Both the position numbers and the translations under genes were made by a program. From an uncultured Alphaproteobacteria bacterium (GTDB taxonomy: Bacteria; Pseudomonadota; Alphaproteobacteria; HIMB59; GCA-002718135), in the NCBI GenBank assembly GCA_902584805.1, contig CACIBE010000004.1, forward strand, positions 62,001 to 126,000: a stretch of DNA of 64,000 nucleotides, given 5' to 3'. Positions within the stretch are counted from its first letter, which is position 1. Every line of letters begins with the position of its first letter. The notes beneath the pieces are model-generated. The model saw only the letters and a list, made by a program, of their open reading frames with translations, searched no databases and was not told the DNA's origin. Positions 1 to 64,000 of this stretch are shown here, piece after piece.

Positions 1-536
1 TATTTACTTAGTAATAATAAATCTTCGACTAGTCTAGTCATACGCCAAGCCTGATCTTCCATTGTATCTAAAAATTTACCAACCGTTTTGTCTTTGTTCT
101 TATCTTCATTGAGTGAATTTTTAATTGTTTCAACATAGCCTAGAATTGAGGAAAGAGGAGTTCTCAATTCATGGCTTACATTAGCCACAAAATCTGTTCG
201 CATTTGTTCGTAGTTTTTAAGAAGACTTTGATCATTTAGTGATATTAATAATTCTTCATAATCTTTTTCAACAAATATTAAGTCAGCAATAAAATACATA
301 TCACTAAAATTAGATGGGGTGAATTCAAACTTAAAATCTTCTTTCTCTCTAAAGGCTTTATCAATAAAAGTATTTAACTCTGTTGATCTAATAATATTAT
401 TGAGATCTCTTCCTTCATCGATAAATAAAAATTTTTGTTTAGCTGCATTATTGTAAAAAATTATTTCCTTATTTGTATCAATTGCAATAATAATCGAAGG
501 TATCTTACTTAGACTTAGTCTTAATTTTTTTTTCAT
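1..536 (-). CDS. phoR: PhoR-type sensor histidine kinase, N-terminal part (cut by the left edge)
   Basis: I translated the minus strand from an ATG at 536, which follows an in-frame stop (543-545). The frame stays open to base 1, giving about 178 residues. Residues 10-100 look like a degenerate PAS-type sensor region. A HisKA dimerisation domain follows, with the H-box (DFVANVSHELRTPLSS) carrying the phosphoacceptor His. PhoR is the phosphate-limitation kinase that phosphorylates PhoB. The call rests on the H-box style and the surrounding phosphate genes; another kinase of the same subfamily is possible. No membrane helix precedes the PAS-like region, although many PhoR proteins have one. The first 32 bases overlap the end of the SET-domain gene. 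The catalytic ATPase domain lies outside the window. Confidence 0.7.
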   Translation of the reverse strand, partial: MKKKLRLSLSKIPSIIIAIDTNKEIIFYNNAAKQKFLFIDEGRDLNNIIRSTELNTFIDKAFREKEDFKFEFTPSNFSDMYFIADLIFVEKDYEELLISLNDQSLLKNYEQMRTDFVANVSHELRTPLSSILGYVETIKNSLNEDKNKDKTVGKFLDTMEDQAWRMTRLVEDLLLLSK

Positions 537-1005
537 ATTTTTTTAATTTTGGCCAATCATTGTCACTTAAAATATAACCTACACAATTTCTAGAACCACA
601 CTTACAAATGTGATCCACAAAATCTGTATCAAAAGGATAACCATAGTTATAGAAAAGTTCGTCTCCTTTTTTTATTCGTTTAATAGAAGAAATCCAAATC
701 TCATTATCTATGATGTCTACTTCACAATTAGGATTGCATGAATGATTTATAAATTTTGCAAAATTATAATCGACATCACCGTCAATGTCATATCGCTTGT
801 TTAGTTCAAAAACATAGACCATGCCGTTATTTTTATCTTTTTTTGCTTTGCGGATTTGTTTATCTGCTCTTTTGTCACCCTCTCTTTTAGTAACTTTATC
901 ACCAATATATTGGATTATTTTCTGGCCTTTTTTAATATTCATTTTTGCAAATAATCCAGAACCGTGAAGGGGTGATTTTTTTTTAAACCAAATTTTCTGC
1001 GTCAT
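505..1005 (-). CDS. SET-domain protein (putative lysine methyltransferase)
   Basis: About 166 residues from the ATG at 1005; an in-frame start at 1032 would add nine residues, but neither start has a good ribosome site. The sequence is a complete SET domain: an SGLFAK segment near the N-terminus, the SAM and active-site signature FINHSCNPNC, then GDELFYNYGY, and a post-SET cysteine cluster (CKCGSRNC) near the end. SET proteins transfer methyl groups from SAM to lysines. Bacterial members are small and their targets mostly unknown. The gene lies just upstream of, and overlaps, phoR on the same strand, so the two are probably co-transcribed. No function in phosphate sensing can be read from the sequence. 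Confidence 0.85.
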   Translation of the reverse strand: MTQKIWFKKKSPLHGSGLFAKMNIKKGQKIIQYIGDKVTKREGDKRADKQIRKAKKDKNNGMVYVFELNKRYDIDGDVDYNFAKFINHSCNPNCEVDIIDNEIWISSIKRIKKGDELFYNYGYPFDTDFVDHICKCGSRNCVGYILSDNDWPKLKKYEKKIKTKSK

Positions 1006-1090
1006 ACTGTTATTTTTATACAATACACACATATAATAATAAATTGTATTATAAAATGATACTTTTATGTATAAGAAAAATCTTTAATTA

Positions 1091-1741
1091 ATGAAATTTA
1101 AAAGTAATAAAAAATTTTACCGCACAATTTGGATTTCGGATACCCATCTAGGAACTAGTGGTTGTAAAAGCAAGATGCTTTTAGAATTCTTAGAAGAAAC
1201 AGATTCGGAATATTTATTTTTAGTAGGGGATATTGTTGATGGATGGCGCATGCGTAAGAAAATGTATTGGCCACAAGAACATAATGACATTGTTCAAAAA
1301 GTTTTAAAGAAAGCGAAAAACGGAACTAGGGTAGTACTTATTCCAGGAAATCATGATGAGGTATTAAAAGATTTTACAAATTTTTCTTTTGGAGAAATTT
1401 CTATCAAAAATGAAGATACTCATCAATTAGCTGATGGAAGGAAAGTACTGATTACACACGGAGACGAATTTGATGCTGTGATCATTAATGCGAGATGGTT
1501 AGCCAAAGTTGGATCAGCACTTTATGAATATTTACTAAAGTTAAATAATGTATTTAATTTTATTCGACGAAAGATGGGCTTGTCTTACTGGTCACTGTCT
1601 CAATACTTAAAAAAGAAAACAAAGCATGCAACCAACTTTATTAGTAATTTTGAGTTTGCTGTATCTGATAGAGCTAGAAGAGAAAATTTAAAATTAATTT
1701 CTTTTGAAGAAAGACGAAAAATAAAAGAGGATGCAGCCTAA
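1091..1741 (+). CDS. PlcP-like metallophosphoesterase with an internal deletion, copy 1
   Basis: 216 residues, collinear and roughly 60% identical with the 268-residue copy encoded at 8179-8985 up to residue 197. Metal ligands Asp17, His19, Asp47, Asn87, His88 and His123 are present (SDTHLG, GDIVD, GNHDE, THGDEFD). About 41 residues are then missing, including the GHIH motif that supplies the last metal-binding histidines. The tail (ENLKLISFEERRKI) again aligns with the end of the other copy. PlcP enzymes remove phosphate headgroups from membrane phospholipids under phosphorus starvation. This copy is probably inactive or altered. It overlaps the next glycosyltransferase gene by 11 bases, so the cassette layout is kept. 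Confidence 0.8.
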   Translation: MKFKSNKKFYRTIWISDTHLGTSGCKSKMLLEFLEETDSEYLFLVGDIVDGWRMRKKMYWPQEHNDIVQKVLKKAKNGTRVVLIPGNHDEVLKDFTNFSFGEISIKNEDTHQLADGRKVLITHGDEFDAVIINARWLAKVGSALYEYLLKLNNVFNFIRRKMGLSYWSLSQYLKKKTKHATNFISNFEFAVSDRARRENLKLISFEERRKIKEDAA

Positions 1742-2732
1742 AAAAATCGCATTAATTAGTGATGCGTGGGTTCCTCAGGTAAATGGCGTAGTTACGACAT
1801 TTCAAAGCGTTATACCTATTCTAGAAAAAAAAGGTTTTGAAATAAAAATATTACATCCTCAGATGTTTAATAATTTTAGTTATCCTAAGTACAAAGAAAT
1901 AAAGATTTCTTACAACACTAAGAAAGTTACTGAAAAATTTTTTAAAGAATTTAATCCAGATATTGTTCATATAATGACTGAAGGTCCAGTAGGTTTTGCT
2001 GGTCGTAAGTACTGTCTTAAAAATAAACTACAATATACTTCTTCCTTTCACACTCGTTTTCCTGATTATATTCAACAAAGAGCTTTTATCCCAAAGAGAT
2101 TTACTTATTCCATATTAAGAAGACTACATAGTGATTCTGAAAGAGTTCTTGTTCCATCAGTTTCAATGCTAAATGAGTTAAAAAAATATAATTTTAAAAA
2201 TTTAGTAGTTTGGAATAGAGGTGTTGATACAGAATTATTTAATCCAAATAAAAGAGATATAAACAGCAAGGATACTCAGCTGACTTATGTTGGAAGAGTA
2301 GCAATTGAAAAAAATATTGAAGAATTTTTAAAACTTAAAGGAAATTATAATAAAATAGTTGTGGGGGATGGTCCTGAATTAGAAAAATATACTAATAAGT
2401 ATCCTGACGTAAATTTTGTTGGCTTAAAAACCGGAGAAGAATTAGCAAAGTATTATGCAAACGCAGATGTGTTTGTCTTTCCTTCTAAGACAGACACATT
2501 AGGAAATGTAATACTTGAAGCATTGGCTAGTGGAACACCAGTTGCTGCATATCCAGTAACTGGGCCTATAGATGTATTAACAGATGAGAAGATTAATACT
2601 TTAGATAATGACTTATTACAATCAATTAAAAAAGCGCTTAAAGTAAAAAGGGTTGATTGTAGAAATTTTACACTTAATTTAACATGGGATAAATGCGTGA
2701 AAGAATTTTTAGAATACATGGTAAACGTCTAG
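1731..2732 (+). CDS. GT4 glycosyltransferase (Agt-like), copy 1
   Basis: 333 residues with the two halves of a GT-B fold. The N-terminal half starts IALISDAWVPQVNGVV, and the C-terminal nucleotide-sugar half has YVGRVAIEKNIE, VVGDGPE and the EX7E-like stretch FPSKTDTLGNVILEALASG. The family includes SqdX/MgtA-type enzymes and the marine Agt enzymes, which glycosylate the diacylglycerol released by PlcP to make phosphorus-free glycolipids. It is paired and overlapping with the PlcP-like gene upstream and is a clear paralogue of the 7187-8182 product (more than half of residues identical by eye). Acceptor and sugar cannot be read from the sequence. Confidence 0.85.
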   Translation: MQPKKIALISDAWVPQVNGVVTTFQSVIPILEKKGFEIKILHPQMFNNFSYPKYKEIKISYNTKKVTEKFFKEFNPDIVHIMTEGPVGFAGRKYCLKNKLQYTSSFHTRFPDYIQQRAFIPKRFTYSILRRLHSDSERVLVPSVSMLNELKKYNFKNLVVWNRGVDTELFNPNKRDINSKDTQLTYVGRVAIEKNIEEFLKLKGNYNKIVVGDGPELEKYTNKYPDVNFVGLKTGEELAKYYANADVFVFPSKTDTLGNVILEALASGTPVAAYPVTGPIDVLTDEKINTLDNDLLQSIKKALKVKRVDCRNFTLNLTWDKCVKEFLEYMVNV

Positions 2733-2752
2733 TTATTTAGGGTAATTTTGTA

Positions 2753-3409
2753 ATGACATATTCTTTAAGACAAAAAATACTAGCAGAATTTATTGGGACA
2801 TATTTTCTTGTACTAACAATTGTGGGTAGTGGAATTATGGGAGAGTTAATGTCAAATGACCTTGGTATAATATTACTAGGAAACACAATTGCAACAGGTG
2901 CCATTTTATTTGTAATTATTTCTATGTTTATTAATATCTCAGGGGCATACTTTAATCCTGCTGTTGTATTAAGTGATATTATTCAAAAAAATATTCCTAT
3001 TAATTATGGAATAATTTTTATTTTTACTCAGATTATTGCTGGTATATTTGGTTGTTTAACTGCAAATTGGTATTTTGAATATCCCATAATTGAATGGTCA
3101 CTCAATGAAAGAGTTGGTGTATTTAAATTCTTTTCAGAAATAATTGCAACTGTTGGATTATTATTAACTATTTTTATATTAAAAGAGGTAAACAAGGAAA
3201 GAATAGCTATTGGTGTCGCTCTATTTATTACTGCAGGATATTGGTTTACATCATCAACAAGTTTTGCAAATCCAGCAGTAACCATAGGAAGAATGTTTAC
3301 AGATAGTTTTAGTGGAATAAGTCCATCAAGCGTTATAGGTTTTATTTTAGCTCAGATTATTGGGGCTCTTATTGCTACAGTTATTGTTAGATTGTTTTTT
3401 AAAAATTAA
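2753..3409 (+). CDS. MIP-family channel (aquaporin/glyceroporin, AqpS-like)
   Basis: 218 residues with about six hydrophobic segments and both MIP pore motifs, FNPAV in the first half and ANPAVTIGR in the second. The end (GRMFTDSFSGISPSSVIGFILAQIIGALIA) resembles the subgroup linked to arsenic operons, which passes arsenite and other small neutral solutes. It is 20 bases downstream of the glycosyltransferase and likely co-transcribed. Two roles fit: arsenite efflux, which would go with the arsenate reductase at 11.9-12.3 kb, or small-polyol movement. The choice between them is inference. The last four bases overlap the convergent ppx gene. Confidence 0.85.
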   Translation: MTYSLRQKILAEFIGTYFLVLTIVGSGIMGELMSNDLGIILLGNTIATGAILFVIISMFINISGAYFNPAVVLSDIIQKNIPINYGIIFIFTQIIAGIFGCLTANWYFEYPIIEWSLNERVGVFKFFSEIIATVGLLLTIFILKEVNKERIAIGVALFITAGYWFTSSTSFANPAVTIGRMFTDSFSGISPSSVIGFILAQIIGALIATVIVRLFFKN

Positions 3410-4311
3410 TTCAACATATCATGTAAATAACCTTCACGAATTCCATATCTTACAAAAATAATATTTTTAATATTATAAAATGAAGCAAGGCTAAATAAAA
3501 TATATGTAGATAATTTTAATTTATCTAATCGATTGGGTTGAACAACATTCAATTTTTTAATTTGTTTTTTATCCATAGAGTATAATTTGTGATAGAATAT
3601 TTCTAACTCTGAAAATGGTATCAGGTAGCCATGTAGTTTATTTTTCTTGATGCCATTTAGATGTAAATGTAGTTTTGCAAGATTGCGCCACATGCCTCCA
3701 ATAACATAAATATTTCCTACGTTTTTAGAAAATTTAAGAGATTGGTTTTTAAATTTCGAAAATAAAAAATTATCAAATTTAATTTTAGTAGTTTTGTACA
3801 TATCAGATTCACTTCTTAAGATGCCAATTTTTAAACTTTTAGTCTCAAGTATGTTCTTATTTTTTATTGAACTAAGTTCTAAACTTCCACCTCCCAAGTC
3901 TGCAACTAAACCGATTGGATTTTTTATTGAACTAATTACACCTAGGGATCCACATTTAGCCTCATTTTTTGGTGAGAGTACTTCTACTCTTACTGACTTT
4001 CTTTTCTTGAAAGGCTCAATAATTTCTTTTCCATTTATTGTTTCACGAATTGCTGCTGTTGCAATAATATGAATATCTAAGGACTCATAATCTTTTGCAA
4101 TCTTAATATATTCTTCTAGGCATTTTATAGCTTCTTTTATTTTTATCGATGGGAGTTTACCTGTGTTAATACTTTCACCTAATTTTAAAAATTCTCTTTT
4201 TTGATAAAGTATTGGAAAAGGATAAATAGCTTGCTCATATATAACCAGTCTAAATGTATTAGAACCTAGATCAATCACTGTTATGGGATTTTTGTTTTTC
4301 ATTTTAGCCAT
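3406..4311 (-). CDS. ppx: Exopolyphosphatase / guanosine pentaphosphatase family (Ppx/GppA)
   Basis: 301 residues, matching the short, single-module Ppx/GppA form. The two phosphate-binding loops of the actin-like ATPase fold are present: VIDLGSNTFRLVIYE at the N-terminus and GLVADLGGGSLELS near residue 137. A conserved VIGGMWRN segment is near residue 203. The enzyme removes terminal phosphate from polyphosphate, or the 5' phosphate of pppGpp; sequence alone does not separate the two. An in-frame ATG nine bases downstream is an equally possible start. It is divergent from sixA, with ppk beyond, giving a polyphosphate synthesis and breakdown group beside phosphate-starvation genes. Confidence 0.88.
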   Translation of the reverse strand: MAKMKNKNPITVIDLGSNTFRLVIYEQAIYPFPILYQKREFLKLGESINTGKLPSIKIKEAIKCLEEYIKIAKDYESLDIHIIATAAIRETINGKEIIEPFKKRKSVRVEVLSPKNEAKCGSLGVISSIKNPIGLVADLGGGSLELSSIKNKNILETKSLKIGILRSESDMYKTTKIKFDNFLFSKFKNQSLKFSKNVGNIYVIGGMWRNLAKLHLHLNGIKKNKLHGYLIPFSELEIFYHKLYSMDKKQIKKLNVVQPNRLDKLKLSTYILFSLASFYNIKNIIFVRYGIREGYLHDMLN

Positions 4312-4343
4312 GGAAATGTATATATCTAAAGTATTAAACTCGA

Positions 4344-4802
4344 ATGCTACAAGTTTATTTATTACGTCATGCCAAATCTAGTTGGGATAATTTAGAGCTT
4401 GATGACATTGATAGACCTCTCAATAAAAGAGGTATGAGAAATGCAAAACAATTTTCTAAAATATTAGATAAAAGAAAAGTTCAAATTGGTCAGATAATAT
4501 GTTCTCCTTCTAAAAGAACAACTAGCACATATAATATAATTTCTAACTCGTTTGATCGCTCAGTAAAATTTATAATTGATAACGATATTTATGAATGTCC
4601 ATCAAATATACTTGTAAGAAAAATTAAAAAATTAAAAAAAAATACTCTTATCATTGGGCACAACCCTAGTTTGATAGAGTCAATTAATATTTTATGTAAT
4701 TCAAATATTGAACATTTTCCAACCTGTGCTTTTGCCATAATATCCTTTAAAAATAGCTGGGTATTAAGTGAAATTTTAAAGCCAAAAAATAAGAATTATT
4801 AA
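4344..4802 (+). CDS. sixA: SixA-type histidine phosphatase
   Basis: 152 residues of the histidine phosphatase superfamily. The catalytic RHAKSSW motif is at residues 8-14, PSKRTTST supplies the second basic residue, and the second catalytic histidine lies in the IIGHNPSL stretch near residue 104. SixA proteins dephosphorylate phosphohistidine on signalling or phosphotransfer proteins. In alphaproteobacteria close relatives often lie beside ppk and ppx, as here. Its start is 32 bases from the divergent ppx start, and ppk follows after 58 bases on the same strand. Confidence 0.85.
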   Translation: MLQVYLLRHAKSSWDNLELDDIDRPLNKRGMRNAKQFSKILDKRKVQIGQIICSPSKRTTSTYNIISNSFDRSVKFIIDNDIYECPSNILVRKIKKLKKNTLIIGHNPSLIESINILCNSNIEHFPTCAFAIISFKNSWVLSEILKPKNKNY

Positions 4803-4860
4803 AGAAATATGTATTTTTTATGAAAGTGTTTTTTTTTTATTAATAATATAAACAAAAATT

Positions 4861-6960
4861 ATGATTAAAAATAATAATTCTTTTAACTATATTAATAGAG
4901 AATTATCTTGGCTTAAATTTAATGAAAGAGTCTTAAGTCAGACACTTGATAATAAAACGCCATTATTAGAAAGAGTTAGGTTTCTATCAATAGCATTCTC
5001 TAATTTGGATGAATTTTTTATGGTTAGAGTGGCAGGATTAAATGTTCAAAAATATTCACGAAATAAAAGTTTTGATGGATTAACACCACAACAGCAACTC
5101 AAGCTGATAGATAAAGAAACATCAAAGATGATTTCAGATATAAAATCAATATGGATAGATTTACTAAAAGAGCTTTCAGAAAATAAGATCCATATAGATG
5201 TAGAAAAAACACTGAAAACAAAAGATAAAGCATTTATAAAAAATTATTTAGAAGAAAATAATTGGGGGGTTTTAACGCCAATTATTATTGATCCATCTCA
5301 CCCATTTCCTTTTATACCAAATAAAGAAACAACATTAGTATGTCGGTTAATAAATAATAAAAAAACTTTTTATGGAATACTGAGAGTGCCAGAGGGATTA
5401 GAAAAATTTATTAAATTACCTGGTAAAAAAATACGTTTTGTCTCTATGGAGACAGCCTTGCTTATTTCTTTAAAAGAAATTTTCCAGTGTGATAGAGTTT
5501 TGGATAAAGGTGTTTTTAGACCAATTAGGAATAGTGAATTAGAATTAGGGGGTGAAGGAGAAGATTTATTTTTAGTATTTCAAAAAGCTATTTTTGAGAG
5601 AAGAAGACAAGAGGTAATAAGAATTGATTTTGATGAAAGTATATCTAGTCACTTAATTAAATTCATAAATAAAAAACTTAACTATAAGGATGTAAATACA
5701 TATAAACTTCCAATACCCATTAATCTTTCGAGTATAGAGTCAATTTTTTTGAAAGATTTTAAAAAATTATTTTTTCCAAAATTTAAGGTACGATTTCCTG
5801 AAAGAATTAAAGATTTTAAAAATGATTATTTTAAAGCTATAGCAAATAAAGATATTGTTATTCATCACCCTTTTGAATCTTTTGAAGTAGTGACGCAGTT
5901 TATTGATCAAGCTGCAGATGATCCAAAGGTCTTATCAATAAAACATACTTTATACCGAACAACTGATGACTCACCAATAGAAGCAAGTTTAGTTAGAGCA
6001 GCACAAAAAGGGAAATTAGTAACTGTCATTATAGAGCTGCAAGCACGTTTTGATGAAGAGCGTAACTTAAAATGGGCAAAAGAATTAGAATTAGCTGGAG
6101 CGCAAGTTGTTTTTGGCAATATTGATATGAAAACTCATGCAAAAATTACACTTGTAACAAGGAAGCAAATGAATTCTGTTGTAAATTACGCACATTATGG
6201 AACAGGTAATTATCACCCGAGAAATGCAAGAGTTTATATGGATTTATCTTACTTCACCTGTGACAAAACATTAACAAATGATGCTGCAAAAATGTTTAAT
6301 TATTTAACTAGTTATTCTGAACCAACAACAATAAAAAAAATAGTATATTCTCCAATAACTGCAAGAAACAAATTAAATGAACTAATTAGAAATGAAATTA
6401 CAAATGCTGGAAAAAATAAACCATCTGGAATAGTATGTAAGTGTAATGCTCTTGTTGATAAACAAATTATTGATGAATTTTATAAAGCATCTCAAAAAAA
6501 TGTAAAAATTGAATTGTTGATAAGAGGAATTTGCTCTCTAATACCTGGTAAAGAAAATCTATCAGAAAATATAGTTGTTAAAAGCATAATTGGTCGTTTT
6601 TTAGAACATACGAGAATATATTGTTTTTATAATGGTCATAAATTCCCTCATAGAAAAAATATCTTGTTTATTTCTTCTGCCGATTTAATGCAAAGAAATC
6701 TAGATAGGCGGGTTGAAACATTTATTCCTATTGAAAATGAAACTGTACATGAGCAAATATTAAATCAGATCTTAATTGCCAGTATGACAGATAATACAAA
6801 TTCTTGGCAAATGTTAAGTAATGGCAATTATCAGAAAAAAGAAATATCAAGCAAAGAGAAAAAATTTTCCTCTCACAATTTTTTTATCAAAAATCCAAGC
6901 TTGTCTGGGAGGGGTTCAGCAAAACTCAAATCTAGAGCTAAGTCTAATTTAAAAATTTGA
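4861..6960 (+). CDS. ppk: Polyphosphate kinase 1
   Basis: 699 residues, normal for PPK1. The N-domain opens with YINRELSWLKFNERVL. The head domain and two phospholipase-D-like C-domains follow. The autophosphorylated histidine lies in the YAHYGTGNYHPRNAR motif (about residues 446-460), and the second conserved motif is near LEHTRIYCFYNGH. The enzyme reversibly makes polyphosphate from ATP. The last 50 or so residues form a basic, poorly conserved extension (SGRGSAKLKSRAKSNLKI). The final 47 bases of this gene are repeated at 9238-9283, which marks a rearrangement. Confidence 0.96.
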   Translation: MIKNNNSFNYINRELSWLKFNERVLSQTLDNKTPLLERVRFLSIAFSNLDEFFMVRVAGLNVQKYSRNKSFDGLTPQQQLKLIDKETSKMISDIKSIWIDLLKELSENKIHIDVEKTLKTKDKAFIKNYLEENNWGVLTPIIIDPSHPFPFIPNKETTLVCRLINNKKTFYGILRVPEGLEKFIKLPGKKIRFVSMETALLISLKEIFQCDRVLDKGVFRPIRNSELELGGEGEDLFLVFQKAIFERRRQEVIRIDFDESISSHLIKFINKKLNYKDVNTYKLPIPINLSSIESIFLKDFKKLFFPKFKVRFPERIKDFKNDYFKAIANKDIVIHHPFESFEVVTQFIDQAADDPKVLSIKHTLYRTTDDSPIEASLVRAAQKGKLVTVIIELQARFDEERNLKWAKELELAGAQVVFGNIDMKTHAKITLVTRKQMNSVVNYAHYGTGNYHPRNARVYMDLSYFTCDKTLTNDAAKMFNYLTSYSEPTTIKKIVYSPITARNKLNELIRNEITNAGKNKPSGIVCKCNALVDKQIIDEFYKASQKNVKIELLIRGICSLIPGKENLSENIVVKSIIGRFLEHTRIYCFYNGHKFPHRKNILFISSADLMQRNLDRRVETFIPIENETVHEQILNQILIASMTDNTNSWQMLSNGNYQKKEISSKEKKFSSHNFFIKNPSLSGRGSAKLKSRAKSNLKI

Positions 6961-6975
6961 AAATAGAATTTAATC

Positions 6976-7023
6976 CCACTCACAACAATTGGACATAGCA
7001 GGAAGAAATAATATTGTGAGTGG
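6976..7023 (-). ncRNA. Possible small structured RNA or long-loop terminator, copy A
   Basis: Ten-base inverted repeat CCACTCACAA / TTGTGAGTGG enclosing about 28 bases. Read on the minus strand the loop includes TTTCTTCCTGCTA. The second copy, at 11761-11809, has TTTCCTCCTGCTA in the same place. A pyrimidine-rich loop of this kind is complementary to Shine-Dalgarno sequences, as in several alphaproteobacterial small RNAs. The AT-rich sequence after the stem on the minus strand could equally make it a terminator. Expression is not demonstrated. Confidence 0.35.
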
Positions 7024-7105
7024 TAAAGAGTATTTAAATTTTATTTTTTACAGACGTGTTAATAGAATATTAAGTTTTTATAAATTAAACTTATTTTTAA
7101 ATTTA

Positions 7106-7166
7106 TTAGTTTTCAAATAAATTTTTTAGTTCTTTCAATTTAATAAAAATTAAGTCTCTTACTTTT
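7106..7166 (-). pseudogene. arsC 3'-end fragment
   Basis: The minus strand reads VRDLIFIKLKELKNLFEN and then stop. This differs at two positions from the intact arsC C-terminus (VRDSIFDKLKELKNLFEN) encoded near 11892-11948. No upstream arsC coding sequence remains; the match ends about 20 bases before the end of the glycosyltransferase gene. It is a duplication or recombination remnant inside repeat A. Confidence 0.85.
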
Positions 7167-7186
7167 TAGTAACTATAATTTTAAAA

Positions 7187-8182
7187 TTAATTTTTTGCAT
7201 TTACAATATTTGATAGAAATTGATTTGCACATTTATCCCAAGTAAATTGCATTGCAAATTTTCTACAATCATTTCTATCAATCTTTAAAGCTTTTTTAAG
7301 TGATTTTTCAATATTGTTATCAAGGGTGTCAATTACTGTGTTTTTTAAAATATCTATAGGACCTGTTACTGGGTAAGCAGCCACTGGTGTGCCAGATGCT
7401 AATGACTCTAAAATTACATTTCCAAATGTATCTGTTTTAGATGGGAATACCAACGCTTCAGCATTTGCATAATATTTTGCTAAGTCTTGACCTTTTTTCA
7501 TACCTACAAAAGAAACGTAAGGATATTTCTGTTGTAATCGTTGTTTTTCTGGACCATCTCCAACAACAATTTTATCCATTTTGGTTTTAATTTCTAGGAA
7601 TGCTTCAATATTTTTTTCTAGAGCAACTCTACCGATGTAAACAATGTACTTTTTCATTCCTTTTCTTCTTTTTAAAGGATGAAATAATTCAGTATTAACA
7701 CCTCTTGACCAAATTTTAAGATTTTGAAATTGATATTTCGTTAATTCGTCACGCATAGATACTGTTGGGACCAATACATTGCATGCATTTTTATGAAAAT
7801 TTTTTAAAAATGAATACCCAATTATTTTTGGTATCATTATTCTTTGCTCTAAATATTCAGGAAATCTCGTATGAAAAGAGGTTGTATATCTCAACTTATT
7901 ATTCTCACAAAATTTTTTCCCCGCTATTCCAACTGGTCCTTCAGTAGCGATATGTATAAAATCTGGATCAAAATTATTAAAAAATTTTTCTGTTATTTTT
8001 TTTGTATTAATTGCTAGTTTTATTTCTTTATACCAGGGATAGCTAAAATTAGTAAACATCATTGGGTGAAGTATGTCTATTTCATTCTTTTCTTTTAAAA
8101 ATGGATTAATATGTTGGTATGTATTTACCACACCATTAACTTGGGGAAGCCAAGCATCGGTAATGATTGCTAATTTTTTCAC
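7187..8182 (-). CDS. GT4 glycosyltransferase (Agt-like), copy 2
   Basis: 331 residues with a GT-B fold: IITDAWLPQVNGVVNTY at the N-terminus, then TTSFHTRFPEY, the nucleotide-sugar segment YIGRVALEKNIEAF, VVGDGPE and FPSKTDTFGNVILESLASG. It overlaps the intact plcP-like gene by four bases (ATGA), so translation is probably coupled. By family knowledge the pair swaps phospholipid headgroups for sugars during phosphorus limitation. The acceptor would be diacylglycerol at the cytoplasmic face of the inner membrane. It is a paralogue of the 1731-2732 product. Sugar specificity is not visible. Confidence 0.87.
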   Translation of the reverse strand: MKKLAIITDAWLPQVNGVVNTYQHINPFLKEKNEIDILHPMMFTNFSYPWYKEIKLAINTKKITEKFFNNFDPDFIHIATEGPVGIAGKKFCENNKLRYTTSFHTRFPEYLEQRIMIPKIIGYSFLKNFHKNACNVLVPTVSMRDELTKYQFQNLKIWSRGVNTELFHPLKRRKGMKKYIVYIGRVALEKNIEAFLEIKTKMDKIVVGDGPEKQRLQQKYPYVSFVGMKKGQDLAKYYANAEALVFPSKTDTFGNVILESLASGTPVAAYPVTGPIDILKNTVIDTLDNNIEKSLKKALKIDRNDCRKFAMQFTWDKCANQFLSNIVNAKN

Positions 8183-8985
8183 ACTGCTACACTTTCTGGT
8201 ATTTTGTTATATTTGTTGTGAAAAATTTTTTCTCTTTCAATCGACCAGTCAATAAGAGATAATTGTCCCTCTTTATTTTCCACTAGCGCAGAACAACTCT
8301 CAACCCAATCACCATCATTGCAATATAACACTCCGTTTAATTTTTTTATAACGGGCTTATGAATATGGCCGCACACAACAACATCGGCATTTGCTCTTTT
8401 AGCGCTATCAGATACAGCAAACTCAAAGTTAGAAATAAAATTCGTGGCTCTTTTTGTTTGATGTTTGAGAAATTGAGATAATGACCAATAAGACAGACCT
8501 AGTTTTCTTCTGACAAAATTTAGATAGTTATTCAACTTTAATATAAATTCGTATAGGGATGACCCAATACTTGCCAGCCATTTAGCATTTATTATAACTG
8601 CATCAAATTCATCACCATGTAAAACAAGGGCATTTCTTCCATCAGCTAGTTTGTGTGTAAACTTATTTTTTATTGATATATTCCCTAGTGAAAAACTTGT
8701 GTAACTTTTTACAAGTTCGTCATGATTACCTGGGATAAATATAACTTTTGTACCTTTTCTTGCTTTACGCAAAATCTTCTGGATAATGTCATTATGAGTT
8801 TGATGCCAATAAATTTTTTTTTTCATTCTCCATGCATCAATAATATCGCCAACTAAAAATAAATATTTTGAATCTGTTGATCTCAAAAATTCAAGAAGCA
8901 TTTCACTCTTGCTATTTTCTGTTCCAAGATGAAGATCAGATATCCATATAGTTCTATAATATGAAACTGATTGCTGATCTTTCAT
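8179..8985 (-). CDS. plcP: PlcP-like metallophosphoesterase (phospholipase C type), intact copy
   Basis: 268 residues with the full calcineurin-like metal set: Asp17 and His19 (SDLHLG), Asp47 (GDIID), Asn87 and His88 (GNHDE), His123 (LHGDEFD), and His207 and His209 (CGHIHK). This is the UDP-diacylglucosamine hydrolase-like group that includes PlcP, which releases diacylglycerol from phospholipids in phosphorus-starved marine bacteria and rhizobia. It is first in an overlapping pair with the glycosyltransferase. An AT-rich promoter with 11-bp phased repeats lies just upstream (9001-9052). Lipid A biosynthesis (LpxH) is the alternative, but pairing with the glycosyltransferase favours PlcP. Confidence 0.85.
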   Translation of the reverse strand: MKDQQSVSYYRTIWISDLHLGTENSKSEMLLEFLRSTDSKYLFLVGDIIDAWRMKKKIYWHQTHNDIIQKILRKARKGTKVIFIPGNHDELVKSYTSFSLGNISIKNKFTHKLADGRNALVLHGDEFDAVIINAKWLASIGSSLYEFILKLNNYLNFVRRKLGLSYWSLSQFLKHQTKRATNFISNFEFAVSDSAKRANADVVVCGHIHKPVIKKLNGVLYCNDGDWVESCSALVENKEGQLSLIDWSIEREKIFHNKYNKIPESVAV

Positions 8986-9000
8986 TTTAATATAAAATAA

Positions 9001-9052
9001 TAATAAAAATTTGTTAAAATTTTATTTCAATTACATTAACTAATATGTAACG
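9001..9052 (-). promoter_or_regulatory. Pho-box-like phased repeats upstream of plcP
   Basis: Plus-strand units TAATAAA (9001), TGTTAAA (9012), ATTTCAA (9024), ATTAACT (9035) and TGTAACG (9046) recur every 11-12 bases. PhoB sites are 7-base direct repeats separated by 4 bases. The TTGAAAT-AAAA unit, read on the minus strand, is shared with the phnA/ABC intergenic site. The region is very AT-rich, so chance contributes. Function is inferred. Confidence 0.4.
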
Positions 9053-9130
9053 GTTTTTCTGTTATTAGGCTCAATCCTATTATTTGTGAATTTCTAGGAA
9101 ATTCCAAAGAAAATTCATAAAAAATTAATA

Positions 9131-9237
9131 TTACCGTTTGAATAAAAAGATTAAAAATAAACCTAAAATAAAAAAGAAAAATGATAAAGCGCTTAATAAT
9201 TGATTCACTGACAGCGCAAGAATATCAAATTTAAGGA
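9131..9237 (-). pseudogene. Fragment of an unidentified membrane protein C-terminus
   Basis: The minus strand is open for about 35 codons: VLKFDILALSVNQLLSALSF, then a very hydrophobic run, ending FLIFLFKR and stop. This looks like a final transmembrane helix with a basic cytoplasmic end. There is no ATG, and a stop codon immediately precedes the open stretch. It sits directly next to the ppk-tail copy, so it may be what is left of a gene cut by the same rearrangement. The family is not recognised. Confidence 0.35.
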
Positions 9238-9283
9238 CTCAGCAAAACACAAATCTAGAGCTAAGTCTAATTTAAAAATTTGA
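9238..9283 (+). repeat. Duplicated 3' end of ppk
   Basis: About 46 bases ending in TGA match the last 46 bases of ppk (6915-6960) with about one or two mismatches (AAAACAC versus AAAACTC). The first copy is the real gene end. This one has no upstream ppk sequence. It flanks the agt2-plcP2 block together with the true ppk end, so the block is bracketed by two ppk tails. Confidence 0.9.
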
Positions 9284-9304
9284 AGCTGGAATATATCCAG
9301 CTTC
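9282..9304 (-). terminator. Rho-independent terminator of the beta-helix gene
   Basis: Perfect 9-base inverted repeat GAAGCTGGA / TCCAGCTTC with a 5-base loop, 14 bases past the stop of the beta-helix gene. On the minus strand it is followed by AAATTTTTAAATT, a T-rich tail. Confidence 0.75.
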
Positions 9305-9317
9305 AAGAATTTAGCTT

Positions 9318-10730
9318 TTAATTAATCGACTCAACGCCTTCTATATCAAATCCGTCTGCGATACTTGAAGAAATAGATCTGACAATACCATAACCTGAAT
9401 CTTCTTGGACAAGTTCCATTCCAGTTCCATCACTATCATCATTATTTGATGTGGTAACATCTTGTGCCATGATCATAACATTGCCTGCTTCTTCTTCTTC
9501 GAAAACAAAACCTTTTCCACCATTGTCTTCAGATGATGAATTGATAACAAAAGCACTTACATTTCCTGGACCTTCTTCAGAATGTTTATATCCATCATCT
9601 GTATTGCTTAGTGCAATTGTATCAATGATTGTCATGTTAATTGATCCTTCTTGTTCCTCATCAAAGTCAAGACCTTCATCCCAGTTACCAATAATTGTTG
9701 ATCGAGTTACTTCAGCGTAGATATCTCCAGGACCTGCTTCATCCACATCAAATCCATCGTCAACATCAATACCAAATTCATATTCTTCAACAAAACCACT
9801 GTCATAAAGACTTACTTCTCTTTCAAAACAGCCATCATCTGGAGATCCAGTAATAGCAGGTGGTACAGCTGATTCAGTCATCTGACCATCTTCAAATTCA
9901 CCTTCGTCTTCTTCAGGGAGATAGGCTTCCAAAATATCTGGGTGGCAATAATAACCATTGTTATTAAATGATGTATTTTCAATCTGTGCAATAACTGAGC
10001 CAGCTTGACCTTCATCAAGCTCTACTCCATCTGCACCGACTCTCGTAAACGAAGAGTTTAAAATAGAAGCAATTAGATCTCCATTGTCTCTTTCATCTAC
10101 ACGCAGACCGTCGGCATCAAACATTCCTTGACCAACATTGTCAACAACTACATTATTTAAGGAAACAGAAATAGAAGCTGGCGAACCGCCGCCTGCTCCT
10201 CCCCCGCCTGCACCACACGTTGCACCAACATCGCAATCGGATACATGAATCCCGTGGTTAGCAACATCAGAAACCTTTACATCGTTAAGAACTAATTTAA
10301 CCATTCCATATTGATTGTCTCTAACATTTAACAAAATTCCTTTACCACCTACACCATCTAAATCAGCACGGTTTTCAATATTAAAACCTCCAGGACCTCT
10401 GAAATTTATTGAGTGTATAGACATATCACCGCCATTTGTTGATTCAAGAATTGTAAAATCATCCATAGCGTGAATTGTTTGGCCCTGACCATAAATAAAT
10501 AATGGTGCTGTGCTAGTATAACTTAAAGATGATAAAATTTTAATATTATTTCCACTCTTTATATAAATTACATTTGCACCAGCCGACTTATTGGCATTTT
10601 CTATAGCTGCTCTAATAGATCCATCACCGCTATCCTTTGAATTAGAAACCACATAAGAATGTGCTAAAACAACATTGGTTAGAGAAACAATAGTACAGAT
10701 AAGAAAAGTAATTATTAAATTATTTTTCAT
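9318..10730 (-). CDS. Secreted acidic parallel beta-helix protein
   Basis: I chose the ATG at 10730 because AAGGAGA lies just upstream; a longer form from 10748 is possible. About 470 residues. A signal peptide (KNNLIITFLICTIVSLTNVVLAHS) is followed by a CSLREA-like N-terminal module (YVVSNSKDSGDGSIRAAIENA). Beta-helix rungs follow, in which DG, D-x-D and G-x-G-x-V patterns recur (DGVELDEGQAGS, DGFDVDEAGPGD, EGLDFDEEQEGS). The protein is strongly acidic, consistent with calcium binding or adhesion. A Gly/Ala-rich insert near residues 175-190 is flanked by two cysteines. Substrate and role are unknown. It lies between the lipid genes and has a possible Pho-type repeat upstream. Confidence 0.8.
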   Translation of the reverse strand: MKNNLIITFLICTIVSLTNVVLAHSYVVSNSKDSGDGSIRAAIENANKSAGANVIYIKSGNNIKILSSLSYTSTAPLFIYGQGQTIHAMDDFTILESTNGGDMSIHSINFRGPGGFNIENRADLDGVGGKGILLNVRDNQYGMVKLVLNDVKVSDVANHGIHVSDCDVGATCGAGGGGAGGGSPASISVSLNNVVVDNVGQGMFDADGLRVDERDNGDLIASILNSSFTRVGADGVELDEGQAGSVIAQIENTSFNNNGYYCHPDILEAYLPEEDEGEFEDGQMTESAVPPAITGSPDDGCFEREVSLYDSGFVEEYEFGIDVDDGFDVDEAGPGDIYAEVTRSTIIGNWDEGLDFDEEQEGSINMTIIDTIALSNTDDGYKHSEEGPGNVSAFVINSSSEDNGGKGFVFEEEEAGNVMIMAQDVTTSNNDDSDGTGMELVQEDSGYGIVRSISSSIADGFDIEGVESIN

Positions 10731-10762
10731 AAAAATCTCCTTCATCATTATTAAATATGAAG

Positions 10763-10780
10763 TATTAAAAAATTGTTAAA
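10763..10780 (-). promoter_or_regulatory. Pho-box-like direct repeat upstream of the beta-helix gene
   Basis: TATTAAA and TGTTAAA on the plus strand start exactly 11 bases apart (10763 and 10774), 33 bases upstream of the start codon. The same arrangement stands about 31 bases upstream of the acyltransferase gene. Weakly diagnostic because of AT-richness. Confidence 0.35.
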
Positions 10781-10837
10781 GGCATGATAAAAAAAAGGGG
10801 TAAAAATTGAAATGAAAATTGTTTTTTTACAGACGTA

Positions 10838-11680
10838 TTAATTTAATATTGAGTTTTTATTACTAGGATCTAAACTATAAGTACTATCTCTTAAAAATTT
10901 TGTAATCTCAATAAGATTGCCAATTTCTTTTATGGTTTCAAAAGGTATTCTTTGTCCAATATGAACATCAATTTTTTTTCCCATTCTTCTTTTAAGTTCA
11001 TATATCATTAAAGAATATCGAAAAACTTGCCCAATTTTATCAGCAACATGAAAAAGTTCGCTATTTTGTCCTTCAAAAAAAATGGGGAGAACAGGTGATT
11101 GATTTTTCATTATTATTTTAGAAGTAAATTGTTTCCAATCACCATCTATTGCTTTGATTCCTTTTTTTAATTTTGGTTTTGTTGAAACTGATCCTGATGG
11201 AAAAATAATAAGTACCCCATTATTTCTTAAGTGTTCTTCACTTTCTTTACGTGCAGCGATATTATTTATTAAAGCATTTTTGTTTTTAGAAAAATCAAGA
11301 GGAATAATTTTGTCCTTAATAAGATCTGCTCCTTGTAAAACTTTATGCGTAATAATTTTGTAATCTTGTCTGATTTTACTAATTAAAGAGCATATTGTAA
11401 GCCCGTCAGCTATACCAAATGCATGGTTAGCGATTACTACAAGCCTACCATTTTCAGGAATATTATTTTTAGAATGATAATGGGCCTGAACACGGAGATC
11501 TAATCTTTCAATTGCATCATGCCAAAAATTCTCTGGAGGTAAATTTTCTCTTAAATAATCCTCATACAACTTACGTAACTTAATTTTACCCGTTCCCAAT
11601 TCGGTTAATTGAATAATAATCTTTCCAACAGGACTAACTTCGGAGTTAGAAAAGGTAAGCGCTGGTTTATTAATTTTCAT
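10838..11680 (-). CDS. 1-acyl-glycerol-phosphate-like acyltransferase (PlsC/OlsA family)
   Basis: 280 residues. The acyltransferase HX4D motif is in NHAFGIADG (about residues 87-95), and the second block is FPSGSVSTKPK near residue 160. The FPSGSVST form resembles the OlsA/hemolysin-type group, which makes ornithine lipids from lyso-ornithine lipid. Ornithine lipids are phosphorus-free, so OlsA would fit the lipid-remodelling neighbourhood, but no olsB is in the window. An ordinary lysophospholipid acyltransferase is the alternative. The end of the gene (10838-10863) matches part of repeat A. Confidence 0.8.
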   Translation of the reverse strand: MKINKPALTFSNSEVSPVGKIIIQLTELGTGKIKLRKLYEDYLRENLPPENFWHDAIERLDLRVQAHYHSKNNIPENGRLVVIANHAFGIADGLTICSLISKIRQDYKIITHKVLQGADLIKDKIIPLDFSKNKNALINNIAARKESEEHLRNNGVLIIFPSGSVSTKPKLKKGIKAIDGDWKQFTSKIIMKNQSPVLPIFFEGQNSELFHVADKIGQVFRYSLMIYELKRRMGKKIDVHIGQRIPFETIKEIGNLIEITKFLRDSTYSLDPSNKNSILN

Positions 11681-11710
11681 AAAATTTACTTTAAATTCTT
11701 AATTTTATAA

Positions 11711-11728
11711 TGTTAAACAATTGTTAAA
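11711..11728 (-). promoter_or_regulatory. Pho-box-like direct repeat upstream of the acyltransferase
   Basis: Two identical 7-base units TGTTAAA start at 11711 and 11722, an 11-base period with a 4-base spacer, 31 bases upstream of the ATG. The spacing is that of a Pho box; the bases only partly match the enteric CTGTCAT consensus. Confidence 0.45.
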
Positions 11729-11745
11729 GTACTCGAAAAAGGAGA

Positions 11746-11951
11746 AATAAAAAATTAATCCCACTCACAATTATTGGTAATTAGCAGGAGGAAATAATAC
11801 TGTGAGTGGTAAGAAACATTTAAATTTTATTGTTTACAAATAGATTAATGGAATATTAAATTTTTATAAATTTAATTAATTTTTAACTTCATTAATTCTC
11901 AAATAAATTTTTTAGTTCTTTCAATTTATCAAAAATTGAATCTCTTACTTC
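11746..11951. repeat. Imperfect repeat copy B, including the arsC end
   Basis: Partner of 6961-7166, with hairpin, spacer and arsC C-terminal codons in the same order. Because the arsC gene is intact here, this is probably the source copy. Confidence 0.85.
11761..11809 (-). ncRNA. Possible small structured RNA or long-loop terminator, copy B
   Basis: Inverted repeat CCACTCACA / TGTGAGTGG, with inner pairing TTATT / AATAA. On the minus strand the loop contains TTTCCTCCTGC, complementary to a strong ribosome-binding site. The stem is followed by GATTAATTTTTTATTT, so it may simply terminate the arsC transcript. It is the better of the two copies for either role. Confidence 0.4.
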
Positions 11952-12311
11952 TCTAAACTTATCTAATTGGTTTGAACTAAAACGATCTGATGCCGGATCA
12001 TCAAATGGAATTGAAAGTATCTGAGCTTTAGAATTTAAAACTGGGCATACCTCTTCTTTACAAAGTGTAAAAACGGTATTTAATTCATCTCTGAACTTAT
12101 TGTCTAAACTTTCAAAATCTTTTGAAAAATTTTTTGATATATCAATATCGATCTCACTCATAACCAAAATTGCATTAGGATTGACTTCTTTGGGTACTGA
12201 TCCTGCACTTTTAATAATGCAATTAGGATATAATTTTTTTGCAATTCCTTCAGCCATTTGACTTCTTGCTGAATTAGCAACACACATAAATAGAATATTT
12301 TTATTTTTCAT
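11892..12311 (-). CDS. arsC: Thioredoxin-type arsenate reductase (low-MW phosphatase fold)
   Basis: 139 residues. The phosphatase P-loop is CVANSAR at residues 10-16. A redox cysteine pair at 84 and 89 (LCKEEVCPVL) and the DDPA acid motif complete the thioredoxin-linked ArsC pattern with three cysteines. It reduces arsenate to arsenite in the cytoplasm. High-affinity phosphate uptake also brings in arsenate, so its place among phosphate-starvation genes makes sense. The start overlaps the upstream small membrane protein gene by four bases. Its 3' end has been copied to 7106-7166. Confidence 0.88.
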   Translation of the reverse strand: MKNKNILFMCVANSARSQMAEGIAKKLYPNCIIKSAGSVPKEVNPNAILVMSEIDIDISKNFSKDFESLDNKFRDELNTVFTLCKEEVCPVLNSKAQILSIPFDDPASDRFSSNQLDKFREVRDSIFDKLKELKNLFEN

Positions 12312-12535
12312 GCTAGCAAATAAATATATCCAAAAATAAATAGTGGGAGCTGTAAACCAAAGTTTGTAAGCAGAGCTCTATCTTTTGTCATATAACCAAC
12401 AATTGACCAACCAACAGCACCTGTACCGTGAATAATTATGTTAATTGGATAGGCATTTAAATTTGTTAATAATATTCCTGATAATATTAACGCGGTGCTA
12501 AACCACTTTATTCTATTGATTGACAGATCTGTCAT
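12308..12535 (-). CDS. Small membrane protein of unknown function
   Basis: 75 residues with two or three hydrophobic segments (about 11-27, 32-48 and 55-74) and no motif I recognise. The GTGAVGWSIVGYMTKDRALL stretch between helices resembles small conserved alphaproteobacterial membrane proteins, but I cannot name a family with confidence. It overlaps arsC by four bases and lies 38 bases downstream of the phosphatase gene, so all are probably one transcript. Upstream of the ATG there is a good ribosome site (AAGGAG). Confidence 0.7.
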   Translation of the reverse strand: MTDLSINRIKWFSTALILSGILLTNLNAYPINIIIHGTGAVGWSIVGYMTKDRALLTNFGLQLPLFIFGYIYLLA

Positions 12536-12573
12536 ATTTTCTCCTTACTTCTATAAATTATAAATATTACACT

Positions 12574-13098
12574 TTAATTTAATGCTCTGTAGGAAAAAAT
12601 AAAATCTTCTTGGATTTTTGATTCAATAGCTCCTTTTCTTCTTGATCGCACTAAATCAATAGCTTCTTGTTTTTCATAGTTAAATTCAATAAGTAAAATA
12701 GCAGCTATAGTGCCAGCTCTTCCTTTTCCTCCGCGGCAATGTAAAACTATATTTTTGCCATCTATTAATTCGTTTTTTAGCAAAACTTTTGTTGTCTCCC
12801 ATTTATATTTAAAGTCTTTATCTGGTGCTCCCATGTCATAGATGGGTAAATGGTACCAATGTAATTTATGTTCATAAATACTTTTGACAAATAGAGTTTT
12901 ATTACACAATTTTTCAAATTCGCTATCTTCAACAAAAGAAGTAATGGAGCTACAATTATTATCTTTAAATAATTCTAATTCCTTTTTTAAAATTTTTTCT
13001 TCAAACAAACCATTCGAATTTAGGCCTGGGAAAGAAGTTAATATAATTTTGCCTGCAAATGACTTTGAATCTATAAAATCATAGTTGCTAAATTGCAT
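12574..13098 (-). CDS. Dual-specificity/tyrosine phosphatase-like protein
   Basis: 174 residues with the cysteine phosphatase signature HCRGGKGRAGT (Cys121, Arg127), as in tyrosine, dual-specificity and phosphoinositide-type phosphatases. An upstream general acid may be Asp88 or Asp93 in IYDMGAPD. It directly abuts the PhnZ-like gene with no spacer and is co-directional with it. The substrate is unknown; a small phosphorylated metabolite made by its neighbour is one inference, a protein target another. Its fold class is clear, its role in the phosphonate island is not. Confidence 0.8.
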   Translation of the reverse strand: MQFSNYDFIDSKSFAGKIILTSFPGLNSNGLFEEKILKKELELFKDNNCSSITSFVEDSEFEKLCNKTLFVKSIYEHKLHWYHLPIYDMGAPDKDFKYKWETTKVLLKNELIDGKNIVLHCRGGKGRAGTIAAILLIEFNYEKQEAIDLVRSRRKGAIESKIQEDFIFSYRALN

Positions 13099-13674
13099 TT
13101 ATGCTTGTTTAGCTAAAAAAGATTTTCTTGCATCTTCTAAATAGGGACGAAAATGTTCAACATCGGGAGTTTTTTTATCTAAAATTTTTGCTAAATCATC
13201 AAATCTTCGAAGCTCTACTGCTTTATCCATAAAAGGTTTACTAATAAAATCATCTGCTTCTTCTTTTGTAAAAGGACCACCTTGAACTTTTAACGAAAGC
13301 TTTGATGCCTCTGATAAACTCTCATAATAACCCTCTTCTACACTTGATAAATATCTTTTTGAATCAACATGCGCTCTGATTGGTAAAATAACATCTTCAC
13401 CAAAATATTTTTTTAAAAAATCCGCACCTAAATTTTCATGATGACCATCTTTACCCTCGTGGATGGGATCGCCGTCTTCATATATGAGATGCCCTATATC
13501 ATGGAGCAGGGCAGCTGCTATTGTTGGACCAGGTAATTTATGTTGTTCTGCCAATTCAGCACATTGAAGGGCGTGTTCAAGTTGTGTCACATCCTCATTA
13601 CCATATTGAATATCAGCACCTTTTGTTTTCAAAAGATCTAAGAGATAATCTACAATATTTTCTTCCATCCTCAT
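13099..13674 (-). CDS. PhnZ/TmpB-like HD-domain mixed-valent diiron oxygenase
   Basis: 191 residues, the length of PhnZ. Numbering from the first Met, Tyr24, Glu27, His34, His58-Asp59 and His62 fall where I recall the PhnZ ligands and substrate residues. With a two-residue shift so do His78, His102, Lys106, Ser124, Arg156 and Asp159. PhnZ cleaves 1-hydroxy-2-aminoethylphosphonate to glycine and phosphate with O2; TmpB does the trimethylated analogue. Both normally work after a 2-oxoglutarate hydroxylase, which is not in this window. It lies divergently from phnW. The start could also be the ATG six bases in. General HD phosphohydrolase activity is the alternative. Confidence 0.8.
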   Translation of the reverse strand: MRMEENIVDYLLDLLKTKGADIQYGNEDVTQLEHALQCAELAEQHKLPGPTIAAALLHDIGHLIYEDGDPIHEGKDGHHENLGADFLKKYFGEDVILPIRAHVDSKRYLSSVEEGYYESLSEASKLSLKVQGGPFTKEEADDFISKPFMDKAVELRRFDDLAKILDKKTPDVEHFRPYLEDARKSFLAKQA

Positions 13675-13762
13675 TCATAATTAACTTATTAGAAAATAAA
13701 TTCAATTCCAACTTTAATAAGATTGATCAAATTTATAATAATATTTATTAAGTAAATATTTA

Positions 13763-14860
13763 ATGGATAAAAAATTATTAACCCCCGGCCCTCTCACGAC
13801 ATCGATGTCAACAAAAGAGGCTATGCTTCATGATTGGGGTTCGAGAGATACAAAATTTATTGATCTCAATGCATCAATTAGAGATTCCCTTGTTAGATTA
13901 ATAGATGGTGAAGATAAATATCAATGTGTTCCAATGCAGGGAAGTGGAACTTTTGCCGTAGAGTCGATGGTAAGCTCTCTTACTCAAAAAGATTCTAAAA
14001 TTCTGATTCTGATCAATGGTGCTTACGGACAAAGAATGAAAAAAATGTGCACATATTTAGGTAGAGATTTTATTGAATATGAAGTTGCTGAACATGAAGT
14101 ACATGACATCAATAAAATTGAAGACTTAATTGATAGCAACAACTTAACACACGTCTTTGCTGTATATTGTGAAACAACATCGGGTATTTTAAATCCTATT
14201 GAAGACATTGCAAAATTGGTTGAGGGGAAAAATTTATCGTTATTCATCGATGCAATGAGTGCCTTTGGTGCATTACCCTTAAGCTCAAAAACAATTACTT
14301 TTGATGCTGTAGCCGCTTCATCAAACAAATGCTTAGAAGGTGTGCCAGGTGTTGGTTTCATTCTTGTTAAAAATGAAGTTATTGAAAATGCAAAAGGCAA
14401 TAGTCACTCACTAAGTCTAGACTTGTATGATCAATGGCAAGCAATGGAAAAAAATAAACAATGGCGATTTACACCTCCAACACACGTATTAGCTGCATTC
14501 AACCAAGCTATTGAAGAACATAAAGAACAAGGCGGTGTAAAGGGAAGAGGTAAAAGATATAAAAAAAATTGTGAAATTATTTGTAATGGAATGAAAGAGT
14601 TGGGATTTGAGCAACTACTTCCTGATAATTTACAAGCACCAATTATTATTACGTTTAAACAACCTAATGATCCTAAATTTGACTTTGAGAAATTTTATAA
14701 TGCTCTTAGTGAAAAAAATTTTTTAATTTATCCTGGAAAATTAACAGTCGCAGAAACTTTTAGAATTGGGTGTATTGGTAATTTAGATGAACAAGACATG
14801 ATGGATACAATAAAAGCTGTAAAAGAAGTCGTTACTGAATTGGGATTAACATTAAACTAA
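13763..14860 (+). CDS. phnW: 2-aminoethylphosphonate--pyruvate transaminase
   Basis: 365 residues, a class V PLP aminotransferase of PhnW length. It starts KLLTPGPLTTS; PQ-type substrate segment PMQGSGTFAVES is at 58-69, ETTSGILNP at 137-145, the PLP-pyridine aspartate is Asp163 (FIDAMSAFGA), and Lys189 is in SSNKCLEGVPGVGF. It converts 2-aminoethylphosphonate plus pyruvate to phosphonoacetaldehyde plus alanine. The next steps are encoded by phnY and phnA at 21.1-23.8 kb. Its intergenic region with the PhnZ-like gene is 88 bases. The cupin gene follows after seven bases, forming an operon of three. Confidence 0.93.
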   Translation: MDKKLLTPGPLTTSMSTKEAMLHDWGSRDTKFIDLNASIRDSLVRLIDGEDKYQCVPMQGSGTFAVESMVSSLTQKDSKILILINGAYGQRMKKMCTYLGRDFIEYEVAEHEVHDINKIEDLIDSNNLTHVFAVYCETTSGILNPIEDIAKLVEGKNLSLFIDAMSAFGALPLSSKTITFDAVAASSNKCLEGVPGVGFILVKNEVIENAKGNSHSLSLDLYDQWQAMEKNKQWRFTPPTHVLAAFNQAIEEHKEQGGVKGRGKRYKKNCEIICNGMKELGFEQLLPDNLQAPIIITFKQPNDPKFDFEKFYNALSEKNFLIYPGKLTVAETFRIGCIGNLDEQDMMDTIKAVKEVVTELGLTLN

Positions 14861-14867
14861 CAAAATA

Positions 14868-15500
14868 ATGACAAAAGAAATTGAAATACCATTAGTTAAA
14901 GCAACAAATGAAAATCTTAAAGGATACGGATATTTAATCGATAGTTTTGAAAAAAGTGAAATTGAAATTGTTTCTTGGCCAAAACAAGGATGGCGCGACA
15001 TAGAAGAGGGAACTGGTAATGAAGGTGGAACTACCGAAGGTTCTTTTGATACCTGGTGGCAAGGTGATGTGCTTTATGGACAAAATAATGCTGTCCAACA
15101 TAAGAGCGATTATGAAGTAGATGGGAAATATATACTTGGTTATGCCAATAATCCTGATCAAGAATTACAAAAAGATAAATATACAGACCCAACAAAAATA
15201 TTTTTATGGCATGCAAATTATCATCCTGATGGAGGTCAGCTTTTTTTTCCTGCAGAAAATAAACCATTTATTTGTCCTTTAGCTTTACCAACAGACGACA
15301 TCGAACCAGAACATTTCAAAGCATTTTATTGTGATGGATCAAAAGGTTTGTATATTCATCCAAACATTTGGCATGAAGGGGTGTTTCCAGTTAAAGAAAA
15401 ACAATCATTTCATGGAAAACAAGGTAAAGTACATGCAAGAGTTAGCATCGACTTAAAAGAGGAATTTAATAAGTATATTTATTTTAAAACTGCGATCTAA
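14868..15500 (+). CDS. AllA (ureidoglycolate lyase)-like cupin
   Basis: 210 residues. The N-terminus (LVKATNENLKGYGYLIDSF) and a double-stranded beta-helix half fit the ureidoglycolate lyase family. That half includes HANYHPDGGQLFFPAENKPF, then LYIHPNIWHEGVFP, and ends ARVSIDLKEEF. AllA releases urea from ureidoglycolate, but no other allantoin gene is here and the gene sits seven bases behind phnW. Several histidines in cupin positions could bind a metal. A step in phosphonate breakdown is inferred from position only; the reaction is unknown. Confidence 0.7.
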   Translation: MTKEIEIPLVKATNENLKGYGYLIDSFEKSEIEIVSWPKQGWRDIEEGTGNEGGTTEGSFDTWWQGDVLYGQNNAVQHKSDYEVDGKYILGYANNPDQELQKDKYTDPTKIFLWHANYHPDGGQLFFPAENKPFICPLALPTDDIEPEHFKAFYCDGSKGLYIHPNIWHEGVFPVKEKQSFHGKQGKVHARVSIDLKEEFNKYIYFKTAI

Positions 15501-15520
15501 TTATAAATTTGTATAAAATA

Positions 15521-16309
15521 ATGAAAATTATTCATCTTTCAGACCCTCATATTTATATAGATAAGATTCATGGCATAGATCCTGTCAGTAAATTTAAAAA
15601 AGCATTAAGTCATATAAAAAATAATCATGGTGATGCAGATTTATTTGCCATCACTGGCGATATTACAGACTTAGGTGATAAAGATTCTTATCAGTTATTT
15701 ATAAAAATCATTGATGAAGCAGAGCTGCCAAAGAATTTAAATCCTCAACTCATTATAGGTAATCATGATAACAGAGATGAGTTTAAAATAAACTTTCCTA
15801 ATATTGAAACCGATCCAAATGGCTTTATTCAATACTTTAAGGATATAGATAATAAACGTTTAATTTTTATAGATACTAATCTGATTAATACTCACCAAGG
15901 ACATTACTGTGAAGAGAGGCAAGAATGGTTAAATAATATTTTAGGTAAAACTAATACAGATACGTACATCTTTATGCATCATAATCCACTGGCATTAGTA
16001 AAAGAGGAAAGTGATGGAATAGGATTACAACAAAAAAAAGAGTTTCAACAAATTTTAACTAAAAATAATAAGATAATAAAACATATTTTTTTTGGTCATC
16101 AACACATTACAAGTTCTGGTTCTTATTGTGGTATTACTTTTTCCTCCCCAAGAAGTACTTGGTCTCCTCTAATACCTAACTTTTCAAATGAATATCGTTT
16201 AGGAACGGCTAATACAGATACAAATTATAATGTTGCAATAATTCGATCTGACGCCTTAATTATTCATACAGAGGATTTTTTAAAAACAGAAGTTAATTGG
16301 TTTAAATAA
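15521..16309 (+). CDS. Calcineurin-like phosphodiesterase (CpdA/GpdQ type)
   Basis: About 262 residues from the ATG at 15521; a TTG twelve bases upstream is in frame but less likely. All metal motifs of the CpdA/GpdQ group are visible: HLSDPHI at the start, GDITD near 45, GNHDNRDEF near 84, MHHNPL near 150 and GHQH near 185. Such enzymes cleave phosphodiesters including cyclic nucleotides and glycerophosphodiesters; some act on phosphonate esters. With phnW upstream and a Ugp-like importer nearby, trimming an esterified substrate is a plausible inference. It ends four bases before the convergent methyltransferase-like gene. Confidence 0.8.
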   Translation: MKIIHLSDPHIYIDKIHGIDPVSKFKKALSHIKNNHGDADLFAITGDITDLGDKDSYQLFIKIIDEAELPKNLNPQLIIGNHDNRDEFKINFPNIETDPNGFIQYFKDIDNKRLIFIDTNLINTHQGHYCEERQEWLNNILGKTNTDTYIFMHHNPLALVKEESDGIGLQQKKEFQQILTKNNKIIKHIFFGHQHITSSGSYCGITFSSPRSTWSPLIPNFSNEYRLGTANTDTNYNVAIIRSDALIIHTEDFLKTEVNWFK

Positions 16310-16313
16310 AAAA

Positions 16314-17420
16314 TTATTTTTTTTCAATTACAAATATTTCATTGTTAAAATAAAGGCCTTTATTTTTAGCAACAATATTTTGAACTACTTTTTCGTAATT
16401 TTTTGTTTTTTCTACCTTCATTACTTTATCATCATCCATTTGATTGACATATATGGAGGCATTCCAAGCAGAAAAAACTAATGATGTCGCTATACCTCCA
16501 CTGATTTCTGTTGGTAGAGCTCTCAATTTACATTTAATAATTTTTTTTTCTCCAAAAGATAAACTACTTAATAAATCTTTATCTAAATTTTTCTTAAGAT
16601 AAGAAATGATACTATTTCCAAGAGAAGGAAAAGGGTCCTCTTTTGGCCAAATTTTACGAATTATTTCATTAGCAGGATCTTTTCCTGAAGCATGAATAGT
16701 TAATAATTTCCCTTTTGATTTTAACGCTCGAATCATTGGTTCGATGACATATTTTGATTTCTTTTCTGCTGAAATTCTAGAACGATAAGGCTGTGAAGCA
16801 ATAATAAGATCAAATTTATTATCTGATTTTTTTTTGGTTGGTATTAATTCATTAACATTAAATTCTTGATCATCACGGTAAATAACCATGACTGAAGGCT
16901 CCTTATAAGTATGGTTACCTGACTTTTTATTAATTTCTATATTCCATTTTTTTTCTAAAAATTCATTTTGTTTTCTTAATTGTTGGGCAAATTCAAGAGA
17001 GGTGTCACCTTTTAATTTAATAATATTCCAATTAATTTTTTTCTGTTTAACGTCATTTTTTGATTTTAGGTTTGCGGCTTCAGCGTAGTGTAAATTTGAA
17101 ATTACAAAAACAGTATTCTTATGCTCAACAAACCTATCGGGTAATTTTTCCAAACCTAATCTTACATCTTCAATACTTATTTCTTTTGTGCAAACTAATT
17201 GAGGTACGTTAGGCCTGGCCTCGTGGCACTGACGCATAACATTCATAAGTAAGGAACCATCACCCATACCAGCATCAAATATTTTTATACCAGGTTTTTG
17301 CGGTTTAATTTTATTTACGTGAGGGCGTATCGCATCAGCAATTTGATTTTTTTCATTTGTTGTTGTGACAAATAATAAGTATTTTTGTCTGTTATCATAA
17401 AACCTGAAATTTTTTTTCAT
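16314..17420 (-). CDS. SAM-dependent methyltransferase-like protein
   Basis: 368 residues. A class I methyltransferase SAM loop is visible at about residues 47-55 (IFDAGMGDGSLL), and FDLIIASQPYR near 205-215 resembles the motif IV region. KSKGKLLTIHASGKDP follows as the next strand. Some features recall EgtD-like enzymes, but I cannot assign a family. It is the last gene of a minus-strand run starting at phnA, two bases after the iron alcohol dehydrogenase. Possible roles are methylating a phosphonate headgroup or another small molecule; nothing in the sequence decides. Confidence 0.6.
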   Translation of the reverse strand: MKKNFRFYDNRQKYLLFVTTTNEKNQIADAIRPHVNKIKPQKPGIKIFDAGMGDGSLLMNVMRQCHEARPNVPQLVCTKEISIEDVRLGLEKLPDRFVEHKNTVFVISNLHYAEAANLKSKNDVKQKKINWNIIKLKGDTSLEFAQQLRKQNEFLEKKWNIEINKKSGNHTYKEPSVMVIYRDDQEFNVNELIPTKKKSDNKFDLIIASQPYRSRISAEKKSKYVIEPMIRALKSKGKLLTIHASGKDPANEIIRKIWPKEDPFPSLGNSIISYLKKNLDKDLLSSLSFGEKKIIKCKLRALPTEISGGIATSLVFSAWNASIYVNQMDDDKVMKVEKTKNYEKVVQNIVAKNKGLYFNNEIFVIEKK

Positions 17421-17422
17421 TA

Positions 17423-18535
17423 CTAATAAAGTCCCATTGATTTAGCAGAAGAGATGAAGGCTTCTTTATTGCCAATAAAGTTTTTACCTCGTTCTCCTAA
17501 AAACGCATCATCTACTATATTATTCCATTCTTGAACAGGAACTTTTATTTCATTTAAGTTAAGAGGAACCTCTAAAGAACGCATAAATTCACTCAGATGA
17601 TTTGCGGCATTCTCTAGGTTATCGTTAAAAATTAGTTTTAGTCTTTCTTCAGCTACACTATCAATTCCAACCATACTTTTAGTAATCATGGGTAATGTAA
17701 ATGAGCAAGCAATACCATGTTGAATGCCGTAATTGAGCGTCACAGGGTATGATAGATTGTGCGCAATAGCAGTTTTTGTATTGGAAAACGCTAAGCCAGC
17801 ATGAACGCATGCCAGTGCAATGTTTGAACGTAATTCAACGCTTCTTAAATCTTTAGCGAGAAGTGGTAAATTTTCTAATACTAATTTTGATGCTTGTATT
17901 GCATGAGAAGCAGAAATTGGGTTTGCATTAATATTCCAAATACTTTCCATTGAATGAGAGAGAGCATCTAAACCTGTTGAAATGGTCAAGCCTAAAGGCT
18001 TATCAACCATAATTGATGGATCGATAATTGCTTTTTCTGCATAAAGAGATTTATGCGCCAAAGATAATTTATTGTTTTTTTCTTTATCCCAAATTGTGGC
18101 CCAACACGTAAGCTCACTTGATGTTCCTGAAGTTGTAGGTATTGCAATAATCTTGATTGGATTTTCGACTCTTGGACTTTTCTTATTGCGAACGAAATCT
18201 GTTAGATATTCTTGTTTATCTTTAAAAGCAGCAATTGCTTTAGCTGTGTCTGTAACAGAGCCACCACCTATAGCTAAAATATAATCTACCGATTCATTGA
18301 TTGAAGAAAATTTTTTTTGTAGCTCTAAAATATCCTTATAATCTGGATTAGGTTGAACATCCGTCATAATGGATAGTGGTGGATTTGAAGAAGATTTTAA
18401 TTCATCGCTATATTTTTTAAAAATTTCTTCTGGATGAGTGATTATGATGTAGTTCTTATTTTTAAGAGCATCATGTACTTCTTTAAATCTATTTTCTCCA
18501 AAGATAATTTCAACAGGATTAAAATAATTCCACAT
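17423..18535 (-). CDS. Iron-containing alcohol dehydrogenase, phosphonoacetaldehyde reductase-like
   Basis: 370 residues of the group III (Fe) alcohol dehydrogenase family. The dinucleotide loop is GGGSVTDTAKAIA (about 91-103), then PTTSGTSSEL. Metal residues are in GLDALSHSMES (Asp and His), AIAHNLSYP and IQHGIACSF. Members known from phosphonate clusters (PhpC, PsrA-like) interconvert phosphonoacetaldehyde and 2-hydroxyethylphosphonate. With PhnW, PhnY and PhnA present, oxidation of hydroxyethylphosphonate into the same pathway is the simplest inference. It is 4 bases after the MetE-like gene in the operon. Exact substrate is not proven. Confidence 0.8.
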   Translation of the reverse strand: MWNYFNPVEIIFGENRFKEVHDALKNKNYIIITHPEEIFKKYSDELKSSSNPPLSIMTDVQPNPDYKDILELQKKFSSINESVDYILAIGGGSVTDTAKAIAAFKDKQEYLTDFVRNKKSPRVENPIKIIAIPTTSGTSSELTCWATIWDKEKNNKLSLAHKSLYAEKAIIDPSIMVDKPLGLTISTGLDALSHSMESIWNINANPISASHAIQASKLVLENLPLLAKDLRSVELRSNIALACVHAGLAFSNTKTAIAHNLSYPVTLNYGIQHGIACSFTLPMITKSMVGIDSVAEERLKLIFNDNLENAANHLSEFMRSLEVPLNLNEIKVPVQEWNNIVDDAFLGERGKNFIGNKEAFISSAKSMGLY

Positions 18536-18539
18536 TACA

Positions 18540-19619
18540 TTAAATTGATTTTGCCGCTTTAGTTAAAATTGTCATTTTCTCAATTGCTTGTTCTCGAGTA
18601 AAGAAACCTAAACCACAATCTGGTGCAGCTATTAAGCGGTGTTCATCAATATGTTCAAGTGAATCTTTGATACGAACTCTTACTTCTTCAACAGATTCCA
18701 TTCTGCTTTTTGCAATATCAATAAATCCAAAAATTACTTTTGTTTTAGTAAATTTTTCTAAAAGATTTAAATCATTATGCCTATGTGAATCTTCTAAAGA
18801 TACTTCATCAATAGTTGAATCATCTACAAGTGATGCAATTCTATCATAAGCATCTAAATCAGCCTTTTTATAACCTTCTGAATCTAATGAATTAGGATAA
18901 CCACAACAAATATGGCAAACACGTTGCACTTCTTTAGGTATACCATGCATCATTCTTTCTAAATTTTCCATACCATATGAATGAGCTTCATCGGGCTTTC
19001 TAGCAAATACTGGTTCATCAATTTGAATATACTGACAACCTGCATCTACAAGTGCTTTAACTTCTTTATTAAGGGCTAATGCTAAATCAAAACCAAGTTT
19101 TTTCATGTCATCATAGTAGTTGTTAGCAATTGAATCTGTTATTGTCATTGGTCCAGGTAGGGTAATTTTAACTGGATTTTTTGTAAATTGTTGTGCACTC
19201 TTCCAGTCTAGATGCATACGTATTTCTTTACTTGAAATCGGTGCAACAATAGTTGGAAGATCAGCTTCGAACGCGCCTTGTCTTACTGACTTATGTGTAA
19301 CTTCTTTAAAACTTACTCCATTTAAAAATCGACATTGATATAATACGTAACTCTCACGTCTGACTTCTCCATCTGTTGGAACATCAATACCCGCATTTAC
19401 TTGATCAGTTATAACTTCTTTAATTGCTGCTAAAAATAATTTTTCAGCATCTGCACCTGCAGACTCTAATGCTTTTTCATATGCGCCAGGTGACCAATTT
19501 GATAATAATCCTTTTGACGCTTTTCTCTCTTCTTCTGATTTTGTCCCTAAAAACCAATCTTGAATAGGTGTTTGTTTCGGTTTTGGATAAGCACCTATTG
19601 TAGTTGTTTTAAGAGGCAT
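18540..19619 (-). CDS. Core MetE-like cobalamin-independent methyltransferase
   Basis: 359 residues corresponding to the C-terminal catalytic half of MetE. The zinc site is complete: His236 and Cys238 (VCHICCGYP), Glu276 (SLED) and Cys335 (PDCGLG). It opens TTTIGAYPKP and has TDGEVRRESYV at 82-92. MetE moves a methyl group to homocysteine, but forms lacking the N-terminal half do not use the folate donor in the same way and may take other methyl donors. It follows the binding-protein gene after a hairpin. In a phosphonate operon it could recover methyl groups from a methylated substrate; that is inference. Confidence 0.8.
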   Translation of the reverse strand: MPLKTTTIGAYPKPKQTPIQDWFLGTKSEEERKASKGLLSNWSPGAYEKALESAGADAEKLFLAAIKEVITDQVNAGIDVPTDGEVRRESYVLYQCRFLNGVSFKEVTHKSVRQGAFEADLPTIVAPISSKEIRMHLDWKSAQQFTKNPVKITLPGPMTITDSIANNYYDDMKKLGFDLALALNKEVKALVDAGCQYIQIDEPVFARKPDEAHSYGMENLERMMHGIPKEVQRVCHICCGYPNSLDSEGYKKADLDAYDRIASLVDDSTIDEVSLEDSHRHNDLNLLEKFTKTKVIFGFIDIAKSRMESVEEVRVRIKDSLEHIDEHRLIAAPDCGLGFFTREQAIEKMTILTKAAKSI

Positions 19620-19651
19620 CTATTTTTACTCCCATTTAAATTTAAAATAAA

Positions 19652-19676
19652 ACAGCGGCTTTTATAAAGCCGCTGT
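19652..19676 (-). terminator. Intercistronic hairpin after the binding-protein gene
   Basis: Perfect 11-base stem ACAGCGGCTTT / AAAGCCGCTGT with a 3-base loop, 31 bases past the stop of the binding-protein gene and 32 before the MetE-like ATG. It is followed on the minus strand by TTTTATTTTAAA. It is a terminator or attenuator that would lower expression of downstream genes relative to the binding protein, or protect its mRNA 3' end. Confidence 0.7.
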
Positions 19677-19706
19677 AATAAAAAGTTAATAATAAATAAT
19701 CTCAAA

Positions 19707-20960
19707 TTACATAAGATCGTTTATTTCTTCCATCATTTCTTCTTGGAGATCACCCATATCATCAGCGTCGCCTGTAGCAATTTCTTCTGTGTAATCATAG
19801 ATTACCTGCGTAACAGCTAATCCATTTTCTCCAGGATATGCAAACCAATCTGCAAGAAGTGGAAGTTGTTCAACTGCAGTAAGTTTATTAGGGTTTTTAC
19901 TATAGAAATCACCTAATAATTCATTCGCTGCTTTGTTTGGTGGAACATATCCAGTTGTTTCAGCAACTAATGCAGCACCGATACCTGATGTAATGAACTT
20001 TAAGAAAGTCCATGCAGCATCAACTCTTGCTGGATCATCAGATGTAGACACTAACATTGCAGCGTTTCCACCTGCTGGTAATCTTGCAGGTGTTCCATTG
20101 TTAACTCCAGCCATTCCAGGGAATGGTGCAGTCTTTAAAACAAAGTCTGCCTTTGCAGCATTAACTGAACCCAAGCTTGAAGTAGACCAGAACATCATAC
20201 CAATTGTACCTGCGTTAAACGCAGCTTGACCATCAGCAATTGAATAGTTTGGCATATTACATCCGCTCATGATTGCTTTCATTTGCTCTAACGTTGCAAG
20301 TCCTGCATCACCACCCATATTTACAGCTCCATCTTTAACCATTGGAACATTCTGAGTGTGCATTAATGCTTGGTGGAACCAGTTACCTGTGATGTTCCAA
20401 CCAAAGTATAGAGTTCCTTTACCTGCTGCTTCCAATTTATTACATGCTGCAATAACTTCGTCCCAGTTAGTTGGAATACTATTTACACCTGCTTCAGCTA
20501 ATAAATCCATGTTATAATATCCAACTGGCGTTGATACAGAAAATGGTAATCCATAAACTTCACCACCAAATGTTGAAAGACTTAACATAGCAGAATGGTA
20601 ACCATCTTTTTCAAAAGCAGCTTCTTTTGCAATAAATGGCTCTAAAGACATAGCAATACCTTTGTCAACTAGAGGTGCTTGTCTGTTAAGACCTTGCATT
20701 GTTACATCTGGTAAATTACCTGAAGTAGACTCTCTGAAGATTGTTGCAGTTGCATCCTCATAGTTTTCATAAGTTGCTCTAAATTTAACTTGAATATCTG
20801 GATGTGCTTTTTCAAACTCTGGCATAATAGCTTGGAAAGTTACATCGAATAATCCTGAATAAGGATAAGCAACTTCTATTTCAATAGACTTAGCTGAATT
20901 AACAGAACCATAAAAACCAAAAGCTAATACGGCTGCAAATCCTGTAATTAATTTTTTCAT
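19707..20960 (-). CDS. Family 1 extracellular solute-binding protein, UgpB-like (probable phosphonate or phosphodiester importer)
   Basis: 417 residues with a signal peptide (MKKLITGFAAVLAFGFYGSVNS). The mature part starts IEIEVAYPYSGLFDVTFQAI and is a UgpB/maltose-type binding fold, ending in an acidic tail. UgpB binds glycerol-3-phosphate and glycerophosphodiesters. Here the gene lies in a run with phnA and phnY, so an organophosphonate ligand is a reasonable inference. Its ATPase and permeases are encoded divergently at 24-27 kb. A GGAGGG ribosome site precedes the start. It has its own promoter region with three Pho-box-like units and its own 3' hairpin, so it is probably the most highly expressed gene of the run. 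Confidence 0.85.
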   Translation of the reverse strand: MKKLITGFAAVLAFGFYGSVNSAKSIEIEVAYPYSGLFDVTFQAIMPEFEKAHPDIQVKFRATYENYEDATATIFRESTSGNLPDVTMQGLNRQAPLVDKGIAMSLEPFIAKEAAFEKDGYHSAMLSLSTFGGEVYGLPFSVSTPVGYYNMDLLAEAGVNSIPTNWDEVIAACNKLEAAGKGTLYFGWNITGNWFHQALMHTQNVPMVKDGAVNMGGDAGLATLEQMKAIMSGCNMPNYSIADGQAAFNAGTIGMMFWSTSSLGSVNAAKADFVLKTAPFPGMAGVNNGTPARLPAGGNAAMLVSTSDDPARVDAAWTFLKFITSGIGAALVAETTGYVPPNKAANELLGDFYSKNPNKLTAVEQLPLLADWFAYPGENGLAVTQVIYDYTEEIATGDADDMGDLQEEMMEEINDLM

Positions 20961-21011
20961 TTAATCCCTCCGATTCAAATATAGTATTAATCTAACTCAT
21001 AGCCTCAAAGG

Positions 21012-21040
21012 GTTACAATTTTATTACGAAAATATTACTA
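21012..21040 (-). promoter_or_regulatory. Three-unit Pho-box-like site upstream of the binding-protein gene
   Basis: On the minus strand TAGTAAT, TCGTAAT and TTGTAAC follow each other with exact 11-base spacing (units at 21034, 21023 and 21012 on the plus strand). This is the best match in the window to the CTGTCAT-N4 repeat bound by PhoB. It lies 52 bases upstream of the start codon. Confidence 0.55.
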
Positions 21041-21096
21041 AAAAATAAGCTTATTTTTCCACAGCATTAAGAAAGATTAGAGAAAAACTGGTTTAT

Positions 21097-22536
21097 TTAC
21101 CAAGGTAGCGAAAAGGTTTTTACATTAGTAAAACTTTTCATTGCTTCAATAACACCCTCTTTGTAACCAAGACCTGAATCTTTAATTCCTCCAAAAGGAG
21201 ACATTTCAATTCTATAACCTGGAACCTCCCAAATATTTACCGTACCAACATTTAAACCTTGAATATATTTTTTTGCTCGCATGAAGTTATTTGTACATAC
21301 ACCAGATGATAATCCGAATGCGGTTGAATTAGATATTTTCATTACAGCTTCATCGTCATTAGGCACACGAATGATTGGGATAACCGGACCAAATGTTTCT
21401 TCTAAAACTAATTCACTTTTAGGATCAACATGATCTACAACTATTGGAGGTAACAAAGCACCCTTTCTTCCAGGGTGATATAAAATTTTTGCGCCGTCTT
21501 CTTCAGCCATAGAAACTCTTTTATCAAAAAGTTCTGCAGCTTGAGCATTAACAACTGTACCTAAGTCTGTTTCCATATTCATAGGATCACCAAATTTAAT
21601 TTTCTTTGCATGCTCAAGAGCCATTTCAACAAATTGATCCGCAATGGATTCTTGAACCAATATTCTTTTAACAGCTGTACAACGTTGACCAGAATTTTTC
21701 GTTGCTCCCGTAACAGCTAGTTCAACAGCTTTTATAAGATCATCACCATCTAAGTCATTTAAAACAATTAATGGATCATTACCACCTAACTCAAGAACAG
21801 TTCTTTTGTATCCAGCTTGTTCAGCAATTAATTTTCCTACACCCACACTGCCTGTAAAAGTAATTAGATCAATGTTTGGATTTTTGATCATTTCTGATCC
21901 AATGTCTTGAGGCCATCCAGTTACAACTGAAAACATTTCGGGTGGCAGGCCTGCTTCATATAAAACATCGGCGAGTACCATTGCTGTTAAAGGTGTTAAT
22001 TCTGTTTGTTTACATACAGTACAATTATTAGTTGCAATTGAAGGTGCAATTTTATGCGCTACCATATTCAAAGGATGATTAAATGGGGTGATTGCTGAGA
22101 TTGCCGTTAAAGGTTCTCTTATGGTAAATATTTTTCTGGCTTTTCCATGTGGAGTTAAATCACAAGAAAATATTTCTCCATCATCATGAATACAAAGTTG
22201 AGCCGTTAATGAAAATACATCGAAAGCTCTTCCTACTTCGTATAAAGAATCTTGTTTTGAGATACCAAGTTCTAAAGTAATAATATCAGAAATTTCTTCT
22301 TTTCTTTTAACAAGTACTTCTGCAGCAGTTTGAAGAATTTTTTGTCTCTCATATCTTGTAAGTTTAGGCTGATAATTTGCAGCTATATCTAAAGCCTTTC
22401 TTGCATGCTCTGCGGTACCGGCTGGAACCGTTCCGATTACTTCACCTGTAAAAGGGTACTCAACATTTATTGTTTTATCTGAAGTAACTTTTTCTCCAGC
22501 AATACGCATTGCTTCATTAATCATTTTTTTGTGCAT
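21097..22536 (-). CDS. phnY: Phosphonoacetaldehyde dehydrogenase
   Basis: 479 residues, an aldehyde dehydrogenase with the general-base glutamate in LELGGNDP and the catalytic cysteine in [11 protein letters not shown]. The motif [10 protein letters not shown] and a typical C-terminal [11 protein letters not shown] are also present. PhnY oxidises phosphonoacetaldehyde from PhnW to phosphonoacetate with NAD. The product assignment rests on the one-base stop/start overlap with phnA and the PhnW gene nearby. Other ALDHs of the same family could act on related aldehydes. A gap of 136 bases separates it from the binding-protein gene. Confidence 0.88.
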
Positions 22537-23777
22537 TATAGGGCTCCATTTATTGCATAATAAAATGCATCATAGTTATATAATTGTTTGCTAGTATCTA
22601 AGTTTTGTAATTTTAAATTTGATATGAATGGCACTTCTCTTTCATGGAGTCCTCCATGAGAACGTAAAGGTTCATTTAATCCAGAAAGATTGTGTTTATC
22701 TTCCGATGAACCAATAGTCATAAATTCTGAAGACATACATATAATATCTCCCATTCTATCAGGAGGTAAATTGTAAGTAGAGCATCCTTCATTTTTTGTT
22801 AAAACAACTTCTATATCTTTTATTTCTTTAATAGCATTTACAACTGAATCTACCTTGCTCTTGTCTTCTAAATAAATTGTTGCAAAAGAACCAAGTGAAC
22901 CATGATGAACAACATATGGATCTGTAATTGGTAGGATGACTTTAGCCATGTTTGGTTCAAATTTTTTATCTAAATAATCTTGTAAAAATATTGCATTAGG
23001 TGAACCATCTTCTTTTGATTTTGGTTTCATTCCGTGATCTGCTGTGATGATTATAGAGACATTCTCATTATTTAAAAGACCAATATATTTATCAAACATT
23101 GCATAAAATTTATTTGCTGTTTCATTTCCCGGTGCATATTTGTGTTGAATATAATCCGTAGTCGATAAATACATAATATTTGGTTTAAACTCTTCAAGAA
23201 GTTTTACACCTGCAGCCATTACAAATTCAGAGAGTCCTTCAGAATATACTTCTGGCACTGGCATCCCCAACCAATCGTTTACATTATCTATACCATTGAG
23301 ATCTTTTGTTGCTTGATCAGATTTTTCAGCAGAAAAACAAATAGCTCTCTCATCATCAAAACTTAATCCGTTTCCTAAAAGTGTTCTCAACTTGTCTTTT
23401 GCAGTAACAAGAGCAATTTTAGAACCAGAATTGTAAAATTTTTCAAAAATAGTTGGTGCTCGCATATATTTTGGGTCATTCATCATAACTTCTTCACCAG
23501 TCTCAGGTGTATAAAAGAAGTTTCCGCATATACCGTGTACAGAACTTGGTTGGCCTGTTACAATCGAAATGTTATTTGGATTTGTAAAACTTGGAATAGC
23601 GCTGTGAACAAGTAGGTTTTCACCACTTGCAATTAATTTATCAAGATTTGGTGTAAGATTAGATTTTGATGCTTCTTCGAGATACTCTTTTTGACTACCA
23701 TCAAGGCATATAACAATAGCAGTTTTTGAGAAAGAGCTTGGATATTCTCTTTTATTAATTTCTAAATTATCGGACAC
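22536..23777 (-). CDS. phnA: Phosphonoacetate hydrolase
   Basis: 413 residues of the alkaline phosphatase/nucleotide pyrophosphatase superfamily. Metal residues are visible in ICLDGSQ (about 24-30), the nucleophile threonine in SFTNPNN, then [16 protein letters not shown] and SHGGLHE. Phosphonoacetate hydrolase splits phosphonoacetate into acetate and phosphate and depends on zinc. The length and motif set match, and its overlap with phnY completes the PhnW-PhnY-PhnA route from aminoethylphosphonate. It is the first gene of the minus-strand run and shares a 176-base promoter region with the divergent ABC genes. Confidence 0.92.
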
Positions 23778-23854
23778 GAATTCAACTAATATATATTATT
23801 AAAAATACGAATTTATAGTTATCTGCTAGTTAAACTCAATCATAATTTGAATAT

Positions 23855-23884
23855 TTGTTAATAAAATTGAAATAAAACTGAAAT
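23855..23884. promoter_or_regulatory. Pho-box-like repeats between phnA and the ABC transporter
   Basis: TTGTTAA (23855), TTGAAAT (23867) and CTGAAAT (23878) form a run of similar 7-base units 12 and 11 bases apart. It stands about 70 bases from the ABC start and 78 from the phnA start, so one site could serve both directions. The resemblance to CTGTCAT is moderate. Confidence 0.45.
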
Positions 23885-23953
23885 AAATAGATTTAAAATA
23901 TTCTCAAATTTAATAAAATTTTGTAGATTAAAGTTAAGATACAGGGGGAATGA

Positions 23954-25087
23954 GTGGGGACAATATCACTTAAAAATATTTCAAAGTCATTTGGGTCTAC
24001 ACAAGTACTTAATAATTTGAATGTTGATATAAACGATGGAGAATTCTTAACGTTAGTTGGTCCATCTGGTTGTGGTAAATCTACATTACTTAGAATAATT
24101 GCAGGATTGGAACAGCAGACTTCAGGTGATGTATTAATAGATAATAAAAATGTAAATAGAGTTAGAGCCAGTGAAAGAGATTTGGCAATGGTCTTCCAAT
24201 CATATGCTCTTTATCCTCATCTCACAGTAAGAAGAAATTTAGAAACTCCATTAAGACTCAGGGATTATAATGCATTTGAAAGACTGCCCTTGATTGGTAA
24301 TTTTTCTCCAAGCAAAAAAGAGAAAACAGAATCTATAAATCAATTAGTAAATAAAACTTCTGAAACTCTAAAAATTTCAGAACTATTGGATAGAAAACCA
24401 GGACAATTGTCAGGTGGTCAAAGACAAAGAGTTGCTCTTGGTCGTGCTATGGTTAGAGAGCCTGTTGCCTTTTTAATGGATGAGCCTCTTTCAAATTTAG
24501 ATGCAGCTTTGAGAGTTCACATGCGATCTGAACTATCTGAACTTCATAATTCACTTAAAACTATTTTTGTGTACGTAACACATGATCAAGCAGAAGCGTT
24601 AACTATGTCTTCTAGAATGGCAGTTATGATTGATGGAAATTTATTACAACTAGATACACCTCAAGAAGTATATGATAATCCTTCCTCATTAAGTGTAGCT
24701 CAGTTTGTTGGAAGTCCAAAAATAAATATATTTAAAGGAACTTCGGACTCTGGTGGGACAGTAAGTTTTCTCAACGTTAATTTAAAAAGAAAAAGTTCTG
24801 AAAGTAATACAGATTTACATATTGGTATTCGACCAGAACATTTAGAAATTACAAATGAAAGTAATGAAAATACATTTAGTGGAACAGTTGCATATAGAGA
24901 AAATTTAGGTTCAGATATTTTCTTTCATGTAAATATTGAAGACGGTTCAAATAAAATAATTGTAAGGGGCTTACCACAATTTACTCACCAAATTTCAAAC
25001 GGTTCAAGTGTAAATATAAAAAGAGTTTCAGATAAAGCGTTACTATTTAATCAAGCAGGAATGAGGGTTCAATTTACTAATGCATAA
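23954..25087 (+). CDS. ABC transporter ATP-binding protein, UgpC/MalK type
   Basis: 377 residues. Walker A is GPSGCGKST (about 36-44), the signature is LSGGQ, Walker B is AFLMDEPL, and the switch histidine is in VTHDQAEA. A C-terminal regulatory domain of the MalK type follows (IGIRPEHLEI). I chose the GTG start at 23954, five bases after a GGGGG ribosome site; the nearby ATG at 23950 is out of frame. About 25 extra residues lie between Walker A and the signature motif (FERLPLIGNFSPSKKEKTES). It energises the two permeases that follow and overlaps the first by eight bases. Confidence 0.9.
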   Translation: MGTISLKNISKSFGSTQVLNNLNVDINDGEFLTLVGPSGCGKSTLLRIIAGLEQQTSGDVLIDNKNVNRVRASERDLAMVFQSYALYPHLTVRRNLETPLRLRDYNAFERLPLIGNFSPSKKEKTESINQLVNKTSETLKISELLDRKPGQLSGGQRQRVALGRAMVREPVAFLMDEPLSNLDAALRVHMRSELSELHNSLKTIFVYVTHDQAEALTMSSRMAVMIDGNLLQLDTPQEVYDNPSSLSVAQFVGSPKINIFKGTSDSGGTVSFLNVNLKRKSSESNTDLHIGIRPEHLEITNESNENTFSGTVAYRENLGSDIFFHVNIEDGSNKIIVRGLPQFTHQISNGSSVNIKRVSDKALLFNQAGMRVQFTNA

Positions 25088-26036
25088 TTCAAAAGCTCAC
25101 ATATGGTTTATTGCTCCAGCAATCATACTGATGATAATTATTTTAATTTTTCCTCTTTTTCTTGCAGGAGGAATTTCTTTTACTGACTATAATTTAGGAA
25201 ACAAAACATTCGAGTGGGTTGGACTAGAAAATTATGACAAGATGTTCAATCGAAAAACATATGTCAAAATGATTTGGGCCACAGCGACGTATGTTATTGT
25301 TGTCGTTCCAATTTCTGTTGTACTTGGATTATGTGCTGCAATGCTCTTAAATTCACTAAGGTTTGGCGCTGATATATATAAAACAATTTTCTTTCTTCCA
25401 GTTATGGCAACTCTTCTTGCAATGGCAATTGCATGGGAATTTACTCTTCATCCAACATTAGGAATTGTAAATAGTTTTTTAGCAAATGGGTGTGGGGGAG
25501 TTAGGGAATTCATTCTTGGTTTTCATTGGTTGCCATGGGTAGACTCACAAGAAAGTTGGTATACTGCAGCATGTGCAAACAACATGGATTTTCCATATTG
25601 GTTAAAACAAAAAAATACTGCGATTTGGACAGTATGTTTCATAGGAATTTGGCAGGCTTTTGGTTTTAATATGGTTTTATATTTAGCTGGCTTAACAAGT
25701 ATACCAAGAGAGTTATACCAAGCTGCAGAAATGGATGGGGCTAAATCTACTTGGGAACAATTTAAGCTTGTTACATGGCCAATGCTTGGTCCAACAACGT
25801 TGTTTGTTGTGACTATTACTACAATTAGAACGTTTCAAGTATTTGATACCATCGAAATACTAACCAAAGGTGGTCCATCAAAAACAACGTATGTCATGAT
25901 GTATGCAATCTTTGAAAAAGCTATTCAACAAAACTTAACAAGTATCGGTGCAGCAATCACTGTTGTCTTTATTGGATTTATTCTTGTGTTAACGTTTTTC
26001 CAAAGATATGTCATTGAGAAGAGGGTTCATTATTAA
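25080..26036 (+). CDS. ABC transporter permease, UgpA-like
   Basis: 318 residues with about six membrane segments and the EAA loop ELYQAAEMDGAKSTWEQFKLV that contacts the ATPase. Between the third and fourth helices there is an extra periplasmic stretch of about 50 residues (roughly 138-180). It contains two cysteines (NGCGGVREF and AACANNMDF) and is tryptophan-rich. UgpA and MalF relatives vary in this loop, which faces the binding protein. Overlaps the ATPase gene upstream and shares one base with the next permease gene. Confidence 0.88.
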   Translation: MHNSKAHIWFIAPAIILMIIILIFPLFLAGGISFTDYNLGNKTFEWVGLENYDKMFNRKTYVKMIWATATYVIVVVPISVVLGLCAAMLLNSLRFGADIYKTIFFLPVMATLLAMAIAWEFTLHPTLGIVNSFLANGCGGVREFILGFHWLPWVDSQESWYTAACANNMDFPYWLKQKNTAIWTVCFIGIWQAFGFNMVLYLAGLTSIPRELYQAAEMDGAKSTWEQFKLVTWPMLGPTTLFVVTITTIRTFQVFDTIEILTKGGPSKTTYVMMYAIFEKAIQQNLTSIGAAITVVFIGFILVLTFFQRYVIEKRVHY

Positions 26037-26929
26037 TGGAAGCTAAACAATATATTGGAGAAGGTTGGAAGCATGCAATCTTAATTATTGGTGCAATCGT
26101 AGTGATGCTCCCTTTTTATATGATGGTTTCTATGTCATTAAAATCTCAGCAAGAAATCCAATCAATTTCTGGCGGTCTTATTGGTGCACAAGAAACTCAA
26201 ACGTTTCCCGTATGTGTTAAAACTGGTTATTCAGAAGAAACATGTACAATGAAGCCATATCAATACAACTATTGGTTTGCTTTTGAAAAAGCTCCTATTC
26301 CTAGATACTTAATGAATGGTGTCATTGTTACTTTATCAATCTTCATCATTCAGGTTTTAGTCGCCTTACCGTGCGCATATGCACTTGCCAAGTTACGTTT
26401 TTACGGACGAGAATTTGTTTTCTCGATGGTTTTATTTTGCTTGCTGATTCCCGTTCACGGAATTGCGCTTCCATTATATGTTATGTTGGCCCAGGCAGGA
26501 TTAGTTGACACCTATTCCGCCTTAATACTCCCCTGGACCATATCGGTGTTTGGAATCTTTTTAATGCGGCAATTCTTTATGACTGTGCCCGATGAATTAA
26601 TTGATGCCGCCAGGATGGACGGCATGGGAGAGTACGCAATCGTATGGAAAGTAATGCTTCCAACTGCAATACCAGCGTTACTTGCTTTTGCAATATTCTC
26701 AGTTGTTGCGCACTGGAATGATTATTTCTGGCCTCGTATGGTAATAACAGGAAATAGAGATCTCTTTACTCCACCACTTGGTATAAGAGAATTCAGAGGT
26801 GGGATTGATAGTGACGAATTTGGTCCTATGATGGCTTCAATAGTTACTGTAACTGTTCCTCTTATTGTTGCTTTTATAATCGCACAAAAACGATTTATTG
26901 AAGGAATTACTTTGACAGGCATGAAGTAA
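26036..26929 (+). CDS. ABC transporter permease, UgpE-like
   Basis: 297 residues, six membrane segments, with the EAA loop ELIDAARMDGMGEYAIVWKV. Like its partner it has a periplasmic insert near residues 43-80, with two cysteines (FPVCVKTGYSEETCTMK). The pair of cysteine-bearing loops suggests a disulphide-stabilised contact with the binding protein, which is inference. The protein completes the importer with the UgpB-like protein encoded divergently. Base composition between 26380 and 26660 looks slightly less AT-rich than its neighbours. Confidence 0.88.
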   Translation: MEAKQYIGEGWKHAILIIGAIVVMLPFYMMVSMSLKSQQEIQSISGGLIGAQETQTFPVCVKTGYSEETCTMKPYQYNYWFAFEKAPIPRYLMNGVIVTLSIFIIQVLVALPCAYALAKLRFYGREFVFSMVLFCLLIPVHGIALPLYVMLAQAGLVDTYSALILPWTISVFGIFLMRQFFMTVPDELIDAARMDGMGEYAIVWKVMLPTAIPALLAFAIFSVVAHWNDYFWPRMVITGNRDLFTPPLGIREFRGGIDSDEFGPMMASIVTVTVPLIVAFIIAQKRFIEGITLTGMK

Positions 26930-26943
26930 ATTCTTATCTACTG

Positions 26944-27792
26944 ATGACATTGTCAGTAAATTTTATTTTTATCTTAATTCTTGTTTCTGCTCTATGTCAT
27001 GCAGTTTGGAGTGCTATAATAAAATCAAGCAAGAACCCTTTATCGTTAATGGGTATAACGTCTGTCTTGGAAGTTACTATTTTTTTACCTTTAACATTTA
27101 CTGTTCCATTTCCAACTTTAGAGGTTTGGTATTTTTTAATAGCAACCGTCATCATTCATATCTTCTACAGACTAAATGTTATCTACTCATATAGGTACGG
27201 TGATCTTTCTTACATATATCCAATTTCTAGAGGAAGTTCATGTCTGTTTGTAGCAATCATTAGTATTTTATTTTTAAGTTCTGATATTAGTATTGCTGGT
27301 TTTGTTGGAATATTAATTGTTTGTATTGGATTATTTTTAATTTCTTATTCTAAAAATTTATCTTTTAATTTCAGAGGTTTTGCTCTCGCAATATCAACGG
27401 CTATTCTAATTACTGCTTACACTTTAGTTGACGGAGTTGGGGTTAGACTTTCTGAAAATGGTTTTTCCTATATTTACTGGCTCTTCACACTTAATGGAAT
27501 ACCTTTACTAATTATCGGTTTGATCTCTAAAGATGGTTTACGAAAAAGAGAAACATACACTTTTAGATCTGGGATTGCTGCTGGTGTATTTGCAACAAGT
27601 AGTTACGCAATTGTTGTTTGGAGTATGCAATTTATAGAAATAGCTTATGTCTCTAGTATTAGAGAAATTAGCATTGTGTTTGCTGCAATTATTGGAATGC
27701 TTTTCTTATTTGAGAAGAATGCAAAATCTCGAATAATACCCTCTATTTTAATAGTGAGTGGTATTTCGGTGGTTTATTTTCAAATTCTTTAG
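26944..27792 (+). CDS. EamA/DMT-family membrane transporter
   Basis: 282 residues with about ten hydrophobic helices in two EamA repeats (first repeat to about residue 135, second thereafter). YPISRGSSCLFVAI is typical of the family. It follows the permease after 14 bases on the same strand and could be the fourth gene of that operon. Members export or import small metabolites such as amino acids or nucleotide sugars. A role with phosphonate products is possible but not visible in the sequence. Confidence 0.82.
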   Translation: MTLSVNFIFILILVSALCHAVWSAIIKSSKNPLSLMGITSVLEVTIFLPLTFTVPFPTLEVWYFLIATVIIHIFYRLNVIYSYRYGDLSYIYPISRGSSCLFVAIISILFLSSDISIAGFVGILIVCIGLFLISYSKNLSFNFRGFALAISTAILITAYTLVDGVGVRLSENGFSYIYWLFTLNGIPLLIIGLISKDGLRKRETYTFRSGIAAGVFATSSYAIVVWSMQFIEIAYVSSIREISIVFAAIIGMLFLFEKNAKSRIIPSILIVSGISVVYFQIL

Positions 27793-27827
27793 TTAAAAAA
27801 CATAGACATTTTAAGTTAAAATTTTAT

Positions 27828-27998
27828 ATGAGTTTTATGGCAGATGATATTGTTGAAGTTGATCCAAAAACCGAAACTATCTCTTGCGATGGCGGTGAAG
27901 ATGGTTTAGGACATCCCGCAGTTTATTATACCTTTAATAATGAGAACAAAATTGTCTGTGGTTATTGTGGTAAAATATTTATAAGAAAAGAAGAATAA
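27828..27998 (+). CDS. Zinc-finger protein, NDUFS6-like (zf-CHCC)
   Basis: 56 residues, too short for a usual length cut-off. The pattern is C-DGGEDGLGHPAVYYTFN-N and a terminal CGYCGKIFIRK: one Cys, a GHP histidine and a CxxC pair. This is the zf-CHCC family related to the complex I accessory subunit NDUFS6 and common in alphaproteobacteria as a small stand-alone protein. The start may be 27828 or the ATG nine bases later. Its stop is one base before the next ATG, so the two are co-translated. Confidence 0.8.
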   Translation: MSFMADDIVEVDPKTETISCDGGEDGLGHPAVYYTFNNENKIVCGYCGKIFIRKEE

Positions 27999-27999
27999 A

Positions 28000-28353
28000 A
28001 TGTATAAAGAATCCTGGGGTAATAAAAGAACATGTCCGTGTAATAAGATACAATATTATGATCTTAATTTAGATAAAATGGATTGTCCTGAATGTGGTAA
28101 AGAAATTGAGGTAACAACGTTAGCTAGACCACGTAGAGGTAGAAAACCAGGAAGTACAAACGCTGCACCTCTTGCAAATCCAATTCCACCAAAACCAAAA
28201 GAAAAAGATGATGATCTTGATATTGATAGTTTGGATGTAGATAACAATGAAGACAATCTTGAGGACGATACTGTTTTATTAGAAGACGAAACAGAAATTG
28301 ATCCAATAGCTGAAGGTATTAAGCCTAAAGACGACGGCGAAGAAGAATACTAA
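28000..28353 (+). CDS. FYDLN-acid family protein (TIGR02300)
   Basis: 117 residues. The N-terminal zinc ribbon has Cys pairs (RTCPC and CPECG) around YYDLN, the motif that names the family. A basic linker (PRRGRKPG) and a proline-rich stretch lead to a strongly acidic C-terminal half. This two-part design is typical of this alphaproteobacterial family, whose function is not known. It sits between the zf-CHCC gene and an MFS gene on the same strand. Confidence 0.9.
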   Translation: MYKESWGNKRTCPCNKIQYYDLNLDKMDCPECGKEIEVTTLARPRRGRKPGSTNAAPLANPIPPKPKEKDDDLDIDSLDVDNNEDNLEDDTVLLEDETEIDPIAEGIKPKDDGEEEY

Positions 28354-28374
28354 AATTCAATAAAAGTTTAGAAG

Positions 28375-29613
28375 ATGTTTAAGGTACTACAAAACACTTG
28401 GGCTCTTTTTTTTGGCTTTGCTTTAATTAGTCTTGGTCATGGTTTGCAAGGAACACTAATTGGTGTTCGTTCTGTTTTAGAAGGTTTTAGTTTTTTTGCA
28501 TCAGGACTTATTATAGCTGGTTATTACGTTGGATACTTAACTGGTGCATTAACAATTCCCATTTTTTTACAACGTGTTGGTCACATAAGAGTTTTTGCCG
28601 CTTTAGCATCGCTTGCTTCTATCGCTATATTATTACACTCAGTATTTGTTCATCCATATTCATGGATGTTTATACGAATATTAACTGGTTTAAGTCTTGC
28701 TGGAATTTATGTGATCATGGAGAGTTGGTTGAATGAAAAATCAACTAATCAAACTCGCGGTCAATTACTTTCCGTTTACATGATTATTACTTTTGTATTT
28801 GTTGGAGCAGGCCAGTTTTTATTAAATTTAGGTGATCCAGCTAAAGTTGATTTATTTATTTTAGTATCAATCTTATTATCATTCGCACTTCTTCCTATTC
28901 TTTTATCTTCAACAGAACAACCTAATACAGAAAGTCCTAAATTTTTTTCTTTAAGAGAATTTTATACTGTTTCACCGTTAGGTTTTGTTGGCGCGTTAGC
29001 AACTGGTTTATCGCATAGTGCAGTTTTTGGGTACGGTGCAATTTATGCATCATCTATTAATTTAAGCTTATTTGAAATTTCTCTGTATATGATGATTATA
29101 ACGTCAGCTGGCGCCATATCTCAATGGCCTATTGGATATTTGTCAGATAGAATTGATAGACGTGTTATTCTTATTGGTGTTTCTTTTATGGCTTCAGGTT
29201 TGAGTTTATTTTTTGTTTTTGCAAACTTTATGCCGCTAACATTATTCTTAATTTTTACTGGTCTTTTTTCAGTTGCATGTTTACCAATGTATTCACTTAC
29301 GGTTGCTCATACAAATGACTTTTTACAACCTAATGAGATAGTATCAGCAAGTGCAACCTTTGGTATACTTATTGGTATTGGATCAATTATTGGACCTTTG
29401 TTTGTTTCTGGATTCATGGAAATTTTGGGAGCGGTAGGTTTTTATATCTATTTATTTTTAATACATGGACTCCTAGGACTGTTTGGTTTGTATAGAATGA
29501 CACAAAGAACTAAACCGAGTGATCTTGAATCACAATACAATCCTTTACCTCGAAATATTAGCCCTTCCGGTATGGAAATGAACCCCGTTACTGAACCAAC
29601 TGAGGACGAGTAA
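28375..29613 (+). CDS. Major facilitator superfamily transporter (YcaD-like)
   Basis: 412 residues with twelve predicted membrane segments. The loop QWPIGYLSDRIDRRVILI is the MFS signature between helices 8 and 9. The N-terminal FGFALISLGHGLQGTLIGVRSVLEGF resembles the YcaD/UMF subgroup. Substrate unknown. A short charged tail ends NPVTEPTEDE. The last 26 bases overlap the convergent msrQ gene. Confidence 0.85.
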   Translation: MFKVLQNTWALFFGFALISLGHGLQGTLIGVRSVLEGFSFFASGLIIAGYYVGYLTGALTIPIFLQRVGHIRVFAALASLASIAILLHSVFVHPYSWMFIRILTGLSLAGIYVIMESWLNEKSTNQTRGQLLSVYMIITFVFVGAGQFLLNLGDPAKVDLFILVSILLSFALLPILLSSTEQPNTESPKFFSLREFYTVSPLGFVGALATGLSHSAVFGYGAIYASSINLSLFEISLYMMIITSAGAISQWPIGYLSDRIDRRVILIGVSFMASGLSLFFVFANFMPLTLFLIFTGLFSVACLPMYSLTVAHTNDFLQPNEIVSASATFGILIGIGSIIGPLFVSGFMEILGAVGFYIYLFLIHGLLGLFGLYRMTQRTKPSDLESQYNPLPRNISPSGMEMNPVTEPTEDE

Positions 29614-30193
29614 GTCTTTTAAATATTCTGTGAAGTAATAAGAGAATAATTATTCCCATATAAATAACTGGTTCAGTTTTATCAGCGCGAACTAGAACAT
29701 AAAAATGCATACTAGCCAGAATGGCTACTGGGTAAATTAAATAATGAATTTTCTTCCATAATTTAAAACCTAGTCGTTTAATCATATTGGTTGTTGAAGT
29801 GCTTGCTAGTGGAATCAAGAATAGAAAACTAATAAATCCAAAAGTAATAAAAGGTCTTTTTATAATATCTTGTATAATAAATTGCATATCTAAAAAATGA
29901 TCTAAAACTATGTAAGTGGAGAAATGCAAACAAACATAATAGAAAGCAAAAAGACCAATCATTCTTCGTAAGACAACTATAGATTTTAAATTTTTAATAT
30001 TTGATAGACTAGTAATCATAAGAGTTATGATTATTAATCTAAGCGCCATCAGACCCAATTCATCCATTAATTTTTCGATTGGATTTACACCTAGATTTCC
30101 AGTAACAAATTGGTACGCCCAGAGTAGACTAGGAAATAGAATTAAAATAAATAAGACAGGTTTACTGCGGTTAAAATTTCTTGTTGAAAACAT
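29588..30193 (-). CDS. msrQ: Haem-binding membrane subunit of methionine sulfoxide reductase
   Basis: 201 residues with six membrane segments. Histidines in YVCLHFSTYIV, WKKIHYLIYPV and ASMHFYVLV are candidate haem b ligands. MsrQ passes electrons from the quinone pool to periplasmic MsrP, which repairs oxidised methionines. The gene lies four bases behind msrP, as usual. It overlaps the convergent MFS gene. Confidence 0.9.
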   Translation of the reverse strand: MFSTRNFNRSKPVLFILILFPSLLWAYQFVTGNLGVNPIEKLMDELGLMALRLIIITLMITSLSNIKNLKSIVVLRRMIGLFAFYYVCLHFSTYIVLDHFLDMQFIIQDIIKRPFITFGFISFLFLIPLASTSTTNMIKRLGFKLWKKIHYLIYPVAILASMHFYVLVRADKTEPVIYMGIIILLLLHRIFKRLTRPQLVQ

Positions 30194-30197
30194 TCAT

Positions 30198-31115
30198 TTA
30201 ATAAAATTTAGTCAAATCTAAATCTTTGTAGAGATGTGCTACTTCTTCTTCATAGCCATTAAACATAAGTGTCTCTCTTCTTTTAAACTCTCCAATTCGT
30301 CTCTCTGTTCCTTGACTCCATCTTGGATGATTAACATTAGGATTAACATTAGCATAAAAACCATATTCCCATGGAGCTAAAGTTTCCCAAGATGTTTCAG
30401 GTTGAATATCTAAAAATCTAATTTCCACAATTGATTTAATTGATTTGAAACCATACTTCCATGGAACAACTAATCTTATGGGTGCACCATTTTGATTAGG
30501 CATTTCATGACCATACAATCCAGTTGCTAATATTGTTAAAGGATTCATTGCTTCATCCATTCGAAGCCCTTCTCTATATGGCCAAATAATTGTTCTCTTT
30601 TGCTGACCTGGCATTTCTTCAGGTCTGAAGACAGTTACAAATTGGACATACTTTGCTGAACTTAAAGGTTCAGCCATTTTTATAAGTTCAGATAACTGAA
30701 AGCCTTGCCAAGGAATAACCATGGACCATGCTTCAACACATCGTAATCGATAAACCCTATCTTCTATTGTTACATTTGATAAAATTTTTTCTAAGTCAAA
30801 TGTTTGAGGTTTTTTCACCAGACCATCTATTTTTATTGTCCATGGTCTAGGTTTAAAATTTCCAGAGTTTAAATGCGGATGTTTTTTATGAGTCCCAAAC
30901 TCATAAAAATTATTGTACGTTGTGATTTCTTCGTAAGAATTAAGTTTGTCGTTTTCATTTAGATTTTTAGTATAAATTGAAAGATCACTATCGTGGTTTG
31001 CAAATGCTGATGAGGTAACCGTTGCTAGCATGGCGCTAGCTAAAGATCCCTTTATAAACTTACGTCTATTTAAATATGTCTTATAGGGTGTAATTTCAGA
31101 TCCTAAAATTTTCAT
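30198..31115 (-). CDS. msrP: Periplasmic methionine sulfoxide reductase, molybdopterin subunit
   Basis: 305 residues. A twin-arginine signal (LNRRKFIKGSLASAML) near the N-terminus targets the folded protein to the periplasm. The sulfite-oxidase-like molybdenum domain has its cysteine ligand in YRLRCVEAWSMVIPW (about residue 147). PWKYGFKSIKSI and the C-terminal HPRWSQ also fit MsrP. With MsrQ it reduces methionine sulfoxide in exported proteins. It heads the msrPQ unit. Confidence 0.93.
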   Translation of the reverse strand: MKILGSEITPYKTYLNRRKFIKGSLASAMLATVTSSAFANHDSDLSIYTKNLNENDKLNSYEEITTYNNFYEFGTHKKHPHLNSGNFKPRPWTIKIDGLVKKPQTFDLEKILSNVTIEDRVYRLRCVEAWSMVIPWQGFQLSELIKMAEPLSSAKYVQFVTVFRPEEMPGQQKRTIIWPYREGLRMDEAMNPLTILATGLYGHEMPNQNGAPIRLVVPWKYGFKSIKSIVEIRFLDIQPETSWETLAPWEYGFYANVNPNVNHPRWSQGTERRIGEFKRRETLMFNGYEEEVAHLYKDLDLTKFY

Positions 31116-31166
31116 ACTAATAATATATATCTTAAATATTAAAATTGAAGATTTGCTTCAATAATC

Positions 31167-31574
31167 TTAGCTTTTAAAATGGGAGTTATATTTATTTAGT
31201 ATTTTTTCAGGCCATGTACTTTTGATAAATTCAAGAATAGACCAAACATCGTCATCTGATAACGCATCATTACCAAGCATTTTACCTTCGTAATCAGGAT
31301 TTGATTTTTTAAAACCATATTTAATGACATGAAATAATTGTGCAGGAGAGTGGTGCCAAGTATGCCCAGTGCCATTAAGTGGCGGCGCTCTTCTATGACC
31401 ATCTTCATCTAACGATTTATCCCACTCTTCATGACCTGCTAAATTACCCATATGACACCCTGCACAATTTTCAGCATATAATTTCATCCCTTTAAAAATA
31501 TCAATTTCTGCCGCATGAATACTTGGCCCAATACATAATATTGTAATTAGGGAAATTATTTTAAGACGTTGCAT
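31167..31574 (-). CDS. Small periplasmic cytochrome c
   Basis: 135 residues, with a signal peptide (KIISLITILCIGPSIHAAE) and one c-type haem site CAGCH (about 37-41). The likely axial methionine is in GKMLGNDALSDDDVWSILEFI. It resembles single-haem class I cytochromes. It is upstream of msrP on the same strand, after a 51-base gap. Whether it takes part in the same electron path or in aerobic respiration is unknown. Confidence 0.85.
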   Translation of the reverse strand: MQRLKIISLITILCIGPSIHAAEIDIFKGMKLYAENCAGCHMGNLAGHEEWDKSLDEDGHRRAPPLNGTGHTWHHSPAQLFHVIKYGFKKSNPDYEGKMLGNDALSDDDVWSILEFIKSTWPEKILNKYNSHFKS

Positions 31575-31642
31575 TCTATTTATATAATTTTTTAGATTTA
31601 TATTTCATTACAAATCTCTCTTTTTTTTGATAGGATATATCT

Positions 31643-33433
31643 ATGAAAAAATTTCTAATCACATTTGCCATTTTAACTTCAATAATTGCACTTAACAAAC
31701 ATGCGTACAGTGAAAAGGTTCACGGTATTGCTATGCACGGAATACCAAAGTATGCCAGTGATTTTGAAAATCTAGATTATGTAAACCCAAACGCACCTAA
31801 GGGTGGTACTGTGAAATTTGGATCATATGGATCTTTTGATAATCTTAATAGGGTAGCTTTTAAAGGCTCTAAAGCTGCTGGCCTTGGGTACGTCAATGAT
31901 ACATTAATGAGAAGAGTTTGGGATGAAGCATTCTCTCTCTATGGATTGATAGCTGAGAAGGTTGAATTACCTGAAGACAGATCATCTATAACTTTTTATT
32001 TAAATGCAAATGCAACCTTTCATGATGGTTCACCAATAACACGTGATGATGTATTGTTTAGTTTAGAAACGTTTCAAACAAAAGGCACTCCAAATCAGAA
32101 AAAAACTTATGGCAAAGTTGTTGAAACTGAATTGATTGGAAATGACGGAATAAAAATGATTTTTGAGAATAATGAAGATAAAGAATTGCCCCTTATTATT
32201 GCAGGCTTTCTTCCTATCATTCCAAAAAAGTTTTATGAAAATCTAGATGTTACAAAAACATTTTTAGATATCCCTCTAGGCAGTGGGCCATACCAGGTTG
32301 ATAGTCTCGATCCTGGGCGTCAAATAAAATACAAACGTGTTGAAAATTACTGGGCAAAAGATTTACCAGTAAATAAAGGTCTCTATAACTTTGATACAAT
32401 TATTTATGATTATTACAAAGACTCAAATGTCTTAGTTGAAGCTTTTAAGGTTGGTGAATACGACTTTAGAAGAGAGTACAACGTTAAACGTTGGTTATCG
32501 GAATATGATTTTAAAGCTGTCCAGAATGGCAAAGTAATACTTACAGAAATGAATAACGATAGACCTGTTGGAATGAATGGTCTTGTGATGAATACAAGAC
32601 GTGACATATTTAATAATAGAAATGTAAGACTTGCTTTAAGTTATGCCTATGATCATGAATGGATTAATAAAACGATATATCAAAATGCTTATGTGAGAAC
32701 AGATAGTTATTTTGATAATTCACCATTAGCTTCTTCAGGCTTACCATCAAAAAATGAGTTAGAATTACTGAATGTATGGAAAGATGAAATTCCAGCAGAG
32801 GTGTTTACGGAATCATTTACACCACCTATTACGGATGGCAGTGGTAATGACCGTAAAAATTTATTGAAAGCAAAAGAAATACTCGAAAAAGAGGGTTGGT
32901 TTGTTGAAGATGGAAAACTGGTAAAAGATGGAAAGGAATTCAAGTTTGAGTTCTTGATTGTCAGTCCATCTGATGAGAAAATTGCGTTAGCCTATCAAAG
33001 TAATTTAAAAAAACTTGGCATTACAATGGATGTAAGAACTGTTGATTCATCACAGTATCAAGAACGTTTGTTAAGTTATGATTTTGATATGATTAAAAGA
33101 TATTGGGGAGTCAGTTTAAGCCCAGGAAATGAGCAACAATTTTATTGGGGATCAGAAGTTGGTCAAAAAGATGGAAGCAGAAATTATCCTGGTATCAATA
33201 GTCCAGCAGTTGATGCATTAATTGAAAAACTAATTAGTGCAACAAATAGAGAAGAATTAACAACGGCTATCCACGCACTTGATAGAGTATTGTTATGGGG
33301 TCACTATGTAGTTCCTCTTTATCATAGCAACAAAGACAGAATTGCTTATTGGGATTTTTTTGAATACCCAGACGAAATTCCACTTTACGGAATTGTAATT
33401 GAGTCTTGGTGGATTAATAAAGATAAACAATAA
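31643..33433 (+). CDS. Family 5 extracellular solute-binding protein (YejA-like)
   Basis: 596 residues, normal for peptide-binding proteins of the DppA/OppA/YejA family. A signal peptide (MKKFLITFAILTSIIALNKH) precedes VHGIAMHGIPKYASDF and the YejA-like NPNAPKGGTVKFGSYGSFDNLN segment. DDVLFSLETF and GSGPYQVDSLDPGRQIKYKR are family blocks. YejA proteins bind oligopeptides. No ATPase or permease partner is adjacent, so it is an orphan here and its transporter must be encoded elsewhere. Confidence 0.88.
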   Translation: MKKFLITFAILTSIIALNKHAYSEKVHGIAMHGIPKYASDFENLDYVNPNAPKGGTVKFGSYGSFDNLNRVAFKGSKAAGLGYVNDTLMRRVWDEAFSLYGLIAEKVELPEDRSSITFYLNANATFHDGSPITRDDVLFSLETFQTKGTPNQKKTYGKVVETELIGNDGIKMIFENNEDKELPLIIAGFLPIIPKKFYENLDVTKTFLDIPLGSGPYQVDSLDPGRQIKYKRVENYWAKDLPVNKGLYNFDTIIYDYYKDSNVLVEAFKVGEYDFRREYNVKRWLSEYDFKAVQNGKVILTEMNNDRPVGMNGLVMNTRRDIFNNRNVRLALSYAYDHEWINKTIYQNAYVRTDSYFDNSPLASSGLPSKNELELLNVWKDEIPAEVFTESFTPPITDGSGNDRKNLLKAKEILEKEGWFVEDGKLVKDGKEFKFEFLIVSPSDEKIALAYQSNLKKLGITMDVRTVDSSQYQERLLSYDFDMIKRYWGVSLSPGNEQQFYWGSEVGQKDGSRNYPGINSPAVDALIEKLISATNREELTTAIHALDRVLLWGHYVVPLYHSNKDRIAYWDFFEYPDEIPLYGIVIESWWINKDKQ

Positions 33434-33454
33434 AATAAGTAATCAAATATTTTT

Positions 33455-34339
33455 ATGAGTCATACAAGAGCTAACATACTCATGTTAATTGCCTCACTTA
33501 TATGGGGAACAGCTTTTGTAAGCCAAACTACTGGAATGGGAGCCATAGGTCCTTTTACTTTTAGCTTTGGAAGATTCTTTTTTGCTTTTTTAACAGTAAT
33601 TCCATTTGCGATTTATCTAGAACAACAAAATATTTTTAAAATATTAAGTGATAGAAAAAAAGTTTATCTTTGTTTGGCTACAGGTTTTTTTCTTTTTGGT
33701 GGTATGGGTCTTCAACAATACGCTTTACAAAAATCATTAATATCAAATGCTGCTTTTCTTAGTACTCTTTACGTTCCTTTTGTTGGTATAATTTCAAGAT
33801 TCATAATTAAAAAACAGGTACACTGGATTATCTGGATTGCTATTTTACTTTGTTTGTATGGATCATATCTTTTATCCTCTAATCAATCAGTTGAAATTCA
33901 ACAATCAGATTCACTCTTATTTATTGCTGCTTTGTTTTTTGCCTTACATATTATTTGTATCGATATTTTTATGAAAGAACTTAACAGTCCTTTTTTATTT
34001 GGAAGCATTCAGTACTTTATTGTTTTTATTTTATCTATGATCCTAGCTTTTATGTGGGAGGAACCAAAGCTCTCCAATATGCAAATTGAATGGTTTGAAA
34101 TTTTATATACGGGTATTTTTTCTGCTGGCATTGGATATACACTTCAAATTATTGCTCAACATAAAGCTAATCCTGCTCCTGCTGCTATTATTTTATCAAT
34201 GGAGTCAGTCTTTGCTGCAATAGCAGGTTGGATACTTTTAAATCAAGTTTTAGACACACAAAAAATACTTGGATGCCTTGCAATATTTATTGGAGTCATT
34301 ATAGTACAATTAGTACCAATAATTATTAAACAAAAATGA
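33455..34339 (+). CDS. EamA/DMT-family membrane transporter
   Basis: 294 residues, about ten helices in two EamA repeats. MLIASLIWGTAFVSQTTGM opens the protein, and the C-terminal repeat has NPAPAAIILSMESVFAAIAGWILL, a common EamA block. Substrate unknown. The last four bases overlap the adenosine kinase gene. This suggests translational coupling, and perhaps a link to nucleoside or purine base movement, which is only positional inference. Confidence 0.83.
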   Translation: MSHTRANILMLIASLIWGTAFVSQTTGMGAIGPFTFSFGRFFFAFLTVIPFAIYLEQQNIFKILSDRKKVYLCLATGFFLFGGMGLQQYALQKSLISNAAFLSTLYVPFVGIISRFIIKKQVHWIIWIAILLCLYGSYLLSSNQSVEIQQSDSLLFIAALFFALHIICIDIFMKELNSPFLFGSIQYFIVFILSMILAFMWEEPKLSNMQIEWFEILYTGIFSAGIGYTLQIIAQHKANPAPAAIILSMESVFAAIAGWILLNQVLDTQKILGCLAIFIGVIIVQLVPIIIKQK

Positions 34340-35310
34340 GTGATAAATTAGACGTAGTTGGAATTGGAAATGCTATGGTAGATGCCATAATTCCTTCGAA
34401 TCAAAGTGAAATTGAAAAACATGAAATTAATAGAGATTCTATGAATCTTATTGATGAAAATTTAAAAAATAATTTGCATGAAAGTTATTCCATCAGAGAA
34501 ATGGCTGGTGGAGGTTCCCTTGGTAACTCCATGTTTGGTATCACCTCTTTTGGCGGTAATGGAAGTTTTATTGGAAAAATTAAAAATGATGAAATTGGAG
34601 TATACCTTCAAAAAGATATGATCCGGGAAGGACTAAAATTTCCATTGGGATTTACATCTCCTGATATTTCAACTGGATGTTGTACAATTTTTGTTGAAGA
34701 AGATGGAACTAGAACAATGTGTACTTTTCTTGGTGCTGGAACATTAATAGGTCCTGAAGATATAAAAGAGGATGATATTAAAAATCATAAAATAGCATAT
34801 TTGGAAGGCTACTTGTGGGATAATGAAAATGCAAAAAAGGCTATGAAAAAAATGGTGGATATTTGCAAAGCTGATAATCAAAAAATTGCATTTACTTTAT
34901 CTGATCTTTTTTGTGTTGATAGACATAGAGATTCTTTTAAAGAATTAATAACTGAGAATGTTGATATTCTTTTTGCTAACGAAGATGAAATCAAAGCAAT
35001 GGCACAAACAGAAAGTTTTGAAGATGGTCTAGAATATGCAAAATCATTAAATATAATTGCTACGATTACTAAAGGAAGTAGTGGATCAGTTATTGTTTCT
35101 GGTAATGACATCACTGAAGTTGCTGCAAAAAAAGTAGAAAAAGTTGTAGATACAACTGGGGCTGGAGATTTATTTGCAGCTGGTTTTTTATTTGGTTATT
35201 CTAAAGGTAAAGCAATGGATGAATGCGGTAATTACGCATCAATTGCTGCCGCAGAAATTATTTCGCATTATGGTGCAAGACCTTTAGTAAAATTGTCTAG
35301 TTTAATTTAG
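34336..35310 (+). CDS. PfkB-family kinase, probable adenosine kinase
   Basis: 324 residues. The N-terminal GIGNAMVDAI block, the GGGSLGNSMFG substrate segment and the C-terminal DTTGAGDLFAAGFLFG with the catalytic aspartate define the PfkB (ribokinase) family. The overall form matches alphaproteobacterial adenosine kinases, which make AMP from adenosine. Adenosine deaminase is encoded convergently next door (14 bases overlap), supporting a purine role. A sugar kinase is the alternative. Confidence 0.82.
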   Translation: MSDKLDVVGIGNAMVDAIIPSNQSEIEKHEINRDSMNLIDENLKNNLHESYSIREMAGGGSLGNSMFGITSFGGNGSFIGKIKNDEIGVYLQKDMIREGLKFPLGFTSPDISTGCCTIFVEEDGTRTMCTFLGAGTLIGPEDIKEDDIKNHKIAYLEGYLWDNENAKKAMKKMVDICKADNQKIAFTLSDLFCVDRHRDSFKELITENVDILFANEDEIKAMAQTESFEDGLEYAKSLNIIATITKGSSGSVIVSGNDITEVAAKKVEKVVDTTGAGDLFAAGFLFGYSKGKAMDECGNYASIAAAEIISHYGARPLVKLSSLI

Positions 35311-36277
35311 CTAATAATTTATTTTTATTTTCATCATCGCAAAAAGAATATTTTATAGCGTTATGAGTAAGGGAAGTTAGCTCCTTTTCATTTAAACCTA
35401 AATCTTCCATGACTTTGTATTCACCGTTTATCGTAGCATTAAAAAAAGGAGGATCATCAGAATTGACTGTTACTTTTACTCCTTGATCAAATAATGTCTT
35501 CACAGGATGATCTACATAATCTTTGTAAATTTTAGTTGCAATATTACTTGTTGGACAAGTTTCTAGAATAATATCTTTATCAATTATTTCTTTTACTAAA
35601 TCAGCATCCTCTATTGATCGAACTCCGTGACCTAATCTTGTTGGATGCAGAAGGTTAACAGCATTTCTTATATTTACAGGACCATCCCATTCACCTGCAT
35701 GAACTGTAATTGGAAAATTTTCTTTTTTTAACATATCAAATGTTTCAACAAATAAGTTTGGAGGAAAATGAAGCTCATCTCCAGCTAAACCAAAACCAAC
35801 TAAACAAGGATGGGGATTATTTAAAACTTCCTCTGCAGTTCCTTGTACTGATTCTGGTCCTAAATGTCTGATCCCATTCATTATATAACGTGAAACAATT
35901 CCAAAATCCTCTTCAGCTTTTTTAGAAGCTTCATAGACTCCTTCAATAAATGAATGGTAAGTCATGCCTTTTTCTTTAGCATGAGTTGAGGAAATCATCG
36001 CTTCGACATAAAGAACATTATTAGCCGCACAATCTTTTAAATATTCATACGTTAATTCAAAATAATCTTCTGGCGTATGTATGACAGAAGTAACGATGTC
36101 ATATTTTTTTATAAAATCATAAAAATCATCCCATTGGTATGCATATTTTGAGCCAAACATTTCTTCAGGTATTTCATGATTATTTCGTTTAGCAAATTTC
36201 TTACATAATTCTGGCGTAATGGTTGCCTCTAAATGAACATGAATTTCTGCTTTTTTAACTGAATTAAAAATATTCAT
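35297..36277 (-). CDS. add: Adenosine deaminase family protein
   Basis: About 326 residues from the ATG at 36277. A longer in-frame reading to 36406 would run into the divergent M48 gene and lacks similarity. The zinc motif HVHLEAT is at the N-terminus, then HAGEW, SIEDADLVKEI and the catalytic TVNSDDPPFF. These are the hallmarks of adenosine/adenine deaminases, which make inosine (or hypoxanthine). Adenine deaminase is a possible alternative. It converges with the kinase gene. Confidence 0.88.
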   Translation of the reverse strand: MNIFNSVKKAEIHVHLEATITPELCKKFAKRNNHEIPEEMFGSKYAYQWDDFYDFIKKYDIVTSVIHTPEDYFELTYEYLKDCAANNVLYVEAMISSTHAKEKGMTYHSFIEGVYEASKKAEEDFGIVSRYIMNGIRHLGPESVQGTAEEVLNNPHPCLVGFGLAGDELHFPPNLFVETFDMLKKENFPITVHAGEWDGPVNIRNAVNLLHPTRLGHGVRSIEDADLVKEIIDKDIILETCPTSNIATKIYKDYVDHPVKTLFDQGVKVTVNSDDPPFFNATINGEYKVMEDLGLNEKELTSLTHNAIKYSFCDDENKNKLLAKLN

Positions 36278-36306
36278 ATAAATAAAATTACCTATATAAT
36301 AATAAT

Positions 36307-37218
36307 ATGGAAGCAAGAATAAACAGAAGAAGCTTTGTTTTTGGTGCAAGTTGTTCTTTATGTGGTTCCATGATTTTACCATCTTGTACACAAGTACCAT
36401 TAACAAATAGAAGTCAGCTTAATTTATATGATAGTAACCTACCTATAATTTTAATGGGTGGCGGTGTTCTTGGTACTCCAAAAATTTATCCCAATGAAAG
36501 ATCTCTAAATCAAGAAGTTGAGAAAACATATTCTAGATTTTTATCAAAAGCTAAAGAAGATAAAATTCTTTTAGATAACACAGATGAGTCAAAAAAAATT
36601 GAAGAAATCGGAAGGGAAATTTATACCTCTCTAGATACATTTTATATTAATAAGCGTGAAAAAAATCCTGTAGAAAATTTTAATTGGCAATTTGCTCTAA
36701 TTGAATCTGATACAAAAAATGCATGGTGTATGCCTGGTGGTAAGATTGCTTTCTATACTGGTATACTTCCTGTTTGTAAAAATGATGACGGGATTGCAGC
36801 AGTCATGGGACATGAAATTGCGCATGCATTTGCTAGACATACCGTAGAGAAATTAACTCAAGCATCTATGATGCAGATGGCAACGATTGGAATATCGCGA
36901 AGTAAATACGCAGAACTTCTTAATAAATCTTTTAGAGTAGGTAATGTAGGAGGCAATGTTTACAACTCAGTTGTCAAGTACGGTATTTTTCTTCCATTTA
37001 GTAGAAAAATGGAAAGTGAAGCTGATTATTTAGGCATGGGATTTATGAATCTTGCTGGATTTAATATTAAAGAACCAGCTAAATTATGGCAGAGAATGAT
37101 GGCGGGTCAAGAAGGAAGAGTACCTGAATTTATGGGGTCACATCCAAGTCCTGATAATAGATCTAAAAAGTTTCTTGAATGGGAAAGTGAAATTTTAGAT
37201 AAATTTCCTCAAGTTTAA
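36307..37218 (+). CDS. M48-family metalloprotease, exported (lipoprotein-like)
   Basis: 303 residues. The N-terminus has NRRSFVFGASCSLCG and then LPSCTQVP, a possible lipobox after a twin-arginine-like start. The zinc site HEIAH is at about residue 169 in AAVMGHEIAHAFARH, and the third ligand is in ESEADYLGMGFM. This is the BepA/LoiP type of periplasmic protease that acts on outer-membrane proteins. The C-terminal SHPSPDNRSKKF also fits. It is 29 bases from the divergent adenosine deaminase start. Confidence 0.87.
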   Translation: MEARINRRSFVFGASCSLCGSMILPSCTQVPLTNRSQLNLYDSNLPIILMGGGVLGTPKIYPNERSLNQEVEKTYSRFLSKAKEDKILLDNTDESKKIEEIGREIYTSLDTFYINKREKNPVENFNWQFALIESDTKNAWCMPGGKIAFYTGILPVCKNDDGIAAVMGHEIAHAFARHTVEKLTQASMMQMATIGISRSKYAELLNKSFRVGNVGGNVYNSVVKYGIFLPFSRKMESEADYLGMGFMNLAGFNIKEPAKLWQRMMAGQEGRVPEFMGSHPSPDNRSKKFLEWESEILDKFPQV

Positions 37219-37239
37219 TTTTAGTGTAATAGGTATTTT

Positions 37240-38286
37240 ATGATTGCTGTTGAAGTTAAAGATCTTACTCACTCTATTAATAATAAAAAAATTTTAAATA
37301 ATATTAATTTTAATCTCAATAAAGATAGTATCTCTTGTATTTTGGGGCCGTCAGGTAGTGGAAAAACTACTTTATTAAAGCTTATAGCAGGTCTTGAAAA
37401 AGTACAGTCAGGGAAAATTATTATTAATGGTGAAGAAGTAAGTAGTACAGCAAAACACTTACCTACAGAAAAAAGAAAAATTGGTTTTTTATTTCAAGAT
37501 TACGCTTTATTCCCACATTTGACAGTAAAAGAAAATTTGAGATTTCCAACTAATGCTAAAAATTCAACTAATAATGTTGATGAAATTATTGAATTAATAA
37601 AATTACCAAATTCACTAGATAAATACCCACACGAGTTAAGTGGTGGTGAACAACAGAGAGTTGCTCTTGCACGATCTATAATTTCACAACCTGATTTACT
37701 ATTATTAGATGAGCCTTTTTCAAGTTTGGATTTAAGTCTTCGAGAAGAGGTGAGAGATGATACGCTGCATCTTTTACAAAAATCAAATGTGTCTGTAATT
37801 ATAGTCACTCATGATCCTTTCGAAGCAATGTTTATCTCAAATCATATAAATATTTTCGATAAATCAGGTTCGATTGTACAGTCAGGAACTCCGAATGATC
37901 TCTATAACAATCCAAAAAATTCATATGTTACAGGTTTTTTTGGTGAAACAAATAAATTTGAAGGTGTCGTTAAAGAATCTCACATTCACACACCGGTTGG
38001 GAAAATTAAAACACCTGGAAATTTAGAAGGTGAAAAAGTTGTGGTACACATAAGACCTCAAGGTATAAAACTCAACAAACAACCAACACCAGTTAATGGA
38101 ATTAAGGGAACCGTTATGGCATCAAAATTAATGGGGTCATTTAGTTTTATCCATTTATCTGTTTTAGATAATAATAATGAAGTTGTTCATGTTCATAGCC
38201 ACATGCCTGCTGACTTTAATCCAAAACAATCGTCTGCAGTCGAGATAGAAATTGATAATGAACAGGCTTACATATTTAAGAATTAA
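37240..38286 (+). CDS. fbpC: Fe(III) ABC transporter ATP-binding protein
   Basis: 348 residues. Walker A is GPSGSGKTT, the signature LSGGEQQR, Walker B LLLLDEPF and the switch VTHDPFEA. The C-terminal regulatory domain has VHIRPQGIKL. This is the FbpC/PotA-like group. The permease and binding protein converge from the other strand, ending only three bases away, an uncommon split for this transporter. The assignment to iron rests on these neighbours. Confidence 0.85.
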   Translation: MIAVEVKDLTHSINNKKILNNINFNLNKDSISCILGPSGSGKTTLLKLIAGLEKVQSGKIIINGEEVSSTAKHLPTEKRKIGFLFQDYALFPHLTVKENLRFPTNAKNSTNNVDEIIELIKLPNSLDKYPHELSGGEQQRVALARSIISQPDLLLLDEPFSSLDLSLREEVRDDTLHLLQKSNVSVIIVTHDPFEAMFISNHINIFDKSGSIVQSGTPNDLYNNPKNSYVTGFFGETNKFEGVVKESHIHTPVGKIKTPGNLEGEKVVVHIRPQGIKLNKQPTPVNGIKGTVMASKLMGSFSFIHLSVLDNNNEVVHVHSHMPADFNPKQSSAVEIEIDNEQAYIFKN

Positions 38287-38289
38287 GTT

Positions 38290-39885
38290 TTAGTTTTTTA
38301 TTGATTTAGTAATTGTTCTGTTAAGAAAAATCACTGGTCCTAATCCAGCAATAACGATAATTAGAGCTGCAAATGCTGACTCCTCCAACATTTCATCAGA
38401 GGCATATTGATAAACATAAGTTGCTAGTGTCTCAAAATTAAATGGTCTTAATAAAAGAGTTATTGGAAGTTCTTTTAAGATGTCTACGAAAACTAATATT
38501 CCTCCAACTAATAAATTTGTATACAGCAAGGGTAATATAATTTTTCTTATACTTTTGAAAAAACTAACACCCATTGTTCTTGATGCATCTAATAAGTTTG
38601 GATGAATTCTTGAAATACCTGATGTAATAGCTCCATTACCAACAGCTAAAAATCTTATACTATACGCAAATAATAAAATTATAAATCCACCAACAGCATA
38701 ACTCATACGAAAATAAATTAAATCATTAAGCCACCCAACAAATACCACTATTCCAACAGCAAGAATTGTTCCTGGAAAAGCATAACCAGAAGAAGCAAAA
38801 AATATTAAAATTTTTTGGAAATTATTTGATTTATATGCTCCAACTATAATCATTAATAAGGAGAGCAACATAATGAATGATGAAGAAATAAATGCTAAAG
38901 ATATGCTTGAAATTGTTATTTGAAAAATTTCAATAAAATTTATTATAGAATAACCTTTAATTACAAAATTCAATAAAATTGAAACAGGTATTATAAAACC
39001 AAGACTCAAAGGTATTAGGCAAATTAAAAACAATAAAAAATTTTTAACTCCAGAAACTGCTTGGGTTGGTGTATAAGATGCACCACTGTACTTTTCATGA
39101 AATTTTCTGCTACGCCTACCCAAATACTCTAAAGTTAAAAGTACTATAACAATCATAAATAAAATACTAGAAATCTGTGATGCGCCAGATAGACTATTCA
39201 TTCCTAGCCAAACATTAAATACACCTAAGGTTAATGTTTCAATTGCAAAATAATCAACTGTCCCAAAATCAGAAATTGTTTCCATTAGTACTAAGGCCAA
39301 ACCCGCAATTATACCTGGACGACCAAATGGAATAGCAACATTGAAGAAGGAATTCCTTCCGTAAATAGAACTAGTTTGAAAAAAAGATATAGGTGTCGTT
39401 ATAAATGATGCTCTAGTCATTAAATATACATATGGATACAATACAGAGGACATTACAAAAATTGCACCTCCCATTGATCGCACATTTGGAAACCAGTAAT
39501 CTTTCGTGCTTGTCCAACCAAATATGTCTCTTAACAATGATTGAAGAGGACCAGCATATTCAAAAAAGTCGGTATAAGTATAGGCAATAATATAAGCTGG
39601 GACAGCAGCTGGTAATAATAACATCCATTCAAAAAATTTTTTCCCAAAAAAATTATATCTTGTCACTATCCAGGCAGTAGTTAAACCAAAGACTAAACTT
39701 AATCCTCCAACACCAAACATTAAAATTATTGTATTGGTCAGATATCTGGGCAAAACAGTTGAAAATAAATGTGGCCATAGTGACGTATCGCCTAAGATTG
39801 CGTAATAAAATATTGAAAAAATAGGAGCGATAATTACTAAAGCAATTATCGCCACAGAATTTGACCATAAATTAAAATTTATCAA
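38290..39885 (-). CDS. fbpB: Fe(III) ABC transporter permease (double-domain FbpB)
   Basis: 531 residues with about twelve membrane segments, a fused pair of permease domains as in FbpB/SfuB. The two ATPase-contact loops lie near residues 168-200 (FFQTSSIYGRNSFFNVAIPF) and 428-450 (LLDASRTMGVSFFKSIRKI). It imports ferric iron delivered by the binding protein. It is 17 bases downstream of fbpA and on the opposite strand to fbpC. Confidence 0.9.
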   Translation of the reverse strand: MINFNLWSNSVAIIALVIIAPIFSIFYYAILGDTSLWPHLFSTVLPRYLTNTIILMFGVGGLSLVFGLTTAWIVTRYNFFGKKFFEWMLLLPAAVPAYIIAYTYTDFFEYAGPLQSLLRDIFGWTSTKDYWFPNVRSMGGAIFVMSSVLYPYVYLMTRASFITTPISFFQTSSIYGRNSFFNVAIPFGRPGIIAGLALVLMETISDFGTVDYFAIETLTLGVFNVWLGMNSLSGASQISSILFMIVIVLLTLEYLGRRSRKFHEKYSGASYTPTQAVSGVKNFLLFLICLIPLSLGFIIPVSILLNFVIKGYSIINFIEIFQITISSISLAFISSSFIMLLSLLMIIVGAYKSNNFQKILIFFASSGYAFPGTILAVGIVVFVGWLNDLIYFRMSYAVGGFIILLFAYSIRFLAVGNGAITSGISRIHPNLLDASRTMGVSFFKSIRKIILPLLYTNLLVGGILVFVDILKELPITLLLRPFNFETLATYVYQYASDEMLEESAFAALIIVIAGLGPVIFLNRTITKSIKN

Positions 39886-39902
39886 AACAGTTAACCTATA
39901 AT

Positions 39903-40916
39903 TTACCAGCCTACTCTATCAATGATTTTCTGAGCTACGGGAGCAAGTTCTGCAAGTTTTTCAACAGGCAGTTTATCTTCTTTAAACTCGCCCCATGATT
40001 TTAACTCATCAGTTAATTGCATATCTGGGTTAACCGGATATTCATAGTTTATAGAACTGTAAAGGACTTGTGCTTTTGGCTGAGTAAGAAATTCAAGTAG
40101 TGCAATCGCATTGTCTTTATTTTTAGAGTACTTAATTACACCTCCGCCAGCAACATTAATGTGATTCCCTCTGTCTTTTTGATTAGTAAAAACTAACTCT
40201 ATTGAGTTAGCCCACTCTTTTTGTTCTGGATTCTTTTCATTAAATTTCATTTTTCCAAAGTAATATGTATTCATTACAGCAATATCACAGACACCTTCAT
40301 AAATTGCTTTTGCTTGAGCTCTATCATTACCCTCAGGTTTACGTGCTAAATTTGCCACAACGCCTGCAGCCCATTCTTCAGCAATAACTTCTCCATTTGC
40401 AGCAATTATTGAAACTAAAAGTGATCTATTGTAGTCATGGCTGCCAGGTCTTGTACAAATTTTACCTTTCCATTTTGGATCAGATAAATCTTCTATTCTT
40501 TTAATTGAGTCTGTAGATAATCTTTCTTTTGATATTGCAACAATTCTAGCTCTCTTTGAAAGTGCAAACCATTTATTATTACTGTCTCTTAAATGATTTG
40601 GAATATTCATATTCAAAATATCTGAGTTAATTGGTTGCAAAATATCCTTTTCAACAAATTGGTTTAACCTTGCTATATCAACTGTTAATACCAAGTCAGC
40701 AGGTGTATTTTCACCTTCAGCTAGAACTCTTTCAAGTAATCCTTTTTTTGCATGTAAAACATTTACCTTTATGCCAGTCAATTTTGTAAATTCCTCAAAG
40801 AAAGGATCTATTAAAATTGGCTGCCTGTAAGAATAAACATTAACCTCTTTGGCAAACAAGTTTAGTGAAATTGTAGATGCAATTAGTATCAATAGTAATC
40901 TAAAAATAATTTTCAT
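39903..40916 (-). CDS. fbpA: Fe(III)-binding periplasmic protein
   Basis: 337 residues from the ATG at 40916, which has a GAAGG site upstream; a longer form from 40955 would have no proper signal peptide. Signal peptide (KIIFRLLLILIASTISLNLFA), then VNVYSYRQPILIDPFFEEF. The C-terminal half has the tyrosine pair of FbpA-type iron sites (AVMNTYYFGKMKFNEKN). A perfect palindrome stands just upstream of the ribosome site. It forms a unit with fbpB. Confidence 0.9.
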   Translation of the reverse strand: MKIIFRLLLILIASTISLNLFAKEVNVYSYRQPILIDPFFEEFTKLTGIKVNVLHAKKGLLERVLAEGENTPADLVLTVDIARLNQFVEKDILQPINSDILNMNIPNHLRDSNNKWFALSKRARIVAISKERLSTDSIKRIEDLSDPKWKGKICTRPGSHDYNRSLLVSIIAANGEVIAEEWAAGVVANLARKPEGNDRAQAKAIYEGVCDIAVMNTYYFGKMKFNEKNPEQKEWANSIELVFTNQKDRGNHINVAGGGVIKYSKNKDNAIALLEFLTQPKAQVLYSSINYEYPVNPDMQLTDELKSWGEFKEDKLPVEKLAELAPVAQKIIDRVGW

Positions 40917-40932
40917 ATAACCTTCTTTTTTT

Positions 40933-40955
40933 GTGGAGATAATAAATATCTCCAC
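40933..40955 (-). promoter_or_regulatory. Palindrome upstream of fbpA
   Basis: Perfect 9-base inverted repeat GTGGAGATA / TATCTCCAC with a 5-base loop, 17 bases before the fbpA ATG. On the minus strand it is followed by AAAAAAA, so it is not a terminator in that direction. It could be a leader hairpin or an operator; its GATAAT-like core recalls iron-regulator sites, but that is a guess. Confidence 0.5.
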
Positions 40956-41086
40956 GTTCTATGATTAAGAATCTTATTAAAAATTATCAGAATACAAATG
41001 TAGATCTATATGAATTTTTTTTTTAATATCAGTGTTGTTAAAATTCATAATATTAGATTTATTCTAAATTTAAAGTTAAAAATGTT

Positions 41087-41104
41087 GGGGCCACTTTGGG
41101 CCCC
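41087..41104 (-). terminator. Terminator after hsp20
   Basis: GGGGCC / GGCCCC stem with a 6-base loop nine bases past the hsp20 stop, followed on the minus strand by AACATTTTTAAC. A rare GC-rich stretch in an AT-rich gap. Confidence 0.7.
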
Positions 41105-41112
41105 TATCAAAA

Positions 41113-41550
41113 CTATTTTATTGAAATTAGTCTAGCTTTTTTTTCTTCTGGAATAATTCTCTCCAAATCAATCGCTAAAAGTCCATTTTTCAATTCAGCA
41201 TCTTTGACTTTGATGTCTTCTGAAATTGTGAACGATCTTTCAAATTGTCTTGTTGAGATACCTTTATGGATTACACCATTACCGTTTTCATTAACCACTT
41301 TTTCTTTAGGTTTATTTCTAACAGTTAAGTTGTTTTCTTTTAATTCAATCTCAATATCTTCTTTACTATATCCAGCGAGAGCAACTTCAATTTTATAGTT
41401 ATGCTCATCAACTCGATGAATATTGTAAGGTGGATAATTTGTATTGTATCGTTCCGTAGACTCCAACATTCTATCAAATTCATCAAAAATTGAGTCAAAT
41501 CCAACAGAGAATGGTCTTAAAGAATTCCAAACGGATAGGTTTCTAGTCAT
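41113..41550 (-). CDS. Small heat-shock protein (Hsp20/IbpA)
   Basis: About 145 residues from the ATG at 41550, which has AGGAG six bases upstream; a longer reading to 41592 lacks this. An IbpA-like N-terminus (PFSVGFDSIFDEFDRML) leads to an alpha-crystallin domain with VALAGYSKEDIEIEL and NGLLAIDLERIIPEEKK. The I-x-I-like tail is KARLISIK. It holds unfolded proteins for refolding. A heat-shock promoter is visible upstream and a terminator downstream, so it is a single-gene unit. Confidence 0.93.
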   Translation of the reverse strand: MTRNLSVWNSLRPFSVGFDSIFDEFDRMLESTERYNTNYPPYNIHRVDEHNYKIEVALAGYSKEDIEIELKENNLTVRNKPKEKVVNENGNGVIHKGISTRQFERSFTISEDIKVKDAELKNGLLAIDLERIIPEEKKARLISIK

Positions 41551-41613
41551 AATAACTCCTTTATTAAGCAAGTTTATTTTGTCCGCACCCACAATGGCAT
41601 TCAGACAATATTA

Positions 41614-41641
41614 ATGTGGGGATGATTGTGTTTAATTCAAG
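41614..41641 (-). promoter_or_regulatory. RpoH (sigma-32)-type promoter of hsp20
   Basis: On the minus strand CTTGAA is followed after 14 bases by CCCCACAT. The heat-shock consensus is CTTGAA, 11-16 bases, CCCCATnT. It stands about 64 bases upstream of the hsp20 ATG, in the right direction. Confidence 0.8.
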
Positions 41642-41644
41642 TCT

Positions 41645-42301
41645 TTATTTTTTTCTTATAAACGATAATCCATCTGATAATGGCAGAAGAGAAAATTCCA
41701 CTCTTGTGTCATTTTGTATTTTTAAATTTAAATCACGGATAGTTTTTGTTTGAGAGTCTTGTTTAGTTTCATCTGCCACATCACCGTGCCAAAGCATATT
41801 ATCAATAATTATTATTCCATTTGAAACTAATAGGTTTAGCGACAGTTCGTAATAATTTGGATAATTATTCTTATCAGCATCTATAAAAATTAAATCATAA
41901 CTTTGTTGACGGTCTATCATGCTTTGCATTACCTCAACACCATCTCCTATAATCGATTCAATTTTTGAGCTCATATTATCTAATTCCCAATATTTTTTTG
42001 CTAAGGGTAAAAATTCATCTGAATTATCAACAGTTACAATTTTTCCTGATTCAGGTATACCTCTAGCCAAAAACAAAGTGCTCATTCCTGTAAACCTTCC
42101 AATTTCTAAACAGTTTTTAGCATTGGAAATTTTAGTTATCATTTCTAAAAACTGACCTTGTTCTTTTGCAATCTGCATTTGTGAAACACTACCAAGTTTT
42201 AAAGTTTCATTTTCTAGTTCAGTAATTATTTTATCTTCTCGGTAACCTACACTTTGTAAGTATTGCACAAGTGCTTCATTAATTTCAGTTTGAGTGCTCA
42301 T
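41645..42301 (-). CDS. SAM-dependent O-methyltransferase (caffeoyl-CoA OMT-like)
   Basis: 218 residues. Typical blocks of the Methyltransf_3 family: NCLEIGRFTGMSTLFLAR (SAM loop), then IVTVDNS, YDLIFIDADKNNYPNYYE (metal-binding acid residues) and IIIDNMLWHGDV. Bacterial members methylate catechol-type hydroxyls. It shares one base with the deoA start on the same strand, so it is the last gene of the nucleoside salvage run, although its substrate is unknown. Confidence 0.88.
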   Translation of the reverse strand: MSTQTEINEALVQYLQSVGYREDKIITELENETLKLGSVSQMQIAKEQGQFLEMITKISNAKNCLEIGRFTGMSTLFLARGIPESGKIVTVDNSDEFLPLAKKYWELDNMSSKIESIIGDGVEVMQSMIDRQQSYDLIFIDADKNNYPNYYELSLNLLVSNGIIIIDNMLWHGDVADETKQDSQTKTIRDLNLKIQNDTRVEFSLLPLSDGLSFIRKK

Positions 42302-43611
42302 TAATTTATGGTTTCAAATATTTCAGATAGTTTTTGAGTTTTTTTATCTGAAATAATGAAACAGGCTTTTATTTTATTTATTAAATTATCATCTATATAT
42401 TTACTTGAGTATAAACTTAACAGTGGAGTTGAGGAATTTACTTCATCGCCTATATTGAGAACATTATCATATCCAACTCCGTAATCTATTTTATCGGTAA
42501 CCTGTTTTCTTCCACCTCCAAGTTCAATAAGTATAAGGCCTAATTCTCTGGTATGAATTTTTTCTATCCATCCTTCTTCACCAGAAAATACATCTTTTCG
42601 AACGGAAGTATTTATTAAATCTTTTTCATAAGATGATAAAATATTTTTTGGTCCACCCAAGCCTGCAACCATCATTTCAAATTTTTCTGCAGCTAGTCCA
42701 TTATTAATAACCGTATTAATTTTATTATATGCTTCTTCTTTTGAAATTTTATAAATGTTTACTAATAGCGAAGATATTAATTCATTAGTGATCTTCTCTA
42801 ATCGATGATCTTTAAAATCATTTTTAATATATTTTATGCATTCTAATATCTCTAGCGTATGACCAGCACTTTTACCTAAGACCTGATTCATATCTGTTAG
42901 TATAGCTTCACAATGTAAACCTGCTCCTTTAGCGACTCTTACTAAGGAGTTGGATAAATCTCTTGCTATATCAATAGTGCTATTAAAAGATCCATTACCA
43001 ACTTTTACATCAAGTACTAAAGATGAAAGACCGCTTGCAATTTTTTTTGAAAGAATAGATGATGTTATTAAAGGTAAAGATTCTACTGTACCTACAATAT
43101 CCCTTATAGAATATAATTTTTTATCAGCTGGTGCTAAGTTAGAGGTTTGGCCAATAATTGCACAACCAACGTCTTTAACAACTTTTTTAAAAGTTTCTAA
43201 ATCGGGCTTTGTATTGTACCCAGGTATTGAGTCAAATTTATCTAGAGTACCACCGGTATGGCCCAAACCTCTACCTGAAATCATAGGTACATACAATCCA
43301 CAAGCTGCAAGTATTGGTGCTAATATAACGCTCGTCTTGTCTCCAACACCACCAGTTGAGTGCTTATCACAAACCAACTCAGAATCTACAATCTCAGACC
43401 AATTTAATGTATCGCCTGAGTTCGTCATCGCCTCAGTTAAACAAACAGTTTCTTCAGGAGTCATTCCATTTGAAAATATTGCCATGCTCATTGCTGCAAT
43501 TTGTGCATCTGAAAAAGATCCATTTGTTAAACCGTCTACAAAAAAGTTGATATCTTCTTTTGATAGATCTTTGTTGTCTCTTTTTTTTCTAATTATCTCT
43601 TGAGGTATCAT
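42301..43611 (-). CDS. deoA: Thymidine phosphorylase
   Basis: 436 residues. FVDGLTNGSFSDAQIAAMSMAIF near the N-terminus and CDKHSTGGVGDKTS at about 81-94 form the phosphate and substrate sites of the DeoA/pyrimidine phosphorylase family. It cleaves thymidine with phosphate to thymine and deoxyribose-1-phosphate. It overlaps the purine phosphorylase gene by 23 bases. AnmP-type AMP phosphorylases are longer, so DeoA is favoured. Confidence 0.9.
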   Translation of the reverse strand: MIPQEIIRKKRDNKDLSKEDINFFVDGLTNGSFSDAQIAAMSMAIFSNGMTPEETVCLTEAMTNSGDTLNWSEIVDSELVCDKHSTGGVGDKTSVILAPILAACGLYVPMISGRGLGHTGGTLDKFDSIPGYNTKPDLETFKKVVKDVGCAIIGQTSNLAPADKKLYSIRDIVGTVESLPLITSSILSKKIASGLSSLVLDVKVGNGSFNSTIDIARDLSNSLVRVAKGAGLHCEAILTDMNQVLGKSAGHTLEILECIKYIKNDFKDHRLEKITNELISSLLVNIYKISKEEAYNKINTVINNGLAAEKFEMMVAGLGGPKNILSSYEKDLINTSVRKDVFSGEEGWIEKIHTRELGLILIELGGGRKQVTDKIDYGVGYDNVLNIGDEVNSSTPLLSLYSSKYIDDNLINKIKACFIISDKKTQKLSEIFETIN

Positions 43612-44419
43612 CGAATTGAACTTCTTGTATAAATTGTTTAATTAAATTTAAAACATTGTTCTCTGCTAAACTTGCATTCTCTAAAGTTTCTTGATGACTT
43701 AATTTTGTTTTATTCATACCAGCAGCTAAGTTGGTGATTACACTGATACCAATAACAGGAAGTCCGCAATGATTAGCAACTAAAACTTCTGGTACTGTAG
43801 ACATTCCAACTGCATTTCCGCCTATTACTTTTAAGGCATTGATTTCAGCAGGTGTTTCAAAGTTTGGTCCTGAGTACATACAATAAATACCTTCATAAAT
43901 TTTTTGATCTATTTTTTTAGCGACTTGCATTAACTGATCTCTATAAAACTTATGATACCCATCACTCATATCATGAAAGCGAGGGCCATACTCTTCAGCA
44001 TTGGGTCCAATAAGTGGATTGAAACCACTCCAGTTAATATGATCTTTAATTGCCATTAGACTGCCAGCCGGCATAGCTTCATCTAAACTACCTGCTGCAT
44101 TTGTAACAACTAATAACTTGCACCCAATGTCCTTTAATACTCTTATGGGTGAAGCTAAGCTTTGAGGATTGTGTCCTTCATAAATATGGGATCTTCCATA
44201 CATACAAACAACATTTAAAGTATTTATTTTTCCTAAAACTAATTTACCTGCGTGACCTTTGACAGTTGGCTGTGGAAAATCAGTTAACTGTTCATATGAA
44301 ATTGATTCTTGAATATCTTTTTCTTCAAAAAAATTAGTTAGTCCACTTCCTAAAATTACGGCAATATCAGGTGAAGTATTATTTGTTATGTCTAAAAATT
44401 TTTTGGCCGAAGGTAGCAT
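43589..44419 (-). CDS. Purine-nucleoside phosphorylase (class I, trimeric type)
   Basis: 276 residues. The phosphate loop ILGSGLTNFFEE is at 21-32, followed by GHAGKLVLG, GRSHIYEGH, and the purine-site AEINALKVIGGNAVGMSTVPE with VITNLAAGM. It splits inosine and guanosine with phosphate to free base and ribose-1-phosphate. With deoA and cdd it forms a salvage operon. Methylthioadenosine phosphorylase is a related alternative, but the NAAGS and EYG segments suit the purine enzyme. Confidence 0.9.
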   Translation of the reverse strand: MLPSAKKFLDITNNTSPDIAVILGSGLTNFFEEKDIQESISYEQLTDFPQPTVKGHAGKLVLGKINTLNVVCMYGRSHIYEGHNPQSLASPIRVLKDIGCKLLVVTNAAGSLDEAMPAGSLMAIKDHINWSGFNPLIGPNAEEYGPRFHDMSDGYHKFYRDQLMQVAKKIDQKIYEGIYCMYSGPNFETPAEINALKVIGGNAVGMSTVPEVLVANHCGLPVIGISVITNLAAGMNKTKLSHQETLENASLAENNVLNLIKQFIQEVQFDDTSRDN

Positions 44420-44835
44420 TAAAGATTCTCTGGGCCAAAAGAATCTGGAAGTAATTCTTCGAGAGTAGATGTTTTCATATGACCATTTTCGTTACACATA
44501 TGAATCTTAGTATCTAAAGTAGCAAATTCTCTTAACCTCTGTCTACAACCGCCACAAGGTGAGCATAATAATTCACCTGAACCTATAACCACAACTTCTA
44601 AAATTTTTTTGTTTCCATTAGATATCATATTTCCAATTGCTGTTGCTTCGGCACACTGGGATTGAGGATAGGCTGCATTTTCAACATTACAACCAGTAAT
44701 AATTTTACTATCTTCTGTTAGAAAAGCTGCTCCTACTTTAAAATTTGAATATGGCACATGAGCTTGCTCTCTAACTTTTTTTGCAGCCTTGAATAAACTA
44801 TCAAAATTTTCTGAAACCATATTCTTGTTTAACAT
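44419..44835 (-). CDS. cdd: Cytidine deaminase
   Basis: 138 residues, the homotetramer size. The zinc and catalytic motifs are QCAEATAIGNM (about 63-73, Cys and Glu) and SPCGGCRQRL (about 97-106, two Cys). HVPYSNFKVGAA is the substrate loop. It turns cytidine or deoxycytidine into uridine. The start may also be the ATG 15 bases later. Its last base is the first of the purine phosphorylase ATG. It is the first gene of the salvage operon. Confidence 0.93.
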   Translation of the reverse strand: MLNKNMVSENFDSLFKAAKKVREQAHVPYSNFKVGAAFLTEDSKIITGCNVENAAYPQSQCAEATAIGNMISNGNKKILEVVVIGSGELLCSPCGGCRQRLREFATLDTKIHMCNENGHMKTSTLEELLPDSFGPENL

Positions 44836-44861
44836 GAAATTACTAAAAAAATTATTTATTT

Positions 44862-46013
44862 CTAAATCTTAAACAAATCTTGAGACAAATCAGGAAGTTC
44901 ATCTCCCCAAAAAACTTCTTTACGTAAAAATTCTGGATCTTGGTTAAAACAAACAGACATTGCAGAATTATAAACAGCCCTTGAATCAATAGTCGAATTT
45001 AGATCTCTTCCCTCAAACAATTCTTTCTTTTTTAGTCCAGGCCAATCTGTATAAACTTGAGATTTTTTTAATAAACCTCCAGCCATTAGTATTGCACTTC
45101 CATATCCGTGCTCAGTTCCATAACCTCCATTTTGTTTTATAGTTCGGCCAAATTCAGTCAGAGTAAGAATTAATGTATTATCAAATGCTTGGCCAAGATT
45201 TTCATGTAGAATAGTAACAATCTTATTTACTTCTTCTAGTTCATCAGCATGTGCTCCATCAACACCTCCTTGAGCAGCATGGGTATCAAAACCATCTAAA
45301 TCAAATACAGCAACTCGAGGACCACTTTGATCTTTTAATTGTTTAGCAGCTTCAAGAGCAAGTTTTTTTCTATCATCAGAGTCAGTAGCTATTTGCATAG
45401 ACAATGGTCTTTGTCTTATTGTATCAAGTGTAGATTTAATTAGCTCGTTATGCTCACCCTTAAATTCATTATAAATTTGATCTATTAACTTTGTTTCAAC
45501 AAAATCTGGTGATGGGAAGAAATTATTATTCTGTGGCACACCTCTTAGTAAAAGTGGCATTGGTAAAGATATTGCCAAACCTTTTCCTATAATATTTGAA
45601 GCTAGTAACCCCCTACCAAGCCATCCTGTTTTTTCTTTGTATGGAATGTGCGCTCCAGTTTCCATTAAATTTTGTCCATCAAAATGTGATCTGCCTGTGT
45701 AAGGAATATTTGTTGCATGAACAATTGCCGCTTGATTTTTTTGCCAGAGTTTATGAAAAATTTCTAATTTAGGATGAAGGCCGAAGTCACTGTTCAAATT
45801 AAGAACGTCTTCCAGAATGAGTTTTTTTCTTAATTTTTTGAGACGTTTATCTCCAATAACAGGAACAGCTGTTAAACCATCCATTCCTCCACGAAGTGAT
45901 ATAATAATTAGATTTTTTTTCAGCATTGAAGCAAAACTTATTTTTGGAAAATATCCAGAAAGAATCAATGTTGTTGATCCTCCAATTAAAAAATTTCTTC
46001 TTGTGCAGTTCAT
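44862..46013 (-). CDS. DUF1501 family exported protein
   Basis: 383 residues. A twin-arginine-like signal (CTRRNFLIGGSTTLILSGYF) is followed by IISLRGGMDGLTAVP, and then by FDLDGFDTHAAQGG and LTLTEFGRTIKQNGGYGTEHGYGSA. These identify DUF1501, a sulfatase-like periplasmic family of unknown activity. It overlaps the DUF1800 gene by four bases, the usual partnership. Confidence 0.9.
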   Translation of the reverse strand: MNCTRRNFLIGGSTTLILSGYFPKISFASMLKKNLIIISLRGGMDGLTAVPVIGDKRLKKLRKKLILEDVLNLNSDFGLHPKLEIFHKLWQKNQAAIVHATNIPYTGRSHFDGQNLMETGAHIPYKEKTGWLGRGLLASNIIGKGLAISLPMPLLLRGVPQNNNFFPSPDFVETKLIDQIYNEFKGEHNELIKSTLDTIRQRPLSMQIATDSDDRKKLALEAAKQLKDQSGPRVAVFDLDGFDTHAAQGGVDGAHADELEEVNKIVTILHENLGQAFDNTLILTLTEFGRTIKQNGGYGTEHGYGSAILMAGGLLKKSQVYTDWPGLKKKELFEGRDLNSTIDSRAVYNSAMSVCFNQDPEFLRKEVFWGDELPDLSQDLFKI

Positions 46014-47446
46014 ATTTTTAATACTCCTGGCAAATTACAAATGACTCCATACTTTTGCCCTAAATCATAATCTGATGTGCCAAATCTAAAATTATCAATA
46101 AGTGATGCCATATTTTCATGTTCTTCAAAATTATTTTTAAGACAAGATAAAATAAAACCATGGGATCTGTTTCCAGATTTAACAAGCATTGGAAGTTCGA
46201 CTGAAGCAAACCAAAAGCGACGTAATAATAATTCTGGCGATACCCAATCTACCTCCAAATCACTCCAACCATTAGGTTGTTTAGCACGATAAGGTGAATG
46301 ACCTATTTCTCTAAGTATCCAAGATAACTGTCTTTGTCTATTATTTGGCTTTATCTTAAAAGTATAATTCATTTTTTCAAATGAAAGCGGAATATTTAAA
46401 TCAAACATTCTAGATAATTGCATTAACCATATTTCAGGTGGATGAAATTTATGTGTAATCTCATTATACTTATAAGCTTGCGTTATAACTGCTTTGTGAA
46501 TTTCAATCAGGCTACCGTTGGATTTATTCCATGCATCTATAACTGGGTTTATCATTTCATCTGTTGGTTCATCTGTAATAAAATGCCTGCATAATTTTGT
46601 TGAAACAAATTTGATACATATTGGGTGTGTTGCCAAATCATGAATTACCTTTGCAAGTTCTCTTTTTGCATCATTTTTATATTTAACTCCTAAAACTACT
46701 TTATCTCCTTTTTGATGCATTTCCTGATCAAACCATATATCGCCGGTTTCTAAATTTTTTCTATCCCATTTGTGCGCCCAACCTGTCATGATATAGGCTA
46801 ACTGAATCACATCTTCCTGCGTGTATCCAGCATTTGGAGATACTGTATGTAATTCTAATAATTCTCTTGCATGATTTTCATTTATCGTTTCTCCCCATTC
46901 CATTCCTTTTTTAGAATTGGGGCCAAAAGATTCTGAATTATCAAGGTGGTGAATCATACACCATGAAGTTGTAACTGACTGAACCATCTCTTCAAAAGTT
47001 TTAACCATGTTAGGTCTAATAATTTCACGTTGATAGGGTCCGGTACTAAACTCTGCTAAAAAATCTTTTTCACTTATTGCAAAATGATTTCCCCAAAAAA
47101 GCCAGAAACGCTCGAAAACGGGTTGTTTGGAATACTTTGTTTGAAAATGACGAATGGCATGTTCATTTAATTCAAAATATCTTTCTCCAGTTTTTATTCT
47201 TAATTCATCTTTTGCTTTCCTATAGGCATGTTTATCATTTTTAAATTTTTTTCTTAAAACTTCTCTATCTCCGTAGACCCATTCACCATATTTTTTTCTT
47301 AAATCTTTTTCTGTTGGGATTGTTCCAGGCCACAAGAGATCAGGTATGATATCTAATTGATTTATTGCCCAATTAAGAGGATCTTTATCTGGTTTTTCAT
47401 GTGGCGACAGGCCAAACGCTACTCGTCTATAAAAATTTAATGACAT
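46010..47446 (-). CDS. DUF1800 family protein
   Basis: 478 residues. RRVAFGLSPHE at the start, then FWGNHFAISEKDFLAEF, MEWGETINENHARELLELHTVS, GYTQEDVIQLAYIMTGWA and the C-terminal PNGWSDLEVDWVSPELLLRR are the family blocks. The function of DUF1800 is unknown. It is encoded with DUF1501 in many bacteria. No clear signal peptide is seen, although the family is usually considered exported. Confidence 0.9.
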   Translation of the reverse strand: MSLNFYRRVAFGLSPHEKPDKDPLNWAINQLDIIPDLLWPGTIPTEKDLRKKYGEWVYGDREVLRKKFKNDKHAYRKAKDELRIKTGERYFELNEHAIRHFQTKYSKQPVFERFWLFWGNHFAISEKDFLAEFSTGPYQREIIRPNMVKTFEEMVQSVTTSWCMIHHLDNSESFGPNSKKGMEWGETINENHARELLELHTVSPNAGYTQEDVIQLAYIMTGWAHKWDRKNLETGDIWFDQEMHQKGDKVVLGVKYKNDAKRELAKVIHDLATHPICIKFVSTKLCRHFITDEPTDEMINPVIDAWNKSNGSLIEIHKAVITQAYKYNEITHKFHPPEIWLMQLSRMFDLNIPLSFEKMNYTFKIKPNNRQRQLSWILREIGHSPYRAKQPNGWSDLEVDWVSPELLLRRFWFASVELPMLVKSGNRSHGFILSCLKNNFEEHENMASLIDNFRFGTSDYDLGQKYGVICNLPGVLKI

Positions 47447-47498
47447 ATATAAAAAAAAATAGTTTACATATATTTATAATTTTTAAAAATAAAATTTA

Positions 47499-48149
47499 AT
47501 GAAAAATATACCTCTAAAAATTTGTGGCATAACAAATGTAAAGTCTGTTGAAGTGGCACATAAAAATAAAATAAAATCATTGGGTTTTGCAAGTAAAAAT
47601 TTGAATGGACCAAACACAGTTAGTGATAAAAAAATACAATCATTAATTAAAGAATGTAAAAATTATAAGATAGAATCAGTACTTCTGACTCGGTATGTCT
47701 CTTTAGACAAGTTAATAGGACAAATAGATTTTACAAAACCAAAGACAATTGCATGTTCATATCATTTTCCCAAAAAAGATTTATTAAAAATAAAAAAAAT
47801 ATTTAGAAGATTAAAAATAGGTATTGCTATTAATCCAGAAAATTTTGATAAAAAGTACATTGAATCAATTAGAAAAATTGTTGATGTTATTTATTTTGAT
47901 ATGAATGTTTATAGAAAAAAGAGTATTAAAAAATATTCATTGAGGAAAAGTATTAAACAAATACAATTTATAAAAAGTAAAAATATTCCAGTTTATATTG
48001 GTGGTGGTATAGACAAAAAAAATGTTTCCAACATTCTAAAACAAATAATACCTTTTGGATTAGATATTTCTAGAAGTTTGAAAAATCAGAGAAATTTAAT
48101 TTCTAAATCAAAACTCAAAGATTTTTTAAATCAAATTTCGGTAGGATAA
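47499..48149 (+). CDS. TrpF-like phosphoribosylanthranilate isomerase, divergent
   Basis: 216 residues of a TIM barrel. LKICGITNVKSVE at residues 6-18 carries the catalytic cysteine of TrpF. VDVIYFDMN near 127-135 supplies an aspartate in the expected place, and PVYIGGGIDKKNV and FGLDISRSLKN are the phosphate-binding ends. TrpF normally shows GVDVSSGVE. The sequence is lysine-rich and drifted. It sits alone beside the folate operon, converging with folK by 24 bases. Isomerisation in tryptophan synthesis is the likely role. Confidence 0.75.
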   Translation: MKNIPLKICGITNVKSVEVAHKNKIKSLGFASKNLNGPNTVSDKKIQSLIKECKNYKIESVLLTRYVSLDKLIGQIDFTKPKTIACSYHFPKKDLLKIKKIFRRLKIGIAINPENFDKKYIESIRKIVDVIYFDMNVYRKKSIKKYSLRKSIKQIQFIKSKNIPVYIGGGIDKKNVSNILKQIIPFGLDISRSLKNQRNLISKSKLKDFLNQISVG

Positions 48150-48626
48150 TCTTTTAATAATATATTTATTTTGCAACTCTTTCGATAATACTTTTATTGA
48201 TTTTTTTTCGATCGGATGTCTGAGAAAAGGATCAATATCAAGTATTGGATATAACACGAAGTCTCTTTCAGCTGCTCTAGGGTGAGGAATTATTAAATTT
48301 TTTTTATTAAATATTTGTTTGCCAAAAAAAATAATATCTAAATCAATAATTCTTGGACCATTGATTATTTTTTTATTTTTTTTTAATTTTTTTTCAATTT
48401 CATAAATATTATTTATTAATTCTAATGGCTGCTGATTGGTTAATAGTTTAATTGCGGTGTTAAAAAAATTACTTTGCGATTTGTATCCATAAGGAGAAGA
48501 AATATAAATATCTGCAAATTTTTTTATATTACCAATATTTTCTAACTCTCTAACAGCACACCGTAAATTAAATATAGTATTACCTAGATTTGAGCCAAGT
48601 GCGATTATTGTTTCAGTTTGATACAC
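48126..48626 (-). CDS. folK: 6-hydroxymethyl-7,8-dihydropterin pyrophosphokinase
   Basis: 166 residues. IALGSNLGNT at the start, NGPRIIDLDIIFFGKQ (ATP/Mg site) and IPHPRAAERDFVLYPI are the HPPK blocks. It attaches pyrophosphate to hydroxymethyldihydropterin for FolP. It overlaps folB by 14 bases and the convergent TrpF-like gene by 24. Last gene of the folate run. Confidence 0.93.
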   Translation of the reverse strand: MYQTETIIALGSNLGNTIFNLRCAVRELENIGNIKKFADIYISSPYGYKSQSNFFNTAIKLLTNQQPLELINNIYEIEKKLKKNKKIINGPRIIDLDIIFFGKQIFNKKNLIIPHPRAAERDFVLYPILDIDPFLRHPIEKKSIKVLSKELQNKYIIKRLSYRNLI

Positions 48627-48957
48627 TTAGTGATTCAGCTCCATATTTTTTTGCTACAGCTGTTTTATTAATTGTAATTTTAACTTTTTTTATTTTAAAT
48701 TTTTTTTCAAGAGCATTGGATGTTTTTATTATTAAATTCTCAAGAGTATGTGATTGAGATTCCTTTATGAAAGTTTTTAAATATTTAGTAATAGATGAAT
48801 AATCCTTCACATTATTTATATTATTTAAATCTAGTGAGTTTTTAACAGGATAACTAAATTCTAATGTTACCTTTAATAACTGTTTTTTCTTTCGCTCTTG
48901 AGCAGTGATACCTATGTTTGCACTGATGGATAAGTTTTTAATTTCTACTTTGAACAT
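48613..48957 (-). CDS. folB: Dihydroneopterin aldolase
   Basis: 114 residues. VEIKNLSISANIGITAQERKKKQ, then DYSSITKYLKTFI and SHTLENLIIKT are typical FolB segments, the glutamate of the last binding the pterin. It forms hydroxymethyldihydropterin. Overlaps folP by 13 bases and folK by 14. Confidence 0.9.
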   Translation of the reverse strand: MFKVEIKNLSISANIGITAQERKKKQLLKVTLEFSYPVKNSLDLNNINNVKDYSSITKYLKTFIKESQSHTLENLIIKTSNALEKKFKIKKVKITINKTAVAKKYGAESLSVSN

Positions 48958-49763
48958 AGTTTTTCAAAAATTTTTAATGATTGAGACGTTTCTTTTATGT
49001 CGTGAACTCTAAATATATCAACTCCCTTTTGATAACAATATAATGCAGAAGCGATTGAACCTCCCAATCTTTGATTTGTTTCACTCTTATCTATGAAGTT
49101 GATCCAGCTTTTTCTAGATGATCCTAATAATAATCCATATCCCTTAAACTTAAACTGATTAATTTTTTGCATAATTTCTATATTTTGTTTTAAATTTTTA
49201 CCAAAACCAATACCTGGGTCAAACCAAACTTTGGATGAAGGAATTTTTATTTTTTCTAATTGTTTAATTTTCTGAAGAAATATTTTTTTAATATCTTGTA
49301 CAACATTATTATATGAGTGTATTTTCTTTTGCATCGTTTTGGGTGGTGCAGGTGTGTGCATTAAAATTAAACCGGTTTTAAATTTTTTACTTAAAAAGAA
49401 TAAATCTTCTGAGCCGCCGAAGACATCATTTATAATATGTGCTCCCATATTTAATGCATATTCTTGAGTTTCAATTTTATTAGTATCAACCGATATGACA
49501 AATTTATTTTTTGGCAATTTTTTTAATATCGGTTCTAATCTTTTAACTTCTTCTTTGTGTGTTAATGGATCTGAGCCAGGTCTTGTACTTTCAGCCCCAA
49601 TGTCAATAATACTTGCTCCATTTTTGACCATTTCTTTAATATTTTTTAGTGCATCTAAACTTTTAAAACTCTTTCCACCATCACTAAAAGAGTCAGGAGT
49701 AACATTGCATATTCCCATTACCGTTGGACTAGTTAGTTTAAAATTATATTTTCCTAATTTCAT
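48945..49763 (-). CDS. folP: Dihydropteroate synthase
   Basis: 272 residues. MGICNVTPDSFSDGG (about 17-31), DIGAESTRPGSDPL, INDVFGG, then FDPGIGFGK and LLGSSRKSW define the enzyme. It joins p-aminobenzoate to the pterin pyrophosphate. Sulfonamides target this site in the family. Overlaps both neighbours by a few bases. Confidence 0.95.
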   Translation of the reverse strand: MKLGKYNFKLTSPTVMGICNVTPDSFSDGGKSFKSLDALKNIKEMVKNGASIIDIGAESTRPGSDPLTHKEEVKRLEPILKKLPKNKFVISVDTNKIETQEYALNMGAHIINDVFGGSEDLFFLSKKFKTGLILMHTPAPPKTMQKKIHSYNNVVQDIKKIFLQKIKQLEKIKIPSSKVWFDPGIGFGKNLKQNIEIMQKINQFKFKGYGLLLGSSRKSWINFIDKSETNQRLGGSIASALYCYQKGVDIFRVHDIKETSQSLKIFEKLCSK

Positions 49764-50515
49764 TTCAATAATATTTTTGAATATTTTTTTGATAAAAAAT
49801 TATATATTTTTGTAGAAGACCTATACCAATTAAATTGTTTAATAAAAGAAATACTAACCACCCCTTTGCCAGAGCCAACTAAAAGTATTTCACTAAATTG
49901 ATGTAAACTAGAAAAATTAATATCTGTTTTATAAATTTTATAAGGTAGATTTTTAATTAAGTATCCTAGAGTAATTCCATAATAATAGTAATTTTTTGGT
50001 ATAAATAATTTATTACCATTTACAAAAATTAAATTGGTCGTAGAGCCTTCTAAAATTTTATTGTTAAAGTAAAAAAGAATTTCTTCTTTTTGTAAATTAA
50101 TTTTTTTTTGTAAAGAAATTATTTTTTTGTACTGTAAGTTTTTGAAGTTAGGTAAAGACCGCTGGTATCTAAAAAATTCTGCAGTAAAATACTTATGATC
50201 TTTGTTTCGTTTACGTACAGATAATGAGATTATTTTTTTTGTGACTGCAATTCTTAATAGGTGGTCGTAATTTTTAATTTTAGAATATTTATTTAAAAAA
50301 TTAGTTAAAAGATTTTTTGAAATTTTAATATCAATGCCAAAATATCTTAAATCTCTATTTAGTTTTTTTAAATGCTTATCAACTAAGATAAAATTTGGCT
50401 CTTTGCCAAATAGTCTAATAGTTGTAAAGATACCCTTGTATCCCCAAAGAGAATTGAACTTAAGTAATTTAAAATTCTTAGCGTGAAAGGATTTTTTTAA
50501 TAAGATATTTTCCAT
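49760..50515 (-). CDS. pabC: Class IV aminotransferase, probable aminodeoxychorismate lyase
   Basis: 251 residues, poorly conserved but of the IlvE/PabC fold. WGYKGIFTTIRLFGKEP at the N-terminus, a lysine-rich segment near 125-140 where the PLP lysine should be, and ILEGSTTNLIFVNGNKLF are recognisable. PabC releases pyruvate from aminodeoxychorismate to give p-aminobenzoate. Its position between pabA and folP supports this. It overlaps pabA by 38 bases. The drift leaves some doubt about activity. Confidence 0.7.
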   Translation of the reverse strand: MENILLKKSFHAKNFKLLKFNSLWGYKGIFTTIRLFGKEPNFILVDKHLKKLNRDLRYFGIDIKISKNLLTNFLNKYSKIKNYDHLLRIAVTKKIISLSVRKRNKDHKYFTAEFFRYQRSLPNFKNLQYKKIISLQKKINLQKEEILFYFNNKILEGSTTNLIFVNGNKLFIPKNYYYYGITLGYLIKNLPYKIYKTDINFSSLHQFSEILLVGSGKGVVSISFIKQFNWYRSSTKIYNFLSKKYSKILLK

Positions 50516-51035
50516 GTGGAGTTAAAAATGAATCTGGGTGAAACTGTAATCCATACACTTTATTAATATCATCTTCAACCGCCATTGCTACATTTGTTTT
50601 TACACAACGCATTGTAATTATCATTGATTGAGAAACAAATGGTTCAGCCATTTTTAAGGAATGATATCGACCTCCTAAAAAATTAAAATTTTTTTTAAAA
50701 ATTGATTTATCGTTAGTAACTTTAATATGACTCTGATAACCATGAAGAATATTTTTTTGTTGAACTATTTTAGCTCCCTCACAAAAAACTATTTGTTGGA
50801 AACCTAAACATATTCCTAATATTTTTTTCTTTCCTTTATATTTATTGTAAATCTTCGTTGTTAATGGATAATCTTTTGGTTCACCAGGGCCTGGTGAAAG
50901 AACGATGGTCGAAGATTTTTCTAGTTTTGTTTGATCTATTTCATAATAATTTGAAACAAATGTTGGCTCAATACTATCTAGTAGATGAGCTAAATTGTAT
51001 GTGAATGAGTCTTCGTGATCAATGAGATAAATCAT
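50478..51035 (-). CDS. pabA: Glutamine amidotransferase of aminodeoxychorismate/anthranilate synthase
   Basis: 185 residues. IDHEDSFTYNL at the start, LSPGPGEPKDY, the nucleophile cysteine in GICLGFQQI, GRYHSL and the His in LQFHPDSF near the end. The family triad normally ends HPE; here it is HPD, an unusual Glu-to-Asp change. It supplies ammonia to the chorismate enzyme encoded directly upstream, with which it shares one base. The same subunit often serves PabB and TrpE. Confidence 0.88.
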   Translation of the reverse strand: MIYLIDHEDSFTYNLAHLLDSIEPTFVSNYYEIDQTKLEKSSTIVLSPGPGEPKDYPLTTKIYNKYKGKKKILGICLGFQQIVFCEGAKIVQQKNILHGYQSHIKVTNDKSIFKKNFNFLGGRYHSLKMAEPFVSQSMIITMRCVKTNVAMAVEDDINKVYGLQFHPDSFLTPHGKYLIKKILSR

Positions 51036-52240
51036 TAGTTAAATAGATCTAAAAGTGATTTAGCTTTAATATAATTTTCATTATATTCTTTTTTTGCAGT
51101 ACTCCCTAAGATCACACCACTAGCAACTGATAATTCAATATCATTTTTAAAATTAAGTAGTGTTCTAATCATTATGTTAAATCGCATATCCCCATTTGAA
51201 TGTATAATTCCAAAACTGCCTGTATAAATATTTCTGTCAAATTTTTCTTTTCTATTTAGAAGTTGAATAGTACTAATTTTTGGACAACCAATGACTGAAC
51301 CACCTGGCATTAAAGAAGAAATTATATCATGGTTACTCATTTTATTTTTAATAACTCCCTTGATTGTCGTTACGTAATGAAAAAGATCTCGATATTCCTC
51401 AACCTTTTTTAGTTTATCTATTTTTACAGATCCTGTTTTACAAATTTTAGACAGATCATTTCTTTCCATATCAACAATCATATTATGTTCTTTGGTTTCT
51501 TTTTCATTTCTTCTAAAGAATGTGAGAGCTTTATTTTTATTTAACTGCTTTGTTTTTCTTAATGTTCCAGCAATAGGTTTAGTTCTAATTGTGTTATCTT
51601 TTTTCAATATGAGTGTCTCTGGTGAACAACTTACGATATTATAGTCTTTTTCCCTGATAAGAAAACTTTCAGGCGATTCATTCATTTTCATTAGCTTCCA
51701 AAAAAGATCAATAGAATTGATATTACCTTTTTTCGAATATGTTTGAGCTATTTTAATTTGATAAGTTTTTCCCTGTTTAATATTTTTAGAGAAATCATTA
51801 AATATCTTAGAGTACTGCTTTAAAGATAAATTAAGATTAAACTTTTTATTTAACTGTAAATATTTTTTTGTATTTATACTTATATTTCTAAAATTGGGTT
51901 TAATGCTTTTGATTATTATTTTTTTACCAATACTAATTTTAGTTTGTGGCTTGTAAAATACACCGCTATGAAAATTTTTAGATCGCTGTTCTGGAAACTT
52001 TATTCCTATATTTTCACAAAGAAGTTTATAACCGAAGAAACCAACGTAACAATTCAATTCTTCAATCTTAGATTTTTTTGATTTTGATTGGATATTAAGA
52101 AAATATTTTAGATTTTTTTTATTAATAATAATTCTTCTAGAAAAATCAGTATAGATGTCATAACCCTTATCAGTTTTATAAATTATAAGAGGTTTATCTG
52201 ATTGATATAGTCTATTTAGATATTCTTTATTGTTCAGCAC
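51035..52240 (-). CDS. Chorismate-binding enzyme: aminodeoxychorismate synthase I or anthranilate synthase I
   Basis: 401 residues, with the chorismate-enzyme C-domain: SPETLILKKDNTIRTKPIAGT, then HNMIVDMERNDLSKIC, MPGGSVIGCPKISTIQLL and YTGSFGIIHSNG. By position it is PabB, first gene of a folate operon. However, the motif is PIAGT, as in TrpE, where classical PabB has PIKGT with a lysine nucleophile. The length is short for TrpE (near 500) and close to short PabB forms. The N-terminal part is reduced and shows no tryptophan-binding LLES motif. The product, and hence the symbol, is left open. Confidence 0.8.
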   Translation of the reverse strand: MLNNKEYLNRLYQSDKPLIIYKTDKGYDIYTDFSRRIIINKKNLKYFLNIQSKSKKSKIEELNCYVGFFGYKLLCENIGIKFPEQRSKNFHSGVFYKPQTKISIGKKIIIKSIKPNFRNISINTKKYLQLNKKFNLNLSLKQYSKIFNDFSKNIKQGKTYQIKIAQTYSKKGNINSIDLFWKLMKMNESPESFLIREKDYNIVSCSPETLILKKDNTIRTKPIAGTLRKTKQLNKNKALTFFRRNEKETKEHNMIVDMERNDLSKICKTGSVKIDKLKKVEEYRDLFHYVTTIKGVIKNKMSNHDIISSLMPGGSVIGCPKISTIQLLNRKEKFDRNIYTGSFGIIHSNGDMRFNIMIRTLLNFKNDIELSVASGVILGSTAKKEYNENYIKAKSLLDLFN

Positions 52241-52268
52241 TTGATTCTATTATAATTAGGATACTTAT

Positions 52269-52691
52269 ATGAAAAGTTTTTTTACTAAAATATTCTTTTT
52301 TGGCTTAACAGTCACATGGTCTTTAGGTCTTTTTGCACATGGAACTATCATTTTTCCAAATGTAGAACATGGTGATGGTTACATTGATGTTAAGATATAT
52401 GACTCAAAAGAGAGCTTTTTGGATGAAGAATTAGCAATTGAGAGCATTAGAAAAAGAGTGCAAAAGGGTGAGGTTGTCGTTCCTTTGAGTAAGATCCATG
52501 AAGGAAAAATAGCAATTGTTGCCTATCACGATGAAGATTCAGATGGAAAATTAAAGACTGGATTATTCTGGAGACCAAAAGAAGGTTTTGCCTTTAGTAA
52601 TAATTATCAACCAAAAGGTCCCCCGTCATTTGAAAAAGCCGCAATCATTTTAGTTCATGGCGAACCCGTGGTAATAGAACTTAATTATTAA
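52269..52691 (+). CDS. DUF2141 exported protein
   Basis: 140 residues. A signal peptide (MKSFFTKIFFFGLTVTWSLG) is followed by a beta-rich domain with IVAYHDEDSDGKLKTGLFWRPKEGFAFSNN, the DUF2141 signature, in which a DxDxDG-like acidic loop may bind calcium. Function unknown. It is 28 bases from the divergent pabB-like start and is followed by cysS. Confidence 0.85.
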   Translation: MKSFFTKIFFFGLTVTWSLGLFAHGTIIFPNVEHGDGYIDVKIYDSKESFLDEELAIESIRKRVQKGEVVVPLSKIHEGKIAIVAYHDEDSDGKLKTGLFWRPKEGFAFSNNYQPKGPPSFEKAAIILVHGEPVVIELNY

Positions 52692-52702
52692 AAATTATAT
52701 TG

Positions 52703-54085
52703 ATGTCATTACAGTTACAAAACACATTAAGTGGTAAAAAAGAATTTTTTAAACCAGTTAATCCAGATCATGTAAGAATATATGCTTGCGGTCCAACTGT
52801 TTACAATTTTGCGCACATAGGTAATGCACGTATGGCAGTTGTAAATGATCTATTAGTCCGTGTATTAAAAACACAATTTAAACAAGTGACCTATGTATCT
52901 AATATCACTGATATTGATGACAAGATTATAGAAGCTTCTAAAGAAACAGGTGAGGACATTAGTGTTATCACAAATAAATATACAGAGATTTACAATAATG
53001 ACATGAGTGCACTCGGTGTTAATCTTCCCGATATTCAACCAAGAGCAACTGATCATATTAAAGAAATGATCGAGTTGATAAAAAAATTAATTGATGAAAA
53101 TAAAGCTTATGAAAAAGAGGGTCATGTTTTATTTCATGTGCCAAGTTTTGATAATTATGGAATTCTTTCAAAAAGAAATAGAGATGAACAAATAGCTGGA
53201 AGCCGTGTTGAAGTAGCGCCGTTCAAAAAAGATCCAGCAGATTTTATTTTATGGAAACCATCTCCCTCACCGTTACCAGGTTGGGATTCACCTTGGGGAT
53301 TTGGAAGACCAGGATGGCATTTAGAGTGCTCCGTTATGTCAGAAAAATCATTAGGTCTTCCTTTTGATATCCATAGCGGTGGTATTGACTTGGTGTTTCC
53401 GCATCATGAAAATGAAATAGCACAAACTTGTTCTATATCTGAAAATAAAGATCCTAAAGATTTTGCAACTTATTGGTTTCATAATGGATTTGTTAATGTT
53501 GAGGGAGAAAAAATGTCAAAGTCAATTGGCAATATTAGACTCGTTCATGATCTCAATAAAAAATACAAGGGAGAGGTTTTGCGATTAACATTGTTGTCAG
53601 CTCATTACAAACAGCCATTGAACTGGACAGAAGAAATCATTGAACAAAATAGCAAAATGATAGATCGACTTTATAGAGTTCTATTAGAGCTGTCAGAAGT
53701 TGAAATAGATTCTAACTTACCTTCTGATTCTATAATGGAATCATTTTTAGATGATTTGAATACACCTAAAGTCATTGCAAAACTTAATGAAGAAGCAAAT
53801 GATACTTCATCTGCATCTGATGAAAGAAAAAAAGAAATCAAAAAAAATCTTCTTTCTGCCGGTAAAATATTAGGTATTCTTGAAGATGATCCAAGAAATT
53901 GGTTAGGTTATAATCAAAAAGATACTGAAAATGCTGAAGAAATTGAAAGGTTGATAAATGAACGTAATGAAGCTAGACGCAGTAAAAATTTTAATTTGGC
54001 AGATACTATTAGGGACACATTAAAAGATAAAGGCATAGAAATAGAAGATACTGATAAAGGAACGATTTGGCGGAAATCTAGATGA
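52703..54085 (+). CDS. cysS: Cysteinyl-tRNA synthetase
   Basis: 460 residues from the ATG at 52703 (an in-frame TTG one codon earlier is unlikely). The zinc cysteine and HIGH motif lie in [18 protein letters not shown], a second zinc segment in [20 protein letters not shown] follows, and the KMSKS loop is EKMSKSIGN. It charges tRNA-Cys. It overlaps thrS by four bases. Confidence 0.97.
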
Positions 54086-56007
54086 CTGAAAAGATAATAA
54101 TTACATTTCCAGATGGAAATAAAAAGGAAGTTGATAAAGGCATCAATGGTCTTGAATTGGCATCGCAAATTTCTAAATCTCTTTCCAAAGAATCAGTTGC
54201 TATAAAAATTAATAATGAGATAAAAGATATTAGTTTACCTATTAATGGTAATGCATCTGTAGCGATTTTAAAAAGAGATAGCGAGGAAGCACTTGAATTA
54301 ATACGACATGATTGTGCTCACGTAATGGCAGAAGCTGTCCAGGAATTATTCCCTGGAACACAAGTTACAATTGGTCCAGCAATTGAAAATGGTTTTTATT
54401 ATGATTTTGCAAGAGATGAACCTTTTACTGTTGCAGATCTTCCAAAAATTGAAAAGAAGATGCACGATATCATTCAAAGAAATAAAAATTTTATAAGAGA
54501 AGTGTGGTCTAAAGAGGAATCGATAAAATATTTTAAAGACAAAGGTGAAGACTATAAAGTTGAACTTATTAATGATCTCCCTGATAATGAGGAAATTAGT
54601 ATTTACAAACAAGGTGATTGGTTAGACTTGTGCAGAGGTCCTCATATGGTTTCAACAAAACAAATTGGTAAAGCATTTAAATTAATGAAAGTTGCTGGTG
54701 CTTACTGGCGAGGTGATTCATCTAATACAATGCTAACAAGAATTTATGGAACGGCCTGGGCAACAGAAAAGGATCTTGAACAACACCTTTTACAAATTGA
54801 AGAAGCAGAAAAAAGAGATCACCGAAAACTAGGAAGAGAAATGGATTTATTTCATTTTCAGGAAGAGGCCCCTGGAGCGGTGTTTTGGCACCCTAAAGGT
54901 TGGACATTATTCCAATCGCTAATAAATTATATGCGAAACAGACAAGACAAGGCAGGTTATGTAGAAACTAATACGCCTGACATGATGGATAAGTCTCTAT
55001 GGGAAACATCTGGTCACTGGGATAAATTTAGTGACATGATGTTTAGAACTGAAGCAAAAGACGATAAAATTTATGCTATCAAACCAATGAATTGCCCTGG
55101 TGCTGTAGAAATTTTTAAACAAGGATTAAAAAGCTATAGAGACCTGCCATTTCTATTATCTGAATTCGGAAAAGTACATCGTTATGAACCGTCTGGTGCT
55201 CTTCATGGATTAATGAGGGTTAGGGCATTCACGCAAGATGATGCACATATATTTTGTACAGAAGATCAAATTACACAAGAAAGTAAAACAGTATGTGATT
55301 TGATACTTAGTATCTATAAGGACTTTGGTTTCGATAATGTTAGAATTAAATTTTCTGACCGTCCTGAAAAACGCGTAGGAGATGATGCTATTTGGGATAA
55401 AGCTGAGGCTGCATTAATGCAAGCCATGGAAGCAACAGGACTTGAGTATACACTCAATCCAGGAGAGGGTGCATTTTACGGTCCAAAATTAGAGTTTGTT
55501 TTACGTGATGCAATTGGCAGAGACTGGCAATGCGGAACACTCCAAGTAGATTTAAATTTACCTGGAAGATTGGGAGCTACTTATATTGGAGAAGATGGTA
55601 ATAAAAAAATACCAGTCATGTTGCATAGAGCTCTATTCGGTTCCTTAGAGAGATTCACCGGCATTCTAATTGAACATTATGCAGGCCATCTTCCGTTTTG
55701 GCTTTCACCATTGCAAGCTGTAGTTGCTACAATTACATCTGATACTGATGAGTATGCATATGAAGTACAAAAAGCATTAGTATCAAAAGGAATAAGGGCT
55801 GAAATAGATACGCGTAATGAAAAAATAGGTTATAAAATACGTGAACACAGTAATAGTAAAGTTCCAGCAATTATCGCTGTTGGAAAAAAAGAAGCTCAAG
55901 ATAAAACAGTGTCGGTTAGAAGAATTGGATCTTCTGAAACAAAGACCTTTAAATTAGAAGATATTGTTACTAGCTTATCTAAAGAAGCAAAATCGCCAAT
56001 AGAATAA
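54082..56007 (+). CDS. thrS: Threonyl-tRNA synthetase
   Basis: 641 residues, full length. TGS domain at 1-60, the second additional (editing) domain with [18 protein letters not shown] (about 73-90) and YWRGD, then the class II core with [25 protein letters not shown] and [16 protein letters not shown]-terminal anticodon domain ends the protein. It charges and proofreads tRNA-Thr. ATGA overlap with cysS. Confidence 0.97.
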
Positions 56008-56010
56008 AAA

Positions 56011-57012
56011 ATGAATAACATGCAAGGTAAGTTTCCAAGCACAAGACTTAGACGTAATAGAATGAAAGAATTCTCTCGCCGTTTAGTTGCTGAAAATACA
56101 CTTAGTGTTAATGATTTAATCTTGCCTCTATTTGTATGCGAGGGAAACAAGGTTGAGGATCCTATTAGTTCGATGCCTGGTATTAGCAGATACTCTATTG
56201 ATAAACTTTTAAGTGAAGTAGAAAAAGCGGTTAAATTTAATATTCCTGCTATTGCAATTTTTCCGCAAATTGAAAGTGATCTTAAAAATTCCGAGGGAAG
56301 TTTAGCTGTAGATGAAAACAACTTGGTTTGCAGATCTATTAAAAGTATCAAAAAAGATTTTCCAAATATTGGTATCGTATGTGATGTTGCGTTAGATCCT
56401 TTTACGGACCATGGGCATGATGGTTTAGTTATAAATGATAAAATAGATAATGATAAAACTTTGGAGATTTTGGAACAACAGGCTCTAGTCCAAGCGAATG
56501 CTGGTTGTGATGTAATCGCCCCGTCGGATATGATGGATGGAAGAGTTGGAAGAATAAGAACTGTATTAGATTCAAATAATTTAACAGATACCCTAATACT
56601 TTCTTATGCTGCAAAATATGCTTCAGGTTTTTATGGACCTTTTAGAGATGCTATAGGTTCTGGTTCTAGTTTAGGTAAAGATGGTAAATTAACATATCAA
56701 ATGGATCCATCAAACAGTAAGGAAGCGATTAGAGAAGTTGGATTAGATATAAGTGAAGGAGCAGATATGGTAATGGTTAAGCCTGGTATGCCTTATCTTG
56801 ATATTATTTCTAGAATAAAATCAGAATTTAAAGTTCCAACTTTTGCCTACCAAGTATCTGGTGAATATTCGATGATAAAAGAATCAATTAATAAAGGTTG
56901 GTTCAATGAAAAAGTTATAATGGAATCTCTTTTATCTTTTAAAAGAGCTGGGGCAAATGGTATACTAACTTACTTCGCATTAGAAGCTGCTGAAAAATTA
57001 AATAATGAATAA
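56011..57012 (+). CDS. hemB: Porphobilinogen synthase (delta-aminolevulinate dehydratase)
   Basis: 333 residues. [18 protein letters not shown] at the start, the metal segment [14 protein letters not shown] (about 127-140), the two active-site lysines in [16 protein letters not shown] and [22 protein letters not shown], without the zinc cysteines, suggests the magnesium-dependent form. It makes porphobilinogen for haem. Overlaps hisI by eight bases. Confidence 0.96.
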
Positions 57013-57478
57013 CATTCAATTTGAAAAAAGAAAATCTATAGAACAAGTTGAGGAGTCAAATGAGCTGGCTCCAAAATTTGACTCAAATGGTCTGATACCA
57101 GTTGTAACTACAGATTTTTCATCTGGTGAACTACTTATGCAAGGTTATATGAATGAAGAAGCTTTTAAAAAAACTATACGTTTGGGTGAGGCTGTTTATT
57201 TTTCTAGAAGTAGAAATACACTTTGGCATAAAGGTAAAACGAGTGGATTAACCCAGAAGATAAAAGAAATAAGAATTGATGATGATCAAGATTGTGTTTG
57301 GTTAAGGGTTGATGTCAAAGGTGGTGCTAGCTGTCATGTAGGATATAGATCATGTTTTTATAGAAGTGTTCCTTTAGATAATTCTAGCTCTAAAGTTGTT
57401 CTTAAATTTGAAGAGAAAGAAAAAGTTTTTGATCCTGAAGAAGTATACAAAGGTGCCCCAAATCCTACTAAACTATAA
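57005..57478 (+). CDS. hisI: Phosphoribosyl-AMP cyclohydrolase
   Basis: 157 residues, slightly longer than usual through a 25-residue N-terminal extension. The blocks [29 protein letters not shown], the magnesium site [11 protein letters not shown] and the zinc cysteines in [12 protein letters not shown] are all present. It opens the purine ring in histidine synthesis. No phosphoribosyl-ATP pyrophosphatase part is fused. Confidence 0.95.
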
Positions 57479-58068
57479 TGTCAGACAAATTAAAGTTTAT
57501 TGAAACCAGCAAACTTCCAACAGATATTGGAGAGTTCATTGTACATGCCTTTACAGATGAAAATGAATCTAAGGATCATTTAGCAATATGTATGGGTGAT
57601 TTGCTTACCGATGAACCAGTTTTATCAAGAATTCATTCGCAATGTATTACAGGAGAATCTTTTTTTAGTATGAGGTGTGATTGTAGATTTCAACTAACTG
57701 AGTCATTAAAACAAATTGCTAAAAATGGCAGAGGAGTTATTTTTTATCTTCAACAAGAAGGAAGAGGCATTGGTCTCTCAAATAAAATTAAAGCATATAG
57801 TTTACAAGACAAAGGACTAGATACCGTTGAAGCTAATCATCAATTAGGGTTCAAAGATGATGAAAGAACATATGAAAATATTGCTGGAATGGTTAAATAT
57901 TTAGCAATCAAAAAATTAGACTTGATGACTAATAATCCAAAAAAAATAAAAGCACTTGAAGATATGGGTATCAAAGTAAATCAAAGAGTTCCTATTTCCT
58001 CAGACACAAATAGATATAATGAAAAATATATCTCAACTAAGAAAAGTAAACTTGGTCATTTAATCTAA
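57478..58068 (+). CDS. ribA: GTP cyclohydrolase II
   Basis: 196 residues. SRIHSQCITGESFFSMRCDC (zinc cysteines), LQQEGRGIGLSNKIKAYSLQD with the catalytic arginine, and LMTNNPKKIKALEDMGI are the RibA blocks. It starts riboflavin synthesis from GTP. No DHBP synthase (RibB) domain is fused. The stop of hisI and this ATG share one base, and a GTG-started cupin gene follows directly. Confidence 0.95.
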   Translation: MSDKLKFIETSKLPTDIGEFIVHAFTDENESKDHLAICMGDLLTDEPVLSRIHSQCITGESFFSMRCDCRFQLTESLKQIAKNGRGVIFYLQQEGRGIGLSNKIKAYSLQDKGLDTVEANHQLGFKDDERTYENIAGMVKYLAIKKLDLMTNNPKKIKALEDMGIKVNQRVPISSDTNRYNEKYISTKKSKLGHLI

Positions 58069-58473
58069 GTGGAAGCAGATAATTTAATAAAAAAACTCAA
58101 TATGATTAGTCATCCTGAAGGAGGACATTATGTTGAAAATTTTAAGAATGATAATGTTAGTCAAATTTATTACTTATTAAAAAAGAATGAAAAATCACAT
58201 TGGCATCGATTAACTAAAAATGAAATATTACATTTTTATTCAGGAGATCCTCTAGAAGTTTTCACATCAAATGACGGAGTTAATTATGAAGTATTTTCTT
58301 TGGGGTCAGATCATAATTATATTTACACCGTAACAGCAAACACATGGTTCGCGATGAGATCCTCTGGAGCTTTTAGTTTAATTGGATGTACTGTCGCACC
58401 TGCTTTTGATTTTGATGATTTTGAACTTGCACCTGCGACGTGGCGACCTGAAAATTTTAAAATTGAGTTATAG
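58069..58473 (+). CDS. Cupin_5 (DUF985) protein
   Basis: 134 residues from a GTG directly after the ribA stop. SHPEGGHYVENFKND, then IYYLLKKNEKSHWHRLTKNEILHFYSGDPLEV and FDFDDFELAPATW are the DUF985 cupin blocks. Histidines in the SHWHRL stretch may bind a metal. Function unknown. Position suggests co-transcription with ribA. Confidence 0.85.
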   Translation: MEADNLIKKLNMISHPEGGHYVENFKNDNVSQIYYLLKKNEKSHWHRLTKNEILHFYSGDPLEVFTSNDGVNYEVFSLGSDHNYIYTVTANTWFAMRSSGAFSLIGCTVAPAFDFDDFELAPATWRPENFKIEL

Positions 58474-58521
58474 TTTTCACTTTTCTTTAATTTAAATTCT
58501 TTATATATTAGTATTAATTAA

Positions 58522-60669
<2,148 letters not shown>

Positions 60670-60688
60670 ATATAATTTAAATTAATTC

Positions 60689-60715
60689 AAAAGTGGAACT
60701 TTAAGTTCCACTTTT
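60689..60715. terminator. Bidirectional terminator between katG and the SnoaL-like gene
   Basis: Perfect stem AAAAGTGGAACT / AGTTCCACTTTT with a 3-base loop and a T-run after it (A-run before), 20 bases past katG and just past the end of the convergent gene. Confidence 0.9.
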
Positions 60716-60716
60716 T

Positions 60717-61037
60717 TTATTTTGGCATATTGGTTGCCCCAGTTTCTAATGAAATTATTTTGCCATCTTTATATTTGTATACTGCCATCACAGCTTGTGT
60801 GTTGCCATCTTTAAAAGTAACGAAAGAGTGATGTATCCCAATCTCGTCATTTTCGTATACAATTCTAGACTTATCATCATTAATGTCGTCACTCATAGCC
60901 CAGCCTATAACATCGGACTTTGATAAAACATTACCACTAGAATGCATTGTAAATTTAAAATCATCATGGATAATTTCGTTCATTCCTGCTTCATCTTTTT
61001 CATTAAAAACTTTCATGTATTTTTCTAGTATTGACAT
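60717..61037 (-). CDS. SnoaL-like/NTF2-fold small protein
   Basis: About 106 residues from the ATG at 61037, chosen because AGGAGAA is just upstream; an in-frame ATG at 61052 would lack this. MSILEKYMKVFNEKDEAGMNEIIHDDFKFTMHSSGN and the closing VMAVYKYKDGKIISLETG fit the NTF2-like fold (SnoaL family). No catalytic residues are evident. It converges on katG and stands alone. Confidence 0.78.
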   Translation of the reverse strand: MSILEKYMKVFNEKDEAGMNEIIHDDFKFTMHSSGNVLSKSDVIGWAMSDDINDDKSRIVYENDEIGIHHSFVTFKDGNTQAVMAVYKYKDGKIISLETGATNMPK

Positions 61038-61091
61038 ATTTTCTCCTAGCAAAATAAAGTATATAGGAATTTTTTTTAAATAAGTATTTAA

Positions 61092-62063
61092 TTATCTTTC
61101 TTTAATGTAAGGTTGTCCAATAGCATTAGGAGCTATCGCTTTACCAACAAAACCCGCAAGTAAAACAACTGTTAAGACATATGGTATTGCCTGAATTAAC
61201 TGTACCGGTATTTCACCTATTGCAGGTAATTCTACTCCCTGCAATCTAATTTGAAGAGCATCAGTAAATCCAAAAAGTAAACAAGCAACTAGGGCGGTTT
61301 TCGGATGCCATTTTCCAAAGATCATTGCTGCTAAAGCTAAGTATCCTCTTCCTGCTGACATTTCTCTAAAGAAATTTGCATTAACTGCTGTTGATAGGTG
61401 TGCGCCTGCAAAAGCAATTAAAACACCGTTGATTGCTAGCGCTTTATATCTCATGGCAAAAACATTAATACCAGCTGTATCAACAGCACTTGGATTTTCT
61501 CCTACTGCTCTTAGCCTTAGTCCAAAACTAGTTTTAAAAACAACCCAAAACACTAATGGGACTGAAAGATAAGCTAGGTATACAAAAATATAATGTCCAC
61601 TTAATATATCACTATATATTGTTCCTATTATTGGTACATCTTTTAAACTCTCTGCAAAAGGAAGGTTAACTTCTAAAAAACGCTGATCTTCAGTAAGCGT
61701 TGGTGTTAAGCCTGCTTGTCCAAACCAAGCCGCTGCTAATGCTGTGGTTAAACCAATTATTAAAATATTGATTGCAACGCAGGATACGACTTGATCACCT
61801 TTATATGTAACAGATGCAAAACCATGTAACATAGATAAACTTACACATGCGATAATTGCTAGTAATAAACCTAACCAAGGATTACCTAAAAAATAAGAAC
61901 CTACTGCTGCAACAAAAGCAGCCATAAGCATTTTTCCCTCTAAACTAAAATCAATAACGCCTGATCTTTCCGCAAATATTCCAGCCATCGCTGCAAAAAC
62001 TAAAGGTGTTGAAATTCTTAAAGTAGAATTAATCAAAGATGCAATGTCAGATAAAAATTCCAT
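61092..62063 (-). CDS. BMP-family ABC transporter permease 2 (probable nucleoside importer)
   Basis: 323 residues, eight or more helices. TPLVFAAMAGIFAERSGVIDFSLEGKMLMAAF and the YRALAINGVLIAFAGAHLSTAV segment match NupQ/YufQ-like permeases of the BMP (basic membrane protein) transporters. FGLRLRAVGENPSAVDTAGINV is the ATPase-contact part. It shares one base with the first permease gene. Nucleoside import would fit the salvage operon at 42-45 kb. Confidence 0.87.
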   Translation of the reverse strand: MEFLSDIASLINSTLRISTPLVFAAMAGIFAERSGVIDFSLEGKMLMAAFVAAVGSYFLGNPWLGLLLAIIACVSLSMLHGFASVTYKGDQVVSCVAINILIIGLTTALAAAWFGQAGLTPTLTEDQRFLEVNLPFAESLKDVPIIGTIYSDILSGHYIFVYLAYLSVPLVFWVVFKTSFGLRLRAVGENPSAVDTAGINVFAMRYKALAINGVLIAFAGAHLSTAVNANFFREMSAGRGYLALAAMIFGKWHPKTALVACLLFGFTDALQIRLQGVELPAIGEIPVQLIQAIPYVLTVVLLAGFVGKAIAPNAIGQPYIKER

Positions 62064-63178
62064 TATGCACTCGCCTTTATGTTTAGTCTATTAACAAAGA
62101 AACTTTCAATTTGTGGTCTAAATAAATTTTCTAAAGCTCCACTAAATAAAATAATTACTCCTTGAACAGCAACAAACATATATCTAGTTATGTTTGGCAT
62201 ATCAAAAGTAACTTCAGACCCTCCTTGGTATAAAATACCAAATAAAAATGCAGCTGGGAAAATTCCAATTGGATGATTTCTTCCCATTAATGCAACTGCA
62301 ATTCCAGTGAAACCATAACCAGCAGGAAATCCTGCTACTATTTTATGGTGAACCCCTAATATTTCATTAACACCTAGTAACCCCGCCAAGCCACCAGAAA
62401 TACACATTGCTATGATTATATTTTTATATGGTGAAATGCCTGCATAAATTGCTGCTTGCGTATTGTGACCCACAGCCCTCATTTCATAACCCCATCTCGT
62501 TTTCCAAACTAAGAACCATACAAAAACTGAAGCTGCAATTGCTAGTAAAAAAGAAATGTTTAATGGAGAGTATCTTATTTTAATTCCAAACAAACTAGCA
62601 AAATCTTTAAAACTTGGAAACCATTGTTCTTTTGGTAAAGCAACAGTATGTGGTCCCATTTGTGACGTGTCTCTTATTACATCGACTAATAAGAATACCA
62701 TTAATGATGCTGCTATAAAATTAAACATGATGGTGGTAATTACTACGTGACTACCTCTAGTTGCCTGAAGGTATGCAGGTATAAATGCCCAAGCTGCACC
62801 AAAAACAACAGCGCCGGCGATAGATAATAGCCACACTATTGGCACAGGTAAAAAACTAAAATTTATCGCAACTAAAAAAACACCGAGACCACCAATATAA
62901 GCTTGACCCTCTCCACCAATATTGAAAAGCCTACAATGAAATGCAACGGCAAATGCCAAACCAGTAAATACAAAATTTGTAGTGTAGTAAAGTGTATACG
63001 CAAAACCTTCAATATAACCAAAAGAACCATAAATGATTAATCTTACTGCTTCATAGGGATTTTCTCCGGCGATGAATATAAACAGACCTGAAACAAGTAA
63101 TGCTAAAGTTAAATTTACAAGTGGAACAATAAGGTTTGAAACCCACCAAGGTACTTTGGATTTATCTACTGGCGCCAT
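62063..63178 (-). CDS. BMP-family ABC transporter permease 1
   Basis: 371 residues with about eight to ten helices. FNIGGEGQAYIGGLG, then RGSHVVITTIMFNFIAASLMVFL, the contact loop WGYEMRAVGHNTQAAIYAGI and GFTGIAVALMGRNHPIG are typical of NupP/YufP-like permeases. It works with the second permease and the ATPase, which share single bases with it on either side. Confidence 0.87.
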   Translation of the reverse strand: MAPVDKSKVPWWVSNLIVPLVNLTLALLVSGLFIFIAGENPYEAVRLIIYGSFGYIEGFAYTLYYTTNFVFTGLAFAVAFHCRLFNIGGEGQAYIGGLGVFLVAINFSFLPVPIVWLLSIAGAVVFGAAWAFIPAYLQATRGSHVVITTIMFNFIAASLMVFLLVDVIRDTSQMGPHTVALPKEQWFPSFKDFASLFGIKIRYSPLNISFLLAIAASVFVWFLVWKTRWGYEMRAVGHNTQAAIYAGISPYKNIIIAMCISGGLAGLLGVNEILGVHHKIVAGFPAGYGFTGIAVALMGRNHPIGIFPAAFLFGILYQGGSEVTFDMPNITRYMFVAVQGVIILFSGALENLFRPQIESFFVNRLNIKASA

Positions 63179-64000
63179 TAAACTACTCCTGCCATCAATA
63201 AACCTAACTCACGGTCAGTTACATTTTTATTTTCTTTTTCACCAACTATCTTTCCGTCAAACATTACAACAATTCTATCCGACAATGAAAGCACTTCATC
63301 TAATTCAACAGATACCAAAAGTATAGCTGTTCCTCTGTCTCTCATGTCTATCAATCTTTGATGAATAAATTCAATTGCGCCAATGTCTACACCTCTCGTT
63401 GGCTGACCAACTAATAATACTTTTGGATTTTCATTTAGTTCTCTACTTAAAATTATCTTTTGTTGATTGCCTCCAGAAAAATTGGATGTAATTAAGTTTG
63501 GCGATTGAGGTCTTACATCATACTCTTCCATAATTTTTTTAGAATGAGAAATTATATCTCTATGATTTAAAACAGATGATTTTGAAAATGGTTGTTGATC
63601 GTGGTAACCAAAAATTAAATTTTCATAGGCTTTAAAATCTGTAACTAGACCCATTCTCTGTCTATCCTCAGGAACATGGGCTAACCCTTTGTCTTTTAAC
63701 TCCCTTGGATCTAAAAAATTTTGACTGTCGGATACTTTTTTTCCTTCTAAATATATTTCTCCAGACTCAACTTTTCTTATACCAGAAAGCGCTTCTAATA
63801 ATTCTGTTTGTCCGTTTCCAGTAACACCCGCTAAACCTAATATTTCTCCTGATCGAATTTCTAAATCAACATTCTTTACTCTTGTTACATCCAGATCATC
63901 TTTAACTGTAAGATTCTTAACACTAAATAAAACCTCTCCTGCTTTTACCTCAGATTTATCAAGTCTTAGTAATACACTTCTACCAACCATCATCTCGGCT
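63178..64000 (-). CDS. BMP-family ABC transporter ATPase, C-terminal half (cut by the right edge)
   Basis: The frame is open to the right edge: about 274 residues. It is the second nucleotide-binding half of a double ATPase of the RbsA/NupO type. Walker A is the usual drifted form (GVTGNGQTELL), the signature FSGGNQQK, and Walker B LLVGQPTRGVD. The preceding EMMVGR at the edge is the standard joint between the two halves. The N-terminal half lies outside the window. Confidence 0.88.
   Translation of the reverse strand, partial: AEMMVGRSVLLRLDKSEVKAGEVLFSVKNLTVKDDLDVTRVKNVDLEIRSGEILGLAGVTGNGQTELLEALSGIRKVESGEIYLEGKKVSDSQNFLDPRELKDKGLAHVPEDRQRMGLVTDFKAYENLIFGYHDQQPFSKSSVLNHRDIISHSKKIMEEYDVRPQSPNLITSNFSGGNQQKIILSRELNENPKVLLVGQPTRGVDIGAIEFIHQRLIDMRDRGTAILLVSVELDEVLSLSDRIVVMFDGKIVGEKENKNVTDRELGLLMAGVV

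Follow-up and report, generated by a model that had tools for sequence, protein, structure and literature searches.

A probable self-contained entry cassette in the aminoethylphosphonate island of an uncultured HIMB59 alphaproteobacterium

The window, a 64,000-nt stretch of DNA from an uncultured alphaproteobacterium of the HIMB59 lineage, carries a phosphonate island whose genes are collected in Table 1. The named genes were scored against NCBIfam and Pfam profile models, with curated cut-offs deciding whether a match counts as over or under. PhnW, PhnY and PhnA all exceed curated NCBIfam cut-offs, which bears out the original prediction of a complete aminoethylphosphonate (AEP) route, and the profile search of the window's open reading frames locates all the other genes it named, from the cysteine phosphatase to UgpCAE, within 12574-26929. 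The tight packing it described also holds inside the strand blocks, where 2 bp separate the methyltransferase-like gene from FeADH and 4 bp separate FeADH from MetE. Locus comparison shows the gene order repeated across the genus; the arrangement is therefore not due to chance. An EamA transporter gene lies beyond those limits in the same neighbourhood, and is also present in loci without the cassette described below.

Table 1. Genes of the phosphonate island, numbered from the first nucleotide of the window.
Feature	Position	Strand	Profile match or remark
Cysteine phosphatase, DSP/PTP-type	12574..13098	-	Pfam PTP-SAK; in synteny mostly adjoins HD oxygenase, outside cassette
HD-domain oxygenase, PhnZ/TmpB kind	13099..13674	-	Best match TIGR03276, under cut-off
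PhnW, AEP-pyruvate transaminase (AEP core)	13763..14860	+	PRK13479, TIGR03301, TIGR02326 over cut-off
AllA-like cupin (AEP core)	14868..15500	+	PF04115 over cut-off
Calcineurin-type phosphodiesterase	15509..16309	+	PF00149; starts TTG 15509, ATG 15521
SAM-methyltransferase-like protein, adjoins cassette	16314..17420	-	Motif FDAG[MT]GDG; no family over cut-off
Iron alcohol dehydrogenase FeADH (cassette), proposed 2-hydroxyethylphosphonate dehydrogenase	17423..18535	-	TIGR03405 best, under cut-off
Core (folate-domain-less) MetE-like methyltransferase (cassette)	18540..19619	-	PF01717
UgpB-type substrate-binding protein SBP (cassette)	19707..20960	-	SBP_bac_1/8; UgpB best NCBIfam model, under cut-off
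PhnY, phosphonoacetaldehyde dehydrogenase (cassette and core)	21097..22536	-	TIGR03250 over cut-off
PhnA, phosphonoacetate hydrolase (cassette and core)	22536..23777	-	TIGR02335 over cut-off
UgpC-like importer ATPase (cassette)	23954..25087	+	Under cut-off
UgpA-like permease (cassette)	25080..26036	+	Under cut-off
UgpE-like permease (cassette)	26036..26929	+	Under cut-off
EamA transporter, phn_DUF6 kind	26944..27792	+	TIGR03340, 143.2 bits vs cut-off 288.15

The island is built of three layers rather than one pathway: an AEP core, an HD oxygenase layer and the cassette. In relatives' loci the core consists of PhnW and the cupin, mostly with the phosphodiesterase. Among 65 genus loci containing both PhnA and PhnW, the cupin is present in all and the phosphodiesterase in 60, both tracking PhnW rather than MetE. 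The best NCBIfam model for the phosphodiesterase is SpdA (174.5 bits against a cut-off of 400), and its nearest solved relatives are 2zo9 and Rv0805. The second layer is the HD oxygenase, mostly accompanied by the cysteine phosphatase and separate from the cassette. This protein matches the TIGR03276 model, "phosphonate degradation HD-domain oxygenase", at 202.8 bits (cut-off 214.6) and the TmpB model more weakly, at 156.9 bits (cut-off 300). It differs from the PhnZ/TmpB oxygenases in lying below both cut-offs, and the 20 genes examined across 9318-29613 include no PhnY*/TmpA dioxygenase partner.

UgpCAE together with PhnA-PhnY-SBP-MetE-FeADH very probably forms one functional cassette. Across the same 65 loci, MetE and SBP are both present in 48 and both absent in 17; UgpA and UgpE accompany them in 47, and the remaining locus (L244) ends at a contig end. 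The MetE/SBP and Ugp blocks co-occur although PhnY-PhnA separates them, and L253 and L231 lack the blocks at about 18553-21091 and at 23.9-26.83 kb but retain the intervening PhnY-PhnA. FeADH is found in 48/48 loci with MetE and in 5/17 without it. Counting against the cassette is the small number of independent presence/absence changes: with two to three well-supported pairs, a sign test is unable to reach 0.05. The methyltransferase-like protein was considered as a further member and excluded, because a 34-35% relative occurs in the cassette-free loci L042-L045 of the sister family and L099 and L101 have MetE-FeADH without it.

These patterns reshape the proposal that the whole gene set serves one broad pathway. 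Importer, FeADH and a demethylating-type methyltransferase do move as a unit, also in genomes in which no PhnW is found, whereas the cupin and phosphodiesterase follow PhnW, and the HD oxygenase, phosphatase and methyltransferase-like protein fall outside the cassette. The extra genes were also expected not to be absent or scattered in relatives keeping phnW-phnY-phnA; MetE, SBP and Ugp are absent from 17 of the 65 loci, but as a unit. On this reading the window holds a PhnW-based AEP pathway with a second, self-contained entry cassette built in.

In the sister family the cassette appears as a clean 9.7-kb presence/absence difference. MetE lies 2.88-2.89 kb from PhnA in 20 of 52 sister-family genomes, yet PhnW over cut-off occurs in none of the 52 and PEP mutase in none of the 21 tested. 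Likewise, loci of the sister-family type recovered by a MetE scan hold all eight cassette genes in 16/16 cases and PhnW in 0/16. FeADH is here the only linked candidate for making phosphonoacetaldehyde, which points to 2-hydroxyethylphosphonate (HEP), one of the phosphonates known from the sea, as the likely entry compound.

FeADH scores 362.4 bits against TIGR03405, the phosphonate-associated iron alcohol dehydrogenase model (cut-off 423.7), with the next model at 159 bits, and carries the motifs LDALSH at 189, AIAH at 256 and QHGIA at 272. Entry of an alcohol, HEP, through FeADH is judged somewhat more likely than not. The importer components score 64.5/411 (UgpB), 384/432 (UgpC), 103.5/335 (UgpA) and 128/297 bits (UgpE) against their cut-offs; that importer and FeADH all stay below family cut-offs counts against the proposed roles.

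MetE matches PF01717 without a Meth_synt_1 match, i.e. it has no folate domain, and among solved structures it lies closest to 3RPD, which PMC7857596 calls a MesD protein. Residues H236, C238, E276, C335, E85 and D201 are invariant in 19 sequences. By comparison with the residues described in the available part of PMC7857596, the His-Cys-Glu-Cys zinc ligands (H236, C238, E276, C335) and two homocysteine-binding residues (Glu, Asp) are kept. The residue equivalent to Ser433, which binds the homocysteine carboxylate, is Ala in the window protein, which counts against, and Ser in P0150 and P0179. A role as sole methionine synthase finds no support, PF02574 proteins being present in 16/17 genomes. 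MetE had no match among plasmids, no viral contigs were confirmed, and a search on the name PsrA found nothing.

The best explanation overall, about as likely right as wrong, is an AEP pathway plus an HEP entry cassette. The UgpB-type system would import a masked HEP, methylated or otherwise esterified; the zinc-dependent core MetE would hand the methyl group of that compound on to a thiol acceptor, probably homocysteine; FeADH would oxidize the freed HEP to phosphonoacetaldehyde; and PhnY, then PhnA, would complete the conversion to acetate and phosphate. The cassette would in this manner supply the known phosphate-releasing enzymes while bypassing the enzyme that normally comes first, and the carbon moved to homocysteine would be saved as methionine. 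Free HEP would need only FeADH, which would account for FeADH without MetE, and never the reverse, in the 65 complete genus loci. O-methyl-HEP occurs in phosphonoglycans. HEP esters are established in marine high-molecular-weight dissolved organic matter, according to the part of PMC5649143 drawn on here. Also in favour, P-ester hydrolase families recur next to MetE relatives, as with PF00149 and PF01663 in L123, where a PF00149 relative (34%) sits between SBP and MetE; a PMH-like protein adjoins the MetE paralogue in the window's own genome. That the core MetE acts on the imported compound at all is a suggestion of slightly less than even probability, and that this compound is a phosphonate methyl ester is doubtful. 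The full hydrolytic HEP pathway, in which cells import methylated HEP out of marine organic matter, use it with a folate-independent MetE as methyl donor for methionine and release phosphate and acetate through FeADH-PhnY-PhnA, is similarly a tentative and doubtful reading.

Importer and MetE might instead serve the use of an ordinary compound that is methylated or a phosphodiester (glycerophosphocholine-like), with MetE a general folate-independent methionine synthase that merely shares the island. UgpB-family importers classically carry glycerol-phosphate compounds. In L123 and L130, MetE and UgpCAE are located away from PhnYA (the L130 contig ends just upstream), which counts against a phosphonate role; the L130 unit adjoins an aldehyde dehydrogenase whose best model, under cut-off, is betaine-aldehyde dehydrogenase. 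The L231 island holds a Ugp-type importer together with a protein that has a partial match to a glycerophosphodiesterase model. Neighbours identified beside 46-53% MetE relatives mostly have no phosphonate connection, in a survey that includes the high-GC loci L155 and L156 with poor ORF calls. G523 and G524, the genomes of L123 and L130, have no phosphonate-type FeADH match at 1e-60, and both carry PhnA elsewhere; G525 has MetE and FeADH and no PhnA. Outside the order, eight class-sample genomes match MetE at 1e-120, and only two of these have PhnA. Against this explanation, MetE is never without FeADH in its 48 loci, the cassette encloses PhnY-PhnA in two families and occurs or is missing as a single 9.7-kb block, and PhnA is present in 4/5 MetE genomes assigned outside the order by title (one, L129, with the sister-family cassette and one SAR324) compared with 44/385 in the class. 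An ordinary substrate is considered unlikely.

An FAD oxidoreductase or PbfA not linked to the cassette could also supply the sister family's phosphonoacetaldehyde, with the cassette FeADH acting on another alcohol. Five other sister-family genomes with PhnA have a PhnA-PhnY-FAD oxidoreductase arrangement instead (TIGR03364 over cut-off in 5/5), which is a different predicted route to phosphonoacetaldehyde, and a distant (23%) relative of the aminophosphonate oxidoreductase of L260 lies near the cassette, outside it, in one of 20 cassette loci (L181). None of the 20 cassette loci tested, however, has a match to the L174 TIGR03364 protein, and the two arrangements do not co-occur in any locus read. 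An unlinked source is considered improbable. Least probable is a reductive, PhpC-like FeADH that makes HEP for biosynthesis from phosphonoacetaldehyde derived from AEP. The phpC genes of AEP operons have been interpreted in this way (PMC9381506, in the part available), but the sister family offers no supplier of phosphonoacetaldehyde in the searches above, and its FeADH is found linked to importer genes and to PhnY-PhnA.

The AEP-plus-HEP reading has partial parallels in known systems, each cited from part of its source. The hydrolytic PhnWYA pathway and its "a la carte" variants (PMC10590968) share the last two enzymes, the phosphonoacetaldehyde hub and plug-in enzymes that widen the substrate range, while none of the four routes covered there combines entry by an iron alcohol dehydrogenase with a core MetE and a UgpB-type importer. 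PhpC phosphonoacetaldehyde reductases, including marine phpC in AEP operons (PMC9381506), belong to the same superfamily as FeADH and have the same proposed substrate/product pair; the window enzyme is proposed to be oxidative and catabolic, and PEP mutase was not found in 23 genomes tested. MesD and other core methionine synthases (PMC7857596) likewise lack the folate domain and keep the zinc ligands. Unlike MesD, the window MetE has no DUF1852 (MesX) partner among the neighbours identified at the locus, and sits with importer and phosphonate genes; the Ser433 equivalent is mostly Ala. The flexible phosphonate islands of HIMB59 (PMC10734472) are probably from the same order and are likewise gained and lost, but are islands of the C-P lyase type; the main text of that paper never mentions phnA, phnW, methionine synthase, ugp or alcohol dehydrogenase. 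AepXVW (PMC8316502) is also an ABC importer encoded in AEP islands; the L260 island and the sister-family locus L174 have proteins that exceed the TIGR03261/TIGR03262 cut-offs, whereas the window SBP is UgpB-type, with no TIGR03261 among its listed matches. A 254/336/315/662-aa transporter in L031/L034 was rejected as AepXVW, the 662-aa permease of L034 being of the choline ABC type (TIGR03416 over cut-off).

Within marine high-molecular-weight organic phosphorus, methylphosphonate and HEP are described as the phosphonates of highest abundance (PMC8931226, in part), and the HEP use described in PMC5649143 proceeds via C-P lyase, releasing ethylene. The clade is reported to make up as much as 6% of the South Pacific Gyre community, and a "partial" phnY+phnA pathway is reported for 30% of one AEGEAN169 clade (both from the available part of PMC11366302); the cassette could explain and complete these "phnY+phnA only" genomes. 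If the proposal is true, a hydrolytic HEP route would be a silent sink in this clade, consuming one of the ocean's main phosphonates without giving off methane or ethylene, and it would add a phosphonate-linked methyl donor to the core methionine synthases. The cassette is a swappable block in ocean bacteria, probably for the uptake, stripping and oxidation of a masked alcohol-type phosphonate.

Every gene that the original prediction placed in the phosphonate island was located in the window, which has a GC content of 31% and belongs to a draft genome of 1.37 Mb. PhnW, PhnY and PhnA exceed their curated cut-offs. For the HD oxygenase and the iron alcohol dehydrogenase (Fe-ADH), phosphonate-specific models are the best matches, with scores under those cut-offs, and the four importer proteins score under the Ugp cut-offs. 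The MetE-like protein consists of the catalytic domain alone. A polyphosphate kinase gene lies about 5.6 kb from the island.

Coordinates of the island and of related features in the window and in other loci
Feature	Sequence	Coordinates
Phosphonate island	Window	12574-26929
Polyphosphate kinase gene	Window	4861-6960
AllA-like cupin	Window	14868-15500
Methyltransferase-like protein (MT)	Window	16314-17420
Ugp-type importer and protein in part matching a glycerophosphodiesterase model	L231	2434-8437
Second MetE-core gene, PMH-like sulfatase-family enzyme, Dpp-type importer	L158 (G000:C2:9801-29800)	9986-12578
48% MetE relative near ABC importer, TauD dioxygenase and HD-domain protein (39% to the window's)	L162	1490-15260

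The MT gene is present in 78 of the 91 genomes of the genus, the window's own included. The loci compared number 73, namely the window and stretches of up to 20 kb around the MT gene from 72 genomes, so that MT presence in this set is by selection; outside it stand G002, G012, G033, G067 and G080 (short contigs or fragments) and 13 genomes without an MT match. Both PhnA and PhnW occur in 65 of the 73 loci, the other 8, cut by contig ends, being set aside. The phosphodiesterase is found in 60 of these 65. MetE and the UgpB-type substrate-binding protein (SBP) occur together in 48 and are both missing from 17, neither ever occurring alone. UgpA and UgpE accompany MetE in 47 of the 48 loci (the exception, L244, is on a contig ending inside PhnA), and Fe-ADH does so in all 48, occurring also in 5 of the 17 loci without MetE (L035, L036, L231, L253 and L260). 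Aligned with the window, L253 and L231 lack MetE-SBP and UgpCAE as two separate blocks and retain PhnY-PhnA between them; in L254 and L255, most of Fe-ADH is missing as well. These joint presences and absences, with the two missing blocks, show that MetE comes and goes with the importer; Fe-ADH goes along with the two and can occur without them, and the core for 2-aminoethylphosphonate (AEP), PhnW and the cupin, is independent. The cupin, which is not known to us to act in AEP breakdown, is kept in all 65 loci. MT belongs to a large family (5108 matches, with no informative name among the best 120).

MetE changes state at least six times on the PhnW tree and three times on the PhnA tree, with three and two well-supported independent pairs, respectively, numbers at which a sign test cannot reach 0.05. 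In nearly all pairings on both trees, UgpA follows MetE; Fe-ADH follows MetE in about 2.2 of 3 pairs (PhnW tree) and 1.2 of 2 (PhnA tree).

DNA identity between the window and L037 is 91-98% over the stretch from phosphatase to phosphodiesterase and 94-97% starting with the MFS gene, against 81% for MT, 82% for PhnY, 72% for PhnA, 64% for EamA and 84% for the small FYDLN gene. This middle block has been exchanged as one piece, as a flexible island would predict. The island of L260 carries a TIGR03261/TIGR03262 AEP importer (over cut-off) and an aminophosphonate oxidoreductase near TIGR03329 (601.6 bits, cut-off 632.8), and that of L034 a choline-type importer. In some relatives, an importer module of the L231 type is inserted between the cupin and the phosphodiesterase.

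The eight-gene cassette (UgpCAE and PhnA-PhnY-SBP-MetE-Fe-ADH) also occurs in a sister family. A MetE scan of public genomes gave 502 confirmed relatives, and the best 80 divide by MetE identity into 59 genus-type, 16 sister-family-type and 5 other loci. Among these 80, all eight genes are present in 51 of 59 genus-type loci (the other 8 are shortened, 5.5-16.6 kb) and in 16 of 16 sister-family-type loci, none of which has PhnW. Across 52 sister-family genomes, PhnW exceeds its cut-off in none; scores of at most 149 bits in 49 of them are read as other transaminases, because 14 of 14 control genomes also match below the cut-off. PhnA exceeds its cut-off in 26 of the 52, and MetE occurs in 21, with PhnA 2.88-2.89 kb away in 20. 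G130 has a MetE fragment alone and no PhnA; G134 has PhnA and, by genome search, no MetE. PEP mutase was found in none of 23 genomes searched (20 sister genomes with the cassette, G134, the window's genome and G070). In this family, a relative of MT is paired with an M24-peptidase-family protein.

Five sister-family genomes (G091, G098, G124, G133 and G140) have PhnA-PhnY followed by a FAD oxidoreductase of 374-378 aa, over the TIGR03364 cut-off in all five, and an EamA-type protein in the same loci. L174, the locus of this type scanned for an importer, has a TIGR03261/TIGR03262 importer. The sister family would thus have two alternative arrangements for making phosphonoacetaldehyde. In the cassette arrangement, Fe-ADH is the only linked candidate found: a comparison with 20 cassette loci gave no match for the FAD protein of L174, and the one match of the L260 oxidoreductase (23%, in L181) falls outside the cassette. 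L163 and L045 differ by the cassette as a clean block of 9.67 kb, with flanks 95-96% identical; its loss in L045 is likely, as the alignment suggests that a few bases resembling the Fe-ADH 3' end are kept there. The same gene order is found in L129 (NHJW02000015.1), titled Gammaproteobacteria bacterium TMED225 and possibly mis-binned or mis-named.

A pathway that employs every gene of the cassette and does without PhnW would, in its simplest form, start from masked 2-hydroxyethylphosphonate (HEP). This would be imported, Zn-MetE would take off a methyl group, Fe-ADH would convert HEP to phosphonoacetaldehyde, and PhnY and then PhnA would follow. The Asp/His motifs that iron binding would call for are retained in Fe-ADH. 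The Trp that in MetE stacks on folate was not seen in the core MetE alignment, and the Ser433 position is Ala in the window's protein. The zinc-ligand positions H236, C238, E276 and C335 and two homocysteine-binding positions (E85 and D201) are invariant in 19 MetE sequences, with roles assigned by reading the alignment against PMC7857596. The nearest solved protein, 3RPD, is named a MesD protein in that paper. Fe-ADH could instead run from AEP-derived phosphonoacetaldehyde to HEP, as in the reading of phpC in AEP operons by Lockwood et al. (PMC9381506); the sister family, where PhnW and PEP mutase were not found, argues against that direction here.

Outside the window's order, MetE relatives of 59-72% identity occur in L113, L123, L126, L129 and L130. 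The order is UgpC-A-E-SBP-PF00149 phosphodiesterase-MetE-PF01663 enzyme in L123 and aldehyde dehydrogenase-UgpC-A-E-SBP-MetE in L130, where the contig is cut just upstream. PhnA lies elsewhere in four of the five genomes (G525, with L113, lacks it, and L129 itself is a sister-family-like cassette); the corresponding figure for a sample of the whole class is 44 of 385. The phosphonate Fe-ADH is present in G525, G526 and G527 and was not found in G523 and G524 (genomes of L123 and L130; threshold 1e-60). In G526, it adjoins PhnC, two PhnE (over cut-off) and a PhnD-like gene (245.5 bits, cut-off 261.1), and nearby is a PF01663 enzyme that shares 53% identity with the one beside MetE in L123. The class sample speaks against a general link. 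At a threshold of 1e-120, which also admits weaker relatives and paralogues, the MetE profile matches 11 of the 385 class genomes, with PhnA in 5 of the 11, and in 2 of the 8 outside the window's order (G143 and G451); a phylum-wide sample gave 2 matches in 398, one being the window's genome. Among the genes identified next to the 46-53% relatives, most have no relation to phosphonates, L162 excepted, which means that MetE proteins taken together are not specific to phosphonates. The second MetE of the window's genome (49% identical) adjoins a protein with phosphonate monoester hydrolases among its best solved relatives. The L162 cluster, which also has a GMC oxidoreductase and an aldehyde dehydrogenase, is possibly a trimethyl-AEP/betaine cluster.

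The last two steps, PhnY and PhnA, and the à la carte principle are already known, and the cassette shares both with the à la carte AEP pathways. HEP is a known marine phosphonate, marine polysaccharides contain methylphosphonate and HEP esters, and cultured degraders of these esters work through C-P lyase (PMC5649143). A 2025 paper considered oxidation of HEP to phosphonoacetaldehyde as a third possibility for PbfF and excluded it for that enzyme (PMC12366243). We found no description of a catabolic HEP dehydrogenase or of the cassette gene set in the open-licence literature searched; the terms hydroxyethylphosphonate and HEP do not appear in a 2023 review (PMC10574752), nor do cupin, phosphodiesterase and methionine synthase in two papers on the gene context of AEP (PMC8154272, PMC10590968). 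For Ca. Nemonibacter, 30% are reported with phnY and phnA only (PMC11366302); together, the cassette and the FAD version could account for genomes of that kind.
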